Of a stretch of DNA of 64,000 nt, positions 1 through 64,000 are shown piece after piece. The notes below the pieces were generated by a model that saw only the letters and a program-made list of their open reading frames with translations, was not told the DNA's origin and made no database searches. Source of the stretch: a virus; IMG/VR virus record IMGVR_UViG_3300036790_000231, positions 1 to 64,000 of that record; one strand, given 5' to 3'. The position numbers and the translations under genes were made by a program. Each line of letters opens with the position of its first letter. Positions within the stretch are counted from its first letter, which is position 1.

Positions 1-193
1 GACCTCGTCACATACGTCACAAACTATTGGAGGCGGTAGGTTCTGGAAGTGCGCAAACCGAAGACGACGGGATCAGCCGGTATCGGCATCTGCATCCTGG
101 TGGGGGATAGCCTAAATTCTTGCTTCGCGGTCGATTTGTTCGTTGGCCATTCGACGCGCACGCTTCTCGCGTTCCTCCTCTTGTACTCCGTAG

Positions 194-739
194 AGCCTCA
201 ACGGACAACAACCGGGGGAATGGAGTAGCTTCCCTATCTGGGATTCTGGGAAGGCCGAGACATTCCTTTGTGAGTCCCAGCGTCCACCTATGAAAAAACG
301 ACGGCCCGGTAAACTCTATGGAGTTTCTCGCGAAGCTTGCGCAATCATCGAGCAAACGCAGCCGTATAACGGAGGGCTCTGTGAGAGTCTTACTGTGCTT
401 GACGCCCTCTGGAATATCGACAAGCACAGATTTCTCATGCCAACTTTTATATCCGTTGTGGAACCTGACCTTATCGGACCTCTCTTCCATGCCAATGAAG
501 ACGCCGAGATCGTCGGTAAGGCTCAGTACGTCGAGGTGGGCTGGCAGAAAGACGGCGCAGAATTGATGTTCATTCCTCTCACCGTAACGGGACCGAACCC
601 CAAGGTGGACATGGACGGCGATCTCGCCATCGACATATCGTTTGGCGAGGGAGGGACCGTAGAGAGCGCGCTGAAGACGGCGATCTTCTTCATCCTCGTA
701 GACGTGCTTGCGCCGATCGAAGCTTTGTTCGCATCCTAA
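194..739 (+). pseudogene. Remnant of a probable bacterial hypothetical gene
   Basis: The frame is open from 194 to a TAA at 739, but its first ATG is only at 290, giving 149 residues. The stretch before that ATG also reads like protein (NGQQPGEWSSFPIWDS), so the natural start probably lies further upstream in another frame and has been lost or shifted. The segment QPY...LTVLDALWNIDKHR resembles hypothetical proteins of actinobacterial chromosomes that carry a conserved NxDKHR motif. I assign no function. GC content and direction differ from the phage genes beyond 1353, so this may be host-derived DNA. The first 193 bases show no gene I can support. Confidence 0.35.
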
Positions 740-901
740 GAAACGCAACATTTGTGACAATTGCTACTTACCTCCTTCGATGGGACAAGTGTGACCAGAT
801 TGCCCAATACCCCAGGCAACTATGTACGCAAAGCACGTAGAGAGATTTCCCTTCTCGCTGCTAGCGTAGGGTGGCTTTCTTCTCGGAAGCTGGTACGCCC
901 A

Positions 902-940
902 GCCCCTCCAGGCGGATTTTGCGGTCTGTCCTGGAGGGGC
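902..940 (+). other. Perfect 11-bp hairpin
   Basis: GCCCCTCCAGG at 902-912 pairs exactly with CCTGGAGGGGC at 930-940 across a 17-base loop. No T-run follows on either strand, so it is not a typical terminator. It lies 12 bases before the tRNA-like element and may be part of the same structured transcript. Confidence 0.5.
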
Positions 941-952
941 CTAAGCGTCATC

Positions 953-1019
953 GGGGCCAGCAGGTCGCCAGTGGGACCCTTAAAACTTCCCCAGATGGGT
1001 TCGATTCCCATTGGCTCCA
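953..1019 (+). tRNA. tRNA-like element lacking a proper anticodon arm
   Basis: The acceptor arms GGGGCCA (953-959) and TGGCTCC (1012-1018) pair over seven positions including a G3-U70 wobble, with discriminator A1019. A complete T-arm (ATGGG TTCGATT CCCAT) lies at 995-1011. A D-like arm GGTC/GACC with an 8-base loop lies at 963-978. Only 16 bases (979-994) remain where an anticodon arm and variable loop should be. An alternative GGGA/TCCC stem (973-976/988-991) would leave an 11-base loop. Total length is 67 bases. The G3-U70 pair is the alanine identity element shared by tRNA-Ala and tmRNA. It may be a decayed tRNA, an attachment-site remnant or a true tRNA mimic. No CCA is encoded. Confidence 0.4.
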
Positions 1020-1240
1020 ATTCGCGCTTCTGAGCTACTTTGTAGCACAAGTGCCATTAGATTTCTGTCTGAATCTGATGATCTTGTGATTCTTGTTGCA
1101 AGCTCAAGCCGCTTCGCGACTTTCGACGCTGTTGTTATGCTTTGCACGCTGATCGATTTGATGTCCTGATAGGCAATTGGAGAGGGGTCACCGATTGCAG
1201 GCCGCTGCCCCTCCACCACCTGGATATCCGAGTAAGCGCG

Positions 1241-1262
1241 CCCCGGCTTGCCGGGGTGTTTG
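1241..1262 (+). terminator. Intrinsic terminator (plus strand)
   Basis: CCCCGG CTTG CCGGGG (1241-1256) is followed by TGTTTGGTTT. It would end transcripts coming from the plus-strand structured region and faces the minus-strand operon that ends at 1353. Confidence 0.55.
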
Positions 1263-1352
1263 GTTTAACGTACGCTTGTTCGCTATTGCGTTTCGTTGTT
1301 AGTTTCGCTGGTGTCTCCTAGTAGTAGTAGTAGAAGAACCATATCAGATCAC

Positions 1353-1685
1353 CTAAAATTTGTCAAGGTACTGCTTTATTTCTTTATGATATTTTTCATG
1401 GGCTCGTTGAATATGACCCTTTTCAACTTTGCTGCCTTCAAGCAAAGGATGATGACGATGACAAACTGTATATGGAGTTCCTTCTACTTGGTGCTTTCCT
1501 AAGCGCCAACAACGAGGTTCATGACAATTTTTAGTTCGATAGAACACTGTAATTGCTCCTAATATCGCTGTATCCCCTCCTATAGACGAGAAAACCGCAT
1601 ACCCTTGCGAGGACTCCGGCCACCACATATCCTGAATTACTCGAAATGGATAAGGCCAAAGCGCCAAAAGGAAGTGGTAGCTCAT
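1353..1685 (-). CDS. Small membrane protein with Cys/His cluster
   Basis: 110 residues. The N-terminal part holds a hydrophobic stretch (about residues 30-48). Next come NCHEPRCWRLGKHQVEGTPY and VCHRHHPLLEG, with two Cys and several His able to bind metal, then a charged tail. I know this arrangement from small actinophage membrane proteins of unknown role, often near lysis genes; that comparison is from memory. It is the last gene of the long minus-strand operon and overlaps its upstream neighbour by four bases, so translation is probably coupled. Confidence 0.7.
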   Translation of the reverse strand: MSYHFLLALWPYPFRVIQDMWWPESSQGYAVFSSIGGDTAILGAITVFYRTKNCHEPRCWRLGKHQVEGTPYTVCHRHHPLLEGSKVEKGHIQRAHEKYHKEIKQYLDKF

Positions 1686-1873
1686 AAATCACCCCCTTTA
1701 TTTTCTAACTGTTCATCATGTTTATCATGTCTTTCTAATAACTCTTCATGGCGCTGCTTTGCTGGCCTTATTATTTTTACATGAGCAGCCGCAAATCCAA
1801 TCATGAAAAATATTAATCCCTCCAATAATTCGCGAGGAGATTCAGTAATATTAGTAATAATTGATCCAATCAT
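1682..1873 (-). CDS. Single-pass membrane protein, unknown
   Basis: 63 residues: a short amphipathic start, one membrane segment (about residues 17-33, LLEGLIFFMIGFAAAHV), then a highly charged C-terminus rich in His, Glu and Lys. No known catalytic motif is visible. Its ATG overlaps the TGA of the upstream zinc-finger gene. The position, a few genes after the endolysin, would suit a holin-associated or superinfection role, but nothing in the sequence proves this. Confidence 0.7.
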   Translation of the reverse strand: MIGSIITNITESPRELLEGLIFFMIGFAAAHVKIIRPAKQRHEELLERHDKHDEQLENKGGDL

Positions 1874-2031
1874 TTTAGAGCTGGATCAATAAATGGAATA
1901 TATCTCTTAATTATTCCTTCTGCTACCATTCTATCATATGAAGGAGAAGGTGCAAATCCTTCGTGAGGGCAATAAGTTAGATGATCGAAATCATCATAAA
2001 TCTTTTTACATTTATCACATCTAGTAATCAT
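1870..2031 (-). CDS. Small zinc-knuckle protein
   Basis: A 53-residue ORF lying in an apparent gap between larger genes. It starts MITRCDKCKKIYDDFDHLTY and continues with CPH, giving a C-x2-C ... C-x-H metal site in the first 25 residues. The start has a strong ribosome site (AGGTGAGG, five bases before the ATG). The TGA overlaps the ATG of the next gene (ATGA), the same coupling used throughout this genome, which supports it as real. Function unknown; such tiny zinc ribbons in phages are often adaptors or transcription modulators, but that is inference. Confidence 0.65.
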   Translation of the reverse strand: MITRCDKCKKIYDDFDHLTYCPHEGFAPSPSYDRMVAEGIIKRYIPFIDPALK

Positions 2032-2110
2032 TCTACCTCACCTATATATAGAACGTAATATCAAAAGAAGAACTATAAAACCAGCTATAAATATTATAAT
2101 AGGTAATATT

Positions 2111-2503
2111 TTATTCTCTCAATAGAACTGGAATTTTAGCTTGTTCTCTGCGCATTTCACTTTTAGAAGGTTCTCTAATAATTGGAGCAACATCTCCCGC
2201 CAATGCTCTAGCAAAATCTGAAAGCCTCATTACTATTAGTTGCTCTCCATCAACATCTTCTAAGGATAAAACTGGGATTTCTCCAGTTCCCTGAGTATAG
2301 TCAATCGCCTCTGAAAGTTGTTCGCGAGTTTGTGACCAATTTCTCTTTGCTGCCGCCTTGCAGCTAATCCTAAGACCGTTGGCTGTAACATCTGATTTGG
2401 AGTGCCATTGGTTGCCGCTTCCAGGAACTAATTTCCCTCCCAAAATATTAGCTATATATTTCTCAAAATCTAATCCATTCTGAATTCTTTGTCGATCAGG
2501 CAT
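2111..2503 (-). CDS. PD-(D/E)XK nuclease-like protein
   Basis: 130 residues. The N-terminal half reads GLDFEKYIANILGGKLVPGS, then GNQWHSKSDV and GLRISCKAAAK. That is a glutamate helix, then an Asp (KSDV) and a C-K pair as in PD-(D/E)XK folds of Holliday-junction or Vsr-like phage nucleases. The GSGN-x-H-x-K-S-D pattern is typical of phage resolvase-like proteins. The C-terminal half is charged. The start overlaps the end of the Tad2-like gene by eight bases. Role in recombination or DNA repair is likely but the exact substrate is not visible; a second resolvase (RusA) is encoded at 15080. Confidence 0.55.
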   Translation of the reverse strand: MPDRQRIQNGLDFEKYIANILGGKLVPGSGNQWHSKSDVTANGLRISCKAAAKRNWSQTREQLSEAIDYTQGTGEIPVLSLEDVDGEQLIVMRLSDFARALAGDVAPIIREPSKSEMRREQAKIPVLLRE

Positions 2504-2747
2504 CTTCTATATCTTCATTAAAAGGAATTCCAGGAAGAGAAAACCAATCCTCAGCAAGCATATCAGTTTGGCTCGCTAACCAAGGAACTAAATCGCCTTG
2601 AACAGTTTTCATATAAATATAAGGTAATGTCATCTTTGAATTTTCATCAGGTATTTTTAAACTTAAATACATATTCTTTCCATTCCATCCATGACGTGTT
2701 ACATTTTTTCCATGTTTTAGTGATTTTATAGCATCTCCAAAATCCAT
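2496..2747 (-). CDS. tad2: DUF2829 protein, Tad2-like anti-Thoeris
   Basis: 83 residues. The start MDFGDAIKSLKHGKNVTRHG leads into WNGKNMYLSL, and later come YIYMKTVQGDLVPWLASQTD and MLAEDW. These are the signatures of the DUF2829 family over its whole usual length. Tad2, a DUF2829 protein of phages, binds the cyclic ADP-ribose isomer made by Thoeris defence and so stops activation of ThsA. The family match is seen directly; anti-Thoeris activity here is inferred from the family, and not every DUF2829 member has been tested. It follows a terminator (2761-2812), so it may be separately expressed, and is followed by the nuclease-like gene. Confidence 0.75.
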   Translation of the reverse strand: MDFGDAIKSLKHGKNVTRHGWNGKNMYLSLKIPDENSKMTLPYIYMKTVQGDLVPWLASQTDMLAEDWFSLPGIPFNEDIEDA

Positions 2748-2760
2748 TTAAACTCCTTTT

Positions 2761-2812
2761 CAAAATAGCTGGCAGTACAAGTCCTTCCCCGTACGCCTCA
2801 TACTGCCAGCTA
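2761..2812 (-). terminator. Intrinsic terminator (minus strand)
   Basis: Read on the minus strand, TAGCTGGCAGTA pairs perfectly with TACTGCCAGCTA (12 bp; 2801-2812 with 2766-2777) and is followed by TTTTG. It sits right after the proline-rich gene at 2818 and before the Tad2-like gene. Confidence 0.75.
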
Positions 2813-2817
2813 TCTAA

Positions 2818-3546
2818 TTATGCAGCCTGCTGACCTGATTCGGGAGAAGAATCCTCTACCGGCGCAGTCTCAGTCGTTTCAGCAGTTTCAACAACCGTAG
2901 GAACCACTGCGGGAGTTTCAACTACAGTATCTTCAACCGGCGACGTTTCTGCTGGAGCAGGAGTTTGTGCTACATTTTCTCCAGCTACCTCAGTGGGGGA
3001 ATTTTCACTTCCAGAAGGGACCGTAGTAGTAACTTCCGGTCCATCGTTTGGGACATCCTCAGTAGGAACACTTTCGGTATTCTCTGTTGAATCTTGCGTC
3101 GGAGTTCCTCCACCAGGAGGGGTTGTAGGATTTTCAACAGGAGCACTTGTAATACCAGGAGTACCATTCTCTGTTTCTGTACCAGCGGGCGGAGCAACAG
3201 AACCTTCTGGCGCGCGTTGCGCAGTAGTAGCACCAAGAGCTTCCTCGCTTGTAAGTACAGGAGTTGATTCAGGTGCTATCGGCGCGACTTCTGCTGGAGT
3301 AGGACTTTCAGGAGCAGAAAGAGAAACAATGCGAATTGCAATTGTATCTCCCGGCTCACCTTGAGCTGCATTGATATGCCCACTTGCATCTACTGATAGA
3401 TATCCACCAAGAGAATTAACAATGTTATCAATTGCTTGAGTTACAACGGGAAGTACTTCATCTTCACGAGTATGCTGAGACTCACTTTGAAGCTCCGCAG
3501 CAATTTCGCTAGCGTTACCCTTGACGGGCTTAAATGTAAAAGACAT
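2818..3546 (-). CDS. Phage protein with long disordered tail
   Basis: 242 residues. The first 75 or so form a compact domain (FTFKPVKGNASEIAAEL ... LGGYLSVDASGHIN ... GDTIAIRIVSL). The rest is low-complexity, made almost only of Pro, Glu, Thr, Val and Ser, and must be disordered. Similar short N-terminal domains occur alone in many phages with no known role. The gene lies downstream of the endolysin and ends at a strong terminator. The acidic P/T/E tail may be a linker or decoy; no motif indicates a function. A long plus-strand ORF over it is a composition artefact. Confidence 0.75.
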   Translation of the reverse strand: MSFTFKPVKGNASEIAAELQSESQHTREDEVLPVVTQAIDNIVNSLGGYLSVDASGHINAAQGEPGDTIAIRIVSLSAPESPTPAEVAPIAPESTPVLTSEEALGATTAQRAPEGSVAPPAGTETENGTPGITSAPVENPTTPPGGGTPTQDSTENTESVPTEDVPNDGPEVTTTVPSGSENSPTEVAGENVAQTPAPAETSPVEDTVVETPAVVPTVVETAETTETAPVEDSSPESGQQAA

Positions 3547-3600
3547 TTACTTTCTTTCTTTTTGTTATTGATTACTAAGCTCTAGCCCAAGGGCTTTACT

Positions 3601-4110
3601 TTACGCCTCTACAATATACCTTTTGTATCTAATAATTGGCATAACTCCATAAAGATTCAAAGGATATACCTGTGGATCTCCAGACAGTCCTCCGTGAGAA
3701 ATAACTTTATCAGGACCGATATAAACTGCAACATGGGCAGGAATATCTCTAGTCCCGCCATAAAATACTAAATCAGCAGGCTTCAATTCATTAGCATTTA
3801 TATCCTTACCATGTGCTACCTGAGTACCTGTATAACCAGATGTCCAATCCTCTCCATTTATAAAATCATTTAAATCTTCCCAATGCCTAGTAGTGGTCCA
3901 ATAATACCAAGTAGTAATTGCTGAACAATCGGCATGCAAAGGATACTTGCCATGCTGATAACGACACTTATGAGATATCCCATACCATCTTTGATATCCC
4001 TCAGTATATTCAATATGAGATCTATTCTCTACACATAAACGAGCAGCCTTAACTATATTGCCTCTAACTTTTATAGCCTCATGCTTTGGTAGTGCTAATA
4101 CCGAAGACAT
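3601..4110 (-). CDS. Endolysin, NlpC/P60-type peptidase
   Basis: 169 residues without signal peptide. The catalytic cysteine is in HADCSAITTWYYW (Cys62), and the histidines follow in PAHVAVYIG (His126) and VISHGG (His139), the order found in NlpC/P60 cell-wall peptidases. The segment LKPADLVFYGG is the usual PGDLVFF-like strand. It should cleave peptidoglycan stem peptides and release progeny. It follows a holin-like gene by three bases, making a holin/endolysin pair. The tape measure protein carries a second, separate NlpC/P60-like domain. Confidence 0.75.
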   Translation of the reverse strand: MSSVLALPKHEAIKVRGNIVKAARLCVENRSHIEYTEGYQRWYGISHKCRYQHGKYPLHADCSAITTWYYWTTTRHWEDLNDFINGEDWTSGYTGTQVAHGKDINANELKPADLVFYGGTRDIPAHVAVYIGPDKVISHGGLSGDPQVYPLNLYGVMPIIRYKRYIVEA

Positions 4111-4113
4111 TTT

Positions 4114-4728
4114 CTACGCTCCAGTCGTAGATACTGGAGTAGGGTTTGCAGGAGCTAAAGTTGAATTATCAGCAGGTACAACTCCCGGCGCAGGCTGCGG
4201 CGCAACAGGAAGATCATCAACATTAGGATAATTCTCAACTGCATTCTCAACATCAGAAATAATCGCAGAAGGATCGGAAACAACTTTCTCTACATCTGAA
4301 GTAACCTCAGAAGTAATTCCCTTTGCATCTTTAATTGCTCTATCGACAATATTCTTGATATCATCCTTTATATCATTTATTCCAGTAATAGTAGCATACT
4401 CTGATGCAACTGTAACCGCACTAGAAGCCTCGATTTGCCCATGAGCCTGAAGATACCTACCAACCTGTGTAATACCTCCAGAAATAAGTCCTAATCCAGC
4501 CAACTCAATAGCCGTGCCAGAACCACCACTCGTAAAATGATCAACTATAGCGCCCGCAAAAGCTACTAAAGCAGTTCCAAATCCAGCCTTAGTAGAAAGA
4601 CCTACAGACACATTACTTGAATTGTTTGTACTCATTTTTCTCTTTTCTGATTCATAACTTTTTACTAATTCTTCTGCTTTTCTAAGTTCTGATAAACTGC
4701 TAATAGGATATTTTTTATCCGCATCCAC
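4114..4728 (-). CDS. Holin-like membrane protein
   Basis: 204 residues. An N-terminal charged stretch is followed by a hydrophobic region (about residues 48-92: FGTALVAFAGAIVDHF, then GTAIELAGLGLISGGITQVG), an amphipathic helical part and a Pro/Ala-rich tail. Hydrophobic segment plus position just before the endolysin suggests a holin or lysis regulator. The chosen ATG overlaps the ribonucleotide reductase end by 14 bases and has GGAG upstream; a second ATG at 4635 would give a 173-residue protein with a more holin-like N-terminus. Dual starts are common in holin genes, but this is not proven here. Confidence 0.55.
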   Translation of the reverse strand: MDADKKYPISSLSELRKAEELVKSYESEKRKMSTNNSSNVSVGLSTKAGFGTALVAFAGAIVDHFTSGGSGTAIELAGLGLISGGITQVGRYLQAHGQIEASSAVTVASEYATITGINDIKDDIKNIVDRAIKDAKGITSEVTSDVEKVVSDPSAIISDVENAVENYPNVDDLPVAPQPAPGVVPADNSTLAPANPTPVSTTGA

Positions 4729-7525
4729 TTGACGCTCCGCAATTAGGGCAACTGAAACAAGTCCCCGTTCTTACGAGAATACTACCACATGAGCATATCT
4801 TGCCGAGGTAATTATCTCGTGACTTCAGAGGTTCATCGACGTAGACCGTCTGAGGATTCTTTAAATCCCCCTCTGGCTCGGTAGAAGCAATGACCATTAC
4901 GCCAAGATCCTTTTTCATTTCCTCATCGCCAAATTTCGAGACAAGCCATCTCATAATGTAGTCTACCAAAGACTTAGCAATTCTTATTTCTGAATTGTCT
5001 GTTATCCCTTCCGGCTCAAAGCGCATATGAGAAAACTTATTAGCAAAAGATTCAAGAGGAACTCCATATTGTAATCCAAGAGAAATAGCTATAGCCCAAG
5101 CATCCATCATTCCGCGAAGAGTAGAACCCTCCTTACCAATCCCATTCAAAAAGATCTCGCCTAAAGTTCCATCCTCATGTAGACCAGCAGTTATATATCC
5201 CTCATGCCCAGCTAAAGAAAACTTATGAGTCAAAGAAGATCTCTCAGTTGGCATCTTTTTCCGATAAGGTTTAAGAGTTTCCACAGTATTCTCCTCTAAG
5301 TTAATCATAAGAGAAGGCTTATCTAAATCATTCATATCAGGTTGATTTTCTTTAGGATCAAATAACTTAGTTGAATTTGTCTCCTCTTTCTTCGTACTGA
5401 GAACTTGAGTAGACTTTGATCCGTCTCGATATACGGATACGCACTTGATGCCTAGTTTCCATGCTTTCATATAAATATCTTCAATTTCCTCAACTTTTGT
5501 ACTTTCTGGCACATTAAGGGTCTTACTAGCCGCGCCAGATATATGAGGCTGAATAGCAGCAACCATATTTAAATGCCCCTCGGGAGAAATAGAATCTTCT
5601 CCGGACGCTGTCTGGAAAATCTTCAAATGTTCTGGATCAATTCCTCTAATATTTCCACTATGTTTAACTGATTCCATAGCAATCTTGATAGTAGCTTTAT
5701 CGTACCCAAGATTCTCAAGTGATCTTTCAACCGAATGATTCACAAGAGTCATATGCCCACCGCCAGCCAAGCTCTTATAAGTAACCAAAGAATATGCAGG
5801 CTCGCAACCAGTAGTATCACAATCCATGAGAAAGGAGATCGTCCCCGTGGGAGCTAATACAGAGATTTGAGAGTTTCTATATCCCGAATCATGAAAAGCA
5901 CTTACATGATCCCATTGTTCTCTAACTCCATCTCCAATAGCTGGTGGTAAATCCCAAGCAGCATTCATATGTTTCTGAATAACTTCTCCCATAACATTTT
6001 CATTATCCCAATAATACGCAAACGCGCCCAAAGAATCAGCTATTTCTGCCGATCTTCTATATGCTCTAGCAGTCATCAAAGAAGTAACAGAAGCAGCCCA
6101 ATCTCGGCCCTCATCTGAGTCATAAGGCATTCCTTGAATCATCAATGCAGCACCTAGATTAGAATAACCTAGTCCGAGCTGCCTAAGATTTCTAGTATTT
6201 TCCTCAAGTTTCTCGGTCGACAACTCAGAAAAGCAGCAAGTAATATCCATTGCTGTAATCATTGTATCTACTACCTGATAAAAATCATCAAAGTAGAATT
6301 CATTAGTATTTTTATCTAGGAATTTTACTAAATTCATCGAAGCCAAATTGCAGGAACTATTTGAATTTATATGTACCTCACAACAAGGATTCGTAGTTTC
6401 AATTTGTCCGAGAGAAGGAGTTGTATGCCACTTATTTACAGTATCATGAAATATAATTCCTGGATCGGCGCATTTCCAAGTAGCTTCTGAAATTTTACTA
6501 AATAAATGTTTTGCTCCTATTGTATTTGTATCTCCTCCTTTAATTCTCGGAGGCATTTGCCAAAACTCACCATTCTCGGCAGCATTCATAAATTTATCAG
6601 ATACTCTCACAGAAATATTAGCATTTTGAAAAGAGGTAGACTCAGCAATATTTCTCTCGCCTTCTGGAGTCGAAGGGTCCATATTGATTCCGGCTTCAGC
6701 CAAAACACGCATTCTTTCATCCTCACGCACCTTTGAATCAATAAAATCAAGAATATCAGGATGATCTACATCAAGCTGTATGAGCTTCGCAGCTCGACGC
6801 GTGCCGCCACTCTTAATACTACCTGAATTGGCATCAGCCGATCGGATAAAAGGAATGGGGCCAGAAGAGAAACCGCCAGTGCTCAATCCCTCCCTAGAAC
6901 CACGCAATTTACTTAAATTAACTCCGCTCCCCGCGCCCATCTTGAAAATCGCAGACTCATTTAGCTGCCACTCTGAAATAGATTCTGGTCCTAAAAGCTT
7001 ATCCTCTACATTCAAAAGGAAACAAGCACTAGCACATTGTTTTCTACCAGGCACGCCAAAGTTAAACCATACAGGAGAATTAAAAGATGCATACTGATGA
7101 AGAAGTATATAAGTCAGCTCATCAAGAAAATTTTTCTCATTCAATAAAGTTTGTCCACTATCATCTCCATTATAATTTCCAAAATATTCAAATTTCATAC
7201 CTTCTTGGATAATCTTATTTACTACACGTTTAATTAAAGTTTTAATTGATGATTCTCGTACACCATCAATAGTAGCAAAATACAGTTTAGCAACAATACC
7301 TACAGCTTGGTCAGACCATATAACAGGAGCTTCAACTTCTTTCTGAGAAAAAGTTCCTGCTGTTACATCCCTCTTATTCCATTCAACCGTATCAAAAGGA
7401 TCTTTCTCCTCAACTGTAAAATGTCTTTTGAACTTTAACTTACTTACAGTTGCAATACTTTGATCCGATTCTTGAGTCGTTGTTGATTGCGCAGCAGCTT
7501 TTGTGACCGAGCTTGCTGGAGTCAT
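4715..7525 (-). CDS. nrdJ: Class II (B12-dependent) ribonucleotide reductase
   Basis: 936 residues, the usual length of long NrdJ enzymes. It reduces ribonucleotides to deoxyribonucleotides using adenosylcobalamin. Seen in order: the N-terminal half with CASACFLLNVED, the glycine loop MGAGSGVNLSKLRGS, NPCCEVHINSNSSCN (active-site Cys and Glu region), APTGTISFLMDCDT, and a C-terminal zinc-like CSCGS...CFSCPNCG ending in a redox pair region. No NrdB-type radical subunit is encoded, in keeping with class II. Together with ThyX and a dNMP kinase it supplies dNTPs for the phage. I saw no clear cobalamin riboswitch in the short leader, where a TCTAAGA/TCTTAGA hairpin (about 7551-7569) precedes GGAG. 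Confidence 0.93.
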   Translation of the reverse strand: MTPASSVTKAAAQSTTTQESDQSIATVSKLKFKRHFTVEEKDPFDTVEWNKRDVTAGTFSQKEVEAPVIWSDQAVGIVAKLYFATIDGVRESSIKTLIKRVVNKIIQEGMKFEYFGNYNGDDSGQTLLNEKNFLDELTYILLHQYASFNSPVWFNFGVPGRKQCASACFLLNVEDKLLGPESISEWQLNESAIFKMGAGSGVNLSKLRGSREGLSTGGFSSGPIPFIRSADANSGSIKSGGTRRAAKLIQLDVDHPDILDFIDSKVREDERMRVLAEAGINMDPSTPEGERNIAESTSFQNANISVRVSDKFMNAAENGEFWQMPPRIKGGDTNTIGAKHLFSKISEATWKCADPGIIFHDTVNKWHTTPSLGQIETTNPCCEVHINSNSSCNLASMNLVKFLDKNTNEFYFDDFYQVVDTMITAMDITCCFSELSTEKLEENTRNLRQLGLGYSNLGAALMIQGMPYDSDEGRDWAASVTSLMTARAYRRSAEIADSLGAFAYYWDNENVMGEVIQKHMNAAWDLPPAIGDGVREQWDHVSAFHDSGYRNSQISVLAPTGTISFLMDCDTTGCEPAYSLVTYKSLAGGGHMTLVNHSVERSLENLGYDKATIKIAMESVKHSGNIRGIDPEHLKIFQTASGEDSISPEGHLNMVAAIQPHISGAASKTLNVPESTKVEEIEDIYMKAWKLGIKCVSVYRDGSKSTQVLSTKKEETNSTKLFDPKENQPDMNDLDKPSLMINLEENTVETLKPYRKKMPTERSSLTHKFSLAGHEGYITAGLHEDGTLGEIFLNGIGKEGSTLRGMMDAWAIAISLGLQYGVPLESFANKFSHMRFEPEGITDNSEIRIAKSLVDYIMRWLVSKFGDEEMKKDLGVMVIASTEPEGDLKNPQTVYVDEPLKSRDNYLGKICSCGSILVRTGTCFSCPNCGASSGCG

Positions 7526-7603
7526 TGTCTCTCTCTGTCTTTGTTTTCTCCTCTAAGAAAAGTCTCTTAGAAGCAGAAAAGTTGTCAGTGTCTCTCGCTA
7601 GTC

Positions 7604-7876
7604 TCATTTGAAAGATAGATCCCATCTTTTATCTTCTGGACATTGAAGCCACATATATTCCTCATATTCATTTGATTCTTGTTTGCTATCAAACAATCTT
7701 TCTGTCTGTAAAGCAAGAAATTCTCTCCAAGGAAAATTATTAAACTTATTTTCAACTATTTTAACTGCTTCTGACGGTAAATTTCCTTTGACTATTACTT
7801 CAGGAAATATAATACTAAATTCATCATATTGATATTCTAATTTAAATTTAGTTGGCCCTTGAAATCTTTTGTCCAT
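7604..7876 (-). CDS. Conserved small phage protein, unknown
   Basis: 90 residues. The ATG follows the portal stop codon directly, so translation is probably coupled. The sequence reads as a soluble alpha/beta protein: a beta-rich first half (KFKLEYQYDEFSIIFPEVIV) and a helical second half with several aromatics (NNFPWREFLAL, YEEYMWLQCPEDKRWDLSF). No motif is recognised. Its place between portal-MuF and ribonucleotide reductase gives no firm hint of function. Confidence 0.65.
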   Translation of the reverse strand: MDKRFQGPTKFKLEYQYDEFSIIFPEVIVKGNLPSEAVKIVENKFNNFPWREFLALQTERLFDSKQESNEYEEYMWLQCPEDKRWDLSFK

Positions 7877-10507
7877 CTACCTCATCCTCAATTGTTCGCC
7901 TAATGCCAGTGTCCATTTATTCGCATCCTCCTTAAACTCAGGACGTACATACAAAGTCTCAGTCTTTGCATCATACGCTCCAGGAGTATCATCATCTAAA
8001 TTAAGATAGTCTGGTATTAAATCAGATATCTCAATTGAAAGATTTTCTGTAGTAAGATAGGTCATGTATAGTGTACATCCAGGATGCGCTTTTTTCTGTA
8101 ATCTGGCCTCATCCATTGAAACCACTTTTCCATTTCTAGATAGACAGAATTTATCTGTATCCTTATTGGTTCCATCTGACGCATCATGCAAAATAACTTG
8201 ACTGATTCCTGCGTCTAGACCAGCTTGAATCATTCCTTGGTTATAGGCTTCTCCTGTTTCAAATCTAGATATCCTATCTGCATGAGTTTCGGGAGTTTCA
8301 GAGAAATGTTCCTCAAAATCTTTTGCTATTTGATCGGAAGAAGTAGTTCGCTGTAACTCATTGATGAGAAAATCTATGAACTGCTCTCTAAGTGTATGAT
8401 CTATTGATTGAAGATTGGATTCTGTAGATTCATCCACCCATGCGCCAAGCTGGTCCGGATCATACACACTGCTGTCAAGGTTGGCAAGCTTTAGCTCATG
8501 CTTGCCTGCTGCCGCTGTGACACGCCCCAGAATATTACGCATACTCTCCAAAACGTAAGGATAATCCGCCATTTGTTCCCCTAGCCAGGACGCCACAGCA
8601 GCCTCTGCGGCGATTTTAGCGGCCCCAGGACCGAATTTAGAGCGTTTTTCTTCGTCTGTTTGCTGAGCTAGCTGAAGTGTGACTTTGTCCCTAATACGAT
8701 TCGCGAATGATTTAATCTGACTTTTATATCTATGAACAAAAAGTTTTCTTAATCTTACAGATGCTGATCTAACAGAAGGATTTTTGTAGGGTGGGATATC
8801 AGGGAGATCGCCAAGAAAATCAGTAGCAGACGATAAATTAATTATCTCTGGTCCATTGAAATAAACGCTCTCGCCTGTCTCAGTCTTTTCAATTCCAGCA
8901 TTATATCCTTGTGTACCAGATTTCTTTTCTGTAGGCGCAGTTATTTTGGCTTCTTTTTTAGAAGCATTTTTAGCTTGTTCTTTGAGACGTGCTTTTTGTT
9001 CAGCAGTTGTCTCTAATGGAGTTCCATATTCTCTAAGCAATTCTCTTACATTAACTTCTAAACGCTCCGGTTCTTTTTGACCAATGAGAGTAAGAAGTTG
9101 TTTGTTGAATTCATCATTTTTAGTACCTATATTGCCAGTTTTTATTTCGCATGGAGTATTAATTTTATCAGGAAAATTAGCTGCAATAAATTGTGGAACT
9201 ATGTATTTGTTTTTATATGAGTCGTAATCTTCTATGTCTGTTTGCTGTGATTCTTGATAAATCTCGCCCATCTGTGTAGCAACATATCTTTGAGAAGACC
9301 CTTGGCCAGTCACATTTGAATCAACGAATGCTTGTTCAGGGAGCAACATCCCACGCATAATATGTAAATCAAGTGCAGTAAATGTTTTATCAAATGCTTC
9401 AAAATTCTGATTATTTTCTAAATATTTAACTTCCCACATACGCTGATTGGTAGTTTTACCTTCATCATTAGTCATAAAGTCACCAGGTATGGCAGCTACC
9501 GTACCTGATCTAAGATTTTTACCAAGCGTAATAGCTTTTTGCTCTAATGATCTGGCTGTAGGAGATTCAGGATTGGGATCATTAGGATCAAAGCCTTCTG
9601 TTACTTCGGTTGGGTAAAATACCTCTACAGGAGGATCAGCCTTTTTCTCATATGCTCTATCTGCAATTGCCCATCTAAACCATTTAGACCACCAAGGCCG
9701 ATAGCAACGCCGCGTTGTAGGCGCTCCATAGCACGATCCATATACTTGCTCTCTTTCATTTACAACCCATAATGCAAAATCGAGTGGTATAGGATATCCA
9801 GAAAGAATATTTGGTCCATAAGTCTGAGCAATTCCTAAAAGTACAGGATCCGGAATAGGTACGGGTGAATACATGAATCCATAGAATTGACCGTATTCAT
9901 CCCATCTGGGAATACAATTCTCAGGAGCTAAAGAAATAGGCGATTGAGGCATTAATGGTTCAATATTAGAATCCCACACTTCTTTATCAGCATTGGGTTC
10001 ATTAGAATGTCTATCTCTATATTTAGCTTTCAATGGAGCAAGTTTCCATCTTTTCACCATTGGAGCGTATCCCATATATTTTGCATTAGCAAAACTCATA
10101 ATAAGAGAAGCATTGATTGGACGAAAAGCTTTATCAACAGCTGCTGCTAATTGCGCGTCCTCACTTATAACAATATAATCTGCATTAACCATTGGAGTAA
10201 CAGTATAATGCCAACAAAAAGAAACCATTGCATCAGTAGTCATATCTCGCAAAACTGAAAAAGGAATTCTTCTTACTGAGAATGGATTACCACCAAGCTG
10301 GCGGTAAAGAAGCGCAAGATTGATTATCTCGGACTGAGATTGCTGCCTAACACTAGGACCAACAGCTTGGGAACGAGAAAGCCTTTTCCCAATTTCATTA
10401 TTACCTTTTATTTCAATCGCACGTTGTTCTTCAGGAGAAGGTTGAGGTAACTCATTGATTGACAAAGGGTTATACTGGATCTTTACTTTCTCTTGTTCAT
10501 CCGTCAT
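7877..10507 (-). CDS. Portal protein fused to MuF-like domain
   Basis: 876 residues. Residues 1 to about 500 are portal-like: RRIPFSVLRDMTTDAMVSF, YTVTPMVNADYIV, a long central stretch with MRGMLLPEQAFVD, and a C-terminal portal part PCEIKTGNIGTKNDEFNKQL. About residues 510-560 are a charged linker. About residues 580-870 form a MuF-type head protein: long helices, then ISRFETGEAYNQGMIQAG, ASDGTNKDTDKFCL and KKAHPGCTLYM, as in the SPP1 gp7/Mu gpF family. The portal forms the dodecameric gate for DNA packaging; MuF proteins sit inside the head. Fusion of the two is known in some phages but is not the common arrangement. It lies directly after the terminase. Confidence 0.85.
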   Translation of the reverse strand: MTDEQEKVKIQYNPLSINELPQPSPEEQRAIEIKGNNEIGKRLSRSQAVGPSVRQQSQSEIINLALLYRQLGGNPFSVRRIPFSVLRDMTTDAMVSFCWHYTVTPMVNADYIVISEDAQLAAAVDKAFRPINASLIMSFANAKYMGYAPMVKRWKLAPLKAKYRDRHSNEPNADKEVWDSNIEPLMPQSPISLAPENCIPRWDEYGQFYGFMYSPVPIPDPVLLGIAQTYGPNILSGYPIPLDFALWVVNEREQVYGSCYGAPTTRRCYRPWWSKWFRWAIADRAYEKKADPPVEVFYPTEVTEGFDPNDPNPESPTARSLEQKAITLGKNLRSGTVAAIPGDFMTNDEGKTTNQRMWEVKYLENNQNFEAFDKTFTALDLHIMRGMLLPEQAFVDSNVTGQGSSQRYVATQMGEIYQESQQTDIEDYDSYKNKYIVPQFIAANFPDKINTPCEIKTGNIGTKNDEFNKQLLTLIGQKEPERLEVNVRELLREYGTPLETTAEQKARLKEQAKNASKKEAKITAPTEKKSGTQGYNAGIEKTETGESVYFNGPEIINLSSATDFLGDLPDIPPYKNPSVRSASVRLRKLFVHRYKSQIKSFANRIRDKVTLQLAQQTDEEKRSKFGPGAAKIAAEAAVASWLGEQMADYPYVLESMRNILGRVTAAAGKHELKLANLDSSVYDPDQLGAWVDESTESNLQSIDHTLREQFIDFLINELQRTTSSDQIAKDFEEHFSETPETHADRISRFETGEAYNQGMIQAGLDAGISQVILHDASDGTNKDTDKFCLSRNGKVVSMDEARLQKKAHPGCTLYMTYLTTENLSIEISDLIPDYLNLDDDTPGAYDAKTETLYVRPEFKEDANKWTLALGEQLRMR

Positions 10508-10526
10508 TGTCTGTTCCTTTTATAGT

Positions 10527-13500
10527 TTATGACGGCTGCCAAGGTGCGTCGTCGCTAACCCCAGGTCCGAAATTCTGAAAACTTTTTCTCCAATTCTCGC
10601 TTTCAAATCCATTATTGCCTGTAGTTACAGGTTCTAATGCTCCATATCTTTGCTCTGTTTCTCTAGTATCTACAACTGATGGAGAGGCATTTGTCGATTG
10701 CCTCATACTATTGCTGCGCTTCTCTAGAGTAGTTGCATTTATTAAAAGATATCTCATAGCGGCTGGACCATGAGATGATTCATCATGCACTTCTTTACCG
10801 CCAGCTTGTCTCCAAGACTCAAAATCATCGCAAAGATTTGGGCATCCAACACTATCCACATATAATAGGTTATCAGTAACAAGAGCTTGAATACACTCAA
10901 TCTGAGGATCAACCTCGCGAGTAACATACCATACTGTACGCAAAGGAGGATTGTGCTCTTTCCAATCCATCCTCGCCTGTTTTCCCGCCATATCTGCGAA
11001 ACGTGCCTTGACGCGGAAGCCGGGGAATTGGGTTTTAAATTGAATCTCTTGCCGAACTACTTTCCCCGCCAAACGAGTTGCGCCCATAGTAGCCTCATAA
11101 AGCTCCTTAAAAGCTATATATGATCCTCTCGGCAAGACAGTAGAAGTACCAATATTATTTGATATCTCAAGTTCTTGATGTAACGGACCTTGGACCCAAA
11201 TAACTGTAGAGAATGCAGTTCCACCCCAATCTGTTCCTTGCCAAATTAATCCATGCTCAGGTTTTGGTCTATATCCTCTAATTGTATGCCTATCTCTATT
11301 CCAAGTTGGCAAATATAATCCATCTGCCATTGGACGACGACATTCATGTTGAGCTACCCATACATTGGGAGTATTTTGTAAGAATTTTCCAGTTACATCT
11401 TCATGGCTCATCCATCCGCGAGATCTAAAAAATCTTCCTTTACAAACTGATTCTAATGTTCTAGGAACTCCCTCAGTCCATTCACCTTTTACAACTTTAT
11501 TACAATCACATAAATCACAAGGATCTTGATCTAATTCTTTTAATCTATCTTCTCGTTTGTCTTTCGGAGCACAACGACAATTTGGGACCTCTTGCGCTGA
11601 CTCGAAGATGCAGGAAATAAATAATTTCCAGGAAGATTTAAATCCTTCTTTTTTAGCTTTAACAGCTTCATCGATTAACTTTTGCATTAATCCTTTAGAA
11701 GACTTTCTAGTAGAAGTAGCTATATCCTGAGCTTTAATTAAAGTTCCGTCTTGAAGTTTCTTCGATGAGGCCATGCTTCTTGACTCAGAAAAGACATCTT
11801 CATCCATCAAATCTATCTCATCAGCATGTACCTTTTGAGGATGCGGTGAATTAACTCCTGATTTTGTTCCGATTAATACTTCTAGTTTACTTCCATTCTT
11901 CCATCGTGTTTCTTTTCTTAATGGTTCACCATCTATAGAGCTCTTACGAACTTTTTCTCCGTTATGATTTGTTTCTTGAGAAAAAGATTTGACATAAGAA
12001 TAAGATTTATTTGACTGTGCTTCAATATCAGCAAAGCTCGCAGCCTCGCATTGTTCCTTAGTCTCACAGAATAGATAGTTAATAATTGCAACTCCGAGTG
12101 TATTATGAACTACAATATCATTAGCAATAAATGATTCTGTATTATTAACAGTCAAATCAAAAACTTCTCTATCTTTAATCTTAGTAATCTCTGTTACTGT
12201 ATCCCACCATAAATCATCATTCAAAAGAATAGAGAATTTCTTACTATCTATATCATGAGCATGGCATAAGGCTCTCAATCTCCTAGTCTGAAGAGTTTTA
12301 ACTCTTACCCTAGTAAGTTGTGAAACTCCGAAACCTTCTCCTCCAAATTGTTTCCATCCCAACATTGCACTAGCTTCTTCATTTTTTCTCTTGGCAGTCC
12401 CACGTTCTCTAATAGGAGTTAACTTTCTAAATTCTTCCAGCATCATAGAACTAATTAATGGACGTCCTTCACGAGGAGAACGATTCTTAGCACATAAATC
12501 TTCTAAATTAATTTTCTTATAATCCCATAAATTTAATTTTTCTCCAAACTTCTCGATAGATCTACTATAGACGGATAAATTCCACGCATCAAAATATTTT
12601 CCATTATATGAAGATTTTCCATACCTGACCCGCGATTGTACGCCGATCTTTAAAAGAAGATGCTGTAAATCTAAAATCATTTGTTTAGAAGCTAAGCCTA
12701 TAGACGCTTCAGAATACGTAATATATCCATCGCACATCCAAAATATAGATAAAAACTCACATAATTGTTCTTCACCCAATTCAAATATTATATCAGGAAT
12801 ATTCTTTTCTTTAGCTAGTTTACAGCTAACACTATATGATAAGAGCATTTTCTTAACAGGATTGGTAAATTCTCCATATTTCTTAACTATATTATAATCA
12901 TATCCAGAAGTATAATGAACTTCGCATCCAACTTCTTCAGAACATTCAGTCATTAAATTTACAAAATAATCATCTCCGCTAGAAAATGAAATAGTTCTTT
13001 TAGAATCTATATCTATTTTATTAATAGAACCCTCAGCCAGCAATCCTGCAATAATAGTCAAATGAGAATCTGGGATCTCTTTTTTATGTTCATGAAATGG
13101 AAGAAAAGATGGAGTAGCTAGAGTATCACCAATTTCTATCTCATCTGCTCTAAACCATCCATCTTGAATCATAAATGGATGCTCTGGGGTTACTATTATT
13201 TCTCTTCCAGATAATAAACTAACTTTCAAACAGTCTTTTTTCCCCGTATTCCACTTGCCATCTATATAGGTTGGATATATATTGCCATTTTTATCCATTG
13301 TAATAATTTTATTATATCTGTTATCATCTATAATATCTTTAATTTTATTTCTCTTGCCGGTTATAGGATCATAAATTAAAGAATCACTATCTACACACTT
13401 TGTAGATTCTCGTGAGCCGACAACTAATATCCCACGCTCTCTTTCAAAGTAATAAGCTGACATAAAATCAAAAGGGGCATTATGATCCTCGCATACAGAT

Positions 13501-13697
13501 ACACGCGGTATCTCATATCCAAACTCATCCTTGATTCTCTGCCATAATTCATCATCTGTTTTGGGAGCACCTTTTATTTTGTCAGTGGATGCCCCTTGAG
13601 TATTCTTAAACCTGCGTAGTTTTAATAACAGATCCCGTTTATCGGCATCTGACATTTCGGGCAATCTCTCTGCTATATCAGAGAAATCAATCGCCAT
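10527..13697 (-). CDS. terL: Terminase large subunit, intein-containing
   Basis: 1056 residues as translated; removing a 432-residue intein leaves 624. The N-extein ends in LVVGSRESTK and the C-extein starts TLGVAIINYLF, so the intein splits the Walker A loop (GSRESTK-T). Walker B follows in KVHADEIDLMDEDVF. A Cys-rich insert (NCRCAPKD ... DPCDLCDC) comes next, then the RNase-H-like nuclease with WQGTDWGGTAFS and SSHGPAAMRYLL. The enzyme drives ATP-dependent packaging and cuts the concatemer. It follows terS and a small protein, and precedes the portal gene. Activity requires intein splicing. Confidence 0.92.
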   Translation of the reverse strand: MAIDFSDIAERLPEMSDADKRDLLLKLRRFKNTQGASTDKIKGAPKTDDELWQRIKDEFGYEIPRVSVCEDHNAPFDFMSAYYFERERGILVVGSRESTKCVDSDSLIYDPITGKRNKIKDIIDDNRYNKIITMDKNGNIYPTYIDGKWNTGKKDCLKVSLLSGREIIVTPEHPFMIQDGWFRADEIEIGDTLATPSFLPFHEHKKEIPDSHLTIIAGLLAEGSINKIDIDSKRTISFSSGDDYFVNLMTECSEEVGCEVHYTSGYDYNIVKKYGEFTNPVKKMLLSYSVSCKLAKEKNIPDIIFELGEEQLCEFLSIFWMCDGYITYSEASIGLASKQMILDLQHLLLKIGVQSRVRYGKSSYNGKYFDAWNLSVYSRSIEKFGEKLNLWDYKKINLEDLCAKNRSPREGRPLISSMMLEEFRKLTPIRERGTAKRKNEEASAMLGWKQFGGEGFGVSQLTRVRVKTLQTRRLRALCHAHDIDSKKFSILLNDDLWWDTVTEITKIKDREVFDLTVNNTESFIANDIVVHNTLGVAIINYLFCETKEQCEAASFADIEAQSNKSYSYVKSFSQETNHNGEKVRKSSIDGEPLRKETRWKNGSKLEVLIGTKSGVNSPHPQKVHADEIDLMDEDVFSESRSMASSKKLQDGTLIKAQDIATSTRKSSKGLMQKLIDEAVKAKKEGFKSSWKLFISCIFESAQEVPNCRCAPKDKREDRLKELDQDPCDLCDCNKVVKGEWTEGVPRTLESVCKGRFFRSRGWMSHEDVTGKFLQNTPNVWVAQHECRRPMADGLYLPTWNRDRHTIRGYRPKPEHGLIWQGTDWGGTAFSTVIWVQGPLHQELEISNNIGTSTVLPRGSYIAFKELYEATMGATRLAGKVVRQEIQFKTQFPGFRVKARFADMAGKQARMDWKEHNPPLRTVWYVTREVDPQIECIQALVTDNLLYVDSVGCPNLCDDFESWRQAGGKEVHDESSHGPAAMRYLLINATTLEKRSNSMRQSTNASPSVVDTRETEQRYGALEPVTTGNNGFESENWRKSFQNFGPGVSDDAPWQPS
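12102..13397 (-). other. Intein with LAGLIDADG endonuclease (in terL)
   Basis: 432 residues (101-532 of the host ORF). Block A begins Cys (CVDSDSLIYD), block B is IIVTPEHPF with the T-x2-H, and the C-terminus is FIANDIVVHN followed by Thr as the +1 residue. Between them are two LAGLIDADG-type helices, IIAGLLAEGS and LSIFWMCDGY. The insertion point is the P-loop, one of the most conserved spots of the protein, so loss by imprecise deletion would be lethal. Confidence 0.92.
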
Positions 13698-13964
13698 TTA
13701 AACCGATCTCCAAATTCCGTGTTCTAAATATCCATGCCATAACTCTTCATTTTCATTGCTAATAAGAATAGACGGAGAAACAGTAATTGTCCCGTCGTCA
13801 TGCTCGACCACGTCGTGTCCATCGAGACGCCCGAAATGATTGTTAGGAGTAGTGCAAGCCCAGATCCAGCGGATGTTATCCGCGCCGATCTGGATACGGC
13901 CATAAGCACCAGGCTGAAACGGGTTGGCTTCAATCTCGCCGTCTAATAATCTCACACCTTTCAT
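13698..13964 (-). CDS. Small conserved phage protein (DUF6527-like)
   Basis: 88 residues from the ATG placed two bases after the terS stop; an upstream in-frame ATG at 14024 would overlap terS by 59 bases and is less likely. The pattern is NPFQPGAYGRIQIG, WIWACTTPNNHFGRLDGHDV, VEHDDGTITVSPSIL and WHGYLEHGIW. It recalls the DUF6527 family of small phage proteins with a GH-x-V ... PSI signature. The role is unknown; the place between the two terminase genes is notable. Confidence 0.65.
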   Translation of the reverse strand: MKGVRLLDGEIEANPFQPGAYGRIQIGADNIRWIWACTTPNNHFGRLDGHDVVEHDDGTITVSPSILISNENEELWHGYLEHGIWRSV

Positions 13965-13965
13965 T

Positions 13966-14460
13966 TTAGGCAGCCTCTTCAATCTCTCCCAATATCTCTT
14001 CATCCAAATCTTCAATATCCTCATCTGGAATATCTATAGTTGCTCCATAAGCAGATAACTCATTCATCAAAGCATCATAAAGCTCTTTACTACCAAGCTT
14101 TGCAATCTCTTTCTCATCATCGCGCATATTTTTCTGGACATCTGCCTCCATTTTATTTATGCGGTCAATCGCGCCAAGCTTGACTTGAGGAGATTTATGT
14201 TGCAACATTGAAAGTAATTCGCGATAAACTAACTCACCCTTTTTAGCAAATTCTTCTGCAACATACTCAGCAACAGTTTTCTTACGTGGTCTACCAGCGC
14301 CAAGTTGTTTACCACCGAAACGTCCTTCCTCATGCATTCGCTTAACACGCTCGCGTTGAGCTTGCCTTCTCTCCGGTGTCCAGTACTCTGCGGAGGCAAA
14401 GCCAGACATGCGTCGAGATTGAGGTTTAGGCTCTAAATTTTCGGGAGGTAAATCAGTCAT
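13966..14460 (-). CDS. terS: Terminase small subunit (probable)
   Basis: 164 residues. An N-terminal basic part (ERRQAQRERVKRMHEEGRFG, then GAGRPRKKTVAEYVAEEFAKKG) is followed by a helical middle and an acidic C-terminus (IPDEDIEDLDEEILGEIEEA). Small terminases bind the packaging site and hand DNA to TerL. The GAGRPRKK segment followed by a helical repeat is common in TerS proteins of this type. The assignment rests mostly on position, one small gene before terL, and on size. Confidence 0.7.
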   Translation of the reverse strand: MTDLPPENLEPKPQSRRMSGFASAEYWTPERRQAQRERVKRMHEEGRFGGKQLGAGRPRKKTVAEYVAEEFAKKGELVYRELLSMLQHKSPQVKLGAIDRINKMEADVQKNMRDDEKEIAKLGSKELYDALMNELSAYGATIDIPDEDIEDLDEEILGEIEEAA

Positions 14461-14501
14461 CTAGGTTATTATACATCCTTCTCGGCCCATCTTGGGAAAA
14501 A

Positions 14502-14786
14502 TTACCACCATTCAGGGTCATTGCGGTACTTCCATTCAATATACCTCCATCTTAATCTGGTAAATTTATAATATGTATGAGGAGCAATAATATGCATAGG
14601 CCTCTCACCTAACATTCTTCTTATTATATATCTTCTAACAAACTTTTTCTTAAAAGTAAAATCAAGAATTTCTTCAAGAGCAACTCGTCTTGCTTCTATT
14701 TTTTTTATTAAACTATATGTGTTTGAATTTACGACATAGCCAGATGGACCATAGCCAGTTTCGCGTCGTATATTTGTTTTGACCAT
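14502..14786 (-). CDS. Basic small protein, unknown
   Basis: 94 residues, strongly basic and aromatic (FTFKKKFVRRYIIRRMLGER, later YKFTRLRWRYIEWKYRNDPEWW). The ribosome site is weak. Nucleic-acid binding is possible from the charge, but no motif is recognised. It lies just upstream of terS. A short ORF in another frame (14729-14839) overlaps its start. Confidence 0.55.
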   Translation of the reverse strand: MVKTNIRRETGYGPSGYVVNSNTYSLIKKIEARRVALEEILDFTFKKKFVRRYIIRRMLGERPMHIIAPHTYYKFTRLRWRYIEWKYRNDPEWW

Positions 14787-14839
14787 AATCTCATATCATT
14801 TATCGGTTCAGCATTTAATTGATCTTGCCAATTAATCAT
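14729..14839 (-). CDS. Possible 36-codon coupled ORF
   Basis: Starts MINWQDQLNAEPINDMRLWS at an ATG overlapping the TGA of the upstream gene (ATGA), the coupling seen at most small genes here. It overlaps the first 58 bases of the basic-protein gene in a different frame. It may be a leader that delivers ribosomes to the start at 14786. No motif; low certainty. Confidence 0.25.
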   Translation of the reverse strand: MINWQDQLNAEPINDMRLWSKQIYDAKLAMVHLAMS

Positions 14840-15069
14840 TTCTTTCTCGCCTGCATTAATTCATCAATCTTCTTAATAATATCTGTCATGCATCCGTTAT
14901 TAAAAATCGTATAAATTCCTGGATAAAAACAATATTGTCTCCAAGGCCCATACCATTTTATTTCGCCTAAAGATATTCCTGAACTCTTACTAATTACTTG
15001 TATTATTTTAGTTTTTCTAGCATAAGATGGTAATTCCTTGAATACCATATATTTTGTTTCTGAATTCAT
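14836..15069 (-). CDS. Small phage protein, unknown
   Basis: 77 residues: MNSETKYMVFKELPSYARKT at the start, then a beta/aromatic middle (GEIKWYGPWRQYCFYPG) and a helical C-terminus (MTDIIKKIDELMQARKK). It looks like a compact soluble protein. It follows rusA by ten bases in the same operon. No family recognised. Confidence 0.6.
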   Translation of the reverse strand: MNSETKYMVFKELPSYARKTKIIQVISKSSGISLGEIKWYGPWRQYCFYPGIYTIFNNGCMTDIIKKIDELMQARKK

Positions 15070-15079
15070 TATCGCTCCG

Positions 15080-15499
15080 CTACCTTAATGATCCAATAGT
15101 TACAATTGTTTCAGGCCAGTCCCCCCATACTCTTTCTGCCTGAATTTTTGCTATTTGAACATCATCTTTATATGCTCTAGAATTCAATGCATCCATTATT
15201 AACTTTATTGCGTTATCTAAATCAGGCTTCTTATTTCTTGGAATAGGATTTGCTAATCCTTTTTTATTTAATTGACCCTTTGTATTGAAATGATTACTAG
15301 GACGTTGAACAAAAACTTCTACATAAATAGAAATAGCAGATTCATCATCTATTCTAGGTTCTCCATTTTCACGCCATATACTTCGTACATCATTCTCTGA
15401 AATTATGTTGGAGGCCGGTGTGTAAGTTCTGCCAGTTTGTGTATTAAATCGTGGGCGTTGCTTAGTGGAAGATTTTCCTGCTATCTTTAATTCAATCAT
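15080..15499 (-). CDS. rusA: RusA-type Holliday junction resolvase
   Basis: 139 residues, close to the family's usual 120-140. The hallmark is KKPDLDNAIKLIMDALN followed by AYKDDVQIAKI, which holds the acidic residues (Asp93, Asp95, Asp103, Asp112, Asp113) that bind metal in RusA. RusA cuts four-way junctions, resolving recombination intermediates and branched concatemers before packaging. The N-terminal KIAGKSSTKQRPRF is the usual KpRPR-like segment. It sits between the replication genes and the terminase genes, a common place. Confidence 0.88.
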   Translation of the reverse strand: MIELKIAGKSSTKQRPRFNTQTGRTYTPASNIISENDVRSIWRENGEPRIDDESAISIYVEVFVQRPSNHFNTKGQLNKKGLANPIPRNKKPDLDNAIKLIMDALNSRAYKDDVQIAKIQAERVWGDWPETIVTIGSLR

Positions 15500-15517
15500 A
15501 AATCAGTCCTATGACCG

Positions 15518-15670
15518 TCAAATTTTCTCCACGATAAGTCCATAATATTCAGGAAAACTTATTTTATTTCCGTTATCAAGAATTATTGATACAAATTTTC
15601 TATCTTCCTCTTGAATTACATCTATAATTTTTCTATCTTTAAGTGATTTTATTACATCCATATTTATCAT
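15518..15670 (-). CDS. 50-residue coupled protein, unknown
   Basis: Lies in an apparent gap upstream of rusA. The ORF begins MINMDVIKSLKDRKIIDVIQ and has a beta-hairpin-like C-terminus (KFVSIILDNGNKISFPEYYG). Its ATG overlaps the TGA of the 593-residue gene (ATGA). An internal ATG at codon 4 is a possible alternative start. The amphipathic composition looks like real protein. Function unknown. Confidence 0.55.
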   Translation of the reverse strand: MINMDVIKSLKDRKIIDVIQEEDRKFVSIILDNGNKISFPEYYGLIVEKI

Positions 15671-17448
15671 CGAGGGTTATCCTGATATTCCTTTTCCCAC
15701 TTACTCATCTGTCTTGACAATCTCTCACAATCAAGATGATAATTATCTCTCAATCCCTTAAGTTTTTTAATAATTTTCATGAATGCGAACTCTTTATTAC
15801 CAAATTCGATCACTTGCGAATCAGCCGCAGTAGATTTATCGCGATAATCATTAGTTGTTTTAACTCCATCAATCATAGAAGGTATAGAACTATACACTTC
15901 TACTGCTCTACCAGTTTTAAGCTTAGTTATATCCCCTAACTTATCTTCTTCCTCAGATATGAGCCAGTTCGTTCTAACCTCACATGCATGAAATCTAGCA
16001 TGAAGAGAATATATTTCATCCCTAGAACATTTAGAAACATCATTAGGAAGTCTAGGAGGTTCTCCTCCAATTTCGTCAGGTATAGGAAGATTCTCTTTAG
16101 AGATAATTTCCATTGCCTTAGAAACATTTTTGGGTTCACGCTGAGCAACTGCTTCATGAGCGGCTTGAGCAATAGTCCTATCTTCTACGGGAGTCTCAAT
16201 GACTTGAGACTGAGCTTCTTTTTCAGCAGCTTGCTGAGCTTCTAAAAGCATTTGCTGAGGATCAAGAGCTGCTTGTGGCTGAGGCTGAGCAACTACTTTC
16301 TGTATTTCTGGAGTTAATGCTTGTACAAGTTGATCGGGAGGAATAACTTCTTTACCTGCATTCCCATCGGCCGCTTTCGCCGCATTAAGTTGCTCAAGAG
16401 AAATTTTTCCAGTGGGATTGGTAATCATCAAACGAAGCTCATTATCACCGATACTAGGAACTTCTTTTCTTCCTCTGCGATAAGCTTTCAAAGTTGGCCC
16501 AGTTAACAGAGACTCTAATGTCTCACGATCAGAAGATGAATTCATTTCCGTGCTATCAGATGAATCCAAACCAACATCTGCCTTAGTCACTAATTGAACT
16601 GGAGCTTGCGCTCCCATATCCATCCCTGCTATTGCTTCTTTTCCACCGATTTTAGATAGTTTAGTTTCAATCATTTCATCCTCTTTATTGACTTCAGCCG
16701 GTGGTCCATCTGGATTAGCAATCATAAAATTTAATTTATCCGTATCAATTTTCTCTACTTCAACAAACTTTACACCATAATTTTCAAGAATAGAAAGATT
16801 GAGTTGATTAATTACTTCAGTGCGTTCTCCATCTTCCTCAATCGGCTTGGCTTTAGCTTTTTTCCCTTCTGGGCTCGTCTCAGGAGTTTGTACTCTGGCA
16901 AAAGCGCTGGCATTTTCTCCGGTTTCTTCTCCGGCCGTTTCCCCAGCAGGCATATTCTCATTTCCATTTTCCTGTAATGCTTGCTCATTCGTAGCTTGCG
17001 ATTCTTGTACCTGTGGGACTTCTTCCATTGCTTTTGCATTAGCTCTTCTTTCTTTCTCGGCTAAAAATGCTGCTCTCTGCTGTTCAACAGGAGGAGTAGC
17101 AACGTATTTATCAAGACCTGTAATCAAATTCTCTAATATGGCATCTGAAACTGTAGTAAGATCAATACCAGAATCATTAGTTGCTTGCTGAACTGGTTCT
17201 GGCTGCGGGATCGGCGCGGCAGGTGGTTGTTGATCTACCTCAGCCAAAAACAGAAGAGCCATGACATTCTCAGATTTATTGCCTGACTTGGCTGCATTCC
17301 TGGCAGCTGCGACTAATTGGAGAGCATCCTGCATGCGTCTCTCGGGCTCAGGAGGCGGCACATTGCCTGGGCTCTCGTATAAGCCTCGCTGAAGCGATTC
17401 GATGAGAATAGCTTTTGCTTGTTCATCATTTAATGTTATTTCAGTCAT
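15667..17448 (-). CDS. Large Gln/Pro-rich protein, unknown
   Basis: 593 residues. The first 460 or so are low-complexity and acidic, rich in Gln, Pro, Glu and Ala, with short repeated phrases such as LNFMIANPDGPP and LRLMITNPTGK that look like two copies of one 50-residue unit. The C-terminal 130 residues are a helical domain: LPNDVSKCSRDEIYSLHARF, then coiled-coil-like stretches ending CERLSRQMSKWEKEY. Phage proteins with this C-terminal domain occur in replication regions. No enzymatic motif is visible. Neighbours are the Cas4-like nuclease and RusA, so a part in recombination or replication is plausible. Confidence 0.65.
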   Translation of the reverse strand: MTEITLNDEQAKAILIESLQRGLYESPGNVPPPEPERRMQDALQLVAAARNAAKSGNKSENVMALLFLAEVDQQPPAAPIPQPEPVQQATNDSGIDLTTVSDAILENLITGLDKYVATPPVEQQRAAFLAEKERRANAKAMEEVPQVQESQATNEQALQENGNENMPAGETAGEETGENASAFARVQTPETSPEGKKAKAKPIEEDGERTEVINQLNLSILENYGVKFVEVEKIDTDKLNFMIANPDGPPAEVNKEDEMIETKLSKIGGKEAIAGMDMGAQAPVQLVTKADVGLDSSDSTEMNSSSDRETLESLLTGPTLKAYRRGRKEVPSIGDNELRLMITNPTGKISLEQLNAAKAADGNAGKEVIPPDQLVQALTPEIQKVVAQPQPQAALDPQQMLLEAQQAAEKEAQSQVIETPVEDRTIAQAAHEAVAQREPKNVSKAMEIISKENLPIPDEIGGEPPRLPNDVSKCSRDEIYSLHARFHACEVRTNWLISEEEDKLGDITKLKTGRAVEVYSSIPSMIDGVKTTNDYRDKSTAADSQVIEFGNKEFAFMKIIKKLKGLRDNYHLDCERLSRQMSKWEKEYQDNPR

Positions 17449-17557
17449 GAATTTTTCCTCTATCTAAAATCTTATGAATTCTTATCTCCAAAATTTCTCC
17501 TATCCTACTTTGATGTAGAAAAGGCTGTCCATTTTTAACCTTATATATTCCTATCAT
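17441..17557 (-). CDS. 38-residue GIY-like mini-ORF
   Basis: Starts MIGIYKVKNGQPFLHQS and ends HKILDRGKIHD. The layout echoes the core of GIY-YIG nucleases (GIYKIxN ... YIGQS ... H..L..GKHxN), but the YIG triad is replaced by FLH and the length is too short for a full nuclease. The stop overlaps the start of the 593-residue gene by eight bases. It could be a decayed homing endonuclease or a coincidence. Confidence 0.35.
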   Translation of the reverse strand: MIGIYKVKNGQPFLHQSRIGEILEIRIHKILDRGKIHD

Positions 17558-17576
17558 ATTATTTAATCTTTCTTGT

Positions 17577-17693
17577 TTATAAAGTATTTATATAAAGTTC
17601 TATACTTTTTATATTTACTGATGGAGCTTTGTGATCAAGTAAATGTTCTAATTTTGTTTTTATATGTTTTTCTAACTTTATTTTATCGTTCAT
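17577..17693 (-). CDS. 38-residue coupled protein, unknown
   Basis: Begins MNDKIKLEKHIKTKLEHLLD at an ATG overlapping the TGA of the Cas4-like nuclease gene (ATGA). It is mainly helical and charged, with a short C-terminal KSIELYINTL. It sits in an apparent gap. No family recognised. Confidence 0.5.
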   Translation of the reverse strand: MNDKIKLEKHIKTKLEHLLDHKAPSVNIKSIELYINTL

Positions 17694-18733
17694 TTCCCCT
17701 CCCAAAATTCCAAGACTGCCTTACGAGTTTTCTCAAAGTCATAATCAGGTCTAATAGTTTGGTTGTGTTTAATTAAGTTTGATTTTGATAAGCTAGTTAC
17801 TTTTTCTTTATAATCAATTTTACATATTGATTTCTTTAAATCACACCATTTACACGGGTCGACTGACCACTTTGCAGATTGACCCTCAAGTACATGAGGA
17901 GGTATTTTATCTTCAAGAAAATATTGTTTCCATTTAGCTAACTTTTCACTACCAGATTTATAAAACGTAGGATCATATTTAGCATAATATGAAACAGTAT
18001 TCAACGGTTCCTCACGTGGTGCATATATCAAAGTTCCACTATCGGGAGGTTCAACTGAAATTAAAACTCCATCGCATTCTCCATCATGCTTATGATTACA
18101 TTTAAATTTTTTATTCATGATGGTTCCACTAATTCTACACACCATAGCTGATGGTGTAAAAGGCATATCATGTGCTCTACATATATAAAGTTTAAGCTGA
18201 CGCATATACTTGGTATGAGACATGGGTACATTACCAGGATCAGACTTCATATTTTCTACCTTTTCCATCGAGGTAGTCTTAATCTCTACAACATGAGCCT
18301 TCTTAGTAAAACGTGGAAGTATGATTGCATCAGGAGAACCAGTTAACCATATATTTGAGTCTTCAAAACTTGTTTGAAAGTCATCATCACCAGTTACATC
18401 GGCCGAAAGTAGAATCCCATGACGGCTCAATCTTTCAACGAATCTATGCTCAATATCCAATCCCTGATCGAATAGCATTCGGACTCTTGGCTCACGAGGT
18501 TTTTCTTCATATGGATCTAATAACCCATATACTTGCGCACGTCCGCAAACAAGATCATCTTCACCCGGAAATTGTGAGCCATGCATACTTAGATGCCAGC
18601 TTCTTCCATGAGGATTTTGAATCTCCTCTTTCCATCTCTTTTTCTCATCGAATTCATATGCCTCAAGCAAAGCACCTTCAAATACCGTTGAATTATTTAA
18701 CTCTCCCCATAGTGCTTCGCGAGTCATTCCCAT
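17690..18733 (-). CDS. Cas4/RecB-like PD-(D/E)XK exonuclease
   Basis: 347 residues. The nuclease core is WLTGSPDAIILP (Asp135) followed by HVVEIKTTS (Glu150 and Lys152). A cysteine at LVCGRAQVYG (Cys63) and three near the end in DPCKWCDLKKSIC would make the four-cysteine iron-sulfur cluster of Cas4/AddB-type nucleases. Such phage enzymes resect DNA ends for recombination. The RecA-like ATPase lies about 0.9 kb upstream in the same operon, which fits a shared recombination job. The ATG at 18733 overlaps the upstream stop (TAATG). Confidence 0.8.
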   Translation of the reverse strand: MGMTREALWGELNNSTVFEGALLEAYEFDEKKRWKEEIQNPHGRSWHLSMHGSQFPGEDDLVCGRAQVYGLLDPYEEKPREPRVRMLFDQGLDIEHRFVERLSRHGILLSADVTGDDDFQTSFEDSNIWLTGSPDAIILPRFTKKAHVVEIKTTSMEKVENMKSDPGNVPMSHTKYMRQLKLYICRAHDMPFTPSAMVCRISGTIMNKKFKCNHKHDGECDGVLISVEPPDSGTLIYAPREEPLNTVSYYAKYDPTFYKSGSEKLAKWKQYFLEDKIPPHVLEGQSAKWSVDPCKWCDLKKSICKIDYKEKVTSLSKSNLIKHNQTIRPDYDFEKTRKAVLEFWEGK

Positions 18734-18909
18734 TATATTACCGCCGACTTACAAGCTATTCTAAACTCTGCCGCACCAAAATTTTCTATTCCAGATATAT
18801 TACAGTCCCACTCATTTTCATATGCAAATTTTAATCTATCCAAGAACTCATAAATTTGCATATCGTCTAAATCTATTAATTTATTAAATATATAATCTAC
18901 TTTTTCCAT
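18733..18909 (-). CDS. 58-residue coupled protein, unknown
   Basis: An ORF in an apparent gap: MEKVDYIFNKLIDLDDMQIY, then FLDRLKFAYENEWDCNISG and FRIACKSAV. It looks like a helical, soluble protein. Its TAA overlaps the start of the Cas4-like nuclease (TAATG). It is flanked on both sides by copies of the nuclease gene start (see 18897-18944), suggesting it entered with a duplication. Confidence 0.55.
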   Translation of the reverse strand: MEKVDYIFNKLIDLDDMQIYEFLDRLKFAYENEWDCNISGIENFGAAEFRIACKSAVI

Positions 18910-18944
18910 TTAGCTCCCCATAGTGCGCTTCTACTCATTCCCAT
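18897..18944 (-). repeat. Duplicated start of the Cas4-like gene
   Basis: Read on the minus strand, this stretch begins ATGGGAATGA and continues with GCACTATGGGGAG, the same blocks as the first 31 bases of the nuclease gene (18703-18733), with eight differing bases between the blocks. It encodes MGMSRSALWGAKWKK then stop, against MGMTREALWGEL for the intact gene. It has its own TAATG junction with the upstream gene. It is best read as the original start left behind, or a copy made, when the 58-residue ORF was inserted. Confidence 0.55.
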
Positions 18945-19192
18945 TATTTTGCCTCTATAACTTTTGCCAACCTTAAAATTCCTTCACAAATATTTACTTT
19001 TATTGATCCATTTCCAGTTATTATTTGCTTAGGACATAAAATGTTGTCTTCACTATCTTTGAGAGGTTTCATCTTTAAATCTCTATTTGAAAACTCTTCT
19101 CCAAACGAACAAAGATAAACAGGATTAAGAGCCTCTAGCTCGCTCATAACCTCTCCACATTTATCACAAATAAAACAAATATATTTTTTCAT
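18944..19192 (-). CDS. Small zinc-ribbon protein
   Basis: 82 residues from the ATG that overlaps the stop of the SLOG frame (ATGA); an ATG six bases earlier is possible. MKKYICFICDKCGEVMSELE gives a C-x2-C-x2-C cluster, with further Cys in VYLCSF, ILCPKQ and NICEG. The later cysteines are spaced as in a two-site zinc protein. Function unknown. Confidence 0.6.
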   Translation of the reverse strand: MKKYICFICDKCGEVMSELEALNPVYLCSFGEEFSNRDLKMKPLKDSEDNILCPKQIITGNGSIKVNICEGILRLAKVIEAK

Positions 19193-19548
19193 GACCATCT
19201 CCCTTCCAAAAATACGTGTGTCTCAATTTCTCGTATTTCGACTTCTCTAATTGTATGTTGATTACCCTTTGAGTGGGGATTGCTCATTAAAGCATATACA
19301 ATATCTGGCTTACCCTTGTCTAACATTTCTATATTCCTTTTTGGTCCTGCTGCGTTCCCATATAATCCCCATTTAGCTGGAAAAGAATCAATTTTAATAC
19401 CTTTTTATTTAGCTAATTTTTCTGCAATTTCATCTGCTCCAGCAGCATTTCCAGCAATTAATATATCTGTATTCTTCATCTGATTTATAATATCTTGAAT
19501 TGGACCACTATTTACCAAATCTCGACTACCGCAAATAAGAACTTTCAT
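19189..19548 (-). pseudogene. SLOG/DUF2493 protein with in-frame TAA
   Basis: The frame starts MKVLICGSRDLVNSGPIQDI and runs for 119 codons with one internal TAA at 19405-19407 (codon 48). Before it are the glycine motif CGSRD and IAGNAAGADEIAEKLAK. After it, in the same frame, come FPAKWGLYGNAAGPKRNIEM and DIVYALMSNPHSKGNQHT. These match the DUF2493 (YspA-like SLOG) family from end to end: GSRD, GARGAD, PA-x-W, AGPxRN-x-ML. SLOG proteins bind nucleotide-type ligands. One base change in an otherwise intact gene means a recent nonsense mutation, readthrough or a sequencing error. Both ends keep ATGA coupling to neighbours. Confidence 0.75.
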
Positions 19549-19652
19549 ATCATTCTCGATTTATATTTGTTACATTTAGTACATCTTTTAAATTGCCTAT
19601 TATCATATTGAAGATCAGACCATCTGCTCCATTTATGAAAACAAAATCTCAT
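19545..19652 (-). CDS. 35-residue zinc-knuckle protein
   Basis: MRFCFHKWSRWSDLQYDNRQ then FKRCTKCNKYKSRMI: a C-x-H pair and a C-x2-C pair, enough for one zinc site. Its ATG overlaps the TGA of the RecA-like gene (TGATG) and its own TGA overlaps the SLOG start (ATGA region). Phage proteins of this tiny C-x-H-x-W...C-x2-C type are common. No function is known to me. Confidence 0.55.
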   Translation of the reverse strand: MRFCFHKWSRWSDLQYDNRQFKRCTKCNKYKSRMI

Positions 19653-20746
19653 CAGTTTCCCGCTAACATCGCTGTTTTTATTATACCAGATAATTCCTCA
19701 TCGGCATCTATGAGCTGACGGAGTTGACGTTCTCCTTGTACTTTTCTACCTTCGGGAAGAGAATACCAACTACTTTTCTCGCCACTTTTTTGAGCGATTG
19801 CAGGCTGACCGACATGATGAGCAATATTTCCTTGTTTATCGAAATACATTGCTGCATCCATAAGCTCGAAAGTATGATCGAATTGGAATGTATGTAAATC
19901 CAGCCTCATATTCGCCTTTCTTAATGGTCTACAAATTCGGCTCTTATTAACTTCAACAACTATCTCTTGACCATCTGCCTCCTTCTGTCCACCAATTCCC
20001 ATAATTCCTTTCTCCTTCAATTTATCCTCAGTGGTGAGAAGGCCATCATCATCATAATAAAGCCATTTGGTCTTTTTGAAATGAATTGATAGAGAAGACT
20101 TATGCTCCGGATTACGACCACCAATAGCTTTAGTAGAATGAGTTTTCATATTTTCACTCTCATGATCAATCATTATAATTGCATTTTCATCCTTATCAAG
20201 AGCATCGTGAACATATCCCATACACTTCTTCCATACGCGAGCCTCTAAATTTACATCCCAATCACCAGGATCTTTAGCCAATCTATCTTGCGGCACTGCT
20301 TCAGATCGAGAATCCCAAATATGAACATGATTAGATTTTAAAAGAGTTTGAGTTTGAGCAGTTAAATCCTCAATAACATCAACCTCAACTACCAACATAG
20401 ATTCTATATCTACACCAAGAGATTTAGTAAAAACCGAATCATATTGCTTCTCTATATTGTAATAAACTGTTTTCAATCCATTGAGAAATTTGATATTTTT
20501 TAAATTTTGTGCAGATTTAATTACTTCCCATGCCATTAAACTCTTGGCGCTTGATGGCCCTCCCCAAAATCTAGAAAATCTTCCAAGAGGAATACCACCA
20601 GAAGTAATTCTCATCATTGCCGGACTAGCTAAAGGAATTCGATCAACAGGAGGTTGTTCACTGCCTAAATGAATTGTATCTTTTGAATATTTTTTTCTGA
20701 TCGCCGCAAGATCACGATCTAAATTCTCAGGTTCAACTGGCGACAT
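19652..20746 (-). CDS. RecA-like recombination ATPase
   Basis: 364 residues. After an N-terminal helix (LAAIRKKYSKDTIHLGSE), the core has RITSGGIPLGRFSRFWGGPS and the Walker A loop GGPSSAKS (62-69). That loop lacks the usual GK(T/S) glycine (Ala67). A Walker B-like strand AIIMIDHESEN follows. RecA-type proteins pair homologous strands; phage forms act in recombination-dependent replication. The Cas4-like nuclease downstream could prepare its substrate. The length fits bacterial RecA, but similarity is mostly to the core, so it may be a UvsX/RecA-like variant or a RadA-type loader. Confidence 0.75.
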   Translation of the reverse strand: MSPVEPENLDRDLAAIRKKYSKDTIHLGSEQPPVDRIPLASPAMMRITSGGIPLGRFSRFWGGPSSAKSLMAWEVIKSAQNLKNIKFLNGLKTVYYNIEKQYDSVFTKSLGVDIESMLVVEVDVIEDLTAQTQTLLKSNHVHIWDSRSEAVPQDRLAKDPGDWDVNLEARVWKKCMGYVHDALDKDENAIIMIDHESENMKTHSTKAIGGRNPEHKSSLSIHFKKTKWLYYDDDGLLTTEDKLKEKGIMGIGGQKEADGQEIVVEVNKSRICRPLRKANMRLDLHTFQFDHTFELMDAAMYFDKQGNIAHHVGQPAIAQKSGEKSSWYSLPEGRKVQGERQLRQLIDADEELSGIIKTAMLAGN

Positions 20747-20873
20747 ACATCCTCATCATCTGTTTCGGATAATACTTTCCAATCGGTTTACATTTAGGAC
20801 ACCAAAAATAATTCTCCATCCATCCCTTAGTCTTCATATTACATAAATGCCCGTTAGGACAAATACCTTTCAT
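20733..20873 (-). CDS. 46-residue zinc-ribbon protein
   Basis: MKGICPNGHLCNMKTKGWME, then YFWCPKCKPIGKYYPK: C-x4-H-x-C and C-x2-C form a plausible zinc ribbon. The ATG overlaps the upstream TGA (ATGA), and its own stop lies inside the first codons of the RecA-like gene. It fills an apparent gap. The role is unknown. Confidence 0.55.
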   Translation of the reverse strand: MKGICPNGHLCNMKTKGWMENYFWCPKCKPIGKYYPKQMMRMYVAS

Positions 20874-21133
20874 GAATGTGGCTCAATTTTTGTTCTTCCT
20901 CTATTGTAATGAGGAATTGGGTCTTTAATAAATCTTCCGTCATTTCCTATCGCTATAACCCTATATCGAGGCCAATCTAGATCCCCATATGATTCATCCA
21001 TCTCTTCTAATAACTCTACAAAATTCTTCTGCCACTCATCAGGCATAGACTGTAAAACGGATCTTGGAAGACATAGATAGTTTGCATAAGTTAAACTGAA
21101 CCATGTATGAATTGCCTCAAAATCATCAGCCAT
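20870..21133 (-). CDS. Conserved phage protein (LPRSVLQSMPDEWQ family)
   Basis: 87 residues from the ATG at 21133, which has GGAG nine bases upstream; a longer in-frame start at 21169 lies inside the polymerase gene. The segment AIHTWFSLTYANYLCLPRSV, then LQSMPDEWQKNFVELLEEMD and DPIPHYNRGRT, is a pattern I know from many actinobacteriophage replication regions, always unannotated. It overlaps the end of dnaE by eight bases. Its constant company with replication genes suggests an accessory role there, but this is inference. Confidence 0.65.
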   Translation of the reverse strand: MADDFEAIHTWFSLTYANYLCLPRSVLQSMPDEWQKNFVELLEEMDESYGDLDWPRYRVIAIGNDGRFIKDPIPHYNRGRTKIEPHS

Positions 21134-24100
21134 CAGACTGCTCCATTTCTTGTGCAAACTCCTCAACATTCATCATCATATTGACAATAATTCCTCTCGA
21201 ATCTTTTCTGCCCCTAACCATTACTGCACTTCCGTTATAAAGCATTTCTTTATATTGTTGATATTGACCAGGAAAGATAGTAAGATTGAAGTTATCAAAT
21301 CCAAGACCAATCTTCGCAAATGCCATCTCTTGTCCTGGATTCCTACCATTTTTAGTCTTAATTTTCTTTACTTCGGTTATTTGACCGCCGATAATAGCAT
21401 CCTCGCCGACCTCCAGTTCATCGTATTCAGCCTCAGAATGCGTTTTTTCAATCACCAATTCCTCATAATCACCGAGGGTCCCACCTGGGCTCAGGGCCAT
21501 ACCAAGTAATTGCATCTCAGCTTCTGCTTTTTCTTTATTGCTCCATCCCGCGCGGCCTCCCAACGAATCCAAAGCTCCTACTTTCAACAATGCTTCTCTG
21601 ACTTTTTTGTTGCATTTAGAATATTTCGCATTGGTACGTTTCTCAAAATCTTCATACGAAACAAATGGACGATGTTCTATTATCCAATCAGCCGCTGTCT
21701 CGCCAACTCCCTTTATACCAATAAGTCCATAACGTAGAGCATTATTATCAAAATCAGGTGTGTAATCTGATCCAGATATATTTACATCAGGAGGTAAAAT
21801 ACTAATACCAAAATCTCTAGCCTCACGGATTGCGCGCAAAGATTCCTTTGGTTCTAATGACATAATTACAGAATATGTATCCATTGGATAATAAAACTTT
21901 AACCATGCATCCTGATAACTTTGAAGGCTATACCCACTTGCATGACCGCGATTGAATGAATTGTGAGAAACAATTTCATTGGCTATGAAATTATGCTCAT
22001 AACTATCCATTTCTATATCAAATGTTGGCTCTATATCATATTTTTCTATAGAAATTATTTTATCTAATTCAGTTGGTCTGCCCTTTGTCCAACGTCTTTT
22101 TCTATCACCTTTTCGATAATCATATTTCTTATGACAAGAGTTACAAAAATGTTTTATATTTTCAGGAGAATTGTATCGTTTGATATCTCCATTGAATTCA
22201 TCCAAAAATTTTAAATGAGCAAACTCTAAGTCGTGCTTTTCTTCTTCTCCAATTTGCCCACAATTCTCACAAATTCCCCTAGATCTGTCGGATACTATTT
22301 TTTTAGTTTCATTTAAATATGAGTGTCTACCATCTATCCAACCAGGATTATCTTCTCCATTGGGAGTGCCTTCCCCTTCGTAAGATTTTCCTATTCCACG
22401 GTTCACCAATCCTCTAGCTACATATTTCTGTAATTCTTTTTCCCCCATTGTTATCAAATAATCATCAACAGTTAATTCTTTTATTTCCTTATATCCATCA
22501 TTAGTTAATAATCTATGATTATCTGTAGCTTTTATAAATTTGCCGCTTTGAAGAATTACTTTATATGTTTCTCTAAATCCACTAAACCATATATTTTTTG
22601 CTATTGCCGGCCTTATTCTGCCATCAGAATCCATTGCTAATAATTTAGCTCCCTTCCATCTAAGCTTTTTACCAATAGACTCTTTAGAATGCCAGTTATA
22701 ATATAATTGTTCAGCAGTAATATTAGGACTTTTATCATATCTACCCGATCCAGCTCTAATTAATTCCGTATCTCCTGAGATACAATAATCACAATATGGT
22801 TCAATTTCACTAAATAAAACTTCAGCTTTTTCTAGTCCAACATGCTCAGAAGCCTTTTCTACAAACTCTTTTTTATGTTTATCAAGAGCTTCCTTAGCTT
22901 TTCCTCCACGTTCACGATAAAGCTTAGCAATAATCTTTCTAATACCATCTGCTTGTCCTGGAGTATATTCTGCCAAAGTCTCAAATAGTTCCATAACCTG
23001 CTCTTGAAATGCAATTACTCCATATGTGTCATCAAGAATATCTATCAATGTATCTGGTATTTCATATTCCTCTTCTTCATTCTTCCTATCAGCAAAGTGA
23101 AAAGGCCCTTGCGCTCCCATTGGACCAGGACGATAAAGTGCATTGATCGCTGCTAAATGAACTATATTGTCTGGCTTAGCTCTTTTTATAAAATTAGTAA
23201 TACCATTGTTAGAAAATTGGTTAACTCCTAATGTCAATCCATTACTAAGAGATTTCATAACTTTGGACTCCGCCGCATAAGGATCTTTCAAAACAGGCAA
23301 ATTATCTATATCTACAACCTCTCCAGTACGCTCAAAAACTAAATCAATAATCATTTGCTGTTGATCCATACCAGTCAATCCAAGAGCATCAACCTTCACA
23401 AATCCAAAGTCATCAACAATAGAAAGACGCGGTGTCTCTGACCAAGCAGTTCTAAATCCTTCTTCATTCTCTCCCGCACGAATAGTTGGTATATGATCTG
23501 TAACGGCAGTAGGTGTGATAACCACAGCCGCCGCGTGCTTGCTTATGGTTTTAATAAATGGATCTCCACCATTCTCTAATCTAACTGCATGCATCCAAGC
23601 TACAGGATATTTTTGACTCCATTGCATCAATTGAGGTATCCTATTTTTCATCTCTTCTAAATCAGAATCATGAGTAGGATCTATCAGTCCTGAATCTTTA
23701 TGGCAAATCTTAGAAATCTCCTCATCAGGATCTGATTTGAATCCATACAAAGTCTTAGTAATAGATTTCAAAGCAGCAACAGGAGTAAATCTCTGCTGAG
23801 CCATGATGTCTGCAACCTTCTCACGTCCATACTTTCTTACCAAATATTCCTTAGCAATCTTACGTCCATTGCCTGCTTTCTCCAAAGTAGGAAAATCGAT
23901 ATCAATATCGGGTAATCCCTTACGTTCTGGGTTCAAGAACCGCTCGAACTTGAGCTTATAAGGAATTGGATCAAGAGTGGTAATTCGGGAGAGATAACAT
24001 ACAAGAGAACCTGCTGCTGAACCTCTTCCATTACTCAACCTCATCGGCCGCTTTTTGGCCGGAGTTGGGTCATCAGGAGTTGGTGGTAATGGTGCATCAC

Positions 24101-25190
24101 TACGGCACCATCTAATCCAATCTCCCACAATACACATATAATTAAAGTTTTCTCTCTTCTTAATAACTTCTAACTCGTACTCTAATTGTTTCTCATAAAT
24201 AGGATCTCCAACTTTTTCGATCCTTTCCATTCCTTCTCTGCACCATTTTCTAACTTCACTTTCAGCATCAACCTTAACTACCGGCATCTTGATTGATCTA
24301 TCAACTAAAAACGGTTCAATTCTCGACGCAATATAGTCAGTATTCTTGATAGATTCTTCGACAGCCTGAAGAGGGATATCTGGGTGATTAGATACAAACG
24401 AATCCCGTACTTCTTTTTCATCCATAATATGAAGGCCGGGATGCCATAACTCATATATCTCTTCACCTTTTGCTATTCTTTCTTTATTCTTTTGTTCAGC
24501 CTCCGCGACTGTCTGATTCATCCCTATAAGAATTGATAGTTTCTGAGTTTCCTCCCATCCCTCAAATGGATAATGAGAATCACCCTCATAAACTATCGGT
24601 ATTCCAAATTGATTAGCATATGAAATTACTTCTAAATTGACCTTACGTTGAAGATCAAAATCATGAGGCATAATACTAAAATACAAATCGTCGGAATAGA
24701 TATCAAGAGCAGTCCTAATCCATTGCTTAATTTCTGTGTCAGAACCATTCTGGACAAGAAAAGATAAAGGACCGAGAATACAAGAACTAGAACAAATAAT
24801 TCCATCTTTATACTCCCTCATCAAGTCAAAATCCACACACGGATTCTGGTAGAAACCACTAGAAAATGCATGACTTGAAAGCTTAATTAAATTGTGCCAT
24901 CCCTTGAGATTTTTGGCGAGAAATATAATATGCCATCTCTTAAAACGCCACTCTTTCTCTCTAACTAATCTGTTAGGCCTCCAATAAGACTCGATGCCGC
25001 AAATAGGATGAATTTCTATTTCATCGCAAGCCTTTATATGCTTGAGCGATCCATTTAAGTTGCCGTGGTTTGTCTGGCTTATTGCAAATTGATTTAATTC
25101 AGCGGCTCTTTTAGCAGCTTGAAGTGGAGTTCCTAATCCATCAAGAACTGAATCGCTGTCATGTCTGTGTAAGTGGATAACGATAATCAC
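21126..25190 (-). CDS. dnaE: DNA polymerase III alpha subunit, intein-containing
   Basis: 1354 residues as translated, 1079 after removing a 275-residue intein. Seen in order: a PHP domain at the N-terminus (IHLHRHDSDSVLDGLG, SQTNHGNLNG), the palm with GRGSAAGSLVCYLSR and the catalytic LPDIDIDFP, the fingers region with NALYRPGPMGA, then after the intein SFNRGHASGYSLQSYQDAWL, a helix-hairpin-helix part (GLIGIKGVGETAAD) and an OB-like C-terminus. It is the replicative polymerase of the phage. The start is a GTG overlapping the HNH gene stop; the PHP domain begins at once, which supports that start. Confidence 0.93.
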   Translation of the reverse strand: MIIVIHLHRHDSDSVLDGLGTPLQAAKRAAELNQFAISQTNHGNLNGSLKHIKACDEIEIHPICGIESYWRPNRLVREKEWRFKRWHIIFLAKNLKGWHNLIKLSSHAFSSGFYQNPCVDFDLMREYKDGIICSSSCILGPLSFLVQNGSDTEIKQWIRTALDIYSDDLYFSIMPHDFDLQRKVNLEVISYANQFGIPIVYEGDSHYPFEGWEETQKLSILIGMNQTVAEAEQKNKERIAKGEEIYELWHPGLHIMDEKEVRDSFVSNHPDIPLQAVEESIKNTDYIASRIEPFLVDRSIKMPVVKVDAESEVRKWCREGMERIEKVGDPIYEKQLEYELEVIKKRENFNYMCIVGDWIRWCRSDAPLPPTPDDPTPAKKRPMRLSNGRGSAAGSLVCYLSRITTLDPIPYKLKFERFLNPERKGLPDIDIDFPTLEKAGNGRKIAKEYLVRKYGREKVADIMAQQRFTPVAALKSITKTLYGFKSDPDEEISKICHKDSGLIDPTHDSDLEEMKNRIPQLMQWSQKYPVAWMHAVRLENGGDPFIKTISKHAAAVVITPTAVTDHIPTIRAGENEEGFRTAWSETPRLSIVDDFGFVKVDALGLTGMDQQQMIIDLVFERTGEVVDIDNLPVLKDPYAAESKVMKSLSNGLTLGVNQFSNNGITNFIKRAKPDNIVHLAAINALYRPGPMGAQGPFHFADRKNEEEEYEIPDTLIDILDDTYGVIAFQEQVMELFETLAEYTPGQADGIRKIIAKLYRERGGKAKEALDKHKKEFVEKASEHVGLEKAEVLFSEIEPYCDYCISGDTELIRAGSGRYDKSPNITAEQLYYNWHSKESIGKKLRWKGAKLLAMDSDGRIRPAIAKNIWFSGFRETYKVILQSGKFIKATDNHRLLTNDGYKEIKELTVDDYLITMGEKELQKYVARGLVNRGIGKSYEGEGTPNGEDNPGWIDGRHSYLNETKKIVSDRSRGICENCGQIGEEEKHDLEFAHLKFLDEFNGDIKRYNSPENIKHFCNSCHKKYDYRKGDRKRRWTKGRPTELDKIISIEKYDIEPTFDIEMDSYEHNFIANEIVSHNSFNRGHASGYSLQSYQDAWLKFYYPMDTYSVIMSLEPKESLRAIREARDFGISILPPDVNISGSDYTPDFDNNALRYGLIGIKGVGETAADWIIEHRPFVSYEDFEKRTNAKYSKCNKKVREALLKVGALDSLGGRAGWSNKEKAEAEMQLLGMALSPGGTLGDYEELVIEKTHSEAEYDELEVGEDAIIGGQITEVKKIKTKNGRNPGQEMAFAKIGLGFDNFNLTIFPGQYQQYKEMLYNGSAVMVRGRKDSRGIIVNMMMNVEEFAQEMEQSDG
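21960..22784 (-). other. Intein with HNH endonuclease (in dnaE)
   Basis: 275 residues (803-1077 of the ORF), beginning CISGDTELIR and ending FIANEIVSHN, with Ser as +1 residue. Block B is KATDNHRLL. An HNH nuclease lies inside: CENCGQIGEEEKHDLEFAHL, then NSPENIKHFCNSCHKKYD. The insertion site, Y before (C/S)FN-x-(G/S)H, is the same as that of the split DnaE inteins of cyanobacteria (C-extein CFN). Confidence 0.92.
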
Positions 25191-25756
25191 CTAACCCACA
25201 TTTTATTATTTACTATCTCACATATAGTATTTACAGTTACATTAAAATCAAAAGCTACTTCTTTACGAGTATATCCTTCATTACATAATTCTCTAATCCT
25301 ATCAGCTTTGTCAAAATCTAATTTAGATCTGAAACTTTTACCTATACGTTTAATCCATCCACGCTCGTGTCTCTCACAAGTGCATCCTGATTTACAAGGC
25401 TTGCTCCCAATAGAATTAGTATTACCAATCAAAGCCTTAGATCTTTTTTCAATTAAGTCTTTAGACTGTGATTTGCCAGTCAAATGTATATCAATATGCT
25501 CTTTTCTAGTTTTAATTCCTAAATGTTCGTAATTTACACACATCGTATTTTCACATTTATGATGAACATCATACCCTTTTGGTATTTCTCCAATTAATTC
25601 TTTATAAAAATATCTATGAGCATAACAACCACCACGCAAAAGAGGATACTTTCCATTATTACCAAGTTTCCATACCCAACACTCAGTCTCATATCCACAA
25701 TCTCTTGGTTCATAACGAACTTTTCCGTAAGGACTTATTAAAAGTGGATATTCCAT
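25187..25756 (-). CDS. Free-standing HNH homing endonuclease
   Basis: 189 residues from the ATG at 25756, preceded by AGGGTGATT; a TTG at 25771 is less likely. The HNH core is CWVWKLGNNGKYPLL, GYDVHHKCENTMCVNYEHLG and KEHIDIH. A middle Cys cluster (CKSGCTCERH) follows, and then a C-terminal helix-turn-helix (ADRIRELCNEGYTRKEVAFD) for DNA recognition. It sits directly before dnaE with a four-base overlap, so it exploits a conserved gene as target neighbourhood. Confidence 0.85.
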   Translation of the reverse strand: MEYPLLISPYGKVRYEPRDCGYETECWVWKLGNNGKYPLLRGGCYAHRYFYKELIGEIPKGYDVHHKCENTMCVNYEHLGIKTRKEHIDIHLTGKSQSKDLIEKRSKALIGNTNSIGSKPCKSGCTCERHERGWIKRIGKSFRSKLDFDKADRIRELCNEGYTRKEVAFDFNVTVNTICEIVNNKMWVR

Positions 25757-25758
25757 AA

Positions 25759-25956
25759 TCACCCTATCCAATTAACATTTTTGACTCTAGATACTTCCAT
25801 AGCAATCCATCCGGCAGCATTATTAGCCTTATTAACAGATCTATTCATGTCTTCTGTAGCCATACGAATACTGCTTATAACTGCTTGAAGTTCTGCGCGT
25901 TCTGTATTCAATTCGCGCACAATATTTTCAAGTCTATCCCAATCAAAATCTTCCAT
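25759..25956 (-). CDS. 65-residue helical protein, unknown
   Basis: Start chosen at the ATG one base after the thyX stop, with AGGAAGG upstream; longer in-frame starts lie inside thyX. MEDFDWDRLENIVRELNTER is followed by a helical run (LQAVISSIRMATEDMNRSVN) and a short tail. It looks like an amphipathic coiled helix. No family recognised. Confidence 0.6.
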   Translation of the reverse strand: MEDFDWDRLENIVRELNTERAELQAVISSIRMATEDMNRSVNKANNAAGWIAMEVSRVKNVNWIG

Positions 25957-25957
25957 T

Positions 25958-26737
25958 TTAAACCTTCCTATACGGAGACTGCCAAGATCCATCTTCTTGT
26001 TTCTCATAATCTTTAAATAGAAGAGGGCAGTTTTTCTTCATCAAAAGACAAAGCTGATCCGCAAAGATACGTATCTCCTCCTCAGCGCCTGGGGCTGAAC
26101 GCATCTCTATTACATGTCTAATAGCCCTAATATTTGCACTCCACCCTAACTCGGTAGAAAGACCCATCGGCGCGATCCGCCGAATTGCAGAGGTCTTCTC
26201 TTTCTTTTCCGCAAAACTCATATCATCTGTGATCTCGCGATCAATAATTCGACTGATAACTCTTTCAGTCTCAGTTACCGCATCTTTCATTTCCATTTGC
26301 GCAGCTTTACTTAGCGTCGGCGGTGATCGAAAAGAAAGGTCATCAAGTCTCACATAGCGAAGAGACTGCTCAGAGATTGCAGTACCAGCTCTATGCCTAT
26401 TTAACTCAGCAGTAAGTACGCGAGAACAATTATGAATTACAAAAGAAAACATTGCGTGCTCTAGCACGCTTCCGTGGCCACTACGAAGAATATTTAAGAG
26501 ATAATCCCCTTGATCTTCACGTATTTTAGTTACATTCTTATTAAGACCTGGTTCCCAACTTCTATAGCAAAGTCTTCCAAAGAACTCTACAAGAGATTGA
26601 GACTCATATAATACATTTCCTATAGTTTTCTCATACCATCTAAGGCCACCAATTTCTTCTAGATAATCTTTTATAGCTGATGACCTCAAACGCGGTTCAG
26701 CAATAAGATAAACTTTTAAATTATCTACTTTTTGCAT
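25958..26737 (-). CDS. thyX: Flavin-dependent thymidylate synthase
   Basis: 259 residues, typical for ThyX. The signature AELNRHRAGTAISEQSLRY carries the RHR motif and downstream serine that bind FAD and dUMP. SVLEHAMFSFVI (His94) is also typical of the family. The enzyme makes dTMP from dUMP using methylene-tetrahydrofolate and NADPH, and stands next to the dNMP kinase. It replaces or boosts host thymidylate synthesis during phage replication. Confidence 0.92.
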   Translation of the reverse strand: MQKVDNLKVYLIAEPRLRSSAIKDYLEEIGGLRWYEKTIGNVLYESQSLVEFFGRLCYRSWEPGLNKNVTKIREDQGDYLLNILRSGHGSVLEHAMFSFVIHNCSRVLTAELNRHRAGTAISEQSLRYVRLDDLSFRSPPTLSKAAQMEMKDAVTETERVISRIIDREITDDMSFAEKKEKTSAIRRIAPMGLSTELGWSANIRAIRHVIEMRSAPGAEEEIRIFADQLCLLMKKNCPLLFKDYEKQEDGSWQSPYRKV

Positions 26738-27335
26738 ATATATCCTCTAATTCACCGAATACAATTTGTTTTAAATCTTCTATAGAAGTTAAATTGTTAA
26801 TTGTTTGGCTAATATATTGTCTATCAAGAGGCTTCTCAGATATATGATTATCAAATGTAGATTGTAGCCCTCTATTTATATTCCATATTTCTCCACCTAA
26901 ATGTTTAATTCTTGCTGCCTCATTCGGAAATCTAACATCTGTTATTACACCTATATTTGATCTCCAGTGGTATTGCCACTCTTCTTTATCTAGTAGTTGA
27001 TCTATCCAGAACTTTTCTCCAAATATATTTCTTCCCATCTCAGTACCGACATGCTGAAAAAGCTCTCTTCCAGATATGTCCTTATATGTTCTATCATCAG
27101 CATCTCTGATCATTACACAAGCATGTTTGCTGTTCTTGAATTCATTAGCCCACTCAATTGACTCATCTAGAGATATACCAGGCCAAAAAATAGACGCAGC
27201 AGCCCACTTTACCTTGTCAGCAAACCCTTTTTGTTCAACAGATAGTTCATTTTCCTTTCCCCATTCTTCAATAAAATTACCAACAGTATTCTTACCTGAA
27301 TTCTTCAGACCGGCCAATCCGATTAACTTAGTCAA
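26721..27335 (-). CDS. Deoxynucleoside monophosphate kinase
   Basis: 204 residues. The P-loop is GLAGLKNSGKNTVG (about 6-19). Later segments are ISGRELFQHVGTEMGRNIFG and VITDVRFPNEAARIKHLGGE, which match the T4 gp1 / phage dNMP kinase family. It phosphorylates dNMPs to dNDPs for the replisome. It overlaps thyX by 17 bases and stands with thyX in a nucleotide-supply cluster. Confidence 0.87.
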   Translation of the reverse strand: MTKLIGLAGLKNSGKNTVGNFIEEWGKENELSVEQKGFADKVKWAAASIFWPGISLDESIEWANEFKNSKHACVMIRDADDRTYKDISGRELFQHVGTEMGRNIFGEKFWIDQLLDKEEWQYHWRSNIGVITDVRFPNEAARIKHLGGEIWNINRGLQSTFDNHISEKPLDRQYISQTINNLTSIEDLKQIVFGELEDIYAKSR

Positions 27336-27534
27336 TTTTCATAACCTCCATATCGTTAACTTGCAAACCACTATGCCTGACCAATCTATCTGCTGTCATT
27401 TTAACCACCTCATTCAACTCATCATCTGTTAAATTATAATGATCTTCAAAACCGGCATTAATAAAATCTTCCTCTTCTATATCACTATCTAAAACAGTTA
27501 TTTCGCCTTCCAGGTGTACATGAAAACGTTTCAT
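27328..27534 (-). CDS. Small acidic phage protein, unknown
   Basis: 68 residues with ATGA coupling to the SSB gene. MKRFHVHLEGEITVLDSDIE is beta-like; the rest is helical and acidic (LTDDELNEVVKMTADRLVRH). It resembles small conserved actinophage proteins found beside replication genes; I know no function. Confidence 0.6.
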   Translation of the reverse strand: MKRFHVHLEGEITVLDSDIEEEDFINAGFEDHYNLTDDELNEVVKMTADRLVRHSGLQVNDMEVMKID

Positions 27535-28361
27535 CTATTAAAAGCAGACGATCTCATTAGCGGCGCACTGCCACCGAAGACATCATTTTGTGCTGGAGTT
27601 ATCTCGGAAGAAGAATTCTCTGCCACTGTTCCCTGTCCATTTACTATCGCGCGCATTTCCTCAAAGGTGGGCGATTTAGTAAGTGAATCTAAATCAAACT
27701 TCTCCTGCATAATAGACATATCCGCGACAAGCATTGGCTGAGGTCCGCCATCCACTTCAGCAGGAACAATTGTATATTTAGTATCACTCAGTCCAGAACC
27801 TTCTCTAGAAATTACGAAATCTCTCGACATTAAGCCTTTGTAATTTCTATCAGTCTGAACTGCTAAGTTGAAATTTGTAGCAGAGCACTTCCAAAGAAAT
27901 ACACTGTCTCCAAACCCAGTAATAATTGGTTTCTTGTTAGCATCACGTTCAGTATAACCTTTATCACTTTTCTTATATATAGGTCCAAGAACAAATGCTT
28001 TTTCTCCCATAGGGGTAATTTTTTCATTTAATTCCTGAAGATCTTCATTACCTCTCCAAATCAAATTAAGAAAGCCCTTCTTACTTCTCTTACTAATTTC
28101 TTCCTCCATCGAAGAACAAGCAGGACAAGGAATGCCTTCATCTTCCTGGTCCAAACAAGGAACATCAGAAAAATATTTCCCTCTTCTCAATCTATGAACT
28201 ACGGCCCAAGTAAGTTCTTCTCCATGTTCCAGAAATCTTACTCTAGCTCTCTGTCCATCTTCTATTGCGAAATACTGTAAAGCCTGACCAGTTCCCGCCG
28301 CTGCACTTCTAGCCTTTGATCTTTCATTTGATTTTATAAAACTGCTAGCTCCACGAGGCAT
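27531..28361 (-). CDS. Single-stranded DNA-binding protein (gp32-like)
   Basis: 276 residues. The N-terminus is basic (SNERSKARSAAAGTGQALQY). An OB-type core has RVRFLEHGEELTWAVVHRLR and a zinc-like site CLDQEDEGIPCPAC. The later part has FLWKCSATNFNLAVQTDRNY and DTKYTIVPAEV, the usual KY-x-I ending of the core. The C-terminal 40 residues are flexible. It coats unwound DNA and joins primase and helicase downstream in the operon. The assignment is by pattern and context, since such proteins vary strongly. Confidence 0.7.
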   Translation of the reverse strand: MPRGASSFIKSNERSKARSAAAGTGQALQYFAIEDGQRARVRFLEHGEELTWAVVHRLRRGKYFSDVPCLDQEDEGIPCPACSSMEEEISKRSKKGFLNLIWRGNEDLQELNEKITPMGEKAFVLGPIYKKSDKGYTERDANKKPIITGFGDSVFLWKCSATNFNLAVQTDRNYKGLMSRDFVISREGSGLSDTKYTIVPAEVDGGPQPMLVADMSIMQEKFDLDSLTKSPTFEEMRAIVNGQGTVAENSSSEITPAQNDVFGGSAPLMRSSAFNR

Positions 28362-28426
28362 ATTCTTGCCCTTTCCGTTTATTCGCGTTTAATTTTCTTT
28401 TACCAATCAATCAAATTTACCCTTTT

Positions 28427-28551
28427 TTAAGTAGCATCAAAACCGCAATTTTTACATCTAAAAAGTGTTCCTTCTATATTCCATTCACAGTTTTTCCATA
28501 CGCATGCGCTTCTACAATATATTTATTTTTAGTCCAATTCTTATTAATCAT
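28427..28551 (-). pseudogene. Frameshifted small zinc-ribbon gene
   Basis: An ATG overlapping the primase TGA (ATGA) opens MINKNWTKNKYIVEAHA, but that frame stops at 28474. In the next frame the sequence continues CVWKNCEWNIEGTLFRCKNC and GFDAT to a TAA at 28427, a clear zinc ribbon without any start of its own. Joined, they make a normal protein of about 41 residues. A one-base error near GTAGAAGCGCATGCG (about 28503-28517) or a programmed shift would explain it. Confidence 0.55.
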
Positions 28552-29693
28552 AGTCCATCCCTTATTATAAATGATAAAGCAGGCTCTGCATTTACTATTA
28601 ACTCTTCTATTTCATTTGTTTTAAGTTCAGCAGCATCTCCTGAAGCATTGGTGACGATTCTTACATCTATGTGCGGATTAAGCATTTCTACGATTTTTTG
28701 CGTTCCCTTTTGGCCTGCTTGATCATTATCAAAATATACGATTATCTCACTGCAATATTTAATTATTAATTCCGCTTGAGTTTCAGAAAACTCACTGCCT
28801 GCCACGCCTAAAGCTTTCCAACCGCATTGATCCATTGCTATTACATTTAACTCACCCTCAACAACAACGGCAGAATACATATTATGTCCTTCAAAATCAT
28901 CAGGTTGATCTAATAGTCTATTCAGACCAAATACATATTCAGACTTTCTATATCTATCAAAACCATAATGGACTGATTTATAAGGAGTATCTCCAAGAAT
29001 AAGATATCTAGGATATGCAGGATTGTCCCTATATTGACGTCCCTTAAATCCTACCAGTCTTCCATTCTCATCTCTAATAGGAATAGTAATTCTATCTGTA
29101 TATTGATCATATCCAATTTCCCACTTATTTAAGATATCAGGATTAAATCCTCTATCATACATATATTTCTTGTAGTCAGGATAATTACTGCAACCACAGC
29201 ATTCTGGCCCTCCTACAGTGTTGCAATTGTCTCTATATGGTTCACACTCATAACACCAATATTTATTCTTCCAATCCATTCTAAACTTTTCAATCCAAGT
29301 TTCGCTAGGGAGAATAACTTTCATATCATTCACATTATCTAATATACCGTTATTCATAATCTTTTCTACCTCGACGCTTAAATCATCTATAGGGGATTTT
29401 AATTCCCCTCCATATCTTTCTTCTAATAAACGTCTAGCTTCAGTTTCTGGTATTTTTTTATACCAAGAAAGAAATGATATAGCATTTCCCTTACGACCGC
29501 ATGAGTGGCACACAAAAAGTGTAGTATTTATATTCATTCTTGCGCTAGGATTTATATCTCCATGTATATGATCTTCGCTAGGACAACTAAAATTGCACTC
29601 TGATCCCGTTACACTAATTTTTTGTATGCCAGTTGATTCGAGCAGATCCTTAACATCAACATACGACAGATCTAGCAATTCTTTTCTTTTCAC
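28548..29693 (-). CDS. DnaG-like DNA primase
   Basis: 381 residues. The zinc-binding domain is CNFSCPSEDHIHGD ... LFVCHSCGRKGN (Cys33, Cys37, Cys62, Cys65, with His nearby). An unusual extra cluster WCYECEPYRDNCNTVGGPEC and CGCSN follows at about 145-170. The catalytic Toprim fold shows VVVEGELNVIAM and IIVYFDNDQAG. It makes RNA primers for the polymerase III-type replisome. The GTG start lies inside the end of the HNH gene (38-base overlap), with AAGGTG upstream. Confidence 0.87.
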   Translation of the reverse strand: MKRKELLDLSYVDVKDLLESTGIQKISVTGSECNFSCPSEDHIHGDINPSARMNINTTLFVCHSCGRKGNAISFLSWYKKIPETEARRLLEERYGGELKSPIDDLSVEVEKIMNNGILDNVNDMKVILPSETWIEKFRMDWKNKYWCYECEPYRDNCNTVGGPECCGCSNYPDYKKYMYDRGFNPDILNKWEIGYDQYTDRITIPIRDENGRLVGFKGRQYRDNPAYPRYLILGDTPYKSVHYGFDRYRKSEYVFGLNRLLDQPDDFEGHNMYSAVVVEGELNVIAMDQCGWKALGVAGSEFSETQAELIIKYCSEIIVYFDNDQAGQKGTQKIVEMLNPHIDVRIVTNASGDAAELKTNEIEELIVNAEPALSFIIRDGL

Positions 29694-30102
29694 AAGTTAT
29701 ACACCTTCTGCGTCCATTATCCCATCTTGTATTATTTTCATCAAAAGCGTGACCATATTTGCAGTGTGTCTTTCTTTTATTTATAGCTGAAGGGGAATTA
29801 GATAGTGCATTATTATCAGTGTTACTTATGCACATGAGATGATGAGGATTGACACAGGACGGGTTATCACATCGATGATGAACTTGATAGAAAGGTGGTG
29901 ATAAAATCCATCCCCATCTTAATAAAAATGAGAAACGATGCGCCTTGATAGATTTTCTTTTACCTCCCGTGAAATTACCATATCCCTTAGCGTCTTTACT
30001 TCCTGTCCATATCCAACATTTTGTTCCTAATTTAGATATTGGACCATCTTTATTTACCTTCTTCCAAAAAAGTAAAACTCTTAAGGGATTTTCTACTTCC
30101 AT
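29656..30102 (-). CDS. Free-standing HNH endonuclease
   Basis: 148 residues. The core reads CWIWTGSKDAKGYGNFTGG, VHHRCDNPSCVNPHHLMCIS and NNALS, the HNH family with paired Cys for structural zinc. A second zinc-like motif (HCKYGHAF ... RRRCITCEKKR) ends the protein. It is placed between dnaB and primase, and its last 38 bases contain the primase start, so its loss would need care to keep primase expressed. Confidence 0.88.
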   Translation of the reverse strand: MEVENPLRVLLFWKKVNKDGPISKLGTKCWIWTGSKDAKGYGNFTGGKRKSIKAHRFSFLLRWGWILSPPFYQVHHRCDNPSCVNPHHLMCISNTDNNALSNSPSAINKRKTHCKYGHAFDENNTRWDNGRRRCITCEKKRIARSVVC

Positions 30103-30105
30103 TTT

Positions 30106-31383
30106 TCATGCATATCCTTTATCAAAATTATGAGAGACATCTTCTACTCCATCCCAAGGTCTAAAATACATTCGTTCAGGTTCCCATAGCATTGCCGACT
30201 CAGCAATCGAACTACTTCTACTCTTAACTAATCTCATAATCATTTTATTTTCTAGCTTTAATTCTTCATTTTGTTTCATCCCTATATATACATCAGATGC
30301 TTGCAATACGGAAATAGAACCGCCTACATTGCTCTCAGTAGAACCATCATCGGCCGATCCTCGCGTATCCTGACTGACCATAATAATTACTGACTCGGTA
30401 GAAAGAGCAATGGACTTTAATTCATTAGTTATCTCTACTAAACTCTCCCATTTGGCCATACTCGCGCGATGTGCCTTCATCAGTTGAACATAATCAACGC
30501 ATGTGATAGCTGGCTTATACCGATTGATTTCTGCGTACACTCTATCAATCGTACATGCTCCTAACTTATCTGCAATGATCAGATCATTATCTGAATCTTT
30601 ATAACTATTAGCAACTAGTCTCCATTTTTGAATAGCATCATCAGACAGCTCTCGCTTTCTCAACATCCGATGCGAGAAATTCGTCACCATAGTGTCAAAG
30701 CGATCCATGATTTGACGACGGCTCATCTCAAGAGATAAAAGCAGCCCAGAATAGCCTTGATTTAGAGCGTTTGCTAAAAAGAGCTGTGAACTCAGACTCT
30801 TTCCGCGACCTGAGAAACCAGCAATAGTGACCACATCTCCCGGCTGAAATCCCTCTGTTAAATCGTCAAATAGAGGAATACCCATCTTGATTCCGGTAGA
30901 AATGCCTTCTGCCTTGTCTACTTCATATTGGTCGATCCTCTCGGCCATTTCTGCGCGAAATCTGGAGACTTGGCCAGAGGGGACCGTAGCCGCCAAATCT
31001 CGTGCAGCATCAAGCATCAACTCGTCTACATGATTCCTTAAATCCCTTTTACCGGACTTAAATTCACGTGCATATTCTGCAAGCTCCAATACCTTAGATT
31101 CAAACTTCCTGCGCTTTGTTTCCGCAAGAAACTCATCTATTAGAGCCTCTAAGGGATCTTCAGTAACTTCTCCACGCCAACTAGGAAAATTATTTCTTAC
31201 CAGTGATATAGAAGGTGCAATAGAATATTTCCTAGTATGTTTTGAAACCCAATCAAAAATTTCTGAGCATTCTTGGCCCGATTGGGTTTGCGAAAAATGC
31301 CTTGATTCTATTCCCCTAGAAAGTAAATTAGCTATTTGCCCAGAGGAAATAGCACTTGAAAGGAGCGCCCTCTCGGAATCCAT
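30106..31383 (-). CDS. dnaB: DnaB-like replicative helicase
   Basis: 425 residues, close to DnaB size. The N-terminal helical domain ends near 150. The RecA-like motor has Walker A GFSGRGKS (189-196), SLEMSRRQIMDRF (helicase motif H1a-like), the Walker B strand AITCVDYVQLM, and VSQDTRGSADDGS with the H4/sensor part. It unwinds DNA 5 to 3 as a hexamer ahead of the polymerase and recruits primase, encoded next but one. The order helicase, HNH, primase, SSB is compact. Confidence 0.88.
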   Translation of the reverse strand: MDSERALLSSAISSGQIANLLSRGIESRHFSQTQSGQECSEIFDWVSKHTRKYSIAPSISLVRNNFPSWRGEVTEDPLEALIDEFLAETKRRKFESKVLELAEYAREFKSGKRDLRNHVDELMLDAARDLAATVPSGQVSRFRAEMAERIDQYEVDKAEGISTGIKMGIPLFDDLTEGFQPGDVVTIAGFSGRGKSLSSQLFLANALNQGYSGLLLSLEMSRRQIMDRFDTMVTNFSHRMLRKRELSDDAIQKWRLVANSYKDSDNDLIIADKLGACTIDRVYAEINRYKPAITCVDYVQLMKAHRASMAKWESLVEITNELKSIALSTESVIIMVSQDTRGSADDGSTESNVGGSISVLQASDVYIGMKQNEELKLENKMIMRLVKSRSSSIAESAMLWEPERMYFRPWDGVEDVSHNFDKGYA

Positions 31384-31406
31384 ACTTTCCTTTCTTTGGC
31401 GCTTAT

Positions 31407-32192
31407 CTATCTCTTTCCAACAACTACTCTAATGTCTTCTTTTCTATCCTTAATTCCATATACAATAGGAAATCCAGTATCTCTAATCTTCTCCATTACT
31501 ACCTCACCCATATTGCCAAACTTACCAACCTCAAGAGCAATCACTTGGACATATTTTCTTTTCTTAACTTCTGACAAAAGTCTGTTAATAAGTGCGTATC
31601 CATCATCTCCTCCCCACAAAGAAATATCAGGTTCATTATTCACCATCTCAGATGGATATGAATCGATCTTTTCTTTTGGAAGATAAGGTAGATTAGCAGT
31701 TATTGCATAGTAAACATCCGAGGTATTTTCTAATAAATTGCTATGCTTAATATTAATAGGCAAATGTAAATTTTCTGAATTTACATAGGCTAAATCCAAA
31801 GCATCCTTACTAATATCCGATACTGTTACCTCAATATCAGGACGCTCATGCTTTACAGCCAACGCAACTGCTCCAGAACCCGTCCCTACATCCAACAACC
31901 TTACATTTGCTGGAATATCAAGAATAGGCTCTACAAGTAATTCAGTCTCTATACGAGGAACTAATACTCTGTTATCAATAGATAGATCAAGTCCTCTGAA
32001 CTTGCTTTTACCAATTATATAAGCTACAGGTTCCCTTTCATTAATTCTTCTACTAATATATGTATTAAGCTGGATATCATTTTCAGCTGATTCAAAAAGT
32101 TCTTCGGTTTCTTTCCTAGGATTTTCTCCTTCAAGATTTGTAATGGCTTCAACAGTAGAATCAAAAACAGAACTATCAACAACGGTATTCAA
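31407..32192 (-). CDS. PrmC/HemK-like methyltransferase
   Basis: 261 residues. The N-terminal helical domain includes TYISRRINEREPVAYIIGKS (the substrate-binding part of PrmC). The Rossmann fold has LLDVGTGSGAVALAV and ITANLPYLPKEKID, the NPPY-type catalytic motif with NLPY here. PrmC methylates the GGQ glutamine of peptide-release factors RF1 and RF2. A phage copy could modify host release factors or another protein. The N-terminal domain argues for PrmC rather than a plain DNA methyltransferase. Overall length fits the family. Confidence 0.75.
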   Translation of the reverse strand: MNTVVDSSVFDSTVEAITNLEGENPRKETEELFESAENDIQLNTYISRRINEREPVAYIIGKSKFRGLDLSIDNRVLVPRIETELLVEPILDIPANVRLLDVGTGSGAVALAVKHERPDIEVTVSDISKDALDLAYVNSENLHLPINIKHSNLLENTSDVYYAITANLPYLPKEKIDSYPSEMVNNEPDISLWGGDDGYALINRLLSEVKKRKYVQVIALEVGKFGNMGEVVMEKIRDTGFPIVYGIKDRKEDIRVVVGKR

Positions 32193-32207
32193 GGGACTTC
32201 TCTCCTT

Positions 32208-32555
32208 TTATGGTATCAAACGACCTTGTTCACTTTGTCTAATCATATTGTGAACTGTTTCTCTATCTTCAGCAACTGCCTGCTCGCAAAGTTTCTGTGT
32301 CTCATGGATTTCTTTTGTAATAAAAGACTTCTCCTCATCAGTTATTCCAATTTGTGGATCTATGTATCTAACTACAGTAATAGGTCCAACAACAATATTG
32401 GCATATTGTCTAGTTGGTATTAACTCAGCAGCAGAAACACTAATTCTTATTAGAGGATAACCATTTGAATTCACAGGAATATGATTATCAATATTTAATG
32501 AATCTCTTTCAGCAGTATTAGCTGCTACTTGAGCTTGCTGTCTCTCTTCTGCCAT
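32208..32555 (-). CDS. Small phage protein, unknown
   Basis: 115 residues from the ATG at 32555 (GGAG nine bases before). The first half is beta-like (GYPLIRISVSAAELIPTRQY, ANIVVGPITVVRYID), the second half helical and charged (KSFITKEIHETQKLCEQAVA). It appears to be a compact soluble protein. Second gene of the rightmost-starting replication operon. No family recognised. Confidence 0.6.
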   Translation of the reverse strand: MAEERQQAQVAANTAERDSLNIDNHIPVNSNGYPLIRISVSAAELIPTRQYANIVVGPITVVRYIDPQIGITDEEKSFITKEIHETQKLCEQAVAEDRETVHNMIRQSEQGRLIP

Positions 32556-32763
32556 CAATTATCTCCTCAATTATATCATTATCTAATACTTTTTCCAGGA
32601 AAGTTTTTAAATCATTAATACTATCCGCAAGATAGATATGAGAGTTTGCAATAGAAGCATTCAATAAAGTATCAGGATCGAACTCCTCATTCTCATCGGC
32701 CGTATTAAAAGCCTTTTTCAGATACTTAACTGCTTGCCATCTATTGAAATTTCCATCAATCAT
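32518..32763 (-). CDS. First gene of the replication operon, unknown
   Basis: 81 residues: MIDGNFNRWQAVKYLKKAFN, an acidic helical middle and a Ser-rich end. Upstream is the 240-base intergenic region dividing it from the plus-strand island. That region holds TTACAA direct repeats (32841-32846 and 32850-32855) that could bind a regulator, but I see no clear minus-strand promoter hexamers. The small acidic protein could be regulatory, though nothing proves it. Confidence 0.55.
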   Translation of the reverse strand: MIDGNFNRWQAVKYLKKAFNTADENEEFDPDTLLNASIANSHIYLADSINDLKTFLEKVLDNDIIEEIIDGRRETASSSSS

Positions 32764-32928
32764 TTATACCTCATAGTTTGCTTATTTTACGTTGCTTCTA
32801 CCTATACTCTATCACATCGAGACGCTCGTGGGCTTAGTTACAAATGTTACAATGTATCCAAAATTGAGCTATTTAGATTTGCCAATTCTTAGCATTCAAG
32901 CCATTTCAAGAAGATTCGATAGAGGAGC

Positions 32929-32957
32929 TTGCATCTTCATTTCAAAGCTGTTATAGT
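32929..32957 (+). promoter_or_regulatory. Candidate plus-strand sigma70 promoter
   Basis: TTGCAT (32929-32934), a 17-base spacer and TATAGT (32952-32957) upstream of the plus-strand winged-helix gene. The -10 is good and the -35 is weak. A start near 32964 would give a 40-base leader with AGGAG at 32990-32994. Confidence 0.4.
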
Positions 32958-33004
32958 TGTTCTTAGGCGTGCAAAAACACAAATCCAGTAGGAGCATATA
33001 TTCA

Positions 33005-33370
33005 ATGAGTGGTTTCGTTTTGAAGCTTGCGGAAGAACACCGCGATCTTCTCAAGAAAGAAATTGAGACAAAGGTTGGAAGCCAGCTTTCTGATCTTGAG
33101 TCTGTTGAATCGGAAATTAAGAAGCTGAGTCGTAAAAGTGGTGGTACGACAGGAACTACGGCTCCTGCAACCCCCGATGCAGTCCTAGTTGAAGCCGTTG
33201 ATAAGCTTTCAAAGGACGGCGCAGTAAAGGCTAGCGATATTGCTTCTCATCTCGGCGTCGATTCGCGCTCCATTGCTCGCAGGCTGAGCAACTTCGCGAA
33301 GGATGGCGTTCTTGGTGGGGATAAGGAGTCCGGTTACATTACCGGCGAAGGTCTGCCAGCAGCGGCCTAA
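33005..33370 (+). CDS. Winged-helix DNA-binding protein
   Basis: 121 residues on the plus strand, against the direction of nearly all other genes. An N-terminal helix (KLAEEHRDLLKKEIETKVGS) and a Thr/Ala/Pro linker are followed by a winged helix-turn-helix (AVDKLSKDGAVKASDIASHL, GVDSRSIARRLSNFAKDGVL) and a Gly-rich wing. It may be a regulator of the divergent operon at 32763 or a nucleoid-type protein. The start chosen has AGGAG ten bases upstream; an earlier ATG at 32957 has none. The gene is richer in GC than its neighbours and ends in its own terminator. Confidence 0.75.
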   Translation: MSGFVLKLAEEHRDLLKKEIETKVGSQLSDLESVESEIKKLSRKSGGTTGTTAPATPDAVLVEAVDKLSKDGAVKASDIASHLGVDSRSIARRLSNFAKDGVLGGDKESGYITGEGLPAAA

Positions 33371-33380
33371 TAAGTAGTTC

Positions 33381-33421
33381 AGAGGGGAAGGTCAAATCCA
33401 TACGGGCCTTCCCCTCTTTTT
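33381..33421 (+). terminator. Intrinsic terminator (plus strand)
   Basis: AGAGGGGAAGG (33381-33391) pairs with CCTTCCCCTCT (33407-33417) in a perfect 11-bp stem, followed by TTTT. It ends the plus-strand winged-helix gene. The tRNA starts 22 bases further on, so it may need its own promoter or partial readthrough. Confidence 0.8.
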
Positions 33422-33439
33422 ATGTAGTATTTGAATCAT

Positions 33440-33523
33440 GGCAGCGTGCCCAAACTGGTAAAGGGACCTCGTTTAAGCCGAGGCGGCTTCACGGCCTTGC
33501 GAGTTCGACTCTCGCCGCTGCTA
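33440..33523 (+). tRNA. tRNA-Leu (anticodon TAA)
   Basis: A class II tRNA of 84 bases. Acceptor GGCAGCG (33440-33446) pairs with CGCTGCT (33516-33522), including one G-U pair, discriminator A33523. Anticodon stem CCTCG/CGAGG encloses loop TTTAAGC with anticodon TAA (33474-33476). A long variable arm (about 33484-33498) is typical of leucine. The T-arm is GCGAG TTCGACT CTCGC. CCA is not encoded. It reads UUA, a codon frequent in AT-rich genes. Its last bases touch the end of the minus-strand gene at 33521. Confidence 0.85.
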
Positions 33524-34000
33524 CTCATATATCTTACTTCTATTGAGCTGTATATCTCTTTCGGCATTTTTCTTTGCCGTCCATTTGAACCAAGTGGTTC
33601 CCTGATGACAAATCTGATCTACATCGGATACTCCACTATACTTCATTGATCTTCCATTTATAAATGTTCTCTTTATTGATAATCTACGAACAGTATACTC
33701 CCACTTAAATATTCTAACTTTATTAAATTCTTTTATTACTCCACCTTCGGCTGCCGTTAAATTAAGTTTATTAATTTCTTTTCTATAATTATTTTTTGAT
33801 TTCATATCTATAACAGTACAATAATCATCCTCGCATATCCAACCATTATCAAAAGCATCTAACTCACAGTACTTTGAATGACTTCCTTTATAGAAAGTAT
33901 TCATTGTCACTCCAGGACCAGTCGGCCTATTTTCATGCTTCCAATCATTACCAAGTTTTTTAGCAATTTCTTCTGCATTACCTGTTAAGAAACTCAACAT
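33521..34000 (-). CDS. Phage protein, unknown
   Basis: 159 residues from the ATG at 34000 (AAAGGATATA upstream); a start at 34015 is possible. It overlaps the helicase end by about 20 bases. MLSFLTGNAEEIAKKLGNDW is followed by a mixed domain with Cys (YCELDAFDNGWICEDDYC) and a basic C-terminal half with KYSGVSDVDQICHQGTTWFK. No family recognised. It is the last gene before the plus-strand island, and its stop lies within the tRNA 3 prime end. Confidence 0.6.
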   Translation of the reverse strand: MLSFLTGNAEEIAKKLGNDWKHENRPTGPGVTMNTFYKGSHSKYCELDAFDNGWICEDDYCTVIDMKSKNNYRKEINKLNLTAAEGGVIKEFNKVRIFKWEYTVRRLSIKRTFINGRSMKYSGVSDVDQICHQGTTWFKWTAKKNAERDIQLNRSKIYE

Positions 34001-35417
34001 TATATCCTTTCGCATTATATATTTTATGCATACGCTCTCTAAATTGTCCTCTTAGCAATGACGTATCTACATCTCTGAAATCATATACTATTGCATCCTT
34101 CTTTTTTGGAGAAGTTCTCATAATTCTCCCAATAGCTTGCTCGAATCCTCTAACTTTTCTTCCCGGATAAGTTAGAAACAATCTATTCAAACAAGGAATA
34201 TCTGTTCCCTCCTCAATAAGAGTCGAGAAAAGAATTGATCCTTGATATCCATTTTCTATTGAATCTTTTATTTCTTGAGTCCTATCTGAATTATCTCCAG
34301 TAAGAATATGTAATAAAAAATGACCTACTACCTCTTCAGGAATCATATTTATCATTTCATCCAAATGATTCTTTCTTTTAGATAATATAATACAATGATT
34401 CTTATTTTCTATCGCCTCAGATAGAGCATAATTCACAATTAATTCATTTCTATCTACATCTTTTTCTAAATATTTCATCATTGAATTATAGTTGTTTCTG
34501 ACTATTCTTCCGAATACCTTTTTAGTAGGATGATAATCAAAATCAAATTTAGTATCCACTACCTTGATCGATGGGATCACAAGGGCCTCCTTGGCATCGG
34601 AGAGAGAGGTATCTGCAATGATTGGACCAATTACTGCTTTTACTAAATCCCAACGCGCGGGATCGCTGTCAGGAGTGGCCGAACAGCCAAAACGATAATA
34701 AGCAGGAAAACGCTGAATTAGATCAAAAGAGGAATCGGCACCTGCATGGTGAGCCTCATCATACACAACCATTCCAAATCGTTTATACCAATCATCATCT
34801 AATTCATCAACATGATTCCAGACAGATTGACGAAGAGCAATAACAAGTTGAAATTCGTCATTCCAATATCCATCACCAATTACACTAACTGCCTTAATAC
34901 CTATTTCATTGGCTGCAATCACCCATTGAGAAACTAAATCCTTCTTTTCTACAAAAACAATTGTCTTCTGCTGACAATCTCGAATGATTGAAAGCATAGT
35001 TCTCGTCTTGCCGCTTCCAGTAGGCGCACGATAAACTCCATTAGCATAATGAATAAGTTTTTCTTTAGCAGTTTTTTGATATGATCTCAAGCCAATTTCT
35101 AAATGGTTAGACCTATAGTTTTCCCGATGTATTAATCCAGAATAATCCCAATCAATCTCTATATCATTATCTTTTAATATCTTTTCAAATGCAAAAACGA
35201 ATCCTCGCGGAAGAATTAGTTCATCATTATTGTTATATTCCCAAAGAAATATATAATCAGGAAGATTCTCTGCTTCCCAAAGATGCTCTCTTAGCGCTAA
35301 TTTCTTAGCCGGATTTACAATAGTGAGATGACTAAGGATTTTCTCTAATATATTTGAGCTAAGCTGCTTGCGATCCAAATGAATCTTAGAATCAATCGTC
35401 GCCTCAATCTTCTCCAT
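33978..35417 (-). CDS. SF2 helicase (UvsW/type III restriction-like)
   Basis: 479 residues. Motif I is APTGSGKTRTM (131-141), motif II is VVYDEAHHAGADSS, motif III is FGCSATPD, and motif VI near the end is GFEQAIGRIMRTSP. The second RecA fold has STLIEEGTDIPCLNRLFLT. Such phage DEAD/DEAH enzymes, like T4 UvsW, unwind branched DNA and R-loops, shifting replication from origin to recombination start. It has an N-terminal domain of about 110 residues of unknown use. It stands apart from the main replication cluster, right after the lysis-like small genes. Confidence 0.87.
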   Translation of the reverse strand: MEKIEATIDSKIHLDRKQLSSNILEKILSHLTIVNPAKKLALREHLWEAENLPDYIFLWEYNNNDELILPRGFVFAFEKILKDNDIEIDWDYSGLIHRENYRSNHLEIGLRSYQKTAKEKLIHYANGVYRAPTGSGKTRTMLSIIRDCQQKTIVFVEKKDLVSQWVIAANEIGIKAVSVIGDGYWNDEFQLVIALRQSVWNHVDELDDDWYKRFGMVVYDEAHHAGADSSFDLIQRFPAYYRFGCSATPDSDPARWDLVKAVIGPIIADTSLSDAKEALVIPSIKVVDTKFDFDYHPTKKVFGRIVRNNYNSMMKYLEKDVDRNELIVNYALSEAIENKNHCIILSKRKNHLDEMINMIPEEVVGHFLLHILTGDNSDRTQEIKDSIENGYQGSILFSTLIEEGTDIPCLNRLFLTYPGRKVRGFEQAIGRIMRTSPKKKDAIVYDFRDVDTSLLRGQFRERMHKIYNAKGYNVEFLNR

Positions 35418-35443
35418 CTAGACATTGTAACACGTCATTATTT

Positions 35444-35851
35444 TTAATGCAAGCCTTCAGGATTAGGTCCAATATGAGCAATTTTTTCACAATTAGTAGG
35501 AGCTAATTTTTTTAACTCAAATTTATATAATTTTTTACCAACTCTGATCTCTTCTGGGCTAGCAAGAAGCTCATGTTTTTTCAAAAGTATTATATCTTGT
35601 TCATATCCAGTTTCATCTATATCTCTCAAAATACTCTTTATTTTCTGAGTTTCTTCGCATTGAATAAAACTTCTTTCTTGAGAAGCTGGCCTAGCTTTTA
35701 AAAGATAGTTGGTAATTCTATCATTCTCGTGTATTAAAGCTACTACAAGAAAAGCAATTACTATCATGCAAATTAAAACCGCTATTGAAATTGGATTCTC
35801 TTTACAAAACCTTTTCAAAAAGTTTGCTCTAGCTCTCATAATACTGTACAT
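35444..35851 (-). CDS. Type II membrane-anchored helical protein
   Basis: 135 residues. A short basic N-terminus (MYSIMRARANFLKRFCKENP) precedes one membrane segment (ISIAVLICMIVIAFLVVALI, about 21-40), then a long helical external part with two Cys. The layout resembles an inner-membrane spanin, though spanins belong to Gram-negative phages; a plain membrane protein is equally possible. The start is coupled to the upstream stop (TGATG). Confidence 0.55.
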   Translation of the reverse strand: MYSIMRARANFLKRFCKENPISIAVLICMIVIAFLVVALIHENDRITNYLLKARPASQERSFIQCEETQKIKSILRDIDETGYEQDIILLKKHELLASPEEIRVGKKLYKFELKKLAPTNCEKIAHIGPNPEGLH

Positions 35852-36231
35852 CAGATCACCCTAACAATTTCACCTATACAAAGAAGAGTCAGAAAAAAGC
35901 CAGTTACTAATAAGGTTATTTTGAAATCAGACCAAAACTGTCCACGTTTTATTGGACGCTTTTTGTTTTGTTTTCTGTTAGTTCGTGATCTGATGGGGTA
36001 GGAGCTAAATGCTCCAAACTCTCCGTAGCTTTCATTATTCGCCGGAAAGAATCCAACCAAAGCGCTGGAGGTACTGAAATGAACCACAGCCCCAGGAGGA
36101 CAATTATCCACTGAGCGTCCGTTACCTGAAATATCTCCCGATACTCTATATATAGACCTATCCCTATGGAAGCCAATCTTACTACGGTATTTACCGCCGT
36201 TTTTAAATATCCCAATAATTTTATCATTCAT
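35851..36231 (-). CDS. Membrane protein frame overlapping holin-like ORF
   Basis: 126 residues. The first 90 are polar and uneven; the C-terminus has one membrane segment (FKITLLVTGFFLTLLCIGEI, about 101-120). Its TGA overlaps the ATG of the next gene (TGATG), the normal coupling here, so at least the end of this frame is probably translated. Yet from 36227 to 35949 the other frame encodes a better-looking protein. Either two proteins overlap over 93 codons or the C-terminal part is reached by an unseen start or frameshift. Confidence 0.45.
   Translation of the reverse strand: MNDKIIGIFKNGGKYRSKIGFHRDRSIYRVSGDISGNGRSVDNCPPGAVVHFSTSSALVGFFPANNESYGEFGAFSSYPIRSRTNRKQNKKRPIKRGQFWSDFKITLLVTGFFLTLLCIGEIVRVI
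35949..36227 (-). CDS. Holin-like two-segment membrane protein
   Basis: 92 residues: an amphipathic first helix (LKTAVNTVVRLASIGIGLYI), then a strong membrane segment (WIIVLLGLWFISVPPALWLD, about 40-59), and a polar tail. The arrangement is holin-like. GGAG lies nine bases before this ATG, better spaced than for the competing ATG at 36231. It follows a terminator directly. A second holin candidate is at 4114. Confidence 0.5.
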   Translation of the reverse strand: MIKLLGYLKTAVNTVVRLASIGIGLYIEYREIFQVTDAQWIIVLLGLWFISVPPALWLDSFRRIMKATESLEHLAPTPSDHELTENKTKSVQ

Positions 36232-36242
36232 TATAACTCCAA

Positions 36243-36297
36243 CAAAAAAAGCACGACATAATTTTCCCCTTTCTCTTTGAGCCGCCTATGCCGTGCT
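36243..36297 (-). terminator. Intrinsic terminator (minus strand)
   Basis: On the minus strand AGCACGGCAT (36288-36297) pairs with ATGTCGTGCT (36250-36259) with one mismatch and is followed by seven T. It ends the tail-fibre operon. The downstream gene start lies about 12-16 bases after the T-run, so those genes need readthrough or a promoter I cannot identify. Confidence 0.75.
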
Positions 36298-36303
36298 CTA
36301 TTT

Positions 36304-36666
36304 TTATACTAATGGAAATAACTTATTGTCAAAACTAAATACTGTTTCTAAAGTAACAGCTAAGCTAATCTCTATTTTTCCTTCCGTATTTATTATAAAA
36401 TCTCCTATTACTCCACCTATATTTGCATCAATTAATTGTTGCTTTGTTGGATGATATCCTGAAGGTAATTTGGCAATTGCAGCTTCTTTAGATACAGCAC
36501 CAGATGATTTAATTACGCCTCTTAAATAGACTATTCCATTCGATCCCAATGAACATTCTGCATTTGAATATGGTGTTCCTTTATTAGAAATTCCAGTTTC
36601 TAATGTAATAGCTTTCCATTCTCCTAAAGAAGAGCTTCCTACTCTAGACCCACCAGAGCTAGCCAT
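36304..36666 (-). CDS. Tail-fibre or baseplate small protein
   Basis: 120 residues from the ATG overlapping the upstream stop by eight bases (AGGATG upstream). WKAITLETGISNKGTPYSNA, GIVYLRGVIKSSG and AIAKLPSGYHPTKQ form a beta-rich domain. The phrase V-x-LRG ... LPxGYxP is common at the C-terminal ends of tail-fibre proteins that bind receptors. It is the last gene of the tail module before the terminator. Confidence 0.6.
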   Translation of the reverse strand: MASSGGSRVGSSSLGEWKAITLETGISNKGTPYSNAECSLGSNGIVYLRGVIKSSGAVSKEAAIAKLPSGYHPTKQQLIDANIGGVIGDFIINTEGKIEISLAVTLETVFSFDNKLFPLV

Positions 36667-37018
36667 AAAATACACATCCTTCGACTTCGCCGCTGACTAT
36701 TTCCAAATATATTGCATCATTATAAATAGTCGGTGTCTCTACGGGGAAAAAGTCTCTAGTAGATTCATTACTTTCTAGTGTAATAGTAGTTATGTAATAT
36801 CCCGCATTAGAAGTTCCATCCCACAGGCGCACCTTTGCCTTTGCATCTCCTGTAGACTCTGTTATTGTCCATCCATAAATAGTAGATACTGATTGAACTT
36901 TTGCTTCTTCTTCGCCAACTTTCTCATGATTAGGAAGTGGAGTTTCACCAGCTTTGACCAGCACCGCTGAGGCGGAGATCGCCGGATAGAATGGTGCTCT
37001 AAGGGCCTGTGATGCCAT
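36659..37018 (-). CDS. Small virion protein, tail region
   Basis: 119 residues, beta-rich: IYGWTITESTGDAKAKVRLW followed by YYITTITLESNESTRDFFP. The composition and size match small minor tail proteins with an immunoglobulin-like fold. The gene is preceded by a 100-base leader without clear promoter hexamers and has CGGAGACAAG before its ATG. Confidence 0.6.
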   Translation of the reverse strand: MASQALRAPFYPAISASAVLVKAGETPLPNHEKVGEEEAKVQSVSTIYGWTITESTGDAKAKVRLWDGTSNAGYYITTITLESNESTRDFFPVETPTIYNDAIYLEIVSGEVEGCVFYG

Positions 37019-37120
37019 CTTGTCTCCGAGTCGTTCGTTTAGATCTCTGTACTACTGAGGAGTCTACCTCATTTCGGCCCGTTCTGGAGAATTTGTAAGA
37101 TAACAACTATTTAGATAAAT

Positions 37121-38047
37121 TCATGTGGGAGAAATAACATTAAAAGAGAATGAGCAATTTTTCAATACGCCTATTTCCTTATAAATATAAACAACAAACA
37201 AACCTTTTTCAGTAAATGTAACGGCATGATAATCAACACCTGCCGCTCTTGGCGTGGCAACGGCTGAATAAAATTCTGTACTTTTTGCAGTATGCCAAGT
37301 AATTTTATAAATTCCAGTTGAAGTTTTTTCTGAGGTGAATTCATTTTCTTGTTCGCTTAAAATTTCGCCATTTTCTCCAATCACGCCAAAATATGAATAT
37401 ATGCTTCTAGCACCAAATTTTCTACGTACTGTTCCTTCACCTAGCTTTTCACCTGTAACAGCTCCATCCAAGATAGCTTCACCGTGTATTGATTCTCTTG
37501 CATATTTGCTATTAGCAAAAGTTCTTGCATCTTCTATATAATATGAGGACGAAGAAGATGCATTTTTAGGAACCAACACGCGAGCGCATCTGAAAGAACT
37601 TTGAGGCAATGCCGCAGCCCCTTTATATTCTCCATTTTCCATTTTTGTCTTAGTTGCTTCCGCAGTAGGAGTACCATTCAGCCATTCCAATTTGGCATAG
37701 CTAGAACCTCCAATTTTCAATTCATTTACATCATAAACTCTAAGAATAATTTGGGCTATTTGTGGATTGACAGAACTTACTTCTACATTGTTAGATGGTG
37801 TAGCTGATGTAGAATTTGGAATCTCATATAGTCCATTATAAAATGAATTAGATGATTCTTGAATAGCATTAGTTTGAGCTACATAGGCATTCCCCTCATT
37901 TACGTTAACTTGAAGACCGGTTCCGGCAGTTACTTTATAATCATTTTCTTCGACTACTCCTGCATTAACTAAAGTCTTTGCTATTAATCTATCCTGATAG
38001 GAAGGATAGAGAAGGTCTTCACAATCAGCAGGCAATAAAATAGACAT
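37121..38047 (-). CDS. Tail fibre/receptor-binding protein candidate
   Basis: 308 residues. The N-terminal 110 residues (QDRLIAKTLVNAGVVEENDY, GLQVNVNEGNAYVAQTNA) resemble the adaptor part of phage baseplate proteins that display fibres. A middle section has YARESIHGEAILDGAVTGEK, a motif of fibre shafts. The beta-rich end (STGIYKITWHTAKSTEFYSA) could be the tip domain. It follows a 50-residue coiled protein with GGAGG upstream. Confidence 0.65.
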   Translation of the reverse strand: MSILLPADCEDLLYPSYQDRLIAKTLVNAGVVEENDYKVTAGTGLQVNVNEGNAYVAQTNAIQESSNSFYNGLYEIPNSTSATPSNNVEVSSVNPQIAQIILRVYDVNELKIGGSSYAKLEWLNGTPTAEATKTKMENGEYKGAAALPQSSFRCARVLVPKNASSSSSYYIEDARTFANSKYARESIHGEAILDGAVTGEKLGEGTVRRKFGARSIYSYFGVIGENGEILSEQENEFTSEKTSTGIYKITWHTAKSTEFYSAVATPRAAGVDYHAVTFTEKGLFVVYIYKEIGVLKNCSFSFNVISPT

Positions 38048-38058
38048 TTATTTCCTCC

Positions 38059-38211
38059 CTATAGTTCTTCTACTTTTTCTTTTAATTTTTTAATTTCTTC
38101 ATTCTGAACTCTTTGTGTTCTAATTAAAGAGCTAACTAGATTAGTTAGTTTTTTGTATTCAGATGGAAAATTAGGTTTTACTACGGGTATTTTATGTTCC
38201 GGTTCAGACAT
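38059..38211 (-). CDS. 50-residue coiled-coil protein
   Basis: An ORF in an apparent gap: MSEPEHKIPVVKPNFPSEYK, then a long amphipathic helix (LVSSLIRTQRVQNEEIKKLK, EKVEEL). The ATG overlaps the TGA of the 850-residue tail gene (TGATG). A short coiled-coil between two tail proteins suggests a linker or chaperone. Confidence 0.65.
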   Translation of the reverse strand: MSEPEHKIPVVKPNFPSEYKKLTNLVSSLIRTQRVQNEEIKKLKEKVEEL

Positions 38212-40763
38212 CAGTTAGAATAAGTTGTTTGAATTGAATTAATCTTCTCAGTTCCATTATCTTCAATATTAATACTCATTCCATATACCCTTACTGGTTT
38301 TGGATTAGACCAAGTACCTACTTTAAATCTAGGACCTCTTTCTATCGTGGTGTAAACAAAATCTCCTAATTCATAATCTTCAAATGGGCGCGGCACCGAG
38401 GGAATTAGCACGTCCGTATACTCGATGCCCTTCGGTTCAAACGTAACGATAGTAAAGGGTTTTTCCAGTGTGAGTACCTGGATCGCCGCATAGGCTCTCA
38501 GGATCTTGGGTTCTTCTTCTCCAAGTCCATCAACAATAGAAGCCTCTTCCTCAAATAGGCCATTTTTCTGAATACTATCGAGTGATTCAGCTTTTTCTAC
38601 ATCATATTGGCCGATGACCTCAAATCTGTTCCTAGTTTTAAGACCTTCACCGGTTCTTTCCGCGCCAATACAATTACCTGGATATGTAAATCTAATTCCC
38701 GGCCCCCTATCTACTCCAAGGCCAGCGATATTTTCTCTTATTGTATTTCTTACTATATGCAATTTTCTAGTAAGAGGATCTATATAGAAATCAAATCCTG
38801 ATTCAATATTACTTAACTTAGTAAACTGTTCGCCAATATTTTGAAATTGATTTAAGGTAAGAATAATTGAATTAGTAGTTTCAGGAATTTCTCCCATAGT
38901 GACATGCGTAGGAACATCAATATTGGCTCTTTCGATTAAATCAGCGCCAATCAATCCAAGAGGTACACCAGGATAGCTTCCTGATCCAATAGGATATTCT
39001 CCATAAGATATTTCTATCGCCTGTTCCTGACTAAGAGGAGTATATCCGCCAATTCTACCTTCAGCGACTGCTTTTACCACCATTTCTGTCCACTCTGATC
39101 CAGTATGCAACATTCTGGAATTAAAGTTTTGATACCATCCCATCGCTGTTACTTCTAGTTGATCAGTATTAGAATTAGATATCTCTTTTGCAGTATAAAT
39201 TGGTCCTGACCAAATCGCTTTACTATTCCTGTAACATACAATTGAGGTAGAATGTTCTTCTATTAGTGATGCGACAGGATCTAGCAGATGGAGCCAAAAA
39301 TTTGCTGTTCCTGGCTGATTTAGCATTAATTGTAATTTTCTATCATGCGCGCTATTTAATTCAGTAATTTGACTCATATCAGATGTATTTACAAGCCACC
39401 AACGCCAATCAACAGTTGCAGTATGTGTATTAGATAAGGTAGGTACAACAATTACTAAGGGACCGGTCCTTAATATTTTATTTGTTTCAGGAAATAATTT
39501 ACTGCTAGTTAATGATAATATAAATTCTGTTGTAACAAGAAAATCTGGTCTTATAGATAATTTATTATCCTTTAAATCTATTTGAAGTCTACCTTCTACA
39601 GTAAAATTAGTTGGTATGTTAATATGTGAGCGTAATCTATAATTGTTTTCTATTTTGGTTTCAAAAGTAGGATGTACTTGGACATTATTCTTAATATTAG
39701 AAATAAAAGATGTTTTAACCTCAAATTTAGAAAGTATATTGACAACCCTATCTACAAGATTTATAATTAAATTAGCCGACTCTTCAATATTAATTTTTGC
39801 TTTTACAAATGATTTTATTAAATCACTTAGGGCTGATTTAGATTCAAATATAGGATTTATTTTTCCAGAAACTTTTATAGAATTAGAAAATTGTACTTTA
39901 CTTTCGAAAGTAGGTTTAATATTCCCATGAGATTTTATACTTGTAGATAATTCTCCCTTGCTATTGAAAGTAGATATAAATGGAAATAAATTTTTTACTT
40001 TTTCATAGATTCCATAATACGGTTTAAATAATCTTCGTGGAGATCTGTAAGTAGGTGGCCGATTAAATACATATCTAGGCTGTAATTTGGAAAGGGATTG
40101 AGTATTTATTATGAGAGATGATTTCTCTTCATAAATAGATGGAAATTTTATTTGAGACTTAAATGACTCAGATACAGTAACTGAAGAAGAAAAAGTAGGC
40201 TTAATTTCTATAGGACCAATAGCTCCTCCACCAAAGTTATCAGCACGAGAAGTTGTGCCCGTCATTCCTAACCCAATTTTGCCTGATCCTATTACTGATA
40301 TATCAGTCTCTTCACCTACTAGAGATAGTTCAGAAAATGTTTTTCCATGCCATGCTTTTAAATTAGTTCCTTCTATAGTAAAACCAAATACATCACCACT
40401 ACTAAACGATGTAGCGGTAGTAGAGGCTATAACAGAATAAACACCTTTAATTACTTTCGCCAGTCTAAGAGTAGAAGATCCTTCAATTTCAAATAAATAT
40501 AACGATTCAGTCGCCGCCGTATATCTTAGATATAATTCATAATATGTTTTTGTACTAATAATTTTTGTTGTTACAAATGAGGCTTGTTTTTCTGAAAATG
40601 TTTCTTTCCATAGAGCGCCAGATTCTTCACCAGATTCAATAGAAGCACATTCTTCATTGATTATTCTGAGAGCTTTTAGGTTACTAGCGGCTTCCCAATT
40701 AGTACCTAAACCGCCATTAGCGCGATTAAATTCATCAAGAACTGTTGAAACAGGAAAGCTCAT
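38211..40763 (-). CDS. Large distal tail protein with repeats
   Basis: 850 residues in three parts. The N-terminal 180 form a lectin/concanavalin-like domain (VLDEFNRANGGLGTNWEAAS ... FGFTIEGTNLKAWHG). About residues 190-430 hold an irregular repeat of about 25-30 residues (NIKPTFESKVQFSNSIKVSG, KINPIFESKSALSDLIKS, VHPTFETKIENNYRL). About residues 450-850 form the tail-hub part (WRWWLVNTSDMSQITELNSA, GTANFWLHLLDP, MGWYQNFNSRMLHTG, FYIDPLTRKLHIVRN). That last part matches large minor tail proteins of actinophages (gp37-like of the Reqi group). Confidence 0.75.
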   Translation of the reverse strand: MSFPVSTVLDEFNRANGGLGTNWEAASNLKALRIINEECASIESGEESGALWKETFSEKQASFVTTKIISTKTYYELYLRYTAATESLYLFEIEGSSTLRLAKVIKGVYSVIASTTATSFSSGDVFGFTIEGTNLKAWHGKTFSELSLVGEETDISVIGSGKIGLGMTGTTSRADNFGGGAIGPIEIKPTFSSSVTVSESFKSQIKFPSIYEEKSSLIINTQSLSKLQPRYVFNRPPTYRSPRRLFKPYYGIYEKVKNLFPFISTFNSKGELSTSIKSHGNIKPTFESKVQFSNSIKVSGKINPIFESKSALSDLIKSFVKAKINIEESANLIINLVDRVVNILSKFEVKTSFISNIKNNVQVHPTFETKIENNYRLRSHINIPTNFTVEGRLQIDLKDNKLSIRPDFLVTTEFILSLTSSKLFPETNKILRTGPLVIVVPTLSNTHTATVDWRWWLVNTSDMSQITELNSAHDRKLQLMLNQPGTANFWLHLLDPVASLIEEHSTSIVCYRNSKAIWSGPIYTAKEISNSNTDQLEVTAMGWYQNFNSRMLHTGSEWTEMVVKAVAEGRIGGYTPLSQEQAIEISYGEYPIGSGSYPGVPLGLIGADLIERANIDVPTHVTMGEIPETTNSIILTLNQFQNIGEQFTKLSNIESGFDFYIDPLTRKLHIVRNTIRENIAGLGVDRGPGIRFTYPGNCIGAERTGEGLKTRNRFEVIGQYDVEKAESLDSIQKNGLFEEEASIVDGLGEEEPKILRAYAAIQVLTLEKPFTIVTFEPKGIEYTDVLIPSVPRPFEDYELGDFVYTTIERGPRFKVGTWSNPKPVRVYGMSINIEDNGTEKINSIQTTYSN

Positions 40764-40769
40764 ACCATT

Positions 40770-41351
40770 TTAATTCAAAATCTCTACATACCATTGATAA
40801 ACCGTCAATAAGTTAGAAGCAGATGAAGCTCCCCATTTAGCCCCTATAGTCAAAATTTTTGATTCATCAGTATTTATGGTCGCTTCTCCACCGGTTGAAG
40901 TTGTCTCTGGCATCATTGTCGATCCAACTGAAGTAGTTTCAGCCGAAACAGCCTCAAATCCATCAACAACTCCCTGAGTGATGATCTTTCCAGTTGGGCC
41001 TACTGATATCACACGAGAAGTAGCTTCTAAAGCCCAAGATTGATTGCTAACTCCAGATGAAGTTTTAATAGCTATCGTTTCTGCCAGCGCCACACCAGCT
41101 ACTCCACCATAGTACAGCCCTAAAATGATAGTTGGAGTACCAGTATTAGAATAAGTTCCTCTAGCCGTGTATCTTAAAATAGTTCCAGCTTCAAGAGGAG
41201 GACAATCCCTGCCTATAGTAAAAGCTTGTCCTAAAGTATTTCCTCCAGGAGATACATCGGTTAAAGTGGTAGATTCTTTATAGACGGTTCCAGTATTTTC
41301 CGAACTATATGAAGGAGCGTTAGCTAAAATCTCCCAAGTTTGATTAGCCAT
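40770..41351 (-). CDS. Minor virion protein, tail region
   Basis: 193 residues, beta-rich and rich in Thr and Ser. ILRYTARGTYSNTGTPTIIL, NQSWALEATSRVISVGPTGK and AKWGASSASNLLTVYQWYVE are the phrases of a phage structural family with a fixed jelly-roll-like fold, found beside tail-tip genes. Nothing enzymatic is seen. Confidence 0.65.
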   Translation of the reverse strand: MANQTWEILANAPSYSSENTGTVYKESTTLTDVSPGGNTLGQAFTIGRDCPPLEAGTILRYTARGTYSNTGTPTIILGLYYGGVAGVALAETIAIKTSSGVSNQSWALEATSRVISVGPTGKIITQGVVDGFEAVSAETTSVGSTMMPETTSTGGEATINTDESKILTIGAKWGASSASNLLTVYQWYVEILN

Positions 41352-41370
41352 TATGTTACCTTTCTTTTAC

Positions 41371-41778
41371 CTATGAAAATATGAATTTCGCGCCTTCAAC
41401 AGGAATATATGGCAAATTATACGTAGTATTAATTATAAATTCACTTAAAACAGTCCAAGCTATTTGTTCACCAGAGGTTTCTGCCGTTGCTAAACCAGAT
41501 CCTTTTATTTTAGATTCTCCAGCAGTACATTCAGGAAATTCTATTTTTGCTTCATTAACCATATATCCGGCTTCAGTTTCAGTACCTTCAACTATTTTCC
41601 ATTTGGATGCTTCAACTTTAACTCGTTTATATCCCGTATATGCAGCCTCGGTTCCAGTAGCAATTCTGGTTGGTTCTGTTGTATATAGAGCAATCCAAGT
41701 AGTAGGCAGAACTGGTTGTTCCTTACCTGAAATCCATTTAAGGCCTTTAGTCTCCCATGCTTTGCTAAGTGATGACAT
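41371..41778 (-). CDS. Small tail-tip structural protein
   Basis: 135 residues: TTWIALYTTEPTRIATGTEA, AAYTGYKRVKVEASKW, and KIEFPECTAGESKIKGSG. The L-x-T-x-x-P ... GTE...YTGYKR pattern is shared by small tail proteins encoded beside fibres in many phages. Probably part of the tail tip. Confidence 0.65.
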   Translation of the reverse strand: MSSLSKAWETKGLKWISGKEQPVLPTTWIALYTTEPTRIATGTEAAYTGYKRVKVEASKWKIVEGTETEAGYMVNEAKIEFPECTAGESKIKGSGLATAETSGEQIAWTVLSEFIINTTYNLPYIPVEGAKFIFS

Positions 41779-41806
41779 TCATTTTTCTCCTATATTATTT
41801 TTGTTT

Positions 41807-42556
41807 TTATGAATAACTTGGTGAATCAAATGTTACTATATGCGAAGTATTTGGAACAATTTGTCTAGCTATATTAAAATGATTTTCTATCTCTTTTGAT
41901 GAAAGGGCTCCCGCATATATGGCTACCTCAGATATATATCCTATGAATTCTTTAAGTGATAAAGATTCCAAGCTTGAGGTTCCTATATATACAGGTTCCC
42001 CTCCATCAGAAATTGTATGGCTACCAACATTAATTGATACTATTTCTTTTCCATCTATGAATATAGACATTTTCCCTTCAAATAGTCTACCTACTACATG
42101 ATAAGGAATTCCTTCTAATAATTTTCTACTAACTAAAGTAATTTCTTCAGTTCCATTTCCTACACCAAAATATATATGACCAGAAGATAATCCCAATATA
42201 TATGGATTAGCGAATTTATTATTGGTCTTACCTACAATTATAGAAGAATGATTAGCATTGCCAGATACAATAAATGCCTCTATTGTTATATTGGAAATGA
42301 TACGTAACGGAGCAGCATCAGATATTTCCACATTTTGATCAGTCCCCTTAATTCCGAAACACGCCGATCCAGCCGTAGTATCATAAATAAGTGCTTGATA
42401 TCCCAGTGGGAGAGGAGTGCCATCATAAATACCATTAAGTCCATATTTAGAAGCACGATCATATGCACGTGTTCCATTTTTCTCATTCAATCTCCAATAT
42501 CCAACTATAAAGGGATTGCGGCGTATGGTAGCAAAATACGATGTAGGAATTGTCAT
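41807..42556 (-). CDS. LamG/concanavalin-like virion protein
   Basis: 249 residues. IVGYWRLNEKNGTRAYDRAS opens a LamG-type beta-sandwich, with ITIEAFIVSGNANHSSIIVG, KMSIFIDGKEIVSINVGSHT and EFIGYISEVAIYAGALSSKE following in the normal order. Such domains bind glycans, so this may help recognise the host surface. It overlaps the distal tail gene by four bases. Confidence 0.8.
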   Translation of the reverse strand: MTIPTSYFATIRRNPFIVGYWRLNEKNGTRAYDRASKYGLNGIYDGTPLPLGYQALIYDTTAGSACFGIKGTDQNVEISDAAPLRIISNITIEAFIVSGNANHSSIIVGKTNNKFANPYILGLSSGHIYFGVGNGTEEITLVSRKLLEGIPYHVVGRLFEGKMSIFIDGKEIVSINVGSHTISDGGEPVYIGTSSLESLSLKEFIGYISEVAIYAGALSSKEIENHFNIARQIVPNTSHIVTFDSPSYS

Positions 42557-44127
42557 CCTAAAAATCCATATTCATAATAAACGGCTAGCAAAGATTTTTC
42601 TCCAAATCCTTTTCCAGTTATGTAAATGTCATTCCACATTGGCTCCAAAACTATCCAAGCAGAGCTAGAGGATGAGAAATTTTCCAGCTTATTACTTCCA
42701 TTTGAATTTACTAATGTCTTTCTTTTTCCACATTCAAAGATTAAATAATCATTTTCAGCAACAGGAGCATTGTAGTAAACTTCTAAATTATTAGTTAAAT
42801 TGGATATTAGAATACTTTCAAATGGTCCATATATAACAAATACAGGCTCTACGAAAGTCTTTCCTCTATTGCATATACTAAGAATATTGTTATCTTGAAT
42901 AACAGTAGATCCAATAAATTTTCTATATCCTCTTGGATAACTACGCGGATACGATCTACCAAGCAAAGGCGATTCTGAATTATTTGGAATTAGAAAATTA
43001 CTTAATTGAGCTGTAGAAAATGCGCGAAAATCAGAAGATTTAAGAACCACTTGAAATGGCCTTTTTATCTTATTAATAGTTGTTTGTTCCTCTTTAATTT
43101 GAGGAGGAGTAATACATCTACAATTAAACTCTACATCGCCAGGATAAATAGATTCAATTCTATATTCATCAAAATTCCATAAAACATCTTTTTGGTCCCC
43201 TCCAAATCCAACTTGGGATACTATTTCTTCTCCAAATAAATCTGCATACGATCCTCCTAAATCATAAAATGCCATAATAGAAGGAACATTGTTATCAGAT
43301 GGCTTTTCTTTCCAAAACTCAATAGACAATCTGTTATCTATTTTTTTACCTCTCAAATAAAATAATTCACCTATTTCAGGGCGCAAATTTTCTGGAAGTG
43401 CAATTTTTTCTAATTCTTTTACTTCATTTTCTATTATAATCAATATTGATAAAAACGGCTCCCCTTCATTGTCATTATATAAAACTTTTGCAAAATTTTC
43501 ATCATCCTTAACTGAAAACACATACCCGAATGTGGATTCTGATTTAGACCCTCTGATAATTTTTATCGTTGACTGAACATTACCAAATACACGTTTCTCA
43601 GAAGCTCTAATAAGATAATTTTCACCAGCTTTGCTCCACGATAAAAATCCATTATTAACTTCTAGATTAGAATTAGAACCAATTAATGCTTCATAATTTC
43701 CAGATCCCAAAGAAGCAATAGGGCTATATGGTAAAATAGTTTGTGCTTCATCAAAATTATCATATATATCGAACCATTTAAACTTTAGAGAAGATTCTAC
43801 CAATGGTGCATAAGCAGCAAGAAAATCACCTTTCAGCTGATTATATACTTGCAAACTCCCTGTTTCTATGTTACCAGTAAGGGTAATTACTCTTCCATTA
43901 TAAAAAGCATCATAAACAAATTCATTATGTTGGGCTGGTCGGGGCTCGCGTCCTTCTCTTACTTCAGAGCTATCCAATCCAGTAATACCTGTAACTCTTA
44001 TTAAATCTGATTGATAACGATCGTTGATTATATACCCATTATATTCTATAAATGCTTGAACTCCAAAGGATAATGGAGAATTCCAAGGCTGTTCTAAATG
44101 CCCATATCTAAGATTGGCTACTGTCAT
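42553..44127 (-). CDS. Distal tail protein
   Basis: 524 residues. Its start overlaps the tape-measure stop by four bases, the usual place for a distal tail (Dit) protein. YIINDRYQSDLIRVTGITGL and GRVITLTGNIETGSLQVYNQ are typical of Dit N-terminal domains (a ring under the tail tube). Residues about 125-300 form an inserted beta domain that resembles carbohydrate-binding modules. The end (RPFQVVLKSSDFRAFSTAQL, then a Dit-like galectin part) resumes the fold. Confidence 0.72.
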   Translation of the reverse strand: MTVANLRYGHLEQPWNSPLSFGVQAFIEYNGYIINDRYQSDLIRVTGITGLDSSEVREGREPRPAQHNEFVYDAFYNGRVITLTGNIETGSLQVYNQLKGDFLAAYAPLVESSLKFKWFDIYDNFDEAQTILPYSPIASLGSGNYEALIGSNSNLEVNNGFLSWSKAGENYLIRASEKRVFGNVQSTIKIIRGSKSESTFGYVFSVKDDENFAKVLYNDNEGEPFLSILIIIENEVKELEKIALPENLRPEIGELFYLRGKKIDNRLSIEFWKEKPSDNNVPSIMAFYDLGGSYADLFGEEIVSQVGFGGDQKDVLWNFDEYRIESIYPGDVEFNCRCITPPQIKEEQTTINKIKRPFQVVLKSSDFRAFSTAQLSNFLIPNNSESPLLGRSYPRSYPRGYRKFIGSTVIQDNNILSICNRGKTFVEPVFVIYGPFESILISNLTNNLEVYYNAPVAENDYLIFECGKRKTLVNSNGSNKLENFSSSSSAWIVLEPMWNDIYITGKGFGEKSLLAVYYEYGFLG

Positions 44128-47100
44128 GGCGCTGTAGGACTCTGACCGATTTGATGAGAAAGTTCCTCACTAAACAATTGTGGATCTGCTACCTCGACAG
44201 GATGAGTAAGATTCAAGTTTTCTATCATAGTCGAGGACGAAGCACCTGGAGCGGCTGAACCATATACTGGCATATTTTCTGGTCGCATGCTGGCCGGGAG
44301 AGAAGCTGCATAAGCAGGTAACATACCGCCCATTCCATTGAAGAATGCTCCTCTATATTGTTCCCATGCAGTAGTAGAAAAAGATTGTGGCTGATTTAAA
44401 TGACCATTTAATTCGGCCATTTTCTCAGTATTCTGTTCAGTGGCTAAAGAATTTGTCTCAAGTTGACTGACAAGAGAACGCATAGTTTCTTTTTCTTTTT
44501 CTGTATGAGCAGAAGATTCGAGTCCCTTTATAGTTTGCTGTCCTTCTGAAGAAGCAAACCAAGTAAGAATTTCTTGAGAACTCATTCCGGCCACTTTCCC
44601 TAGGCCGACTCCGCTAGCAGTAGCCTCTAATTGGCTTCTTTCTGTTCCTAAAGCTCCTGCTTCGCCTTCGGTAGCAGACTTCAAGGCTTTGACATTCGTA
44701 ACCCCTGTAATTTTCCCTACAGTTTCAATCCCCTGCGCGAGATTTGAGTAGATACTTTTATTGAATGATCCAGAAGCCTCTATTCCCTTTACCAAAAGTT
44801 CTACTGTTGCAGCAGTATTATTTTGTAAGGCTAATCTATTTTCTTCAAGTTGTTCAGTATTTTTATTTATCTCTTCAATAAAGTGAGCTTCTTCCGATAT
44901 AGCGCCAGAGGAATGAGCTTGCTGCTTAAGTTCCAATAGCTTAATACGTTCAGATTCCAAATCACCTTGTTTCATTATCAAAGCACTTTGTTCATATTCT
45001 CCAGCTTCCTTGTTATTTCCTCTTTCAGCGGCTATCTTTGACTTAGATTGTAGTAAAGAAACTTCAGATTGTTTAGAAGATGATTCTTGTTCCATTTGCG
45101 ACTTAGCAGAAGTAATTTGTTCGACTACAGCATTTGTAACAATTTGTTTCAAGCCAGATATTTCCTCCTTAATCGAAGCAACTCTAGAAGATTCTCCTTC
45201 TCTTTCAGCTTCATGTAGGACATTTTCTAATTGTACAATATATCCAGTCGTCGTAGAAATTATCTGCTGATCCATTTCCTTGACCTTGACAAAATTCCCT
45301 AAAGCTTGAGCAATTCCCTGTTCAGAAGTAATACCACTCTCAGTTTCTTGATAAGCTTGATTAACTTCAGATTGTAGTGCATTTATTCTTTCCATAGCAG
45401 CAGTTGCTATTGTTTGATTCAAACTAGCGATACTCTGTTTAATAGTATTAACCTCTTCCGTATTGCCAATTTTTTCTGCTTCCTTAAGAGGCTTTTGAAG
45501 ATTTTGTATTTGCTTATTAGCAGAAGCAGCTATTTGCTTATTCAAAACTTGAACTTGACCATACTGGCCCTTAGATTGAGCCGTACTCTCTTGAGAAGTT
45601 TGTTCTTGAGATATTACGTTATATGATGATTCTAATTTAGATACTTGATCTTGTATTTGCTGCGTTTGATCGCTATATCTATTTTCTATATTTTCTGACA
45701 TAGCCTTAGATAGATTGTCTTGTTCTTCTATTAATTTATTATAACGAGCCCTTAAATTATTCAAAGCCGCTGTACGCTTAGGACTGCTCTTCTCAGTTTC
45801 TACATGACTAACTTGACTCATAGTCTCATTTTTGAGCTGATTTATCTTGCCCAATTCTTTTTTCATATCCTGAGATTCTTTCTCCATGGTTCTAATATCT
45901 AATCCCTCAGTTCCAGGTTCGCCAATTACTCTTTTAACAATTTTCCCTTTAGAAGAAAACACCTTTTGTATATTAGAAGAAGTCGATAATTCGGTTCTCT
46001 TTTCTCTACCAGTTTTCATCTTTTCTAGGAGCCCATTGGCAGCCCCTATTTCATTAGAAAATTCTTCAATATATTTATCATATTTTCCACTTTCTGAGCT
46101 GAATTTTTTTATTCCTTTAAATGCTTTACTTAATGATTTAAAGAACTTTTGAATATTAGAAAATTCAGCTTGTTCATTAGGATTCATTTCAAGAAGCGTA
46201 GGCATGAATCTGGCTATGCTACTACTTATTGCGTTGCTGCTGCTGGATGCTTGAGCAGAAGACCCAATAACTCGCGGTATGCCACCATCAGCAAAATGTT
46301 GTCTCGGGGAAGAAGAGTTGAATCCCATGTGACTATCTAAACCACTTGGCGATGTTCCAGCCAAACGAGCTGCCTCACTATATTGGGAAGGATTCATAAT
46401 TCTCTCACCCTCATGAGCAATGATTGGAACTGGAGAACCACCCCACGGCGCGCGTCCGCCAGAAGCAAATTCTTTCAATCTTTTTACCGCTCCTCCAGAA
46501 GCCATAAATTTTAGATAATCTCCACTTACAAAAGTTTCCCATGCTCCTAGTCCTTGGGAAGCAAGAATCTTTATAGCTCCAATTGTATTAGCAATAGGAT
46601 TCTTTGCATTCCCTCCAGGAACATCAGCAGCATTCATTGGCATCTCAATTTGATACAAACCCTCTGCGTGTGAACCTTCATCTGAAACAGGGCTTTCAGC
46701 TAATGGATTGCCAGCAGACTCAGCCAATGAAATAGCAGCCATAATTCTTGCCATTCCTCTAGGACCACCCTCTTTATCCCAGAGATTTTCTAATCTACTT
46801 CTATTATAACTTCCACCAGCAGAACTAGATGTTTCTATTCCGGCACCAGAAGATTCACCTAATTTTTCTAAGAATTGATTAGCCGCACCAGTTGCCGTAT
46901 TCAAGGCACCTTGAACAACTTTCCCAATTAATGCTCCACCTTTGACTTTAGGAGCAACAATTTGCTGAAGCAATCCTAATGCTCCCCCACCTTTTCCGGC
47001 AGAAGCTTGTACTGCACTTATAAATGAGGCTGCTCCCTTACCCTTACCAATATCAGTAAGTTGCTGTCCATGATTCTCTAAGGTTTTTGCTGCTGATATC

Positions 47101-50100
47101 CAAGCCTTAGTTCCTTCTACATCAGGCAAGTGAACTGCATTGAATCCTGCTAGATATGAAGCGCTTGGTGAAGATTCAAACCAGCCAGCTCCTCCATTGT
47201 CCTTTTGTCTTGCAAACCCTGAAGTTCCCCAATATCTATCTCCAATCCTCATAAATGTATGATCTCCATTGAAGAAAATAGTTACCAAACCCTCTCCTGA
47301 AGGAAATCCCCATGAGCCTATATCACCCGAAACTGTAGTTGGAACTTTGTATCCACCTTGTTGTGTGACAAAAGAAACACCGCCTGAGCAATCGACACCA
47401 TCTCCCAAGCGAGCGGGTTCTGTATGACCACCCCCATATACATATGGGAGATTCATATTGGAAACTAAGTCAGCAGCAGCAAGAACTCTGGCCATATGCG
47501 TGCCACCGAAACTTGCATGAAATGCCCTTAATGCACTTACAGTTCCACCCTCGGCCATACTCCTAACAGCCGGTGCCCTACTCAGATACTCGTCAAGAAG
47601 AGAAGCTTGACGAGAAGCATGACGAGGATCGGTTGTAAGAGCTATCTCATCGTGACCAGCCTCACCTACTCGATATGAATGTCCACCAGGAGAAGCATTC
47701 ATCCAACCACCAGATGCACGCATATATTCTGGAACTCCTCCACCAGATGCATTATTCGGTTCAGAAAAATTTTCATGTCTATATTGCTGATTTCTTGATC
47801 CTTGAATCTCAGTATTAGAAATTCCATACTTACTCAATGCCTCAGAAACCAATTCCTTTATTTCTTTCATGCCCTTAGCAGTACTAACGGTCCCCTTGCG
47901 CATAGCTTCATCAATAGCTGTCTCCGCACTTCCAAAATTACTTATTAATGCTTCCTTACCTTGCTTAGAGTGAAGTCCTAAATCTTCTGCAATACTTTCT
48001 ATATTAGTTTTAACCCTTTCTTTTACTTGCTTAAAAATAAATTCTGTTGATTCTTTAATTGATTCAAAACTCTTTGATACTTTAGCAGTAACAGGTCCTA
48101 AACTTTCAAAATATTTTTTTGTATTTTCTGAAAATAATTGAGCTGCGCGCGTAGCAGGACTATAAGCTTTAGCAAGTTCTTCTAATTTTTTCTTCCATTG
48201 ATGAAGAGCTGGATTATGAGCTAATTTGGTTGCTTCTAAAGATATTTCTTCTAAAGCACCGTTGGAAAGATTTTGTATTTTACCTTTATTTTCTTGAAGT
48301 AAATTTCCAAACTTTCTTAGACTAGATTCCGAACTATTTTCTTCACCAAAAACATTTTGGGCGAATCCCGCATAATTACCCGTTACCGCATCTCCCAAAG
48401 AACTAAGAGAAAAAGCATGATGAATATCTCTTCCTAATTCATCGCCAAAATTACCTGTTGTAGGAATTCCCTGGGAACTATAAGTTTGACCTAAATTAGC
48501 CGTAGATTTGTCTAATATGTATGCAACTCCTCCTGCTACCACGACAGGAACTAGAACCGCCCCAACTAAATCTGCTGCGCTTATTCCAATGGCTCCTACT
48601 GCTCCCTCGCCGCCAGCAATAAGATCAGACTCAGTAGAAGAACCTGCATCATGCTCTGCTGTGGAAACTGCTCCTGCTCCTCCTGCGCTCTCTGCGCCGC
48701 CAACTACTCTCTCATCATTAAGCGCTTCTTGAGCAACTTTTGTCTCTTCAATAGCTTGTTTGTTTTTGGTTACTGCACTGGTGAGAGCTTCCCATGCCTC
48801 TCTTCCCGTGCCACCCTCAAACATAATTTTCAATGCGCTATATAGACCTTTAACTACGCCAATAGTGCCCATCACGGCTGATTTATATTTCATTACTTTA
48901 GTAATAACAAATATGCCAGCCAAAATGGTTCCAAATCCCTCTAATAAAATCCTTCCCGGTGCTCCAAAAAGATTGAAAAATTTCAATAAAATGTTTGTAA
49001 GTGTGCCAACTATTTTAACTACATTACCTAATCCAGGTATCAAAACTACTTTTAAGAAGGTAGAAAATGCTCCTAAATTGCTAAGATTAAATACCTCAAT
49101 AAACTCCTTACCTAGAGTAAGTAGAACTCCACCAATTAATGACAGACCTTCTCTTGCTTCTCTAAAGAACTTAGTGACCTTTGGCCCATTAGATTCAACC
49201 CATTTAGTCGCCCTTTCGACTGATTCAGAAAAAGTAGTTACAGTCTTTAATCCCTGTGGAGCAGCATCATGGCCAATTGCCAAGAAAAGAGATCCGATTG
49301 ATGATCCTAAGTGAGCAAACCCTTCAGCATATTTTACGGCACCAGTAAAGAATTCTTTAAGATCATTCACTCCTTCTGGAGTAGAATATTTTGTATCAAG
49401 TTTAGCCCAAAAATTATCCCAATCTTCTGACATTTTTTTGAAAGCCGGATCAGCAGCTTTTGCTATATCTTGAAATAAATTCATCAAATGTAAAATAGCT
49501 GAAGTAACTATAGGAAGATTATCTGTAGCATCTTTAGACATTTCCTCAAAGAATGAAGTGCCTTTTTCACCAAAGATCTCATTCTTATATTTTTTCAGGC
49601 TAGATCCCATAGCCTGAGCAAGATTGTCAATCGGTTCTAAGAAAGAGCCTGATCCTAAAAGACTTTCAAGTTTTAAAGCAGCTTCTTCAAATGGTTCAAT
49701 GAAGTAATCAGTTATTTTCTTAAGGGGGCTATCTGGCGACTTGAGCTGTTTCTCCAGGTTGCTTAGGACTTTGACTAAGGCTTTTTCAGGGCCAGACATC
49801 TGGCTAAGCAATTGTTGATACTGAGCTTCTTGACTTGTCTCGGAAGAAGAAGGCTGAGCAGCTTGAAGTAAAGTTATTTGTCTCTCGCGGGCCGCCGCCG
49901 AGTGAGCTTGTTCTGCTTGAGTTACTGCTTGATGAGATGAAACAAGAGATTGACGAGCGCTTACAACACTTCGAGCCCCTTCAACTCCTCTACGCCGAGC
50001 AATATTCGCTTCTCTTTCTGCCCAAGGTACTTCCCAATCTGCCTTCTTTTTAGCTAATTCAGCAGCTTTTACTTGCTCTTCGGCAGTTATAATTCCTGTT

Positions 50101-51866
50101 GTTTCACCTTTTTCAATAGAAATCTGCTCTTGTCTTCTAGCTTCAGCAAGAGAAACAGATGCACCTTCAGCAGCTAGTCTTGCACTCTTTTCAGCAAAAA
50201 CAAGATCGGTAATATTTTTAAGAGCTTGTTCACGCGCTTCAGTAAGAGCAATCTGTGAATCTCTTACTTGTAATTGCGCATCATTTAATTGTATATTAGA
50301 ATTTACTAGCTGTTGATTAGCAGAAATAAGTGTAGATTGATTTTGTAATTCTTTAATTTTCCCAGCATTAGGTTCAAAGTAGGCAGTTTTTTCTGCTTCG
50401 CTTTTAACTGATACTGCTTGGAAAATTGATTTGAATCTAAGTAAAGCCGCACCAGCAATCGATATCATCGGAATAAGCTGACCAACTCCTGAAATAAACG
50501 CTCCTCCAAGAGCTGCACCTGCCTCACTTGCAGCAGAAGCAACAGATATTAAACTTCCAACTAAGCTATCTACTCCAGTAACTAATTGCTGAGGGACTGC
50601 GGCAATAAAAACCTCTTTTACCCCTTGTACTGCTGAAGCTACGCCAGTAAGTCTAAATTTTAGAAAGTCTAAATGAGCACCAATCGCTTCAAATGTTTCT
50701 CCAAAATCTCCTCTTTTGAAAGACGCTACTATTCCACCAGTAGATTCAAGAAGAGCTTTGCGGGCAATCTTAGAAGCTTCCTCCGCTTTGGATCCCCATT
50801 TCAGTGCATCTTCTCCACCAAGCTCAAATTGCCTGCTTAATGAGCTAAAAGCTCTAGCAAAATCTTGTGCTCCCCGTTTAGCCTCATTCTCAGTTAATTG
50901 GCCAGATTTTAATTTAGAAAGCCATCTATCGTACGCACTGGTAATATCATTGATCTTTTGCTTTAATTCTGCATCATCAAAACTCTTACCAATATTAAAT
51001 GACTCGCTTCTTAATCTCTCCGAATCAGCAATTAATCTACCATATTCCTCATGAACTGGTCCAAGAGAATTAGCCAAACTTTTATATTCTCTACTAAAAG
51101 CATCTATATAATTTTTTTGCTCTTGCTGAGATTTTCCTGTTTGATCTAGGGTAGATCTATAATTTTGAAGAGCCTGATCTAAATCCTTAATTGAATTAAT
51201 TTGTTTTTGCGCATCAGTAGATAAAGAAATTGGTTGACGAGAAGATGGCTCTAAAGTTTGTAATGCTTTTGCAGAAGCGCGCGCCTGCTCGGCTAAATCT
51301 CTTAACTTAGTAGCTTCTTGACTGGCTATATCAAATCTTTTAGAAAGAGAATCAAGTGATCCCCCTAATGCAGTATATTCTCTACGTGCATCTCCTAAAT
51401 CCTTATTACCACTTTTTATCTCTTGCCCAAGATTATCAAATCTATCAACAATTTCATCAACTTTTTTATTTAAATCATCTGAGGCTCCGCCTGTTTTCTC
51501 AAACTCAGCAGCAGTTTCAGCCATTGCGTCTTGAACATCAGTAGTTTTTCTTCCAAGATTCTCATGAGAAGATGCCGTATCATCTACCGACTTCTTATGA
51601 CGATCTAAACTACCAGTAGCATCATCTATATCTCTACCAAGATTACGAGCGGATTGGGATCCTCTAACTTGCTCTTCTCGTAATCTTCTAGCCTTTTCCT
51701 CAGCATCCTCAGATTTATCACCAAGCTTTTCAATATCTTTGGCAACACCCTCAGCACTAGAAGTTCCAGTTAATCTATCTAACTCAGCTTTAAGCGCAGC
51801 TACTTTAGCACTTGCTTGATCTTTTGCGCGAAGAAGTATCTCAATTATGTAGTCACTGTCGGCCAA
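44124..51866 (-). CDS. Tape measure protein with two hydrolase domains
   Basis: 2580 residues, the largest gene. The N-terminal third is coiled (ILLRAKDQASAKVAALKAEL). Membrane-like segments lie around 440-480 and 1100. An NlpC/P60-type domain lies at about 1465-1580, with the catalytic DCSGG (near residue 1490) after LPYVYGGGHTE and histidine in DHTFMRIG. A lysozyme-like transglycosylase domain is at about 1685-1785 (IMAAISLAESAGNPLAES, EGLYQIEMPMNA, GLGAWETFVSGDY). The last 700 residues are coiled-coil rich in Gln. It sets tail length and, with these domains, opens the cell wall during DNA entry. Confidence 0.93.
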   Translation of the reverse strand: MADSDYIIEILLRAKDQASAKVAALKAELDRLTGTSSAEGVAKDIEKLGDKSEDAEEKARRLREEQVRGSQSARNLGRDIDDATGSLDRHKKSVDDTASSHENLGRKTTDVQDAMAETAAEFEKTGGASDDLNKKVDEIVDRFDNLGQEIKSGNKDLGDARREYTALGGSLDSLSKRFDIASQEATKLRDLAEQARASAKALQTLEPSSRQPISLSTDAQKQINSIKDLDQALQNYRSTLDQTGKSQQEQKNYIDAFSREYKSLANSLGPVHEEYGRLIADSERLRSESFNIGKSFDDAELKQKINDITSAYDRWLSKLKSGQLTENEAKRGAQDFARAFSSLSRQFELGGEDALKWGSKAEEASKIARKALLESTGGIVASFKRGDFGETFEAIGAHLDFLKFRLTGVASAVQGVKEVFIAAVPQQLVTGVDSLVGSLISVASAASEAGAALGGAFISGVGQLIPMISIAGAALLRFKSIFQAVSVKSEAEKTAYFEPNAGKIKELQNQSTLISANQQLVNSNIQLNDAQLQVRDSQIALTEAREQALKNITDLVFAEKSARLAAEGASVSLAEARRQEQISIEKGETTGIITAEEQVKAAELAKKKADWEVPWAEREANIARRRGVEGARSVVSARQSLVSSHQAVTQAEQAHSAAARERQITLLQAAQPSSSETSQEAQYQQLLSQMSGPEKALVKVLSNLEKQLKSPDSPLKKITDYFIEPFEEAALKLESLLGSGSFLEPIDNLAQAMGSSLKKYKNEIFGEKGTSFFEEMSKDATDNLPIVTSAILHLMNLFQDIAKAADPAFKKMSEDWDNFWAKLDTKYSTPEGVNDLKEFFTGAVKYAEGFAHLGSSIGSLFLAIGHDAAPQGLKTVTTFSESVERATKWVESNGPKVTKFFREAREGLSLIGGVLLTLGKEFIEVFNLSNLGAFSTFLKVVLIPGLGNVVKIVGTLTNILLKFFNLFGAPGRILLEGFGTILAGIFVITKVMKYKSAVMGTIGVVKGLYSALKIMFEGGTGREAWEALTSAVTKNKQAIEETKVAQEALNDERVVGGAESAGGAGAVSTAEHDAGSSTESDLIAGGEGAVGAIGISAADLVGAVLVPVVVAGGVAYILDKSTANLGQTYSSQGIPTTGNFGDELGRDIHHAFSLSSLGDAVTGNYAGFAQNVFGEENSSESSLRKFGNLLQENKGKIQNLSNGALEEISLEATKLAHNPALHQWKKKLEELAKAYSPATRAAQLFSENTKKYFESLGPVTAKVSKSFESIKESTEFIFKQVKERVKTNIESIAEDLGLHSKQGKEALISNFGSAETAIDEAMRKGTVSTAKGMKEIKELVSEALSKYGISNTEIQGSRNQQYRHENFSEPNNASGGGVPEYMRASGGWMNASPGGHSYRVGEAGHDEIALTTDPRHASRQASLLDEYLSRAPAVRSMAEGGTVSALRAFHASFGGTHMARVLAAADLVSNMNLPYVYGGGHTEPARLGDGVDCSGGVSFVTQQGGYKVPTTVSGDIGSWGFPSGEGLVTIFFNGDHTFMRIGDRYWGTSGFARQKDNGGAGWFESSPSASYLAGFNAVHLPDVEGTKAWISAAKTLENHGQQLTDIGKGKGAASFISAVQASAGKGGGALGLLQQIVAPKVKGGALIGKVVQGALNTATGAANQFLEKLGESSGAGIETSSSAGGSYNRSRLENLWDKEGGPRGMARIMAAISLAESAGNPLAESPVSDEGSHAEGLYQIEMPMNAADVPGGNAKNPIANTIGAIKILASQGLGAWETFVSGDYLKFMASGGAVKRLKEFASGGRAPWGGSPVPIIAHEGERIMNPSQYSEAARLAGTSPSGLDSHMGFNSSSPRQHFADGGIPRVIGSSAQASSSSNAISSSIARFMPTLLEMNPNEQAEFSNIQKFFKSLSKAFKGIKKFSSESGKYDKYIEEFSNEIGAANGLLEKMKTGREKRTELSTSSNIQKVFSSKGKIVKRVIGEPGTEGLDIRTMEKESQDMKKELGKINQLKNETMSQVSHVETEKSSPKRTAALNNLRARYNKLIEEQDNLSKAMSENIENRYSDQTQQIQDQVSKLESSYNVISQEQTSQESTAQSKGQYGQVQVLNKQIAASANKQIQNLQKPLKEAEKIGNTEEVNTIKQSIASLNQTIATAAMERINALQSEVNQAYQETESGITSEQGIAQALGNFVKVKEMDQQIISTTTGYIVQLENVLHEAEREGESSRVASIKEEISGLKQIVTNAVVEQITSAKSQMEQESSSKQSEVSLLQSKSKIAAERGNNKEAGEYEQSALIMKQGDLESERIKLLELKQQAHSSGAISEEAHFIEEINKNTEQLEENRLALQNNTAATVELLVKGIEASGSFNKSIYSNLAQGIETVGKITGVTNVKALKSATEGEAGALGTERSQLEATASGVGLGKVAGMSSQEILTWFASSEGQQTIKGLESSAHTEKEKETMRSLVSQLETNSLATEQNTEKMAELNGHLNQPQSFSTTAWEQYRGAFFNGMGGMLPAYAASLPASMRPENMPVYGSAAPGASSSTMIENLNLTHPVEVADPQLFSEELSHQIGQSPTAP

Positions 51867-52463
51867 CTACATCACCTCATTCCTAACAGAATGAAATTCT
51901 TCAATAACTATTTCTCTTTCTTCTATCTCTTTTTTAGTATAAGCACCTCCGCGACAATTTCTAAATTGGGCAAATTTTAGAACTATTTCTGCTTGTCTTC
52001 TCTTATTACATAAATAAGGAATAATATAAGGGAATGAATTACAAACATCTCTCTTATTTTGCAAACGCCATTGATAAGCTATTTTTCCAGAAACAGTTAT
52101 TTGGTTAAAGGTTACCTTTCCACCGTCCATTACAGTTACCAATACATCCAAAGGTTCTCTATGAACTTGAGCCACACTAATAAGAGGGCTTCGGAATAAA
52201 GGATGAGTCCCCTTTTTCTTTGTTAATGAAAAACATCCCTCCCCATCTAAAAACCCAGCAGCCCAAGCATACTCTAATTTTTCATCAAAAGATGGTTCTT
52301 TATAAACAAATGGCTCAATCTTTTTGATACCTTTTCTTTCATTAGTACATTGCTTGCAATGAGTTTGTAAACCATCGCTAGATCTAATAGAATGCCAAAA
52401 ATCACTAGCAGATTTCTTTATTCTGCATTTACTACATCTTTTATTTTCTATTAGATAGGCCAT
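51867..52463 (-). CDS. Free-standing LAGLIDADG endonuclease
   Basis: 198 residues. The N-terminus has a zinc ribbon (RCSKCRIKKSASDFWH ... THCKQCTNERKG). The core AAGFLDGEGCFSLTKK is the LAGLIDADG motif of single-motif homing endonucleases, followed by a typical beta saddle (VFNQ-like, IAYQWRLQNKRDVC). It sits between the tail chaperone genes and the tape measure, replacing the spacer usually found there. Confidence 0.82.
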   Translation of the reverse strand: MAYLIENKRCSKCRIKKSASDFWHSIRSSDGLQTHCKQCTNERKGIKKIEPFVYKEPSFDEKLEYAWAAGFLDGEGCFSLTKKKGTHPLFRSPLISVAQVHREPLDVLVTVMDGGKVTFNQITVSGKIAYQWRLQNKRDVCNSFPYIIPYLCNKRRQAEIVLKFAQFRNCRGGAYTKKEIEEREIVIEEFHSVRNEVM

Positions 52464-52464
52464 T

Positions 52465-52914
52465 TTAATGTTCTATTTTTGGAGGAGTAACCTTCGCTAA
52501 AGCTCTTCGTCCAGCTTTAAGGAATGGATCATTGTCCTCAATCTCTTTAAGTTCTTTTTCTTCTATTTCTGTTTCTTTAGGATCACGCCAAGCTACATTC
52601 TTTAATTTTTCATAGTAATCATTAAGAGAATCTATATATTTATTTCTAGTTCCCTTATCATCATCGTAATTTGAATTGGAATATAGAGCACTTATATGAT
52701 CGTTTCTTTTCTGATCTATTTCATCAACTAATTTTCTTCTAGTCCATATTTCATAAGCCTTAGTAAATCTTCTAGCAGGCCACTCCAGAAGTTCATTTAT
52801 AGTCTCAGGATGATGTCCTGAATATGACTCAAGTGCAGCAAGAGGAGTTAAAGTGCGCGGTTTTGATTCCTCTTCCTCGCCCTCTGCGTCGCTGTCAGAA
52901 CGTTTCTCCACCAC
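52465..52914 (-). CDS. Tail assembly chaperone, frameshift partner (T part)
   Basis: 149 residues in the -1 frame, read as an extension of the upstream chaperone. It has acidic and basic low-complexity ends and a helical middle (LESYSGHHPETINELLEWPA, RKLVDEIDQKRNDHISALYS). The formal start is a GTG at 52914, but the slippery site at 52920-52926 lies just upstream in the right phase, so the main product should be a fusion of about 360 residues. GT-type chaperones guide tape measure and tube assembly. Confidence 0.8.
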   Translation of the reverse strand: MVEKRSDSDAEGEEEESKPRTLTPLAALESYSGHHPETINELLEWPARRFTKAYEIWTRRKLVDEIDQKRNDHISALYSNSNYDDDKGTRNKYIDSLNDYYEKLKNVAWRDPKETEIEEKELKEIEDNDPFLKAGRRALAKVTPPKIEH

Positions 52915-53546
52915 TTTGTTAAAAAATACTCCAACTCTTCATAATTCTGCTCAATAAACAAAGTAAGCATCTCCTCGCCATCCCTGACCGACATGCCGCC
53001 CTCGTCAGTCGGTCTAGACCAAATATCAATTAAGAGATTTCTCTCTGAACGCGGCACCCTCAACCATATACACTGAGCTTCCGTAAGAAAATCAGGGATA
53101 TAAGAAGCTAATTTGAGAACGCTTTTCAGGATCGAGTCAATACCACCTAAGCTGCTACCAGCGTCAACTGACAAATGACCATCTCGGAAGGAGAGAGGAA
53201 GTTTTTCATCTGGCATTATTTTGTCAATAGAAAGACCATCAGGGCCACTCATCGCCTCATCCATCTTGCGCGAAAACAGTCCAGTAAACTCAATCATCGC
53301 ATGATATGAAAGAGGTTTTTGGTTATAAAATCTCTCAAAATGTTGAGGAATCAACTCGCCACCAACTTTAACCTCATAATCTGCTTGGAAGTGCCATTCT
53401 TTAGTCGGAATAGGCTTTTCGATATCATCCTCAGAAGTCACAAGAGGTAAATCTTTTTTCTCCTCTTTCCCCTCAGCTACAGCGCCAAGTTTTTCTTGAA
53501 GTATTTTCTCTGCTGCTGCCTCATCTGTTGAATCTTCTGTAGCCAT
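52848..53546 (-). CDS. Tail assembly chaperone (G part)
   Basis: 232 residues in the zero frame. After a disordered acidic start come WHFQADYEVKVGGELIPQHF and HAMIEFTGLFSRKMDEAMSG. The helical middle is LKSVLKLASYIPDFLTEAQC, and GGMSVRDGEEMLTLFIEQNY leads to the frameshift site at residues 208-209. It sits between the major tail protein region and the tape measure, as usual. Confidence 0.85.
   Translation of the reverse strand: MATEDSTDEAAAEKILQEKLGAVAEGKEEKKDLPLVTSEDDIEKPIPTKEWHFQADYEVKVGGELIPQHFERFYNQKPLSYHAMIEFTGLFSRKMDEAMSGPDGLSIDKIMPDEKLPLSFRDGHLSVDAGSSLGGIDSILKSVLKLASYIPDFLTEAQCIWLRVPRSERNLLIDIWSRPTDEGGMSVRDGEEMLTLFIEQNYEELEYFLTKWWRNVLTATQRARKRNQNRAL
52920..52926 (-). promoter_or_regulatory. 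-1 ribosomal frameshift site T TTT TTA
   Basis: On the minus strand the heptamer TTTTTTA is placed exactly in phase: zero-frame TTT TTA at 52925-52920 preceded by T52926. After slipping, the frame continues AAC AAA GTG GTG into the 149-codon partner. This is a canonical X XXY YYZ site between overlapping tail chaperone frames. Confidence 0.85.
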
Positions 53547-53577
53547 TTTATTCCTTTCTAACTTTCGCTTTATCTAG

Positions 53578-54111
53578 TTATCTAAGACTATCTGGTTGAA
53601 GTCTTAATTTTAGGATTGCTTTAAATTTCTCTTTCCAATAAGGTAATGTTACTAATCTCATGGCAGCATAAGTAGCTGCCATATAGTGTTGACCTTTTTG
53701 TCCTTTTACTGATTTTTGATATATAGAATGTATTCCATCTGGAGGAAGCTTCATATAATTAGCTCTAAAAGGATATATAGCGCTTGCATTATTTCCATAA
53801 ATACCAGTTCCCTTATCTACATAAATTGGATACAACATAGAGCCAGGGTTATATATAGAAGTGGAGTCCATAATTGCAGGAATACCTATTTCTGCAAGAA
53901 ATTCTATTCCAACATCAACAGGTCCATGACTTCCAACTGCCTCAGAAAGAGCTAGAGTTGATCCATGAGGAACAATTCCCTTTAAAAATCCCTCAGTATC
54001 ATCAGTAATTCCTTTGACCATATCGGACAAAGTTTGATGGACTGAATCTCCACTAAGTTTGCGCGTATTTGATTCTATACGAGCTACATATATTTGATTA
54101 TCATTTGCCAT
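53578..54111 (-). CDS. HK97 gp10-like tail completion protein
   Basis: 177 residues from the ATG at 54111; the longer frame needs a GTG at 54177 and a poor N-terminus. VDVGIEFLAEIGIPAIMD, then YPIYVDKGTGIYG (the YA-x-YVE-x-GTG signature) and FRANYMKLPPDGIH fit the HK97 gp10 family of head-tail joining or tail completion proteins. It is transcribed from its own strong promoter (54212-54240), with a leader of nearly 100 bases that contains GC-rich inverted repeats. Confidence 0.65.
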   Translation of the reverse strand: MANDNQIYVARIESNTRKLSGDSVHQTLSDMVKGITDDTEGFLKGIVPHGSTLALSEAVGSHGPVDVGIEFLAEIGIPAIMDSTSIYNPGSMLYPIYVDKGTGIYGNNASAIYPFRANYMKLPPDGIHSIYQKSVKGQKGQHYMAATYAAMRLVTLPYWKEKFKAILKLRLQPDSLR

Positions 54112-54211
54112 GAGCGTTTTTGAAGGACTGAGATTATAAAAAGCGTCGTGGATCAAGGGCCAATGGCCGAGATGCACGAGCGCGGCCTCGCCCTACGCTC
54201 ATCTACTACGA

Positions 54212-54240
54212 TTTATATCATTTTTACAAAGAAACGTCAA
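54212..54240 (-). promoter_or_regulatory. Strong sigma70-type promoter (minus strand)
   Basis: Minus-strand TTGACG (54235-54240), a 17-base spacer and TATAAA (54212-54217). This is the best promoter I see in the window. It directs transcription into the tail completion, chaperone and tape measure genes. Its -35 abuts the preceding terminator hairpin. Confidence 0.75.
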
Positions 54241-54276
54241 GGGGGCGATGAGCGTCTATGAACCCATCGCCCCCTT
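54239..54276 (-). terminator. Hairpin after the major tail protein gene
   Basis: A 12-bp perfect stem, AAGGGGGCGATG (54239-54250) with CATCGCCCCCTT (54265-54276). On the minus strand its 3 prime arm ends TT, which are the first two bases of the -35 of the next promoter; a clean T-run is missing, though TTTCTTTG follows. On the plus strand it is followed by TT only. It probably ends or attenuates the head-to-tail-tube transcript. Confidence 0.6.
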
Positions 54277-54292
54277 TTACTACTACTACTGC

Positions 54293-55273
54293 TTACCTAT
54301 ATACAACCTGATCAACAACTTCACCCATTGAATAGTCCGGATCTGAGACAACTGGGTCAGCAAATACCCTGAATGTTTGAGCAATAGTTTGTTGATTGCC
54401 AGACTTCATATACTCAAGGGTTGAAGCTTGAGGAGACTTCAGAACTCTACGCATAAGATGACCTCTTATTTTACCGGCAGAAGTTCCAACAGTTCTCTTA
54501 TGAAGAATAGCCATTCTACGTTCTGTATAAGCAGAAGGATTTCCTAGTCCCAAATGTCTCTCGTTAGGCGTCTGAGTTATATCAGTGGTGATTTCTCCAC
54601 CTTCCCAAGCAAACTGAATATTTTCTAAGCTTGTTTGAGCAAGAGGAGCATCAACTGTCATCTCCCATTCATCTGGAATAGCTAGAATAGCCGCCTGAAT
54701 CTGATCAATATCGATCATACTCTCAGTGTTATTCCTGGTAAGTTTTATTCCGCCTTTAGTGGAACCAAGCTCAGTCCAAGAACCAACCGGATCATAAAGC
54801 CCAAAACCTGCTTGAACTCTTTTAATTTCTGATGTAGCTTCTTCAGCAGTTTTTTTCAGCGTATTTTGAGCAATAACGATCAATGGTTGAGCATGATTCT
54901 CCAGTTCTCCAGCAAATTTAACTGTAATTGCATTTTTATCTAATCCTTCTGTTCCTTCACATTCCACACCTTCTTCTCCGATAGAAGGAAGTTCTTCCAG
55001 AGCTTTTTGTATATCTTCAGAACTCAATTCATTATATTTAAGTTCTTTAGTTTCATAAGACATAAAACCAAACGAAATGATACCAGTAGTAGGTTCTTTC
55101 GTTAATTTAGTAATTTCTTGTTCCTCATTAGTATAACCAGTAGTAGCAAGATTGATTATACTTCCTAATTTCTTAGGATAAGGAGTAGAATAAGGGGCTA
55201 CAAGAACACGAGCAGGGCCACGGATAATTCCGTCCCCCAGCGGTTCTACTCTCTCAAATCCACCCGTAGACAT
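54293..55273 (-). CDS. Major tail protein with an inserted domain
   Basis: 326 residues. PLGDGIIRGPARVLVAPYST and LGSTKGGIKLTRNNTE, then DQIQAAILAIPDEWEMTVDA, are typical of tail tube proteins of this phage type. IRGHLMRRVLKSPQASTLEY and RVFADPVVSDPDY end the fold. Residues about 65-156 are an extra domain (ELKYNELSSEDIQKALEELP, ITVKFAGELENHAQPLIVIA) that has a relative in the decoration-like protein at 59174. It would project from the tube surface. Confidence 0.8.
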   Translation of the reverse strand: MSTGGFERVEPLGDGIIRGPARVLVAPYSTPYPKKLGSIINLATTGYTNEEQEITKLTKEPTTGIISFGFMSYETKELKYNELSSEDIQKALEELPSIGEEGVECEGTEGLDKNAITVKFAGELENHAQPLIVIAQNTLKKTAEEATSEIKRVQAGFGLYDPVGSWTELGSTKGGIKLTRNNTESMIDIDQIQAAILAIPDEWEMTVDAPLAQTSLENIQFAWEGGEITTDITQTPNERHLGLGNPSAYTERRMAILHKRTVGTSAGKIRGHLMRRVLKSPQASTLEYMKSGNQQTIAQTFRVFADPVVSDPDYSMGEVVDQVVYR

Positions 55274-55293
55274 GGGCTATTCCTTTCTTTTTA

Positions 55294-55614
55294 CTAAGAG
55301 CCCTGCGCAGGCGCGATGGGCGAGGGAGTGGACACAGTGACAGAAGGAATTGGTTTAGATTCGGAAGAAGAGACAGACTTGCCCGCTTCCTGATCCTTCA
55401 CAATTTCTATCTGAAATCCTTTATTAACTCTACTAAGCTCATTGGGTGTAATATATACTACATCCCCATTCAAATAAAGGGAACGTGATATACCGTTATC
55501 ACTTCTAAATAAATCTATTCTATTATTTGTATCACCTAACGATATATTGCCAATATATCTCACAGGGATCGAAGGCTCGACACCATCGACCGTAACTTTT
55601 GTAGCGTCGGCCAT
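55294..55614 (-). CDS. Small head-tail connector region protein
   Basis: 106 residues: a beta-rich first 70 (IPVRYIGNISLGDTNNRIDL, YLNGDVVYITPNELSRVN) and a Ser/Pro-rich flexible tail. The beta segment reads like small phage structural proteins with an SH3-like fold that sit before tail tube genes. No firm family. Confidence 0.55.
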   Translation of the reverse strand: MADATKVTVDGVEPSIPVRYIGNISLGDTNNRIDLFRSDNGISRSLYLNGDVVYITPNELSRVNKGFQIEIVKDQEAGKSVSSSESKPIPSVTVSTPSPIAPAQGS

Positions 55615-55630
55615 TTTCTTTCCTTTCAGA

Positions 55631-56287
55631 TCAGAAGCTTGTCTTCTGTACTTTATATTCTAAAAGTCTTCCTTGCAATATGCAAACTGGAGATGGTTCA
55701 TTTCTCACAAAAGGTTCGGATGTTTTTGCTACTGGAGGATTGGATATTTCTCCAGTTAAAACCCCACCCAGCGAAGCATTTTTTTTAATACTCATATGTA
55801 CTGCATCGGATAATCTTTGTAATTTACTATCCAGTTCTTCCTCTAATTTAATTCCTTCTTCATCATGTAAATTTTCTTGTTTAATAGGTTCTGATTTACA
55901 TAATATATCTATAAATAAGGTTGCTTCAACTACATCAAATTGATCAGGTTGAAAACTGGCTGGTTTAAAATCATGACAAGTAGTAGTTATATTTGGCCAT
56001 CTGTCTAGCGAAGCTTCCATCAATGATGGCTTTATACCAGTAAAAAAATTATTTTTTTCTACTTGAGGTATAAGTATTCTATTAAATTCAAATCCAGTAA
56101 TTTCATAGTATTCCTTATCTCTTTGATCCCAAGAATATTGTAACTGTTTAGTGATGGATGGTAAATATTTTATTAATTGCGCTTTGGCAGCTCGCTGAAC
56201 TTGCTCAGCTTCAATACCCTGTCCAACTGCTAAATGACTGTAATCATTTCCAAAAGGCTCAAATTCTTTTATAATTTCGTTAGCCAT
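55631..56287 (-). CDS. Head-tail connector region protein
   Basis: 218 residues from the ATG overlapping no gene (the longer frame starts in the upstream gene). A helical first part (EQVQRAAKAQLIKYLPSITK), a middle with FFTGIKPSLMEASLDRWPNI, and an acidic helical C-terminus. Position and length suit a neck or tail-completion protein. No motif is recognised. Confidence 0.55.
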   Translation of the reverse strand: MANEIIKEFEPFGNDYSHLAVGQGIEAEQVQRAAKAQLIKYLPSITKQLQYSWDQRDKEYYEITGFEFNRILIPQVEKNNFFTGIKPSLMEASLDRWPNITTTCHDFKPASFQPDQFDVVEATLFIDILCKSEPIKQENLHDEEGIKLEEELDSKLQRLSDAVHMSIKKNASLGGVLTGEISNPPVAKTSEPFVRNEPSPVCILQGRLLEYKVQKTSF

Positions 56288-56288
56288 T

Positions 56289-57236
56289 TTATGGGAAAGG
56301 ATAAAAACCAAGTGTTAACGGATCGAATGCTCCCCAATAACCTGTATAAAGCGGCTGATTGTCAAATGGATCCTTGGTCACATATCCCCTTGGACGACTC
56401 AATCGTTTCAAATTCCCATTAGCTTCCCAGCCTTCGTCAAATTCCAATGATGAAGCGGGCATGGGAACTGCCTTGCGTTGAGGCAGTTTAAATACGAGAA
56501 ATTGTAAATCACGCCAATTCTGTTCTAGCTCTTTGCATAATCTATCTCTTAATTTTTCCAGTGCTGTAATTGCTTCTGGATATGAAGTAATCTCCGTAGG
56601 GGATTGAGCAGTTTTCGTTCTTGCTTGTCTGGCCCAATAATCAATCCCTGGACTACAAAGCTCAAATGCCAATCTCTTAGAAAAATAGTCCAACTGAACT
56701 AACGGATATACTTCTGCCTCTTCATCGGCTTCAACCGCTTTACCAAGCACCCTTTCTTGAATTAGAACGGCATATTTCTGAACTCTTCTTTCGCCAAAAT
56801 TAGGATCTTTGATAAGGGCATAAAGAGTAGTTGGCATATGATCGGCTACTCCATCAACTATTGCACCTGTTTTTATCCCCAATCCAGGTCCGTGATCAGA
56901 AATTATTATAGGAAACTCTAAAGTCTCTTCATATTCCGAATCCTTAGAAATCCCCCACCATCCAAAATATTCTCCCTCAACTGCCACATCTGATTCAACA
57001 AATTGATATTTTACGTTATGCCCTTCTGCATCTTTTGGCCAAATTGATTCTCCTAACTCACCATTTATTAATGGTACTCTAGAAGTTAATGGCCTCATAA
57101 AGAATTTAACTTCAATTCCTTCGGTATTGATTGTTTCTTGTCCTCGCAAAATCGTATCGGTTAGGGGTGGATGGGTTACCCCTAACCGAACGATTACAGG
57201 ATTATTAGAAACTTTTGTACTAATGAATGTAGTCAT
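56289..57236 (-). CDS. Baseplate/neck protein with BppU-like domain
   Basis: 315 residues. The first 115 (GIEVKFFMRPLTSRVPLING, VKYQFVESDVAVEGEYFGWW) look like the BppU-type immunoglobulin domain common in phage adaptor proteins. The C-terminal 150 residues are helical (LEKLRDRLCKELEQNWRDLQ) with a conserved end (RPRGYVTKDPFDNQPLYTGY). It is the second gene after the capsid, so a head-tail adaptor or collar role is likely. Confidence 0.55.
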   Translation of the reverse strand: MTTFISTKVSNNPVIVRLGVTHPPLTDTILRGQETINTEGIEVKFFMRPLTSRVPLINGELGESIWPKDAEGHNVKYQFVESDVAVEGEYFGWWGISKDSEYEETLEFPIIISDHGPGLGIKTGAIVDGVADHMPTTLYALIKDPNFGERRVQKYAVLIQERVLGKAVEADEEAEVYPLVQLDYFSKRLAFELCSPGIDYWARQARTKTAQSPTEITSYPEAITALEKLRDRLCKELEQNWRDLQFLVFKLPQRKAVPMPASSLEFDEGWEANGNLKRLSRPRGYVTKDPFDNQPLYTGYWGAFDPLTLGFYPFP

Positions 57237-57239
57237 GAA

Positions 57240-57854
57240 TTAGGCTACTACTGCTGCTTCACCTTCGGAGTTTATATCAACCTCATTGGCTATCTCTGAT
57301 ACTTCTGTAGCTTCTCTTTCAAATTCAATAACAGCTGGCCTTCTAGCATGATTCATCTCATAAACTATAACTCCATTAACGCTATCATCGTCAAGGATCT
57401 CCATTTTCTCAAGTATATCTCTTACGCTCATAGCATCATATCCATTAAATGGCTCTCTCTCAGACGGAGCAACAAATTCAATTACAGTATTCCTATTCAG
57501 TCCACCACGCTCATATTGACGAACTTGCTCTACTTCATCAAATTTTAATTTCTTCATTCTATCTATTATTTCTTTTGGATGAAGTCCTACATAATCTTCA
57601 AAGGGAGGGTCAACTGTTTGACCGTTAGGAGCAATTCTTGCCCCCTCAGCAGTGGTTGCTTCCACCCTATATTTCTTTGCCTCTCTATCAGTAAGTGGTT
57701 CAAAAGTTTGTGTGTACCAATGAATTCCAGTACTTATTTGCTTTTTTATATGGTCACTAAGCTCCCAATCTGATACAACTTGACCGGGAAAATAATTCTG
57801 TGACTCGCCCTCAGAATCCATAGCAGTCGTTTGTTTTCTAACTAAATATGGCAT
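57240..57854 (-). CDS. Head-associated protein, unknown
   Basis: 204 residues. FPGQVVSDWELSDHIKKQIS opens the protein; then DYVGLHPKEIIDRMKKLKFD, EVEQVRQYERGGLNRNTVIE, a helical motif common in phage proteins beside the capsid (a Rho/SAP-like helix pair). The C-terminus is acidic. Probably a head completion or decoration protein. Confidence 0.55.
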   Translation of the reverse strand: MPYLVRKQTTAMDSEGESQNYFPGQVVSDWELSDHIKKQISTGIHWYTQTFEPLTDREAKKYRVEATTAEGARIAPNGQTVDPPFEDYVGLHPKEIIDRMKKLKFDEVEQVRQYERGGLNRNTVIEFVAPSEREPFNGYDAMSVRDILEKMEILDDDSVNGVIVYEMNHARRPAVIEFEREATEVSEIANEVDINSEGEAAVVA

Positions 57855-57878
57855 GATCTTTCCTTTTCCTTATATTTT

Positions 57879-59135
57879 CTAAAACGCCTTACCGAGTAAG
57901 AAGCACTGCGGCCTACGTAATCTGGGAAACCTTGAGCATCCTTGTCTAAAGTAAGTAGTCTTTGACTCGTGATCAATAATTATCTCAGATTGAGGTCCAA
58001 TCTCCTTACGTAGAGAATTCCATGTATCAGATATAACTACAGGGCCATCGGCAACATCTGCGATATTCTCACCCTCGAACACATAATTCGTAGTCATAAG
58101 AACCTCTCCATTTTGTAAATAAGTAGTCATAGCCGACTGACCACGATTATATCCAAGTTCAGTAGCAACTTCATTTGTTTCTTCTCTATAGCCAGAATCT
58201 GTAACGATCAGCTTAGGAGGTTCGGCAGCAACCCCACCCTGAGCATCTGATGGAGTCGAGCCCCACAGCAAGCTAAGAATGTCATCTACAGTCGGGAGAA
58301 AAGCATTCCTATCTGTATTGGTTAAATAACCTCTGGCTTGATTTGAGCGCTGCAATTTTTCATATGTATAAGAATTCATATGAATACAAGATCCATAAAC
58401 CCCTGTATCATTACCAATGATTTTCTGCCACGAACGAATATCGTCAATAGGAGTCGAATTTAACCTATCTGTCCATGGGACCGCAGCAGAAGGCTTATGA
58501 GTTTCTAAATAGTTATATTTTATTTCGTATGACTGACCGCCAGCATAATTTACAACAAGAGGATTACCCTTGAATACCTGCCAGCGCATAACTTCAGTCA
58601 ATCTCTCAAAGCGAAGCTGAAGAATTTTTCCAAGAGTGGCAAGATCTACACCGGCACGTGCTCTAATTGCTCCAACATCAGAAGTTAATCTAATATAAAG
58701 ATCCTCCGAAATAGGAGACATTTCATCAAGTAACAGAAGCTCTGTGACTTCCTCTGTATAATTGATCTTTGGATTATAAATTGCAGGAGTTGCATTTGGC
58801 GCTCTAAACTGGCCGATACCAAACGGAGCAACCTCGGCAATATCCCTGCGAATTAAGCGATCCATTACTGGTTTGAGCGGAGCAATATCTGCCCCAGGCG
58901 ATGGAATTGTCTCCCAGGCAGTCAGAAGAGCGCGTCTAACGATATCCGTAAGAGCGGCCTGCGGATAAAGATCAAAAACATTCAAGCCTACATCGCCAAC
59001 ACCAGGACTGGAGATTTCAGAACCTACACCGGCATCTCCTCCAGCAATAGGCATATAAACATTAGCGAACCACTCTTCGATTCTCCTACTATCATCTATT
59101 CTCTTATTTTCCTTTGTCATTTTGGCTTTTGCCAT
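57879..59135 (-). CDS. Major capsid protein (E-type)
   Basis: 418 residues. TELLLLDEMSPISEDLYIRL, GVDLATLGKILQLRFERLTE and VMRWQVFKGNPLVVNYAG are features of the lambda gpE/HK97-fold capsid family used by many actinophages. It has an N-terminal arm (RIEEWFANVYMPIAGG) and an unusual basic C-terminus rich in Arg and Cys. It builds the icosahedral shell after proteolysis of the scaffold encoded upstream. Confidence 0.82.
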   Translation of the reverse strand: MAKAKMTKENKRIDDSRRIEEWFANVYMPIAGGDAGVGSEISSPGVGDVGLNVFDLYPQAALTDIVRRALLTAWETIPSPGADIAPLKPVMDRLIRRDIAEVAPFGIGQFRAPNATPAIYNPKINYTEEVTELLLLDEMSPISEDLYIRLTSDVGAIRARAGVDLATLGKILQLRFERLTEVMRWQVFKGNPLVVNYAGGQSYEIKYNYLETHKPSAAVPWTDRLNSTPIDDIRSWQKIIGNDTGVYGSCIHMNSYTYEKLQRSNQARGYLTNTDRNAFLPTVDDILSLLWGSTPSDAQGGVAAEPPKLIVTDSGYREETNEVATELGYNRGQSAMTTYLQNGEVLMTTNYVFEGENIADVADGPVVISDTWNSLRKEIGPQSEIIIDHESKTTYFRQGCSRFPRLRRPQCFLLGKAF

Positions 59136-59173
59136 GACTTATTTCCCTTTCCTATCTTGGTCAAAAGCCAATT

Positions 59174-59902
59174 TTAATAGAAATTACAATTTTTGAGGGC
59201 TTCTTCTGCTAATAAACCATATTTTGTCCACTGAGGCATTTTCGATATATCGAAAGTACAAGCATGAAAATAAAGTGGAAGAGGCTCGTCTGCAAAGAAT
59301 TCATTTCCCCAGAAATCTTTATCTGGACCGTCATATACACCAATGATCTTCTCAGCAGTTTCACCAGCAGTAGTAGAGGTAGAAGTAACTTTTGGAGAAG
59401 TTCCTCCAGTAAGTCCACTTGAGTTCACTACTAATAATGGTTGAGCCTTATTACCAAGCTCGCCTTTGAATTCCACAACAGCAGCTTTTTCATTTATAGG
59501 CTTTGATTCTTCAGATGTTATAGCTATATTTTCCGAAGAAGCAATAGTGCTCATTGATACTAATGCCGTTGTTAATTCTGTAATAGTTGCATTATATTTT
59601 ATTCCGCTAGACACCATTCCACCATATTCAATAGTGAAAGTTCCACCGGTTGGAGAACCTGTCTCAGTAAGAGTTTGTTTAGCATTTTTATTCGTGCCAA
59701 GCTTTTCAAATATCTTCACCTTAGTAGGATCAGATGTACTCTTGGTAAGAAAAGTTCCAATAGCTATCTCGTATCTTCCTTCTGAATTAGCCGTTAGAGT
59801 AGTTGCATCAAACCAAACTGATCTTATTGAGTCTCTTCCCGCGAAATCACGAAGACAGGTGATCCTTCTAATTTCGCGATTACGAAAATGATTCCAAGGC
59901 AT
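59174..59902 (-). CDS. Decoration-like head protein
   Basis: 242 residues. NREIRRITCLRDFAGRDSIR and SVWFDATTLTANSEGRYEIA give a beta-rich core; ADEPLPLYFHACTFDISKMP ends it. Residues about 86-180 are an inserted domain (IKYNATITELTTALVSMSTI, VVEFKGELGNKAQPLLVVNS) related to the insert in the major tail protein. It lies between protease/scaffold and capsid, the usual place of a decoration or stabilising protein. Confidence 0.6.
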   Translation of the reverse strand: MPWNHFRNREIRRITCLRDFAGRDSIRSVWFDATTLTANSEGRYEIAIGTFLTKSTSDPTKVKIFEKLGTNKNAKQTLTETGSPTGGTFTIEYGGMVSSGIKYNATITELTTALVSMSTIASSENIAITSEESKPINEKAAVVEFKGELGNKAQPLLVVNSSGLTGGTSPKVTSTSTTAGETAEKIIGVYDGPDKDFWGNEFFADEPLPLYFHACTFDISKMPQWTKYGLLAEEALKNCNFY

Positions 59903-59903
59903 T

Positions 59904-62171
59904 TTAGTTTCCTTTTCCGTTCTCGCTGAGCATCATTTTGATATAAGGATCATCTTTTAAGCTAGGATCGGCTTTTACCCATTCCTGAGCCATGTCAATG
60001 CCAGTTTTCTTTTTATCTGGATCGCTTGCTTTAGTCTGCAAATCTGGTCGCCCATTTACAGGACTCTGCAATAATGATGCTTGCTCTGCAAAAGCTATTT
60101 TCTGTTTATCGTTTCTAGGAAGAGCTTTGACAATTCTTTCAACAATTTGGGTAGCTGTCTCAGGTATCGAAACAGTATGACCGTTATCAGACAATTGAAG
60201 TTTAATTGCTACATCTTCATCATCGCTAAGTAAAATGGTTTCAATCTCTTTAAGCAAACCAGGAAACTCTTTTAATCCTTCGTCAGCAAGCTCAGAAATT
60301 CTATTTTCTACACGAGCTTTTTTCTCTTTATTTTTAGTCTCAGAAAGTTCAGAATTTATTTTCTCTATCTGAATATTCTGTTGCCTCTGAAACTCTTTAG
60401 CCTCATTAGAGAGGCCAAGAAGCTCCATTTGCTCCTCTGACATAGCAAGAAGCGTCATATTCCCTCCTTGGGGCTGATTACTTAAATGTGTTCCTCTTCT
60501 GCGCTCGCTGGCAATGATTAGAGGATCTTGTGACATACTTAATTTACTAGAAGTTTTTTTATCTTTCCCAAAACCAGGCAAAGATTCTATATCTACGCCA
60601 AGCTCTTTTGCTCTGCGCCGTATAAGAGTTTTAGCTGCTTCGTAATCTCCATGTTTAGAAGCAGCTAAAACAGCAGCGGCGTGAAGTTGTTTAACATTGT
60701 TTATAGGATATGATCCATCAGGTAATGAATTATTATTAGATTTAGCTTTATCTCTTTCTGCTTGATCTACAGAAAGATAAAGGTCAACTATAATTTTCTC
60801 TTGCTCGGATAGTCCCATCCCTTTTCCTAATTTGTCTAGTTGCTCTTTATCTTCTTTAGGATCAATTGTATCATTTACCCATCTTTTACTTACATCAATC
60901 CATTGTGAAAAAGATGATAAATGAACAACGTTTTTATCATCTACTGTATAAGGAACCACCCAAGCATCATCATCTTGTCCAACTCCATAATTTACCTTTA
61001 CTAAGGCTTTTCCATCAGTAATATCTATAACAAAATATTGTGGGTATGAATCAAAATCAGGCTCAAAAGTATCTAATATCCTTTCAACCTGATTCTCTAT
61101 ATCATGATAGGAAGGTTTTTCTCCCCATTGAATATCCGCAAGAAACTCACCTTTAGAAGCAGTTTTCTCTGTTTTTGGTGGCTCTGTGATTTCTTGCGAA
61201 AGTTGTGAAATCAATTTTGGTGGATCTAGTTTATTCTCCGGAACAGTAATATCTTTTTCCGATAACATCATAGATATTATAGTTCTCTCAGAAAAATCGC
61301 TAGATTTACTTCCATAAGCAGATATTCCACCCATCCAAGGTTTATGAGTAAGCGCTGTATGATCTAAAGCCACTGGATATACTTTTCCCGTGGTAGTATT
61401 TTTATAGTCATATAAAATTCCAGAAGAACGAGAAGGAATAGTACCTCTCTGGACTTTTCCCTTAATATCTGGCTCAGTGAATTCATGAGCGGCCAGAACT
61501 ACTTTCTCGCCAGGGAACTTTTTAGAATCTGCTATTACAAGCTGTTTTATATATCCTGTATTTTCTAAAAGATTATTTTCATGGCTAGTCGGAATAGTTA
61601 CATACTCTATTGCATTATCATTAAAAGCATCTACAATGTCTTCCAGTCCAATAGCTTTTGTAGGATCGTTAGAATGACCAGGAACAAATATAAGAGGCTC
61701 ATCTAGCTTCTCACCATTTGGACCAGGACGTGTCGCAAGCATTCCCGATCTAAGAATAGGGGCCCAAATCAATCCATTATCATCTTCACCAAGAGTAATT
61801 GGCTCTTCAAGATTTATGTCTGAATAAATCTCAAATCCAAGATCTGTACTTTTATCTTTTAGAAGTTTAGAAAAATCTTCGGAAAATCCTGTATTTAGAT
61901 TTTTCATGAGAGTTGATTTAGCCCATACCTCACCCGCAGGGCCGCCCCAAAGGAGATCCTCACAATCTTCTTTTGGACATTGGTCATGAGAGGCATGGAA
62001 ATGAGCCATATCTGCGACATGCTCGTCAGCAAGTGGTTGACCAGAAGCAATTTTTTTGCCTATTTCCCAAGTTCTAGCAGGCATGTCGGGAGAAAAACGT
62101 CCTTCATCGCGAAGTGCTAATCCTTTTTTTGCCGCCGATTTCATCGCAGCAGTCGGCTGATTTTTTTTCAT
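59904..62171 (-). CDS. Prohead protease with scaffold-like C-terminus
   Basis: 755 residues. The N-terminus (SPDMPARTWEIGKKIASGQP, LADEHVADMAHFHASHDQC, DLLWGGPAGEVWA) is a module found in phage protease genes. The protease core shows VTIPTSHENNLLENTGYIKQ (His197), GTIPSRSSGILYDY (Ser249/250) and HTALTHKPWMGG, as in Mu-type prohead proteases. A second module, LPDGSYPINNVKQLHAAAVL (about 495-515, DUF6582-like), precedes a coiled, Gln-rich C-terminus that resembles a scaffold. It should cleave head proteins and itself during maturation. Confidence 0.8.
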   Translation of the reverse strand: MKKNQPTAAMKSAAKKGLALRDEGRFSPDMPARTWEIGKKIASGQPLADEHVADMAHFHASHDQCPKEDCEDLLWGGPAGEVWAKSTLMKNLNTGFSEDFSKLLKDKSTDLGFEIYSDINLEEPITLGEDDNGLIWAPILRSGMLATRPGPNGEKLDEPLIFVPGHSNDPTKAIGLEDIVDAFNDNAIEYVTIPTSHENNLLENTGYIKQLVIADSKKFPGEKVVLAAHEFTEPDIKGKVQRGTIPSRSSGILYDYKNTTTGKVYPVALDHTALTHKPWMGGISAYGSKSSDFSERTIISMMLSEKDITVPENKLDPPKLISQLSQEITEPPKTEKTASKGEFLADIQWGEKPSYHDIENQVERILDTFEPDFDSYPQYFVIDITDGKALVKVNYGVGQDDDAWVVPYTVDDKNVVHLSSFSQWIDVSKRWVNDTIDPKEDKEQLDKLGKGMGLSEQEKIIVDLYLSVDQAERDKAKSNNNSLPDGSYPINNVKQLHAAAVLAASKHGDYEAAKTLIRRRAKELGVDIESLPGFGKDKKTSSKLSMSQDPLIIASERRRGTHLSNQPQGGNMTLLAMSEEQMELLGLSNEAKEFQRQQNIQIEKINSELSETKNKEKKARVENRISELADEGLKEFPGLLKEIETILLSDDEDVAIKLQLSDNGHTVSIPETATQIVERIVKALPRNDKQKIAFAEQASLLQSPVNGRPDLQTKASDPDKKKTGIDMAQEWVKADPSLKDDPYIKMMLSENGKGN

Positions 62172-63793
62172 AGAAGCACCATTTCACTTTGGGGCGGTTC
62201 ATCGAGCCCGATTAAAACTCTGTATACATCGCACCTTTCAGACAGATCTTCCAGTATCAAGGCTACATCTTCGGGCATCGCCATCTCCCCCATGTCAAGT
62301 TCTGATAAATGTCTGTGGCCGCCCCAAGGAGGAGCTGCGCCTTTATCTGCCTCTCCAATTACATATCCTGGATCTCCAACATCGGGAGTTTTTGAATGTC
62401 CGGCCTTACCACGCCAGAAAGTCGTCTGACGAATAGTGTCCTTCAAGACACCGCAGAGACCTTTTGTTTTTGGCCCAAATCTCTTAAGATTATCTTTATA
62501 ACAATTATGTACCACTACTCCATTTACTACAAAGTTGTGGTTGTCTTCAACTTCAATATCCCACACATCCTCATATTCATCTAAAACTACTACAGATAGA
62601 ACTTTGTGATTATAGGTTATACCAACAGCCGGATTTCTTTCCCTATAAGCTCTCTTCGAGTATAAATCTCTACATTTTTTGGTGCAATGAACATGATTCC
62701 TGTATTGAACCGTAAATTCATCACCGCAATTTTTACAAGAACGAACAATTATTTTATCTTTTATTTTTTCATTAAGTTTCTTAGTACAAGAGCGACAAGT
62801 TACATCTATATCTACTTTTCTAGTTCTAACTAATTTTCCACAATTTTTACAGTTTACTTTTTTTCTCTCGTCAGAATAACTTTCCTGCCTACATTTAGCA
62901 GAACAATAAATTTGTGTAGTACCAGTAGCTACAAAAGGATTATCACAATTAGTACATCTTAATTCTTTTCCTATAATTTGTTTCATATAACTAGCGGATT
63001 CTGGGCATTCGCCACAAGTAAGATGGTTTTTATATTGAGGCAAAAATATATTAGTGCAATATCTACATTTTCTAAGATCTTGTTTCTGATTTATTTTATC
63101 TCTAGCAGTTTCATGATGAATTTTCAAATGATCAGCATTATCTAAAAGGGAAAAATTATTAGGATCATTATTAGATCTACGTTCATCCAAATGATGGATA
63201 TGATTATTTTTACTTTTACTGCTAACAGAAGCCAAGCATTTATACTCAGAAGCCCATTGTGACCTATCTGGTGATAATCTAACTAGTGGTAGATAATCTC
63301 TATAAAATGGCATTAAAGAATCGCCCGAATGTAAATCTTGAGCCTCCACATAAGTAGAATCTCTACACATAAAACGATGATCCGGTGTACATCTGATCAT
63401 TTTTCCGCTATCTAAAATGACCATAACGAGCTGAGCGCTTTTTCTTATTTGTTCACTCCATTTTACAGTTTTAAGTTCAAAAACTTGTAAATTTGTATTA
63501 AAAGACCAAACCAGATCATCTTTCTTAATCTGAGAAATTGGAATTCCATCAGGATATTTATCCATATCTCTAGGAGCGTCTACTGGTGTATCAGCAGTAA
63601 AGCATTCTCTCCAAGGGTGCGCTTTTCCTGCATAATGTCTCAAAAGGAATCTTAAATATCCCATAGATCTTGGATTTGATGTTACCTTTTGATAATTAGA
63701 AAGTAAAAGATCTATTCTTCTATCTATCTCATCAAATAATATAGATTCTATTCTTTTGTCTGACGCTAATTGTATATCAGACACGAATTCCAT
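62168..63793 (-). CDS. Conserved phage head-region protein, intein-split
   Basis: 541 residues from the ATG at 63793 (a TTG at 63799 would add two); 174 after splicing. The N-extein has ESILFDEIDRRIDLLLSNYQ and MGYLRFLLRHYAGKAHPWRE; the C-extein begins CYKDNLKRFGPKTKGLCGVL and KDTIRQTTFWRGK. The joined H-P-x-x-x-C-x-x-DN-x-KRFG pattern is known to me from unnamed phage proteins encoded beside protease and MuF genes. The gene overlaps the protease start by four bases. Function unknown. Confidence 0.75.
   Translation of the reverse strand: MEFVSDIQLASDKRIESILFDEIDRRIDLLLSNYQKVTSNPRSMGYLRFLLRHYAGKAHPWRECFTADTPVDAPRDMDKYPDGIPISQIKKDDLVWSFNTNLQVFELKTVKWSEQIRKSAQLVMVILDSGKMIRCTPDHRFMCRDSTYVEAQDLHSGDSLMPFYRDYLPLVRLSPDRSQWASEYKCLASVSSKSKNNHIHHLDERRSNNDPNNFSLLDNADHLKIHHETARDKINQKQDLRKCRYCTNIFLPQYKNHLTCGECPESASYMKQIIGKELRCTNCDNPFVATGTTQIYCSAKCRQESYSDERKKVNCKNCGKLVRTRKVDIDVTCRSCTKKLNEKIKDKIIVRSCKNCGDEFTVQYRNHVHCTKKCRDLYSKRAYRERNPAVGITYNHKVLSVVVLDEYEDVWDIEVEDNHNFVVNGVVVHNCYKDNLKRFGPKTKGLCGVLKDTIRQTTFWRGKAGHSKTPDVGDPGYVIGEADKGAAPPWGGHRHLSELDMGEMAMPEDVALILEDLSERCDVYRVLIGLDEPPQSEMVLL
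62504..63604 (-). other. Intein with HNH and four zinc ribbons
   Basis: 367 residues, beginning CFTADTPVDAPRDM and ending FVVNGVVVHN with Cys as +1 residue; block B is IRCTPDHRFM. The nuclease part is NHIHHLDERRSNNDPNNFSL and HLKIHH. Then follow four ribbons of about 22 residues each: CRYC...CGEC, CTNC...CSAKC, CKNC...CRSC and CKNC...CTKKC. Such an array would lengthen the DNA-recognition surface of the nuclease. Confidence 0.9.
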
Positions 63794-63992
63794 CCTCAAT
63801 TTCTTTCATTTCATGAGAATTCAATGCTGGAGAGAAAATATGTCCACAAAAAGAACATTTAATAATTACATTCAATTCATCTTGGAATTCTCTTGACAAA
63901 TCAAATCTATTGAATGATAAAATGTCATGTAACTGCTTATCGTGCGGACAACGCAGTTTTCCATCTTCAAACAACGACCTACTCACGCGCAC
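63777..63992 (-). CDS. Zinc-ribbon protein, possibly cut by window edge
   Basis: 71 residues from a GTG at 63992; the frame stays open to the window edge, so the true start may lie outside. LRCPHDKQLHDIL and IIKCSFCGHIFSP form a C-x2-H/C-x2-C site. It overlaps the intein-split gene by 17 bases. Its role is unknown. Confidence 0.55.
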   Translation of the reverse strand: MRVSRSLFEDGKLRCPHDKQLHDILSFNRFDLSREFQDELNVIIKCSFCGHIFSPALNSHEMKEIEDGIRV

Positions 63993-64000
63993 GTGCTTAC

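Follow-up and report, generated by a model that had tools for sequence, protein, structure and literature searches.

YAcAr SLOG domains have been named in jumbo phages (PMC7824862), and the SLOG domains of viruses have a predicted role in sensing or cleaving signals derived from NAD, among them the cyclic ADP-ribose variants that host immunity uses (PMC9503650). An intact member of the family is a single-domain, nucleotide-binding SLOG/Rossmann protein of the YspA/YAcAr (DUF2493) type. The family is presumed to be a counter-signalling one, with a predicted activity on signals derived from NAD or ADP-ribose. Relatives of the protein considered here are encoded in 671 phage records. A second point of reference is the recoding of stop codons: the phage reassignments described in PMC11210395 concern TAG and TGA, not TAA, and UAA ranks lowest for read-through among the three stops (PMC5289835). 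Here, we describe a phage SLOG reading frame interrupted by one in-frame TAA, which is probably an ochre (nonsense) allele of a gene that is accessory and dispensable.

The stretch of DNA analysed (the window) comprises bases 1 to 64,000 of a 91,255-base virus record, a metagenomic contig. The record represents a tailed phage with a DnaE-type polymerase, a RecA/UvsX-like recombinase, a DnaB-like helicase, ThyX, and a class II ribonucleotide reductase. The SLOG frame sits with small open reading frames (ORFs) between the RecA-like and Cas4-like genes (Table 1). It runs from an ATG (19548-19546) to a terminal TGA (19191-19189), and codon 48, a TAA, is the sole in-frame stop before that end. Under the standard code, the gene thus encodes 47 of 119 residues, and its open frame falls short of the whole domain. 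The initial annotation had described a frame intact except for this codon, with ATGA coupling at both ends; its coordinates, the overlaps with both neighbours, and the motifs of the read-through frame (CGSRD, GNAAGAD, and PAKWGLYGNAAGPKRN) were all confirmed, and the strand, which it left unstated, is the minus strand. The 82-aa downstream gene may be translated even with the coupling lost, because it has its own Shine-Dalgarno-like sequence.

Table 1. Features of the interrupted SLOG locus and the borders of its variable slot
Feature	Position	Strand	Evidence
Cas4-like exonuclease, downstream border of variable slot	17690..18733	-	phrog_1990; in both sisters
Downstream gene, 82 aa, Cys-rich; its ATG (19192-19190) overlaps the SLOG TGA as ATGA	18944..19192	-	
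SLOG (YspA/YAcAr, DUF2493) frame: 119 codons and a terminal TGA, with a premature stop at codon 48	19189..19548	-	translation, PF10686, phrog_289, AlphaFold2
C-terminal remnant, SLOG frame kept, 71 codons, with AGPKRN and SKGN blocks	19189..19404	-	phrog_289 E 3e-9 alone
Shine-Dalgarno-like GGAAGGGAG of the 82-aa downstream gene, within the SLOG 3' end	19199..19207	-	read from sequence
In-frame TAA, codon 48, then A	19405..19407	-	translation; 13 residue kinds aligned in 28 homologues
47-aa ORF read from the SLOG ATG; holds only strands 1-2 and helices 1-2	19405..19548	-	
Upstream 35-aa Cys-containing ORF; its TGA (19547-19545) overlaps the SLOG ATG as ATGA	19545..19652	-	
RecA/UvsX-like recombinase, upstream border of variable slot	19652..20746	-	phrog_97, PF00154; in both sisters

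The SLOG frame is the remnant of a real gene. Read through, it scored 33.8 bits against Pfam YAcAr (PF10686), above the curated cut-off of 28.2 bits; its N-terminal half alone scored 24.1 bits, under that cut-off. The whole frame matched phrog_289 with an E value of 1.9e-22, and the halves matched independently (5.1e-7 for the N-terminal and 3e-9 for the C-terminal half). This match was the single one in the whole record, making the frame single copy, and the second TAA counted in it lies upstream of the SLOG start codon. A row of 71 sense codons follows the stop, with a chance of ∼0.008 at this base composition. Codon usage placed the N-terminal part at the 84th and the C-terminal part at the 23rd percentile among real-gene stretches of the phage, and both parts, above 99 to 100% of wrong-frame stretches, fall within the coding range. 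A frameshift reading of the stretch was ruled out, as the two other minus-strand frames are full of stops.

An AlphaFold2 model of the read-through protein, for which ten sequences were supplied and the stop was entered as Q, showed a complete Rossmann fold of five strands at a pLDDT of 93.8; residue 48 lies close to where the helix of residues 38 to 49 ends. The top Foldseek matches of this model were viral YspA/DUF2493 proteins (TM 0.91); among solved structures, it matched Cam1, DprA, and ShosA. Judging from the model, the 47-aa product should form no SLOG domain.

For comparison, we assembled 28 homologues, comprising the copy of a sister phage, other viral contigs, and named phages. The initial annotation had pointed to such relatives for signs of separate short proteins ending at codon 48; the position is open in 28/28, and none of them ends there. 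The aligned residue is of 13 types, and the position is thus unconstrained. The conserved residues of the family are kept in the read-through frame except at positions 87 and 96: residue 87 is L where 26/28 homologues have F, and residue 96 is N where all 28 have T or S.

Two sister contigs, G005 (93.6 kb) and G006 (91.4 kb), were reached via the major head protein. Neither the SLOG frame nor the polymerase retrieved relatives in protein searches of viral contigs, and a search with the RecA-like protein returned distant phages only, none with a SLOG match. G005 (IMGVR_UViG_3300027908_000003) carries an intact SLOG gene of 116 aa at 76832-77182 on the minus strand, with a product 53% identical to the frame described here. 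Like that frame, it has ATGA-type overlaps at both ends and belongs to a similar length class; unlike it, it has no internal stop and lies at another locus, ∼46 kb from its own RecA gene. The SLOG gene is absent from G006. Between its RecA-like and Cas4-like genes, G006 has a single 53-aa ORF and G005 a set of other genes. The SLOG gene is therefore accessory and dispensable across related phages, and the different location of the G005 copy indicates that it is mobile cargo. That location also leaves a functional tie between SLOG and RecA, as position might suggest, unsupported.

Of the three options offered by the initial annotation (a nonsense mutation, read-through, or a wrong base), the nonsense mutation is the best supported. 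An otherwise complete family member carries a single TAA, the homologues are uniformly open, and the gene is intact in one sister and missing from the other. Translation would stop after 47 residues, leaving half of the fold without the AGPKRN block and strands 3 to 5, and this genome is not expected to yield a working SLOG protein because that product would be only such a half fold. The loss would be tolerated, since the gene occupies a slot of variable cargo flanked by the RecA-like and Cas4-like genes and is dispensable across related phages. The N at residue 96 hints at relaxed selection, with which it is compatible. Weighing against a nonsense allele, no broad decay is visible: conservation after the stop relative to that before it is similar to that in the homologues (z −0.19), and 38/66 aligned codons after the stop encode the residue of the sister versus 21/47 before it. 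We infer that the base call is correct and that the SLOG protein is not made.

The base call itself could be at fault through a consensus or assembly error or a mixture of strains, such that the population is mostly intact and the contig base at codon 48 is wrong or in the minority. A single base change would suffice, the rest of the frame is free of broad decay, and the record is a metagenomic contig. We nevertheless consider this explanation unlikely. Across the 46 G005 and 48 G006 proteins aligned to the record (15,665 and 15,999 residues, respectively), no internal stop occurs besides that of SLOG, and because no other was found in these ∼15,700 residues per sister, the record sequence is generally clean. 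Furthermore, an error at codon 48 would leave unexplained the change from T/S to N at residue 96, an independent anomaly. Two other apparent interruptions in G005 were rejected: in one, the alignment had extended upstream past a start codon, and the other was an antisense ORF.

One option of the initial annotation was a nonsense mutation caught recently. The presence of a single lesion agrees with this, and the age is only loosely bounded by an estimate of divergence. Of the point mutations in what is left of the SLOG frame, ∼6% would create a new stop; assuming 5 to 10% indels, a second lesion becomes 50% likely at ∼2 to 3% neutral divergence and 95% likely at ∼8 to 12%. "Recent" is thus a loose bound on the mutation, because a second lesion is likely only after 2 to 3% divergence. 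The frame behind the stop would still be open because there have been too few mutations so far for a second stop or a frameshift, and such an open frame, taken alone, is no evidence of recoding.

A conserved post-stop frame might instead reflect functional read-through, in which a near-cognate tRNA decodes UAA at a useful rate and yields a low dose of full-length SLOG protein. The phage encodes a tRNA-Gln(UUG) that might read UAA as a near-cognate codon; position 48, being unconstrained, would accept whichever amino acid was inserted, and the frame is conserved as much after the stop as before it. Against this, the tetranucleotide UAAA is a normal terminator in this phage, where it ends 17/59 minus-strand ORFs that are 100 aa or longer, and UAA is the least leaky stop (PMC5289835). 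No suppressor tRNA or other tRNA reading UAA is encoded in the record, and no stimulatory RNA structure was found downstream of the SLOG stop, where the RNA is less folded than its shuffles (z +1.56). The sister that also encodes the tRNA-Gln has an intact SLOG gene, and none of the 28 homologues has a stop at this position. The features expected of read-through (a leaky context, a suppressor tRNA or structure, and a stop conserved in relatives) are therefore missing, and we regard functional read-through as very improbable. The chance is slimmer still that the natural host decodes TAA usefully and provides a small SLOG dose, which would be a rare instance of a phage cargo gene expressed through functional read-through of UAA.

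Production of both parts as a split protein, with the 47-aa N-terminal part and a reinitiated C-terminal part assembling together, is less plausible again. The stop is closely followed by AAAAAGG, which is similar to a weak Shine-Dalgarno sequence and stands ahead of ATT codons. In-frame ATG, GTG, and TTG codons are absent before codon 75, however, and a start there would lose AGPKRN; moreover, 0/28 homologues are split. That this phage has recoded TAA in general has, in our judgment, next to no chance of being correct, in line with the initial dismissal of this reading. An open frame spanning one TAA speaks for it, yet TAA is the commonest terminator of the phage (31/74 ORFs that are 100 aa or longer), and where a conserved gene stops at TAA, its sister homologues stop at about the matching place. 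A reassigned codon should be depleted as a terminator and occur inside many genes; here, one internal TAA was found in all shared genes. General TAA recoding is thus refuted by the gene ends, and the phage reassignments that PMC11210395 describes are of TAG and TGA.

Comparison with the sisters also brought out features elsewhere in the window. A 1,056-aa ORF at 10527-13697 (minus strand) contains an intein made up of a splicing domain and LAGLIDADG (residues ∼114 to 532), and its homologues in the sisters (631 and 628 aa) have no intein. The DnaE-type polymerase (21126-25190, minus strand) carries an intein with an HNH domain (residues ∼853 to 1077) that is lacking from the polymerases of the sisters, and a 543-aa ORF at 62168-63799 (minus strand) has an intein of ∼350 residues within a protein whose length in the sister phages is only 176 aa. 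A 593-aa ORF at 15667-17448 (minus strand) had no Pfam or PHROG match and is kept in both sisters at 38 to 40% identity. A tRNA-Leu with anticodon UAA, which reads UUA and is not a suppressor, lies at 33440-33524 (plus strand), on the strand opposite the genes, and is also carried by the sisters.

The initial annotation further linked the SLOG frame to a Tad2-like gene. That gene is real (2496-2747, minus strand; PF11195, 93.8 bits) and lies ∼16.4 kb from the SLOG frame. G005 has a copy that is 74% identical and in a different place in the genome, and G006 has none. Among the ten records with a SLOG match (that of the window and nine others), most of which are fragments, three contain a Tad2-like gene. 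The two genes have a general theme in common, and we found no specific tie beyond joint presence here and in one sister.

On its own, the interrupted SLOG frame is an ordinary case of little significance. It offers a clean example of a dispensable gene, from a presumed counter-signalling family, that was probably lost in one lineage and is intact in relatives. If many SLOG copies were broken likewise, the gene would seem to be useful against some hosts only.

Among described systems, the stop-codon-recoded phages (TAG to Gln or TGA to Trp; Crassvirales and others) resemble this one in having an in-frame stop inside a conserved gene. They differ from it in that the phage described here has one such TAA, in one accessory gene, with no suppressor tRNA and with TAA used normally elsewhere. 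The DprA/Smf (PDB 3uqz) and ShosA (PDB 8zva) proteins share the Rossmann/SLOG fold (Foldseek TM-score of 0.74 to 0.76 over the query) and are larger, multidomain proteins with 16 to 18% identity to the SLOG frame. The closest counterparts are the phage YspA/YAcAr SLOG proteins (PF10686, DUF2493; phrog_289 "GTP-binding domain"; "DprA-like" in actinophages), with which the frame has in common its sequence family, fold, and single-domain architecture, as well as the conserved G7, R9, GAD, W60, AG..RN, and G95. Like theirs, it is a short cargo gene of the kind often ATGA-joined to its neighbours; unlike them, it is interrupted at codon 48 and departs from the family in having N for T/S at residue 96 and L for F at residue 87.
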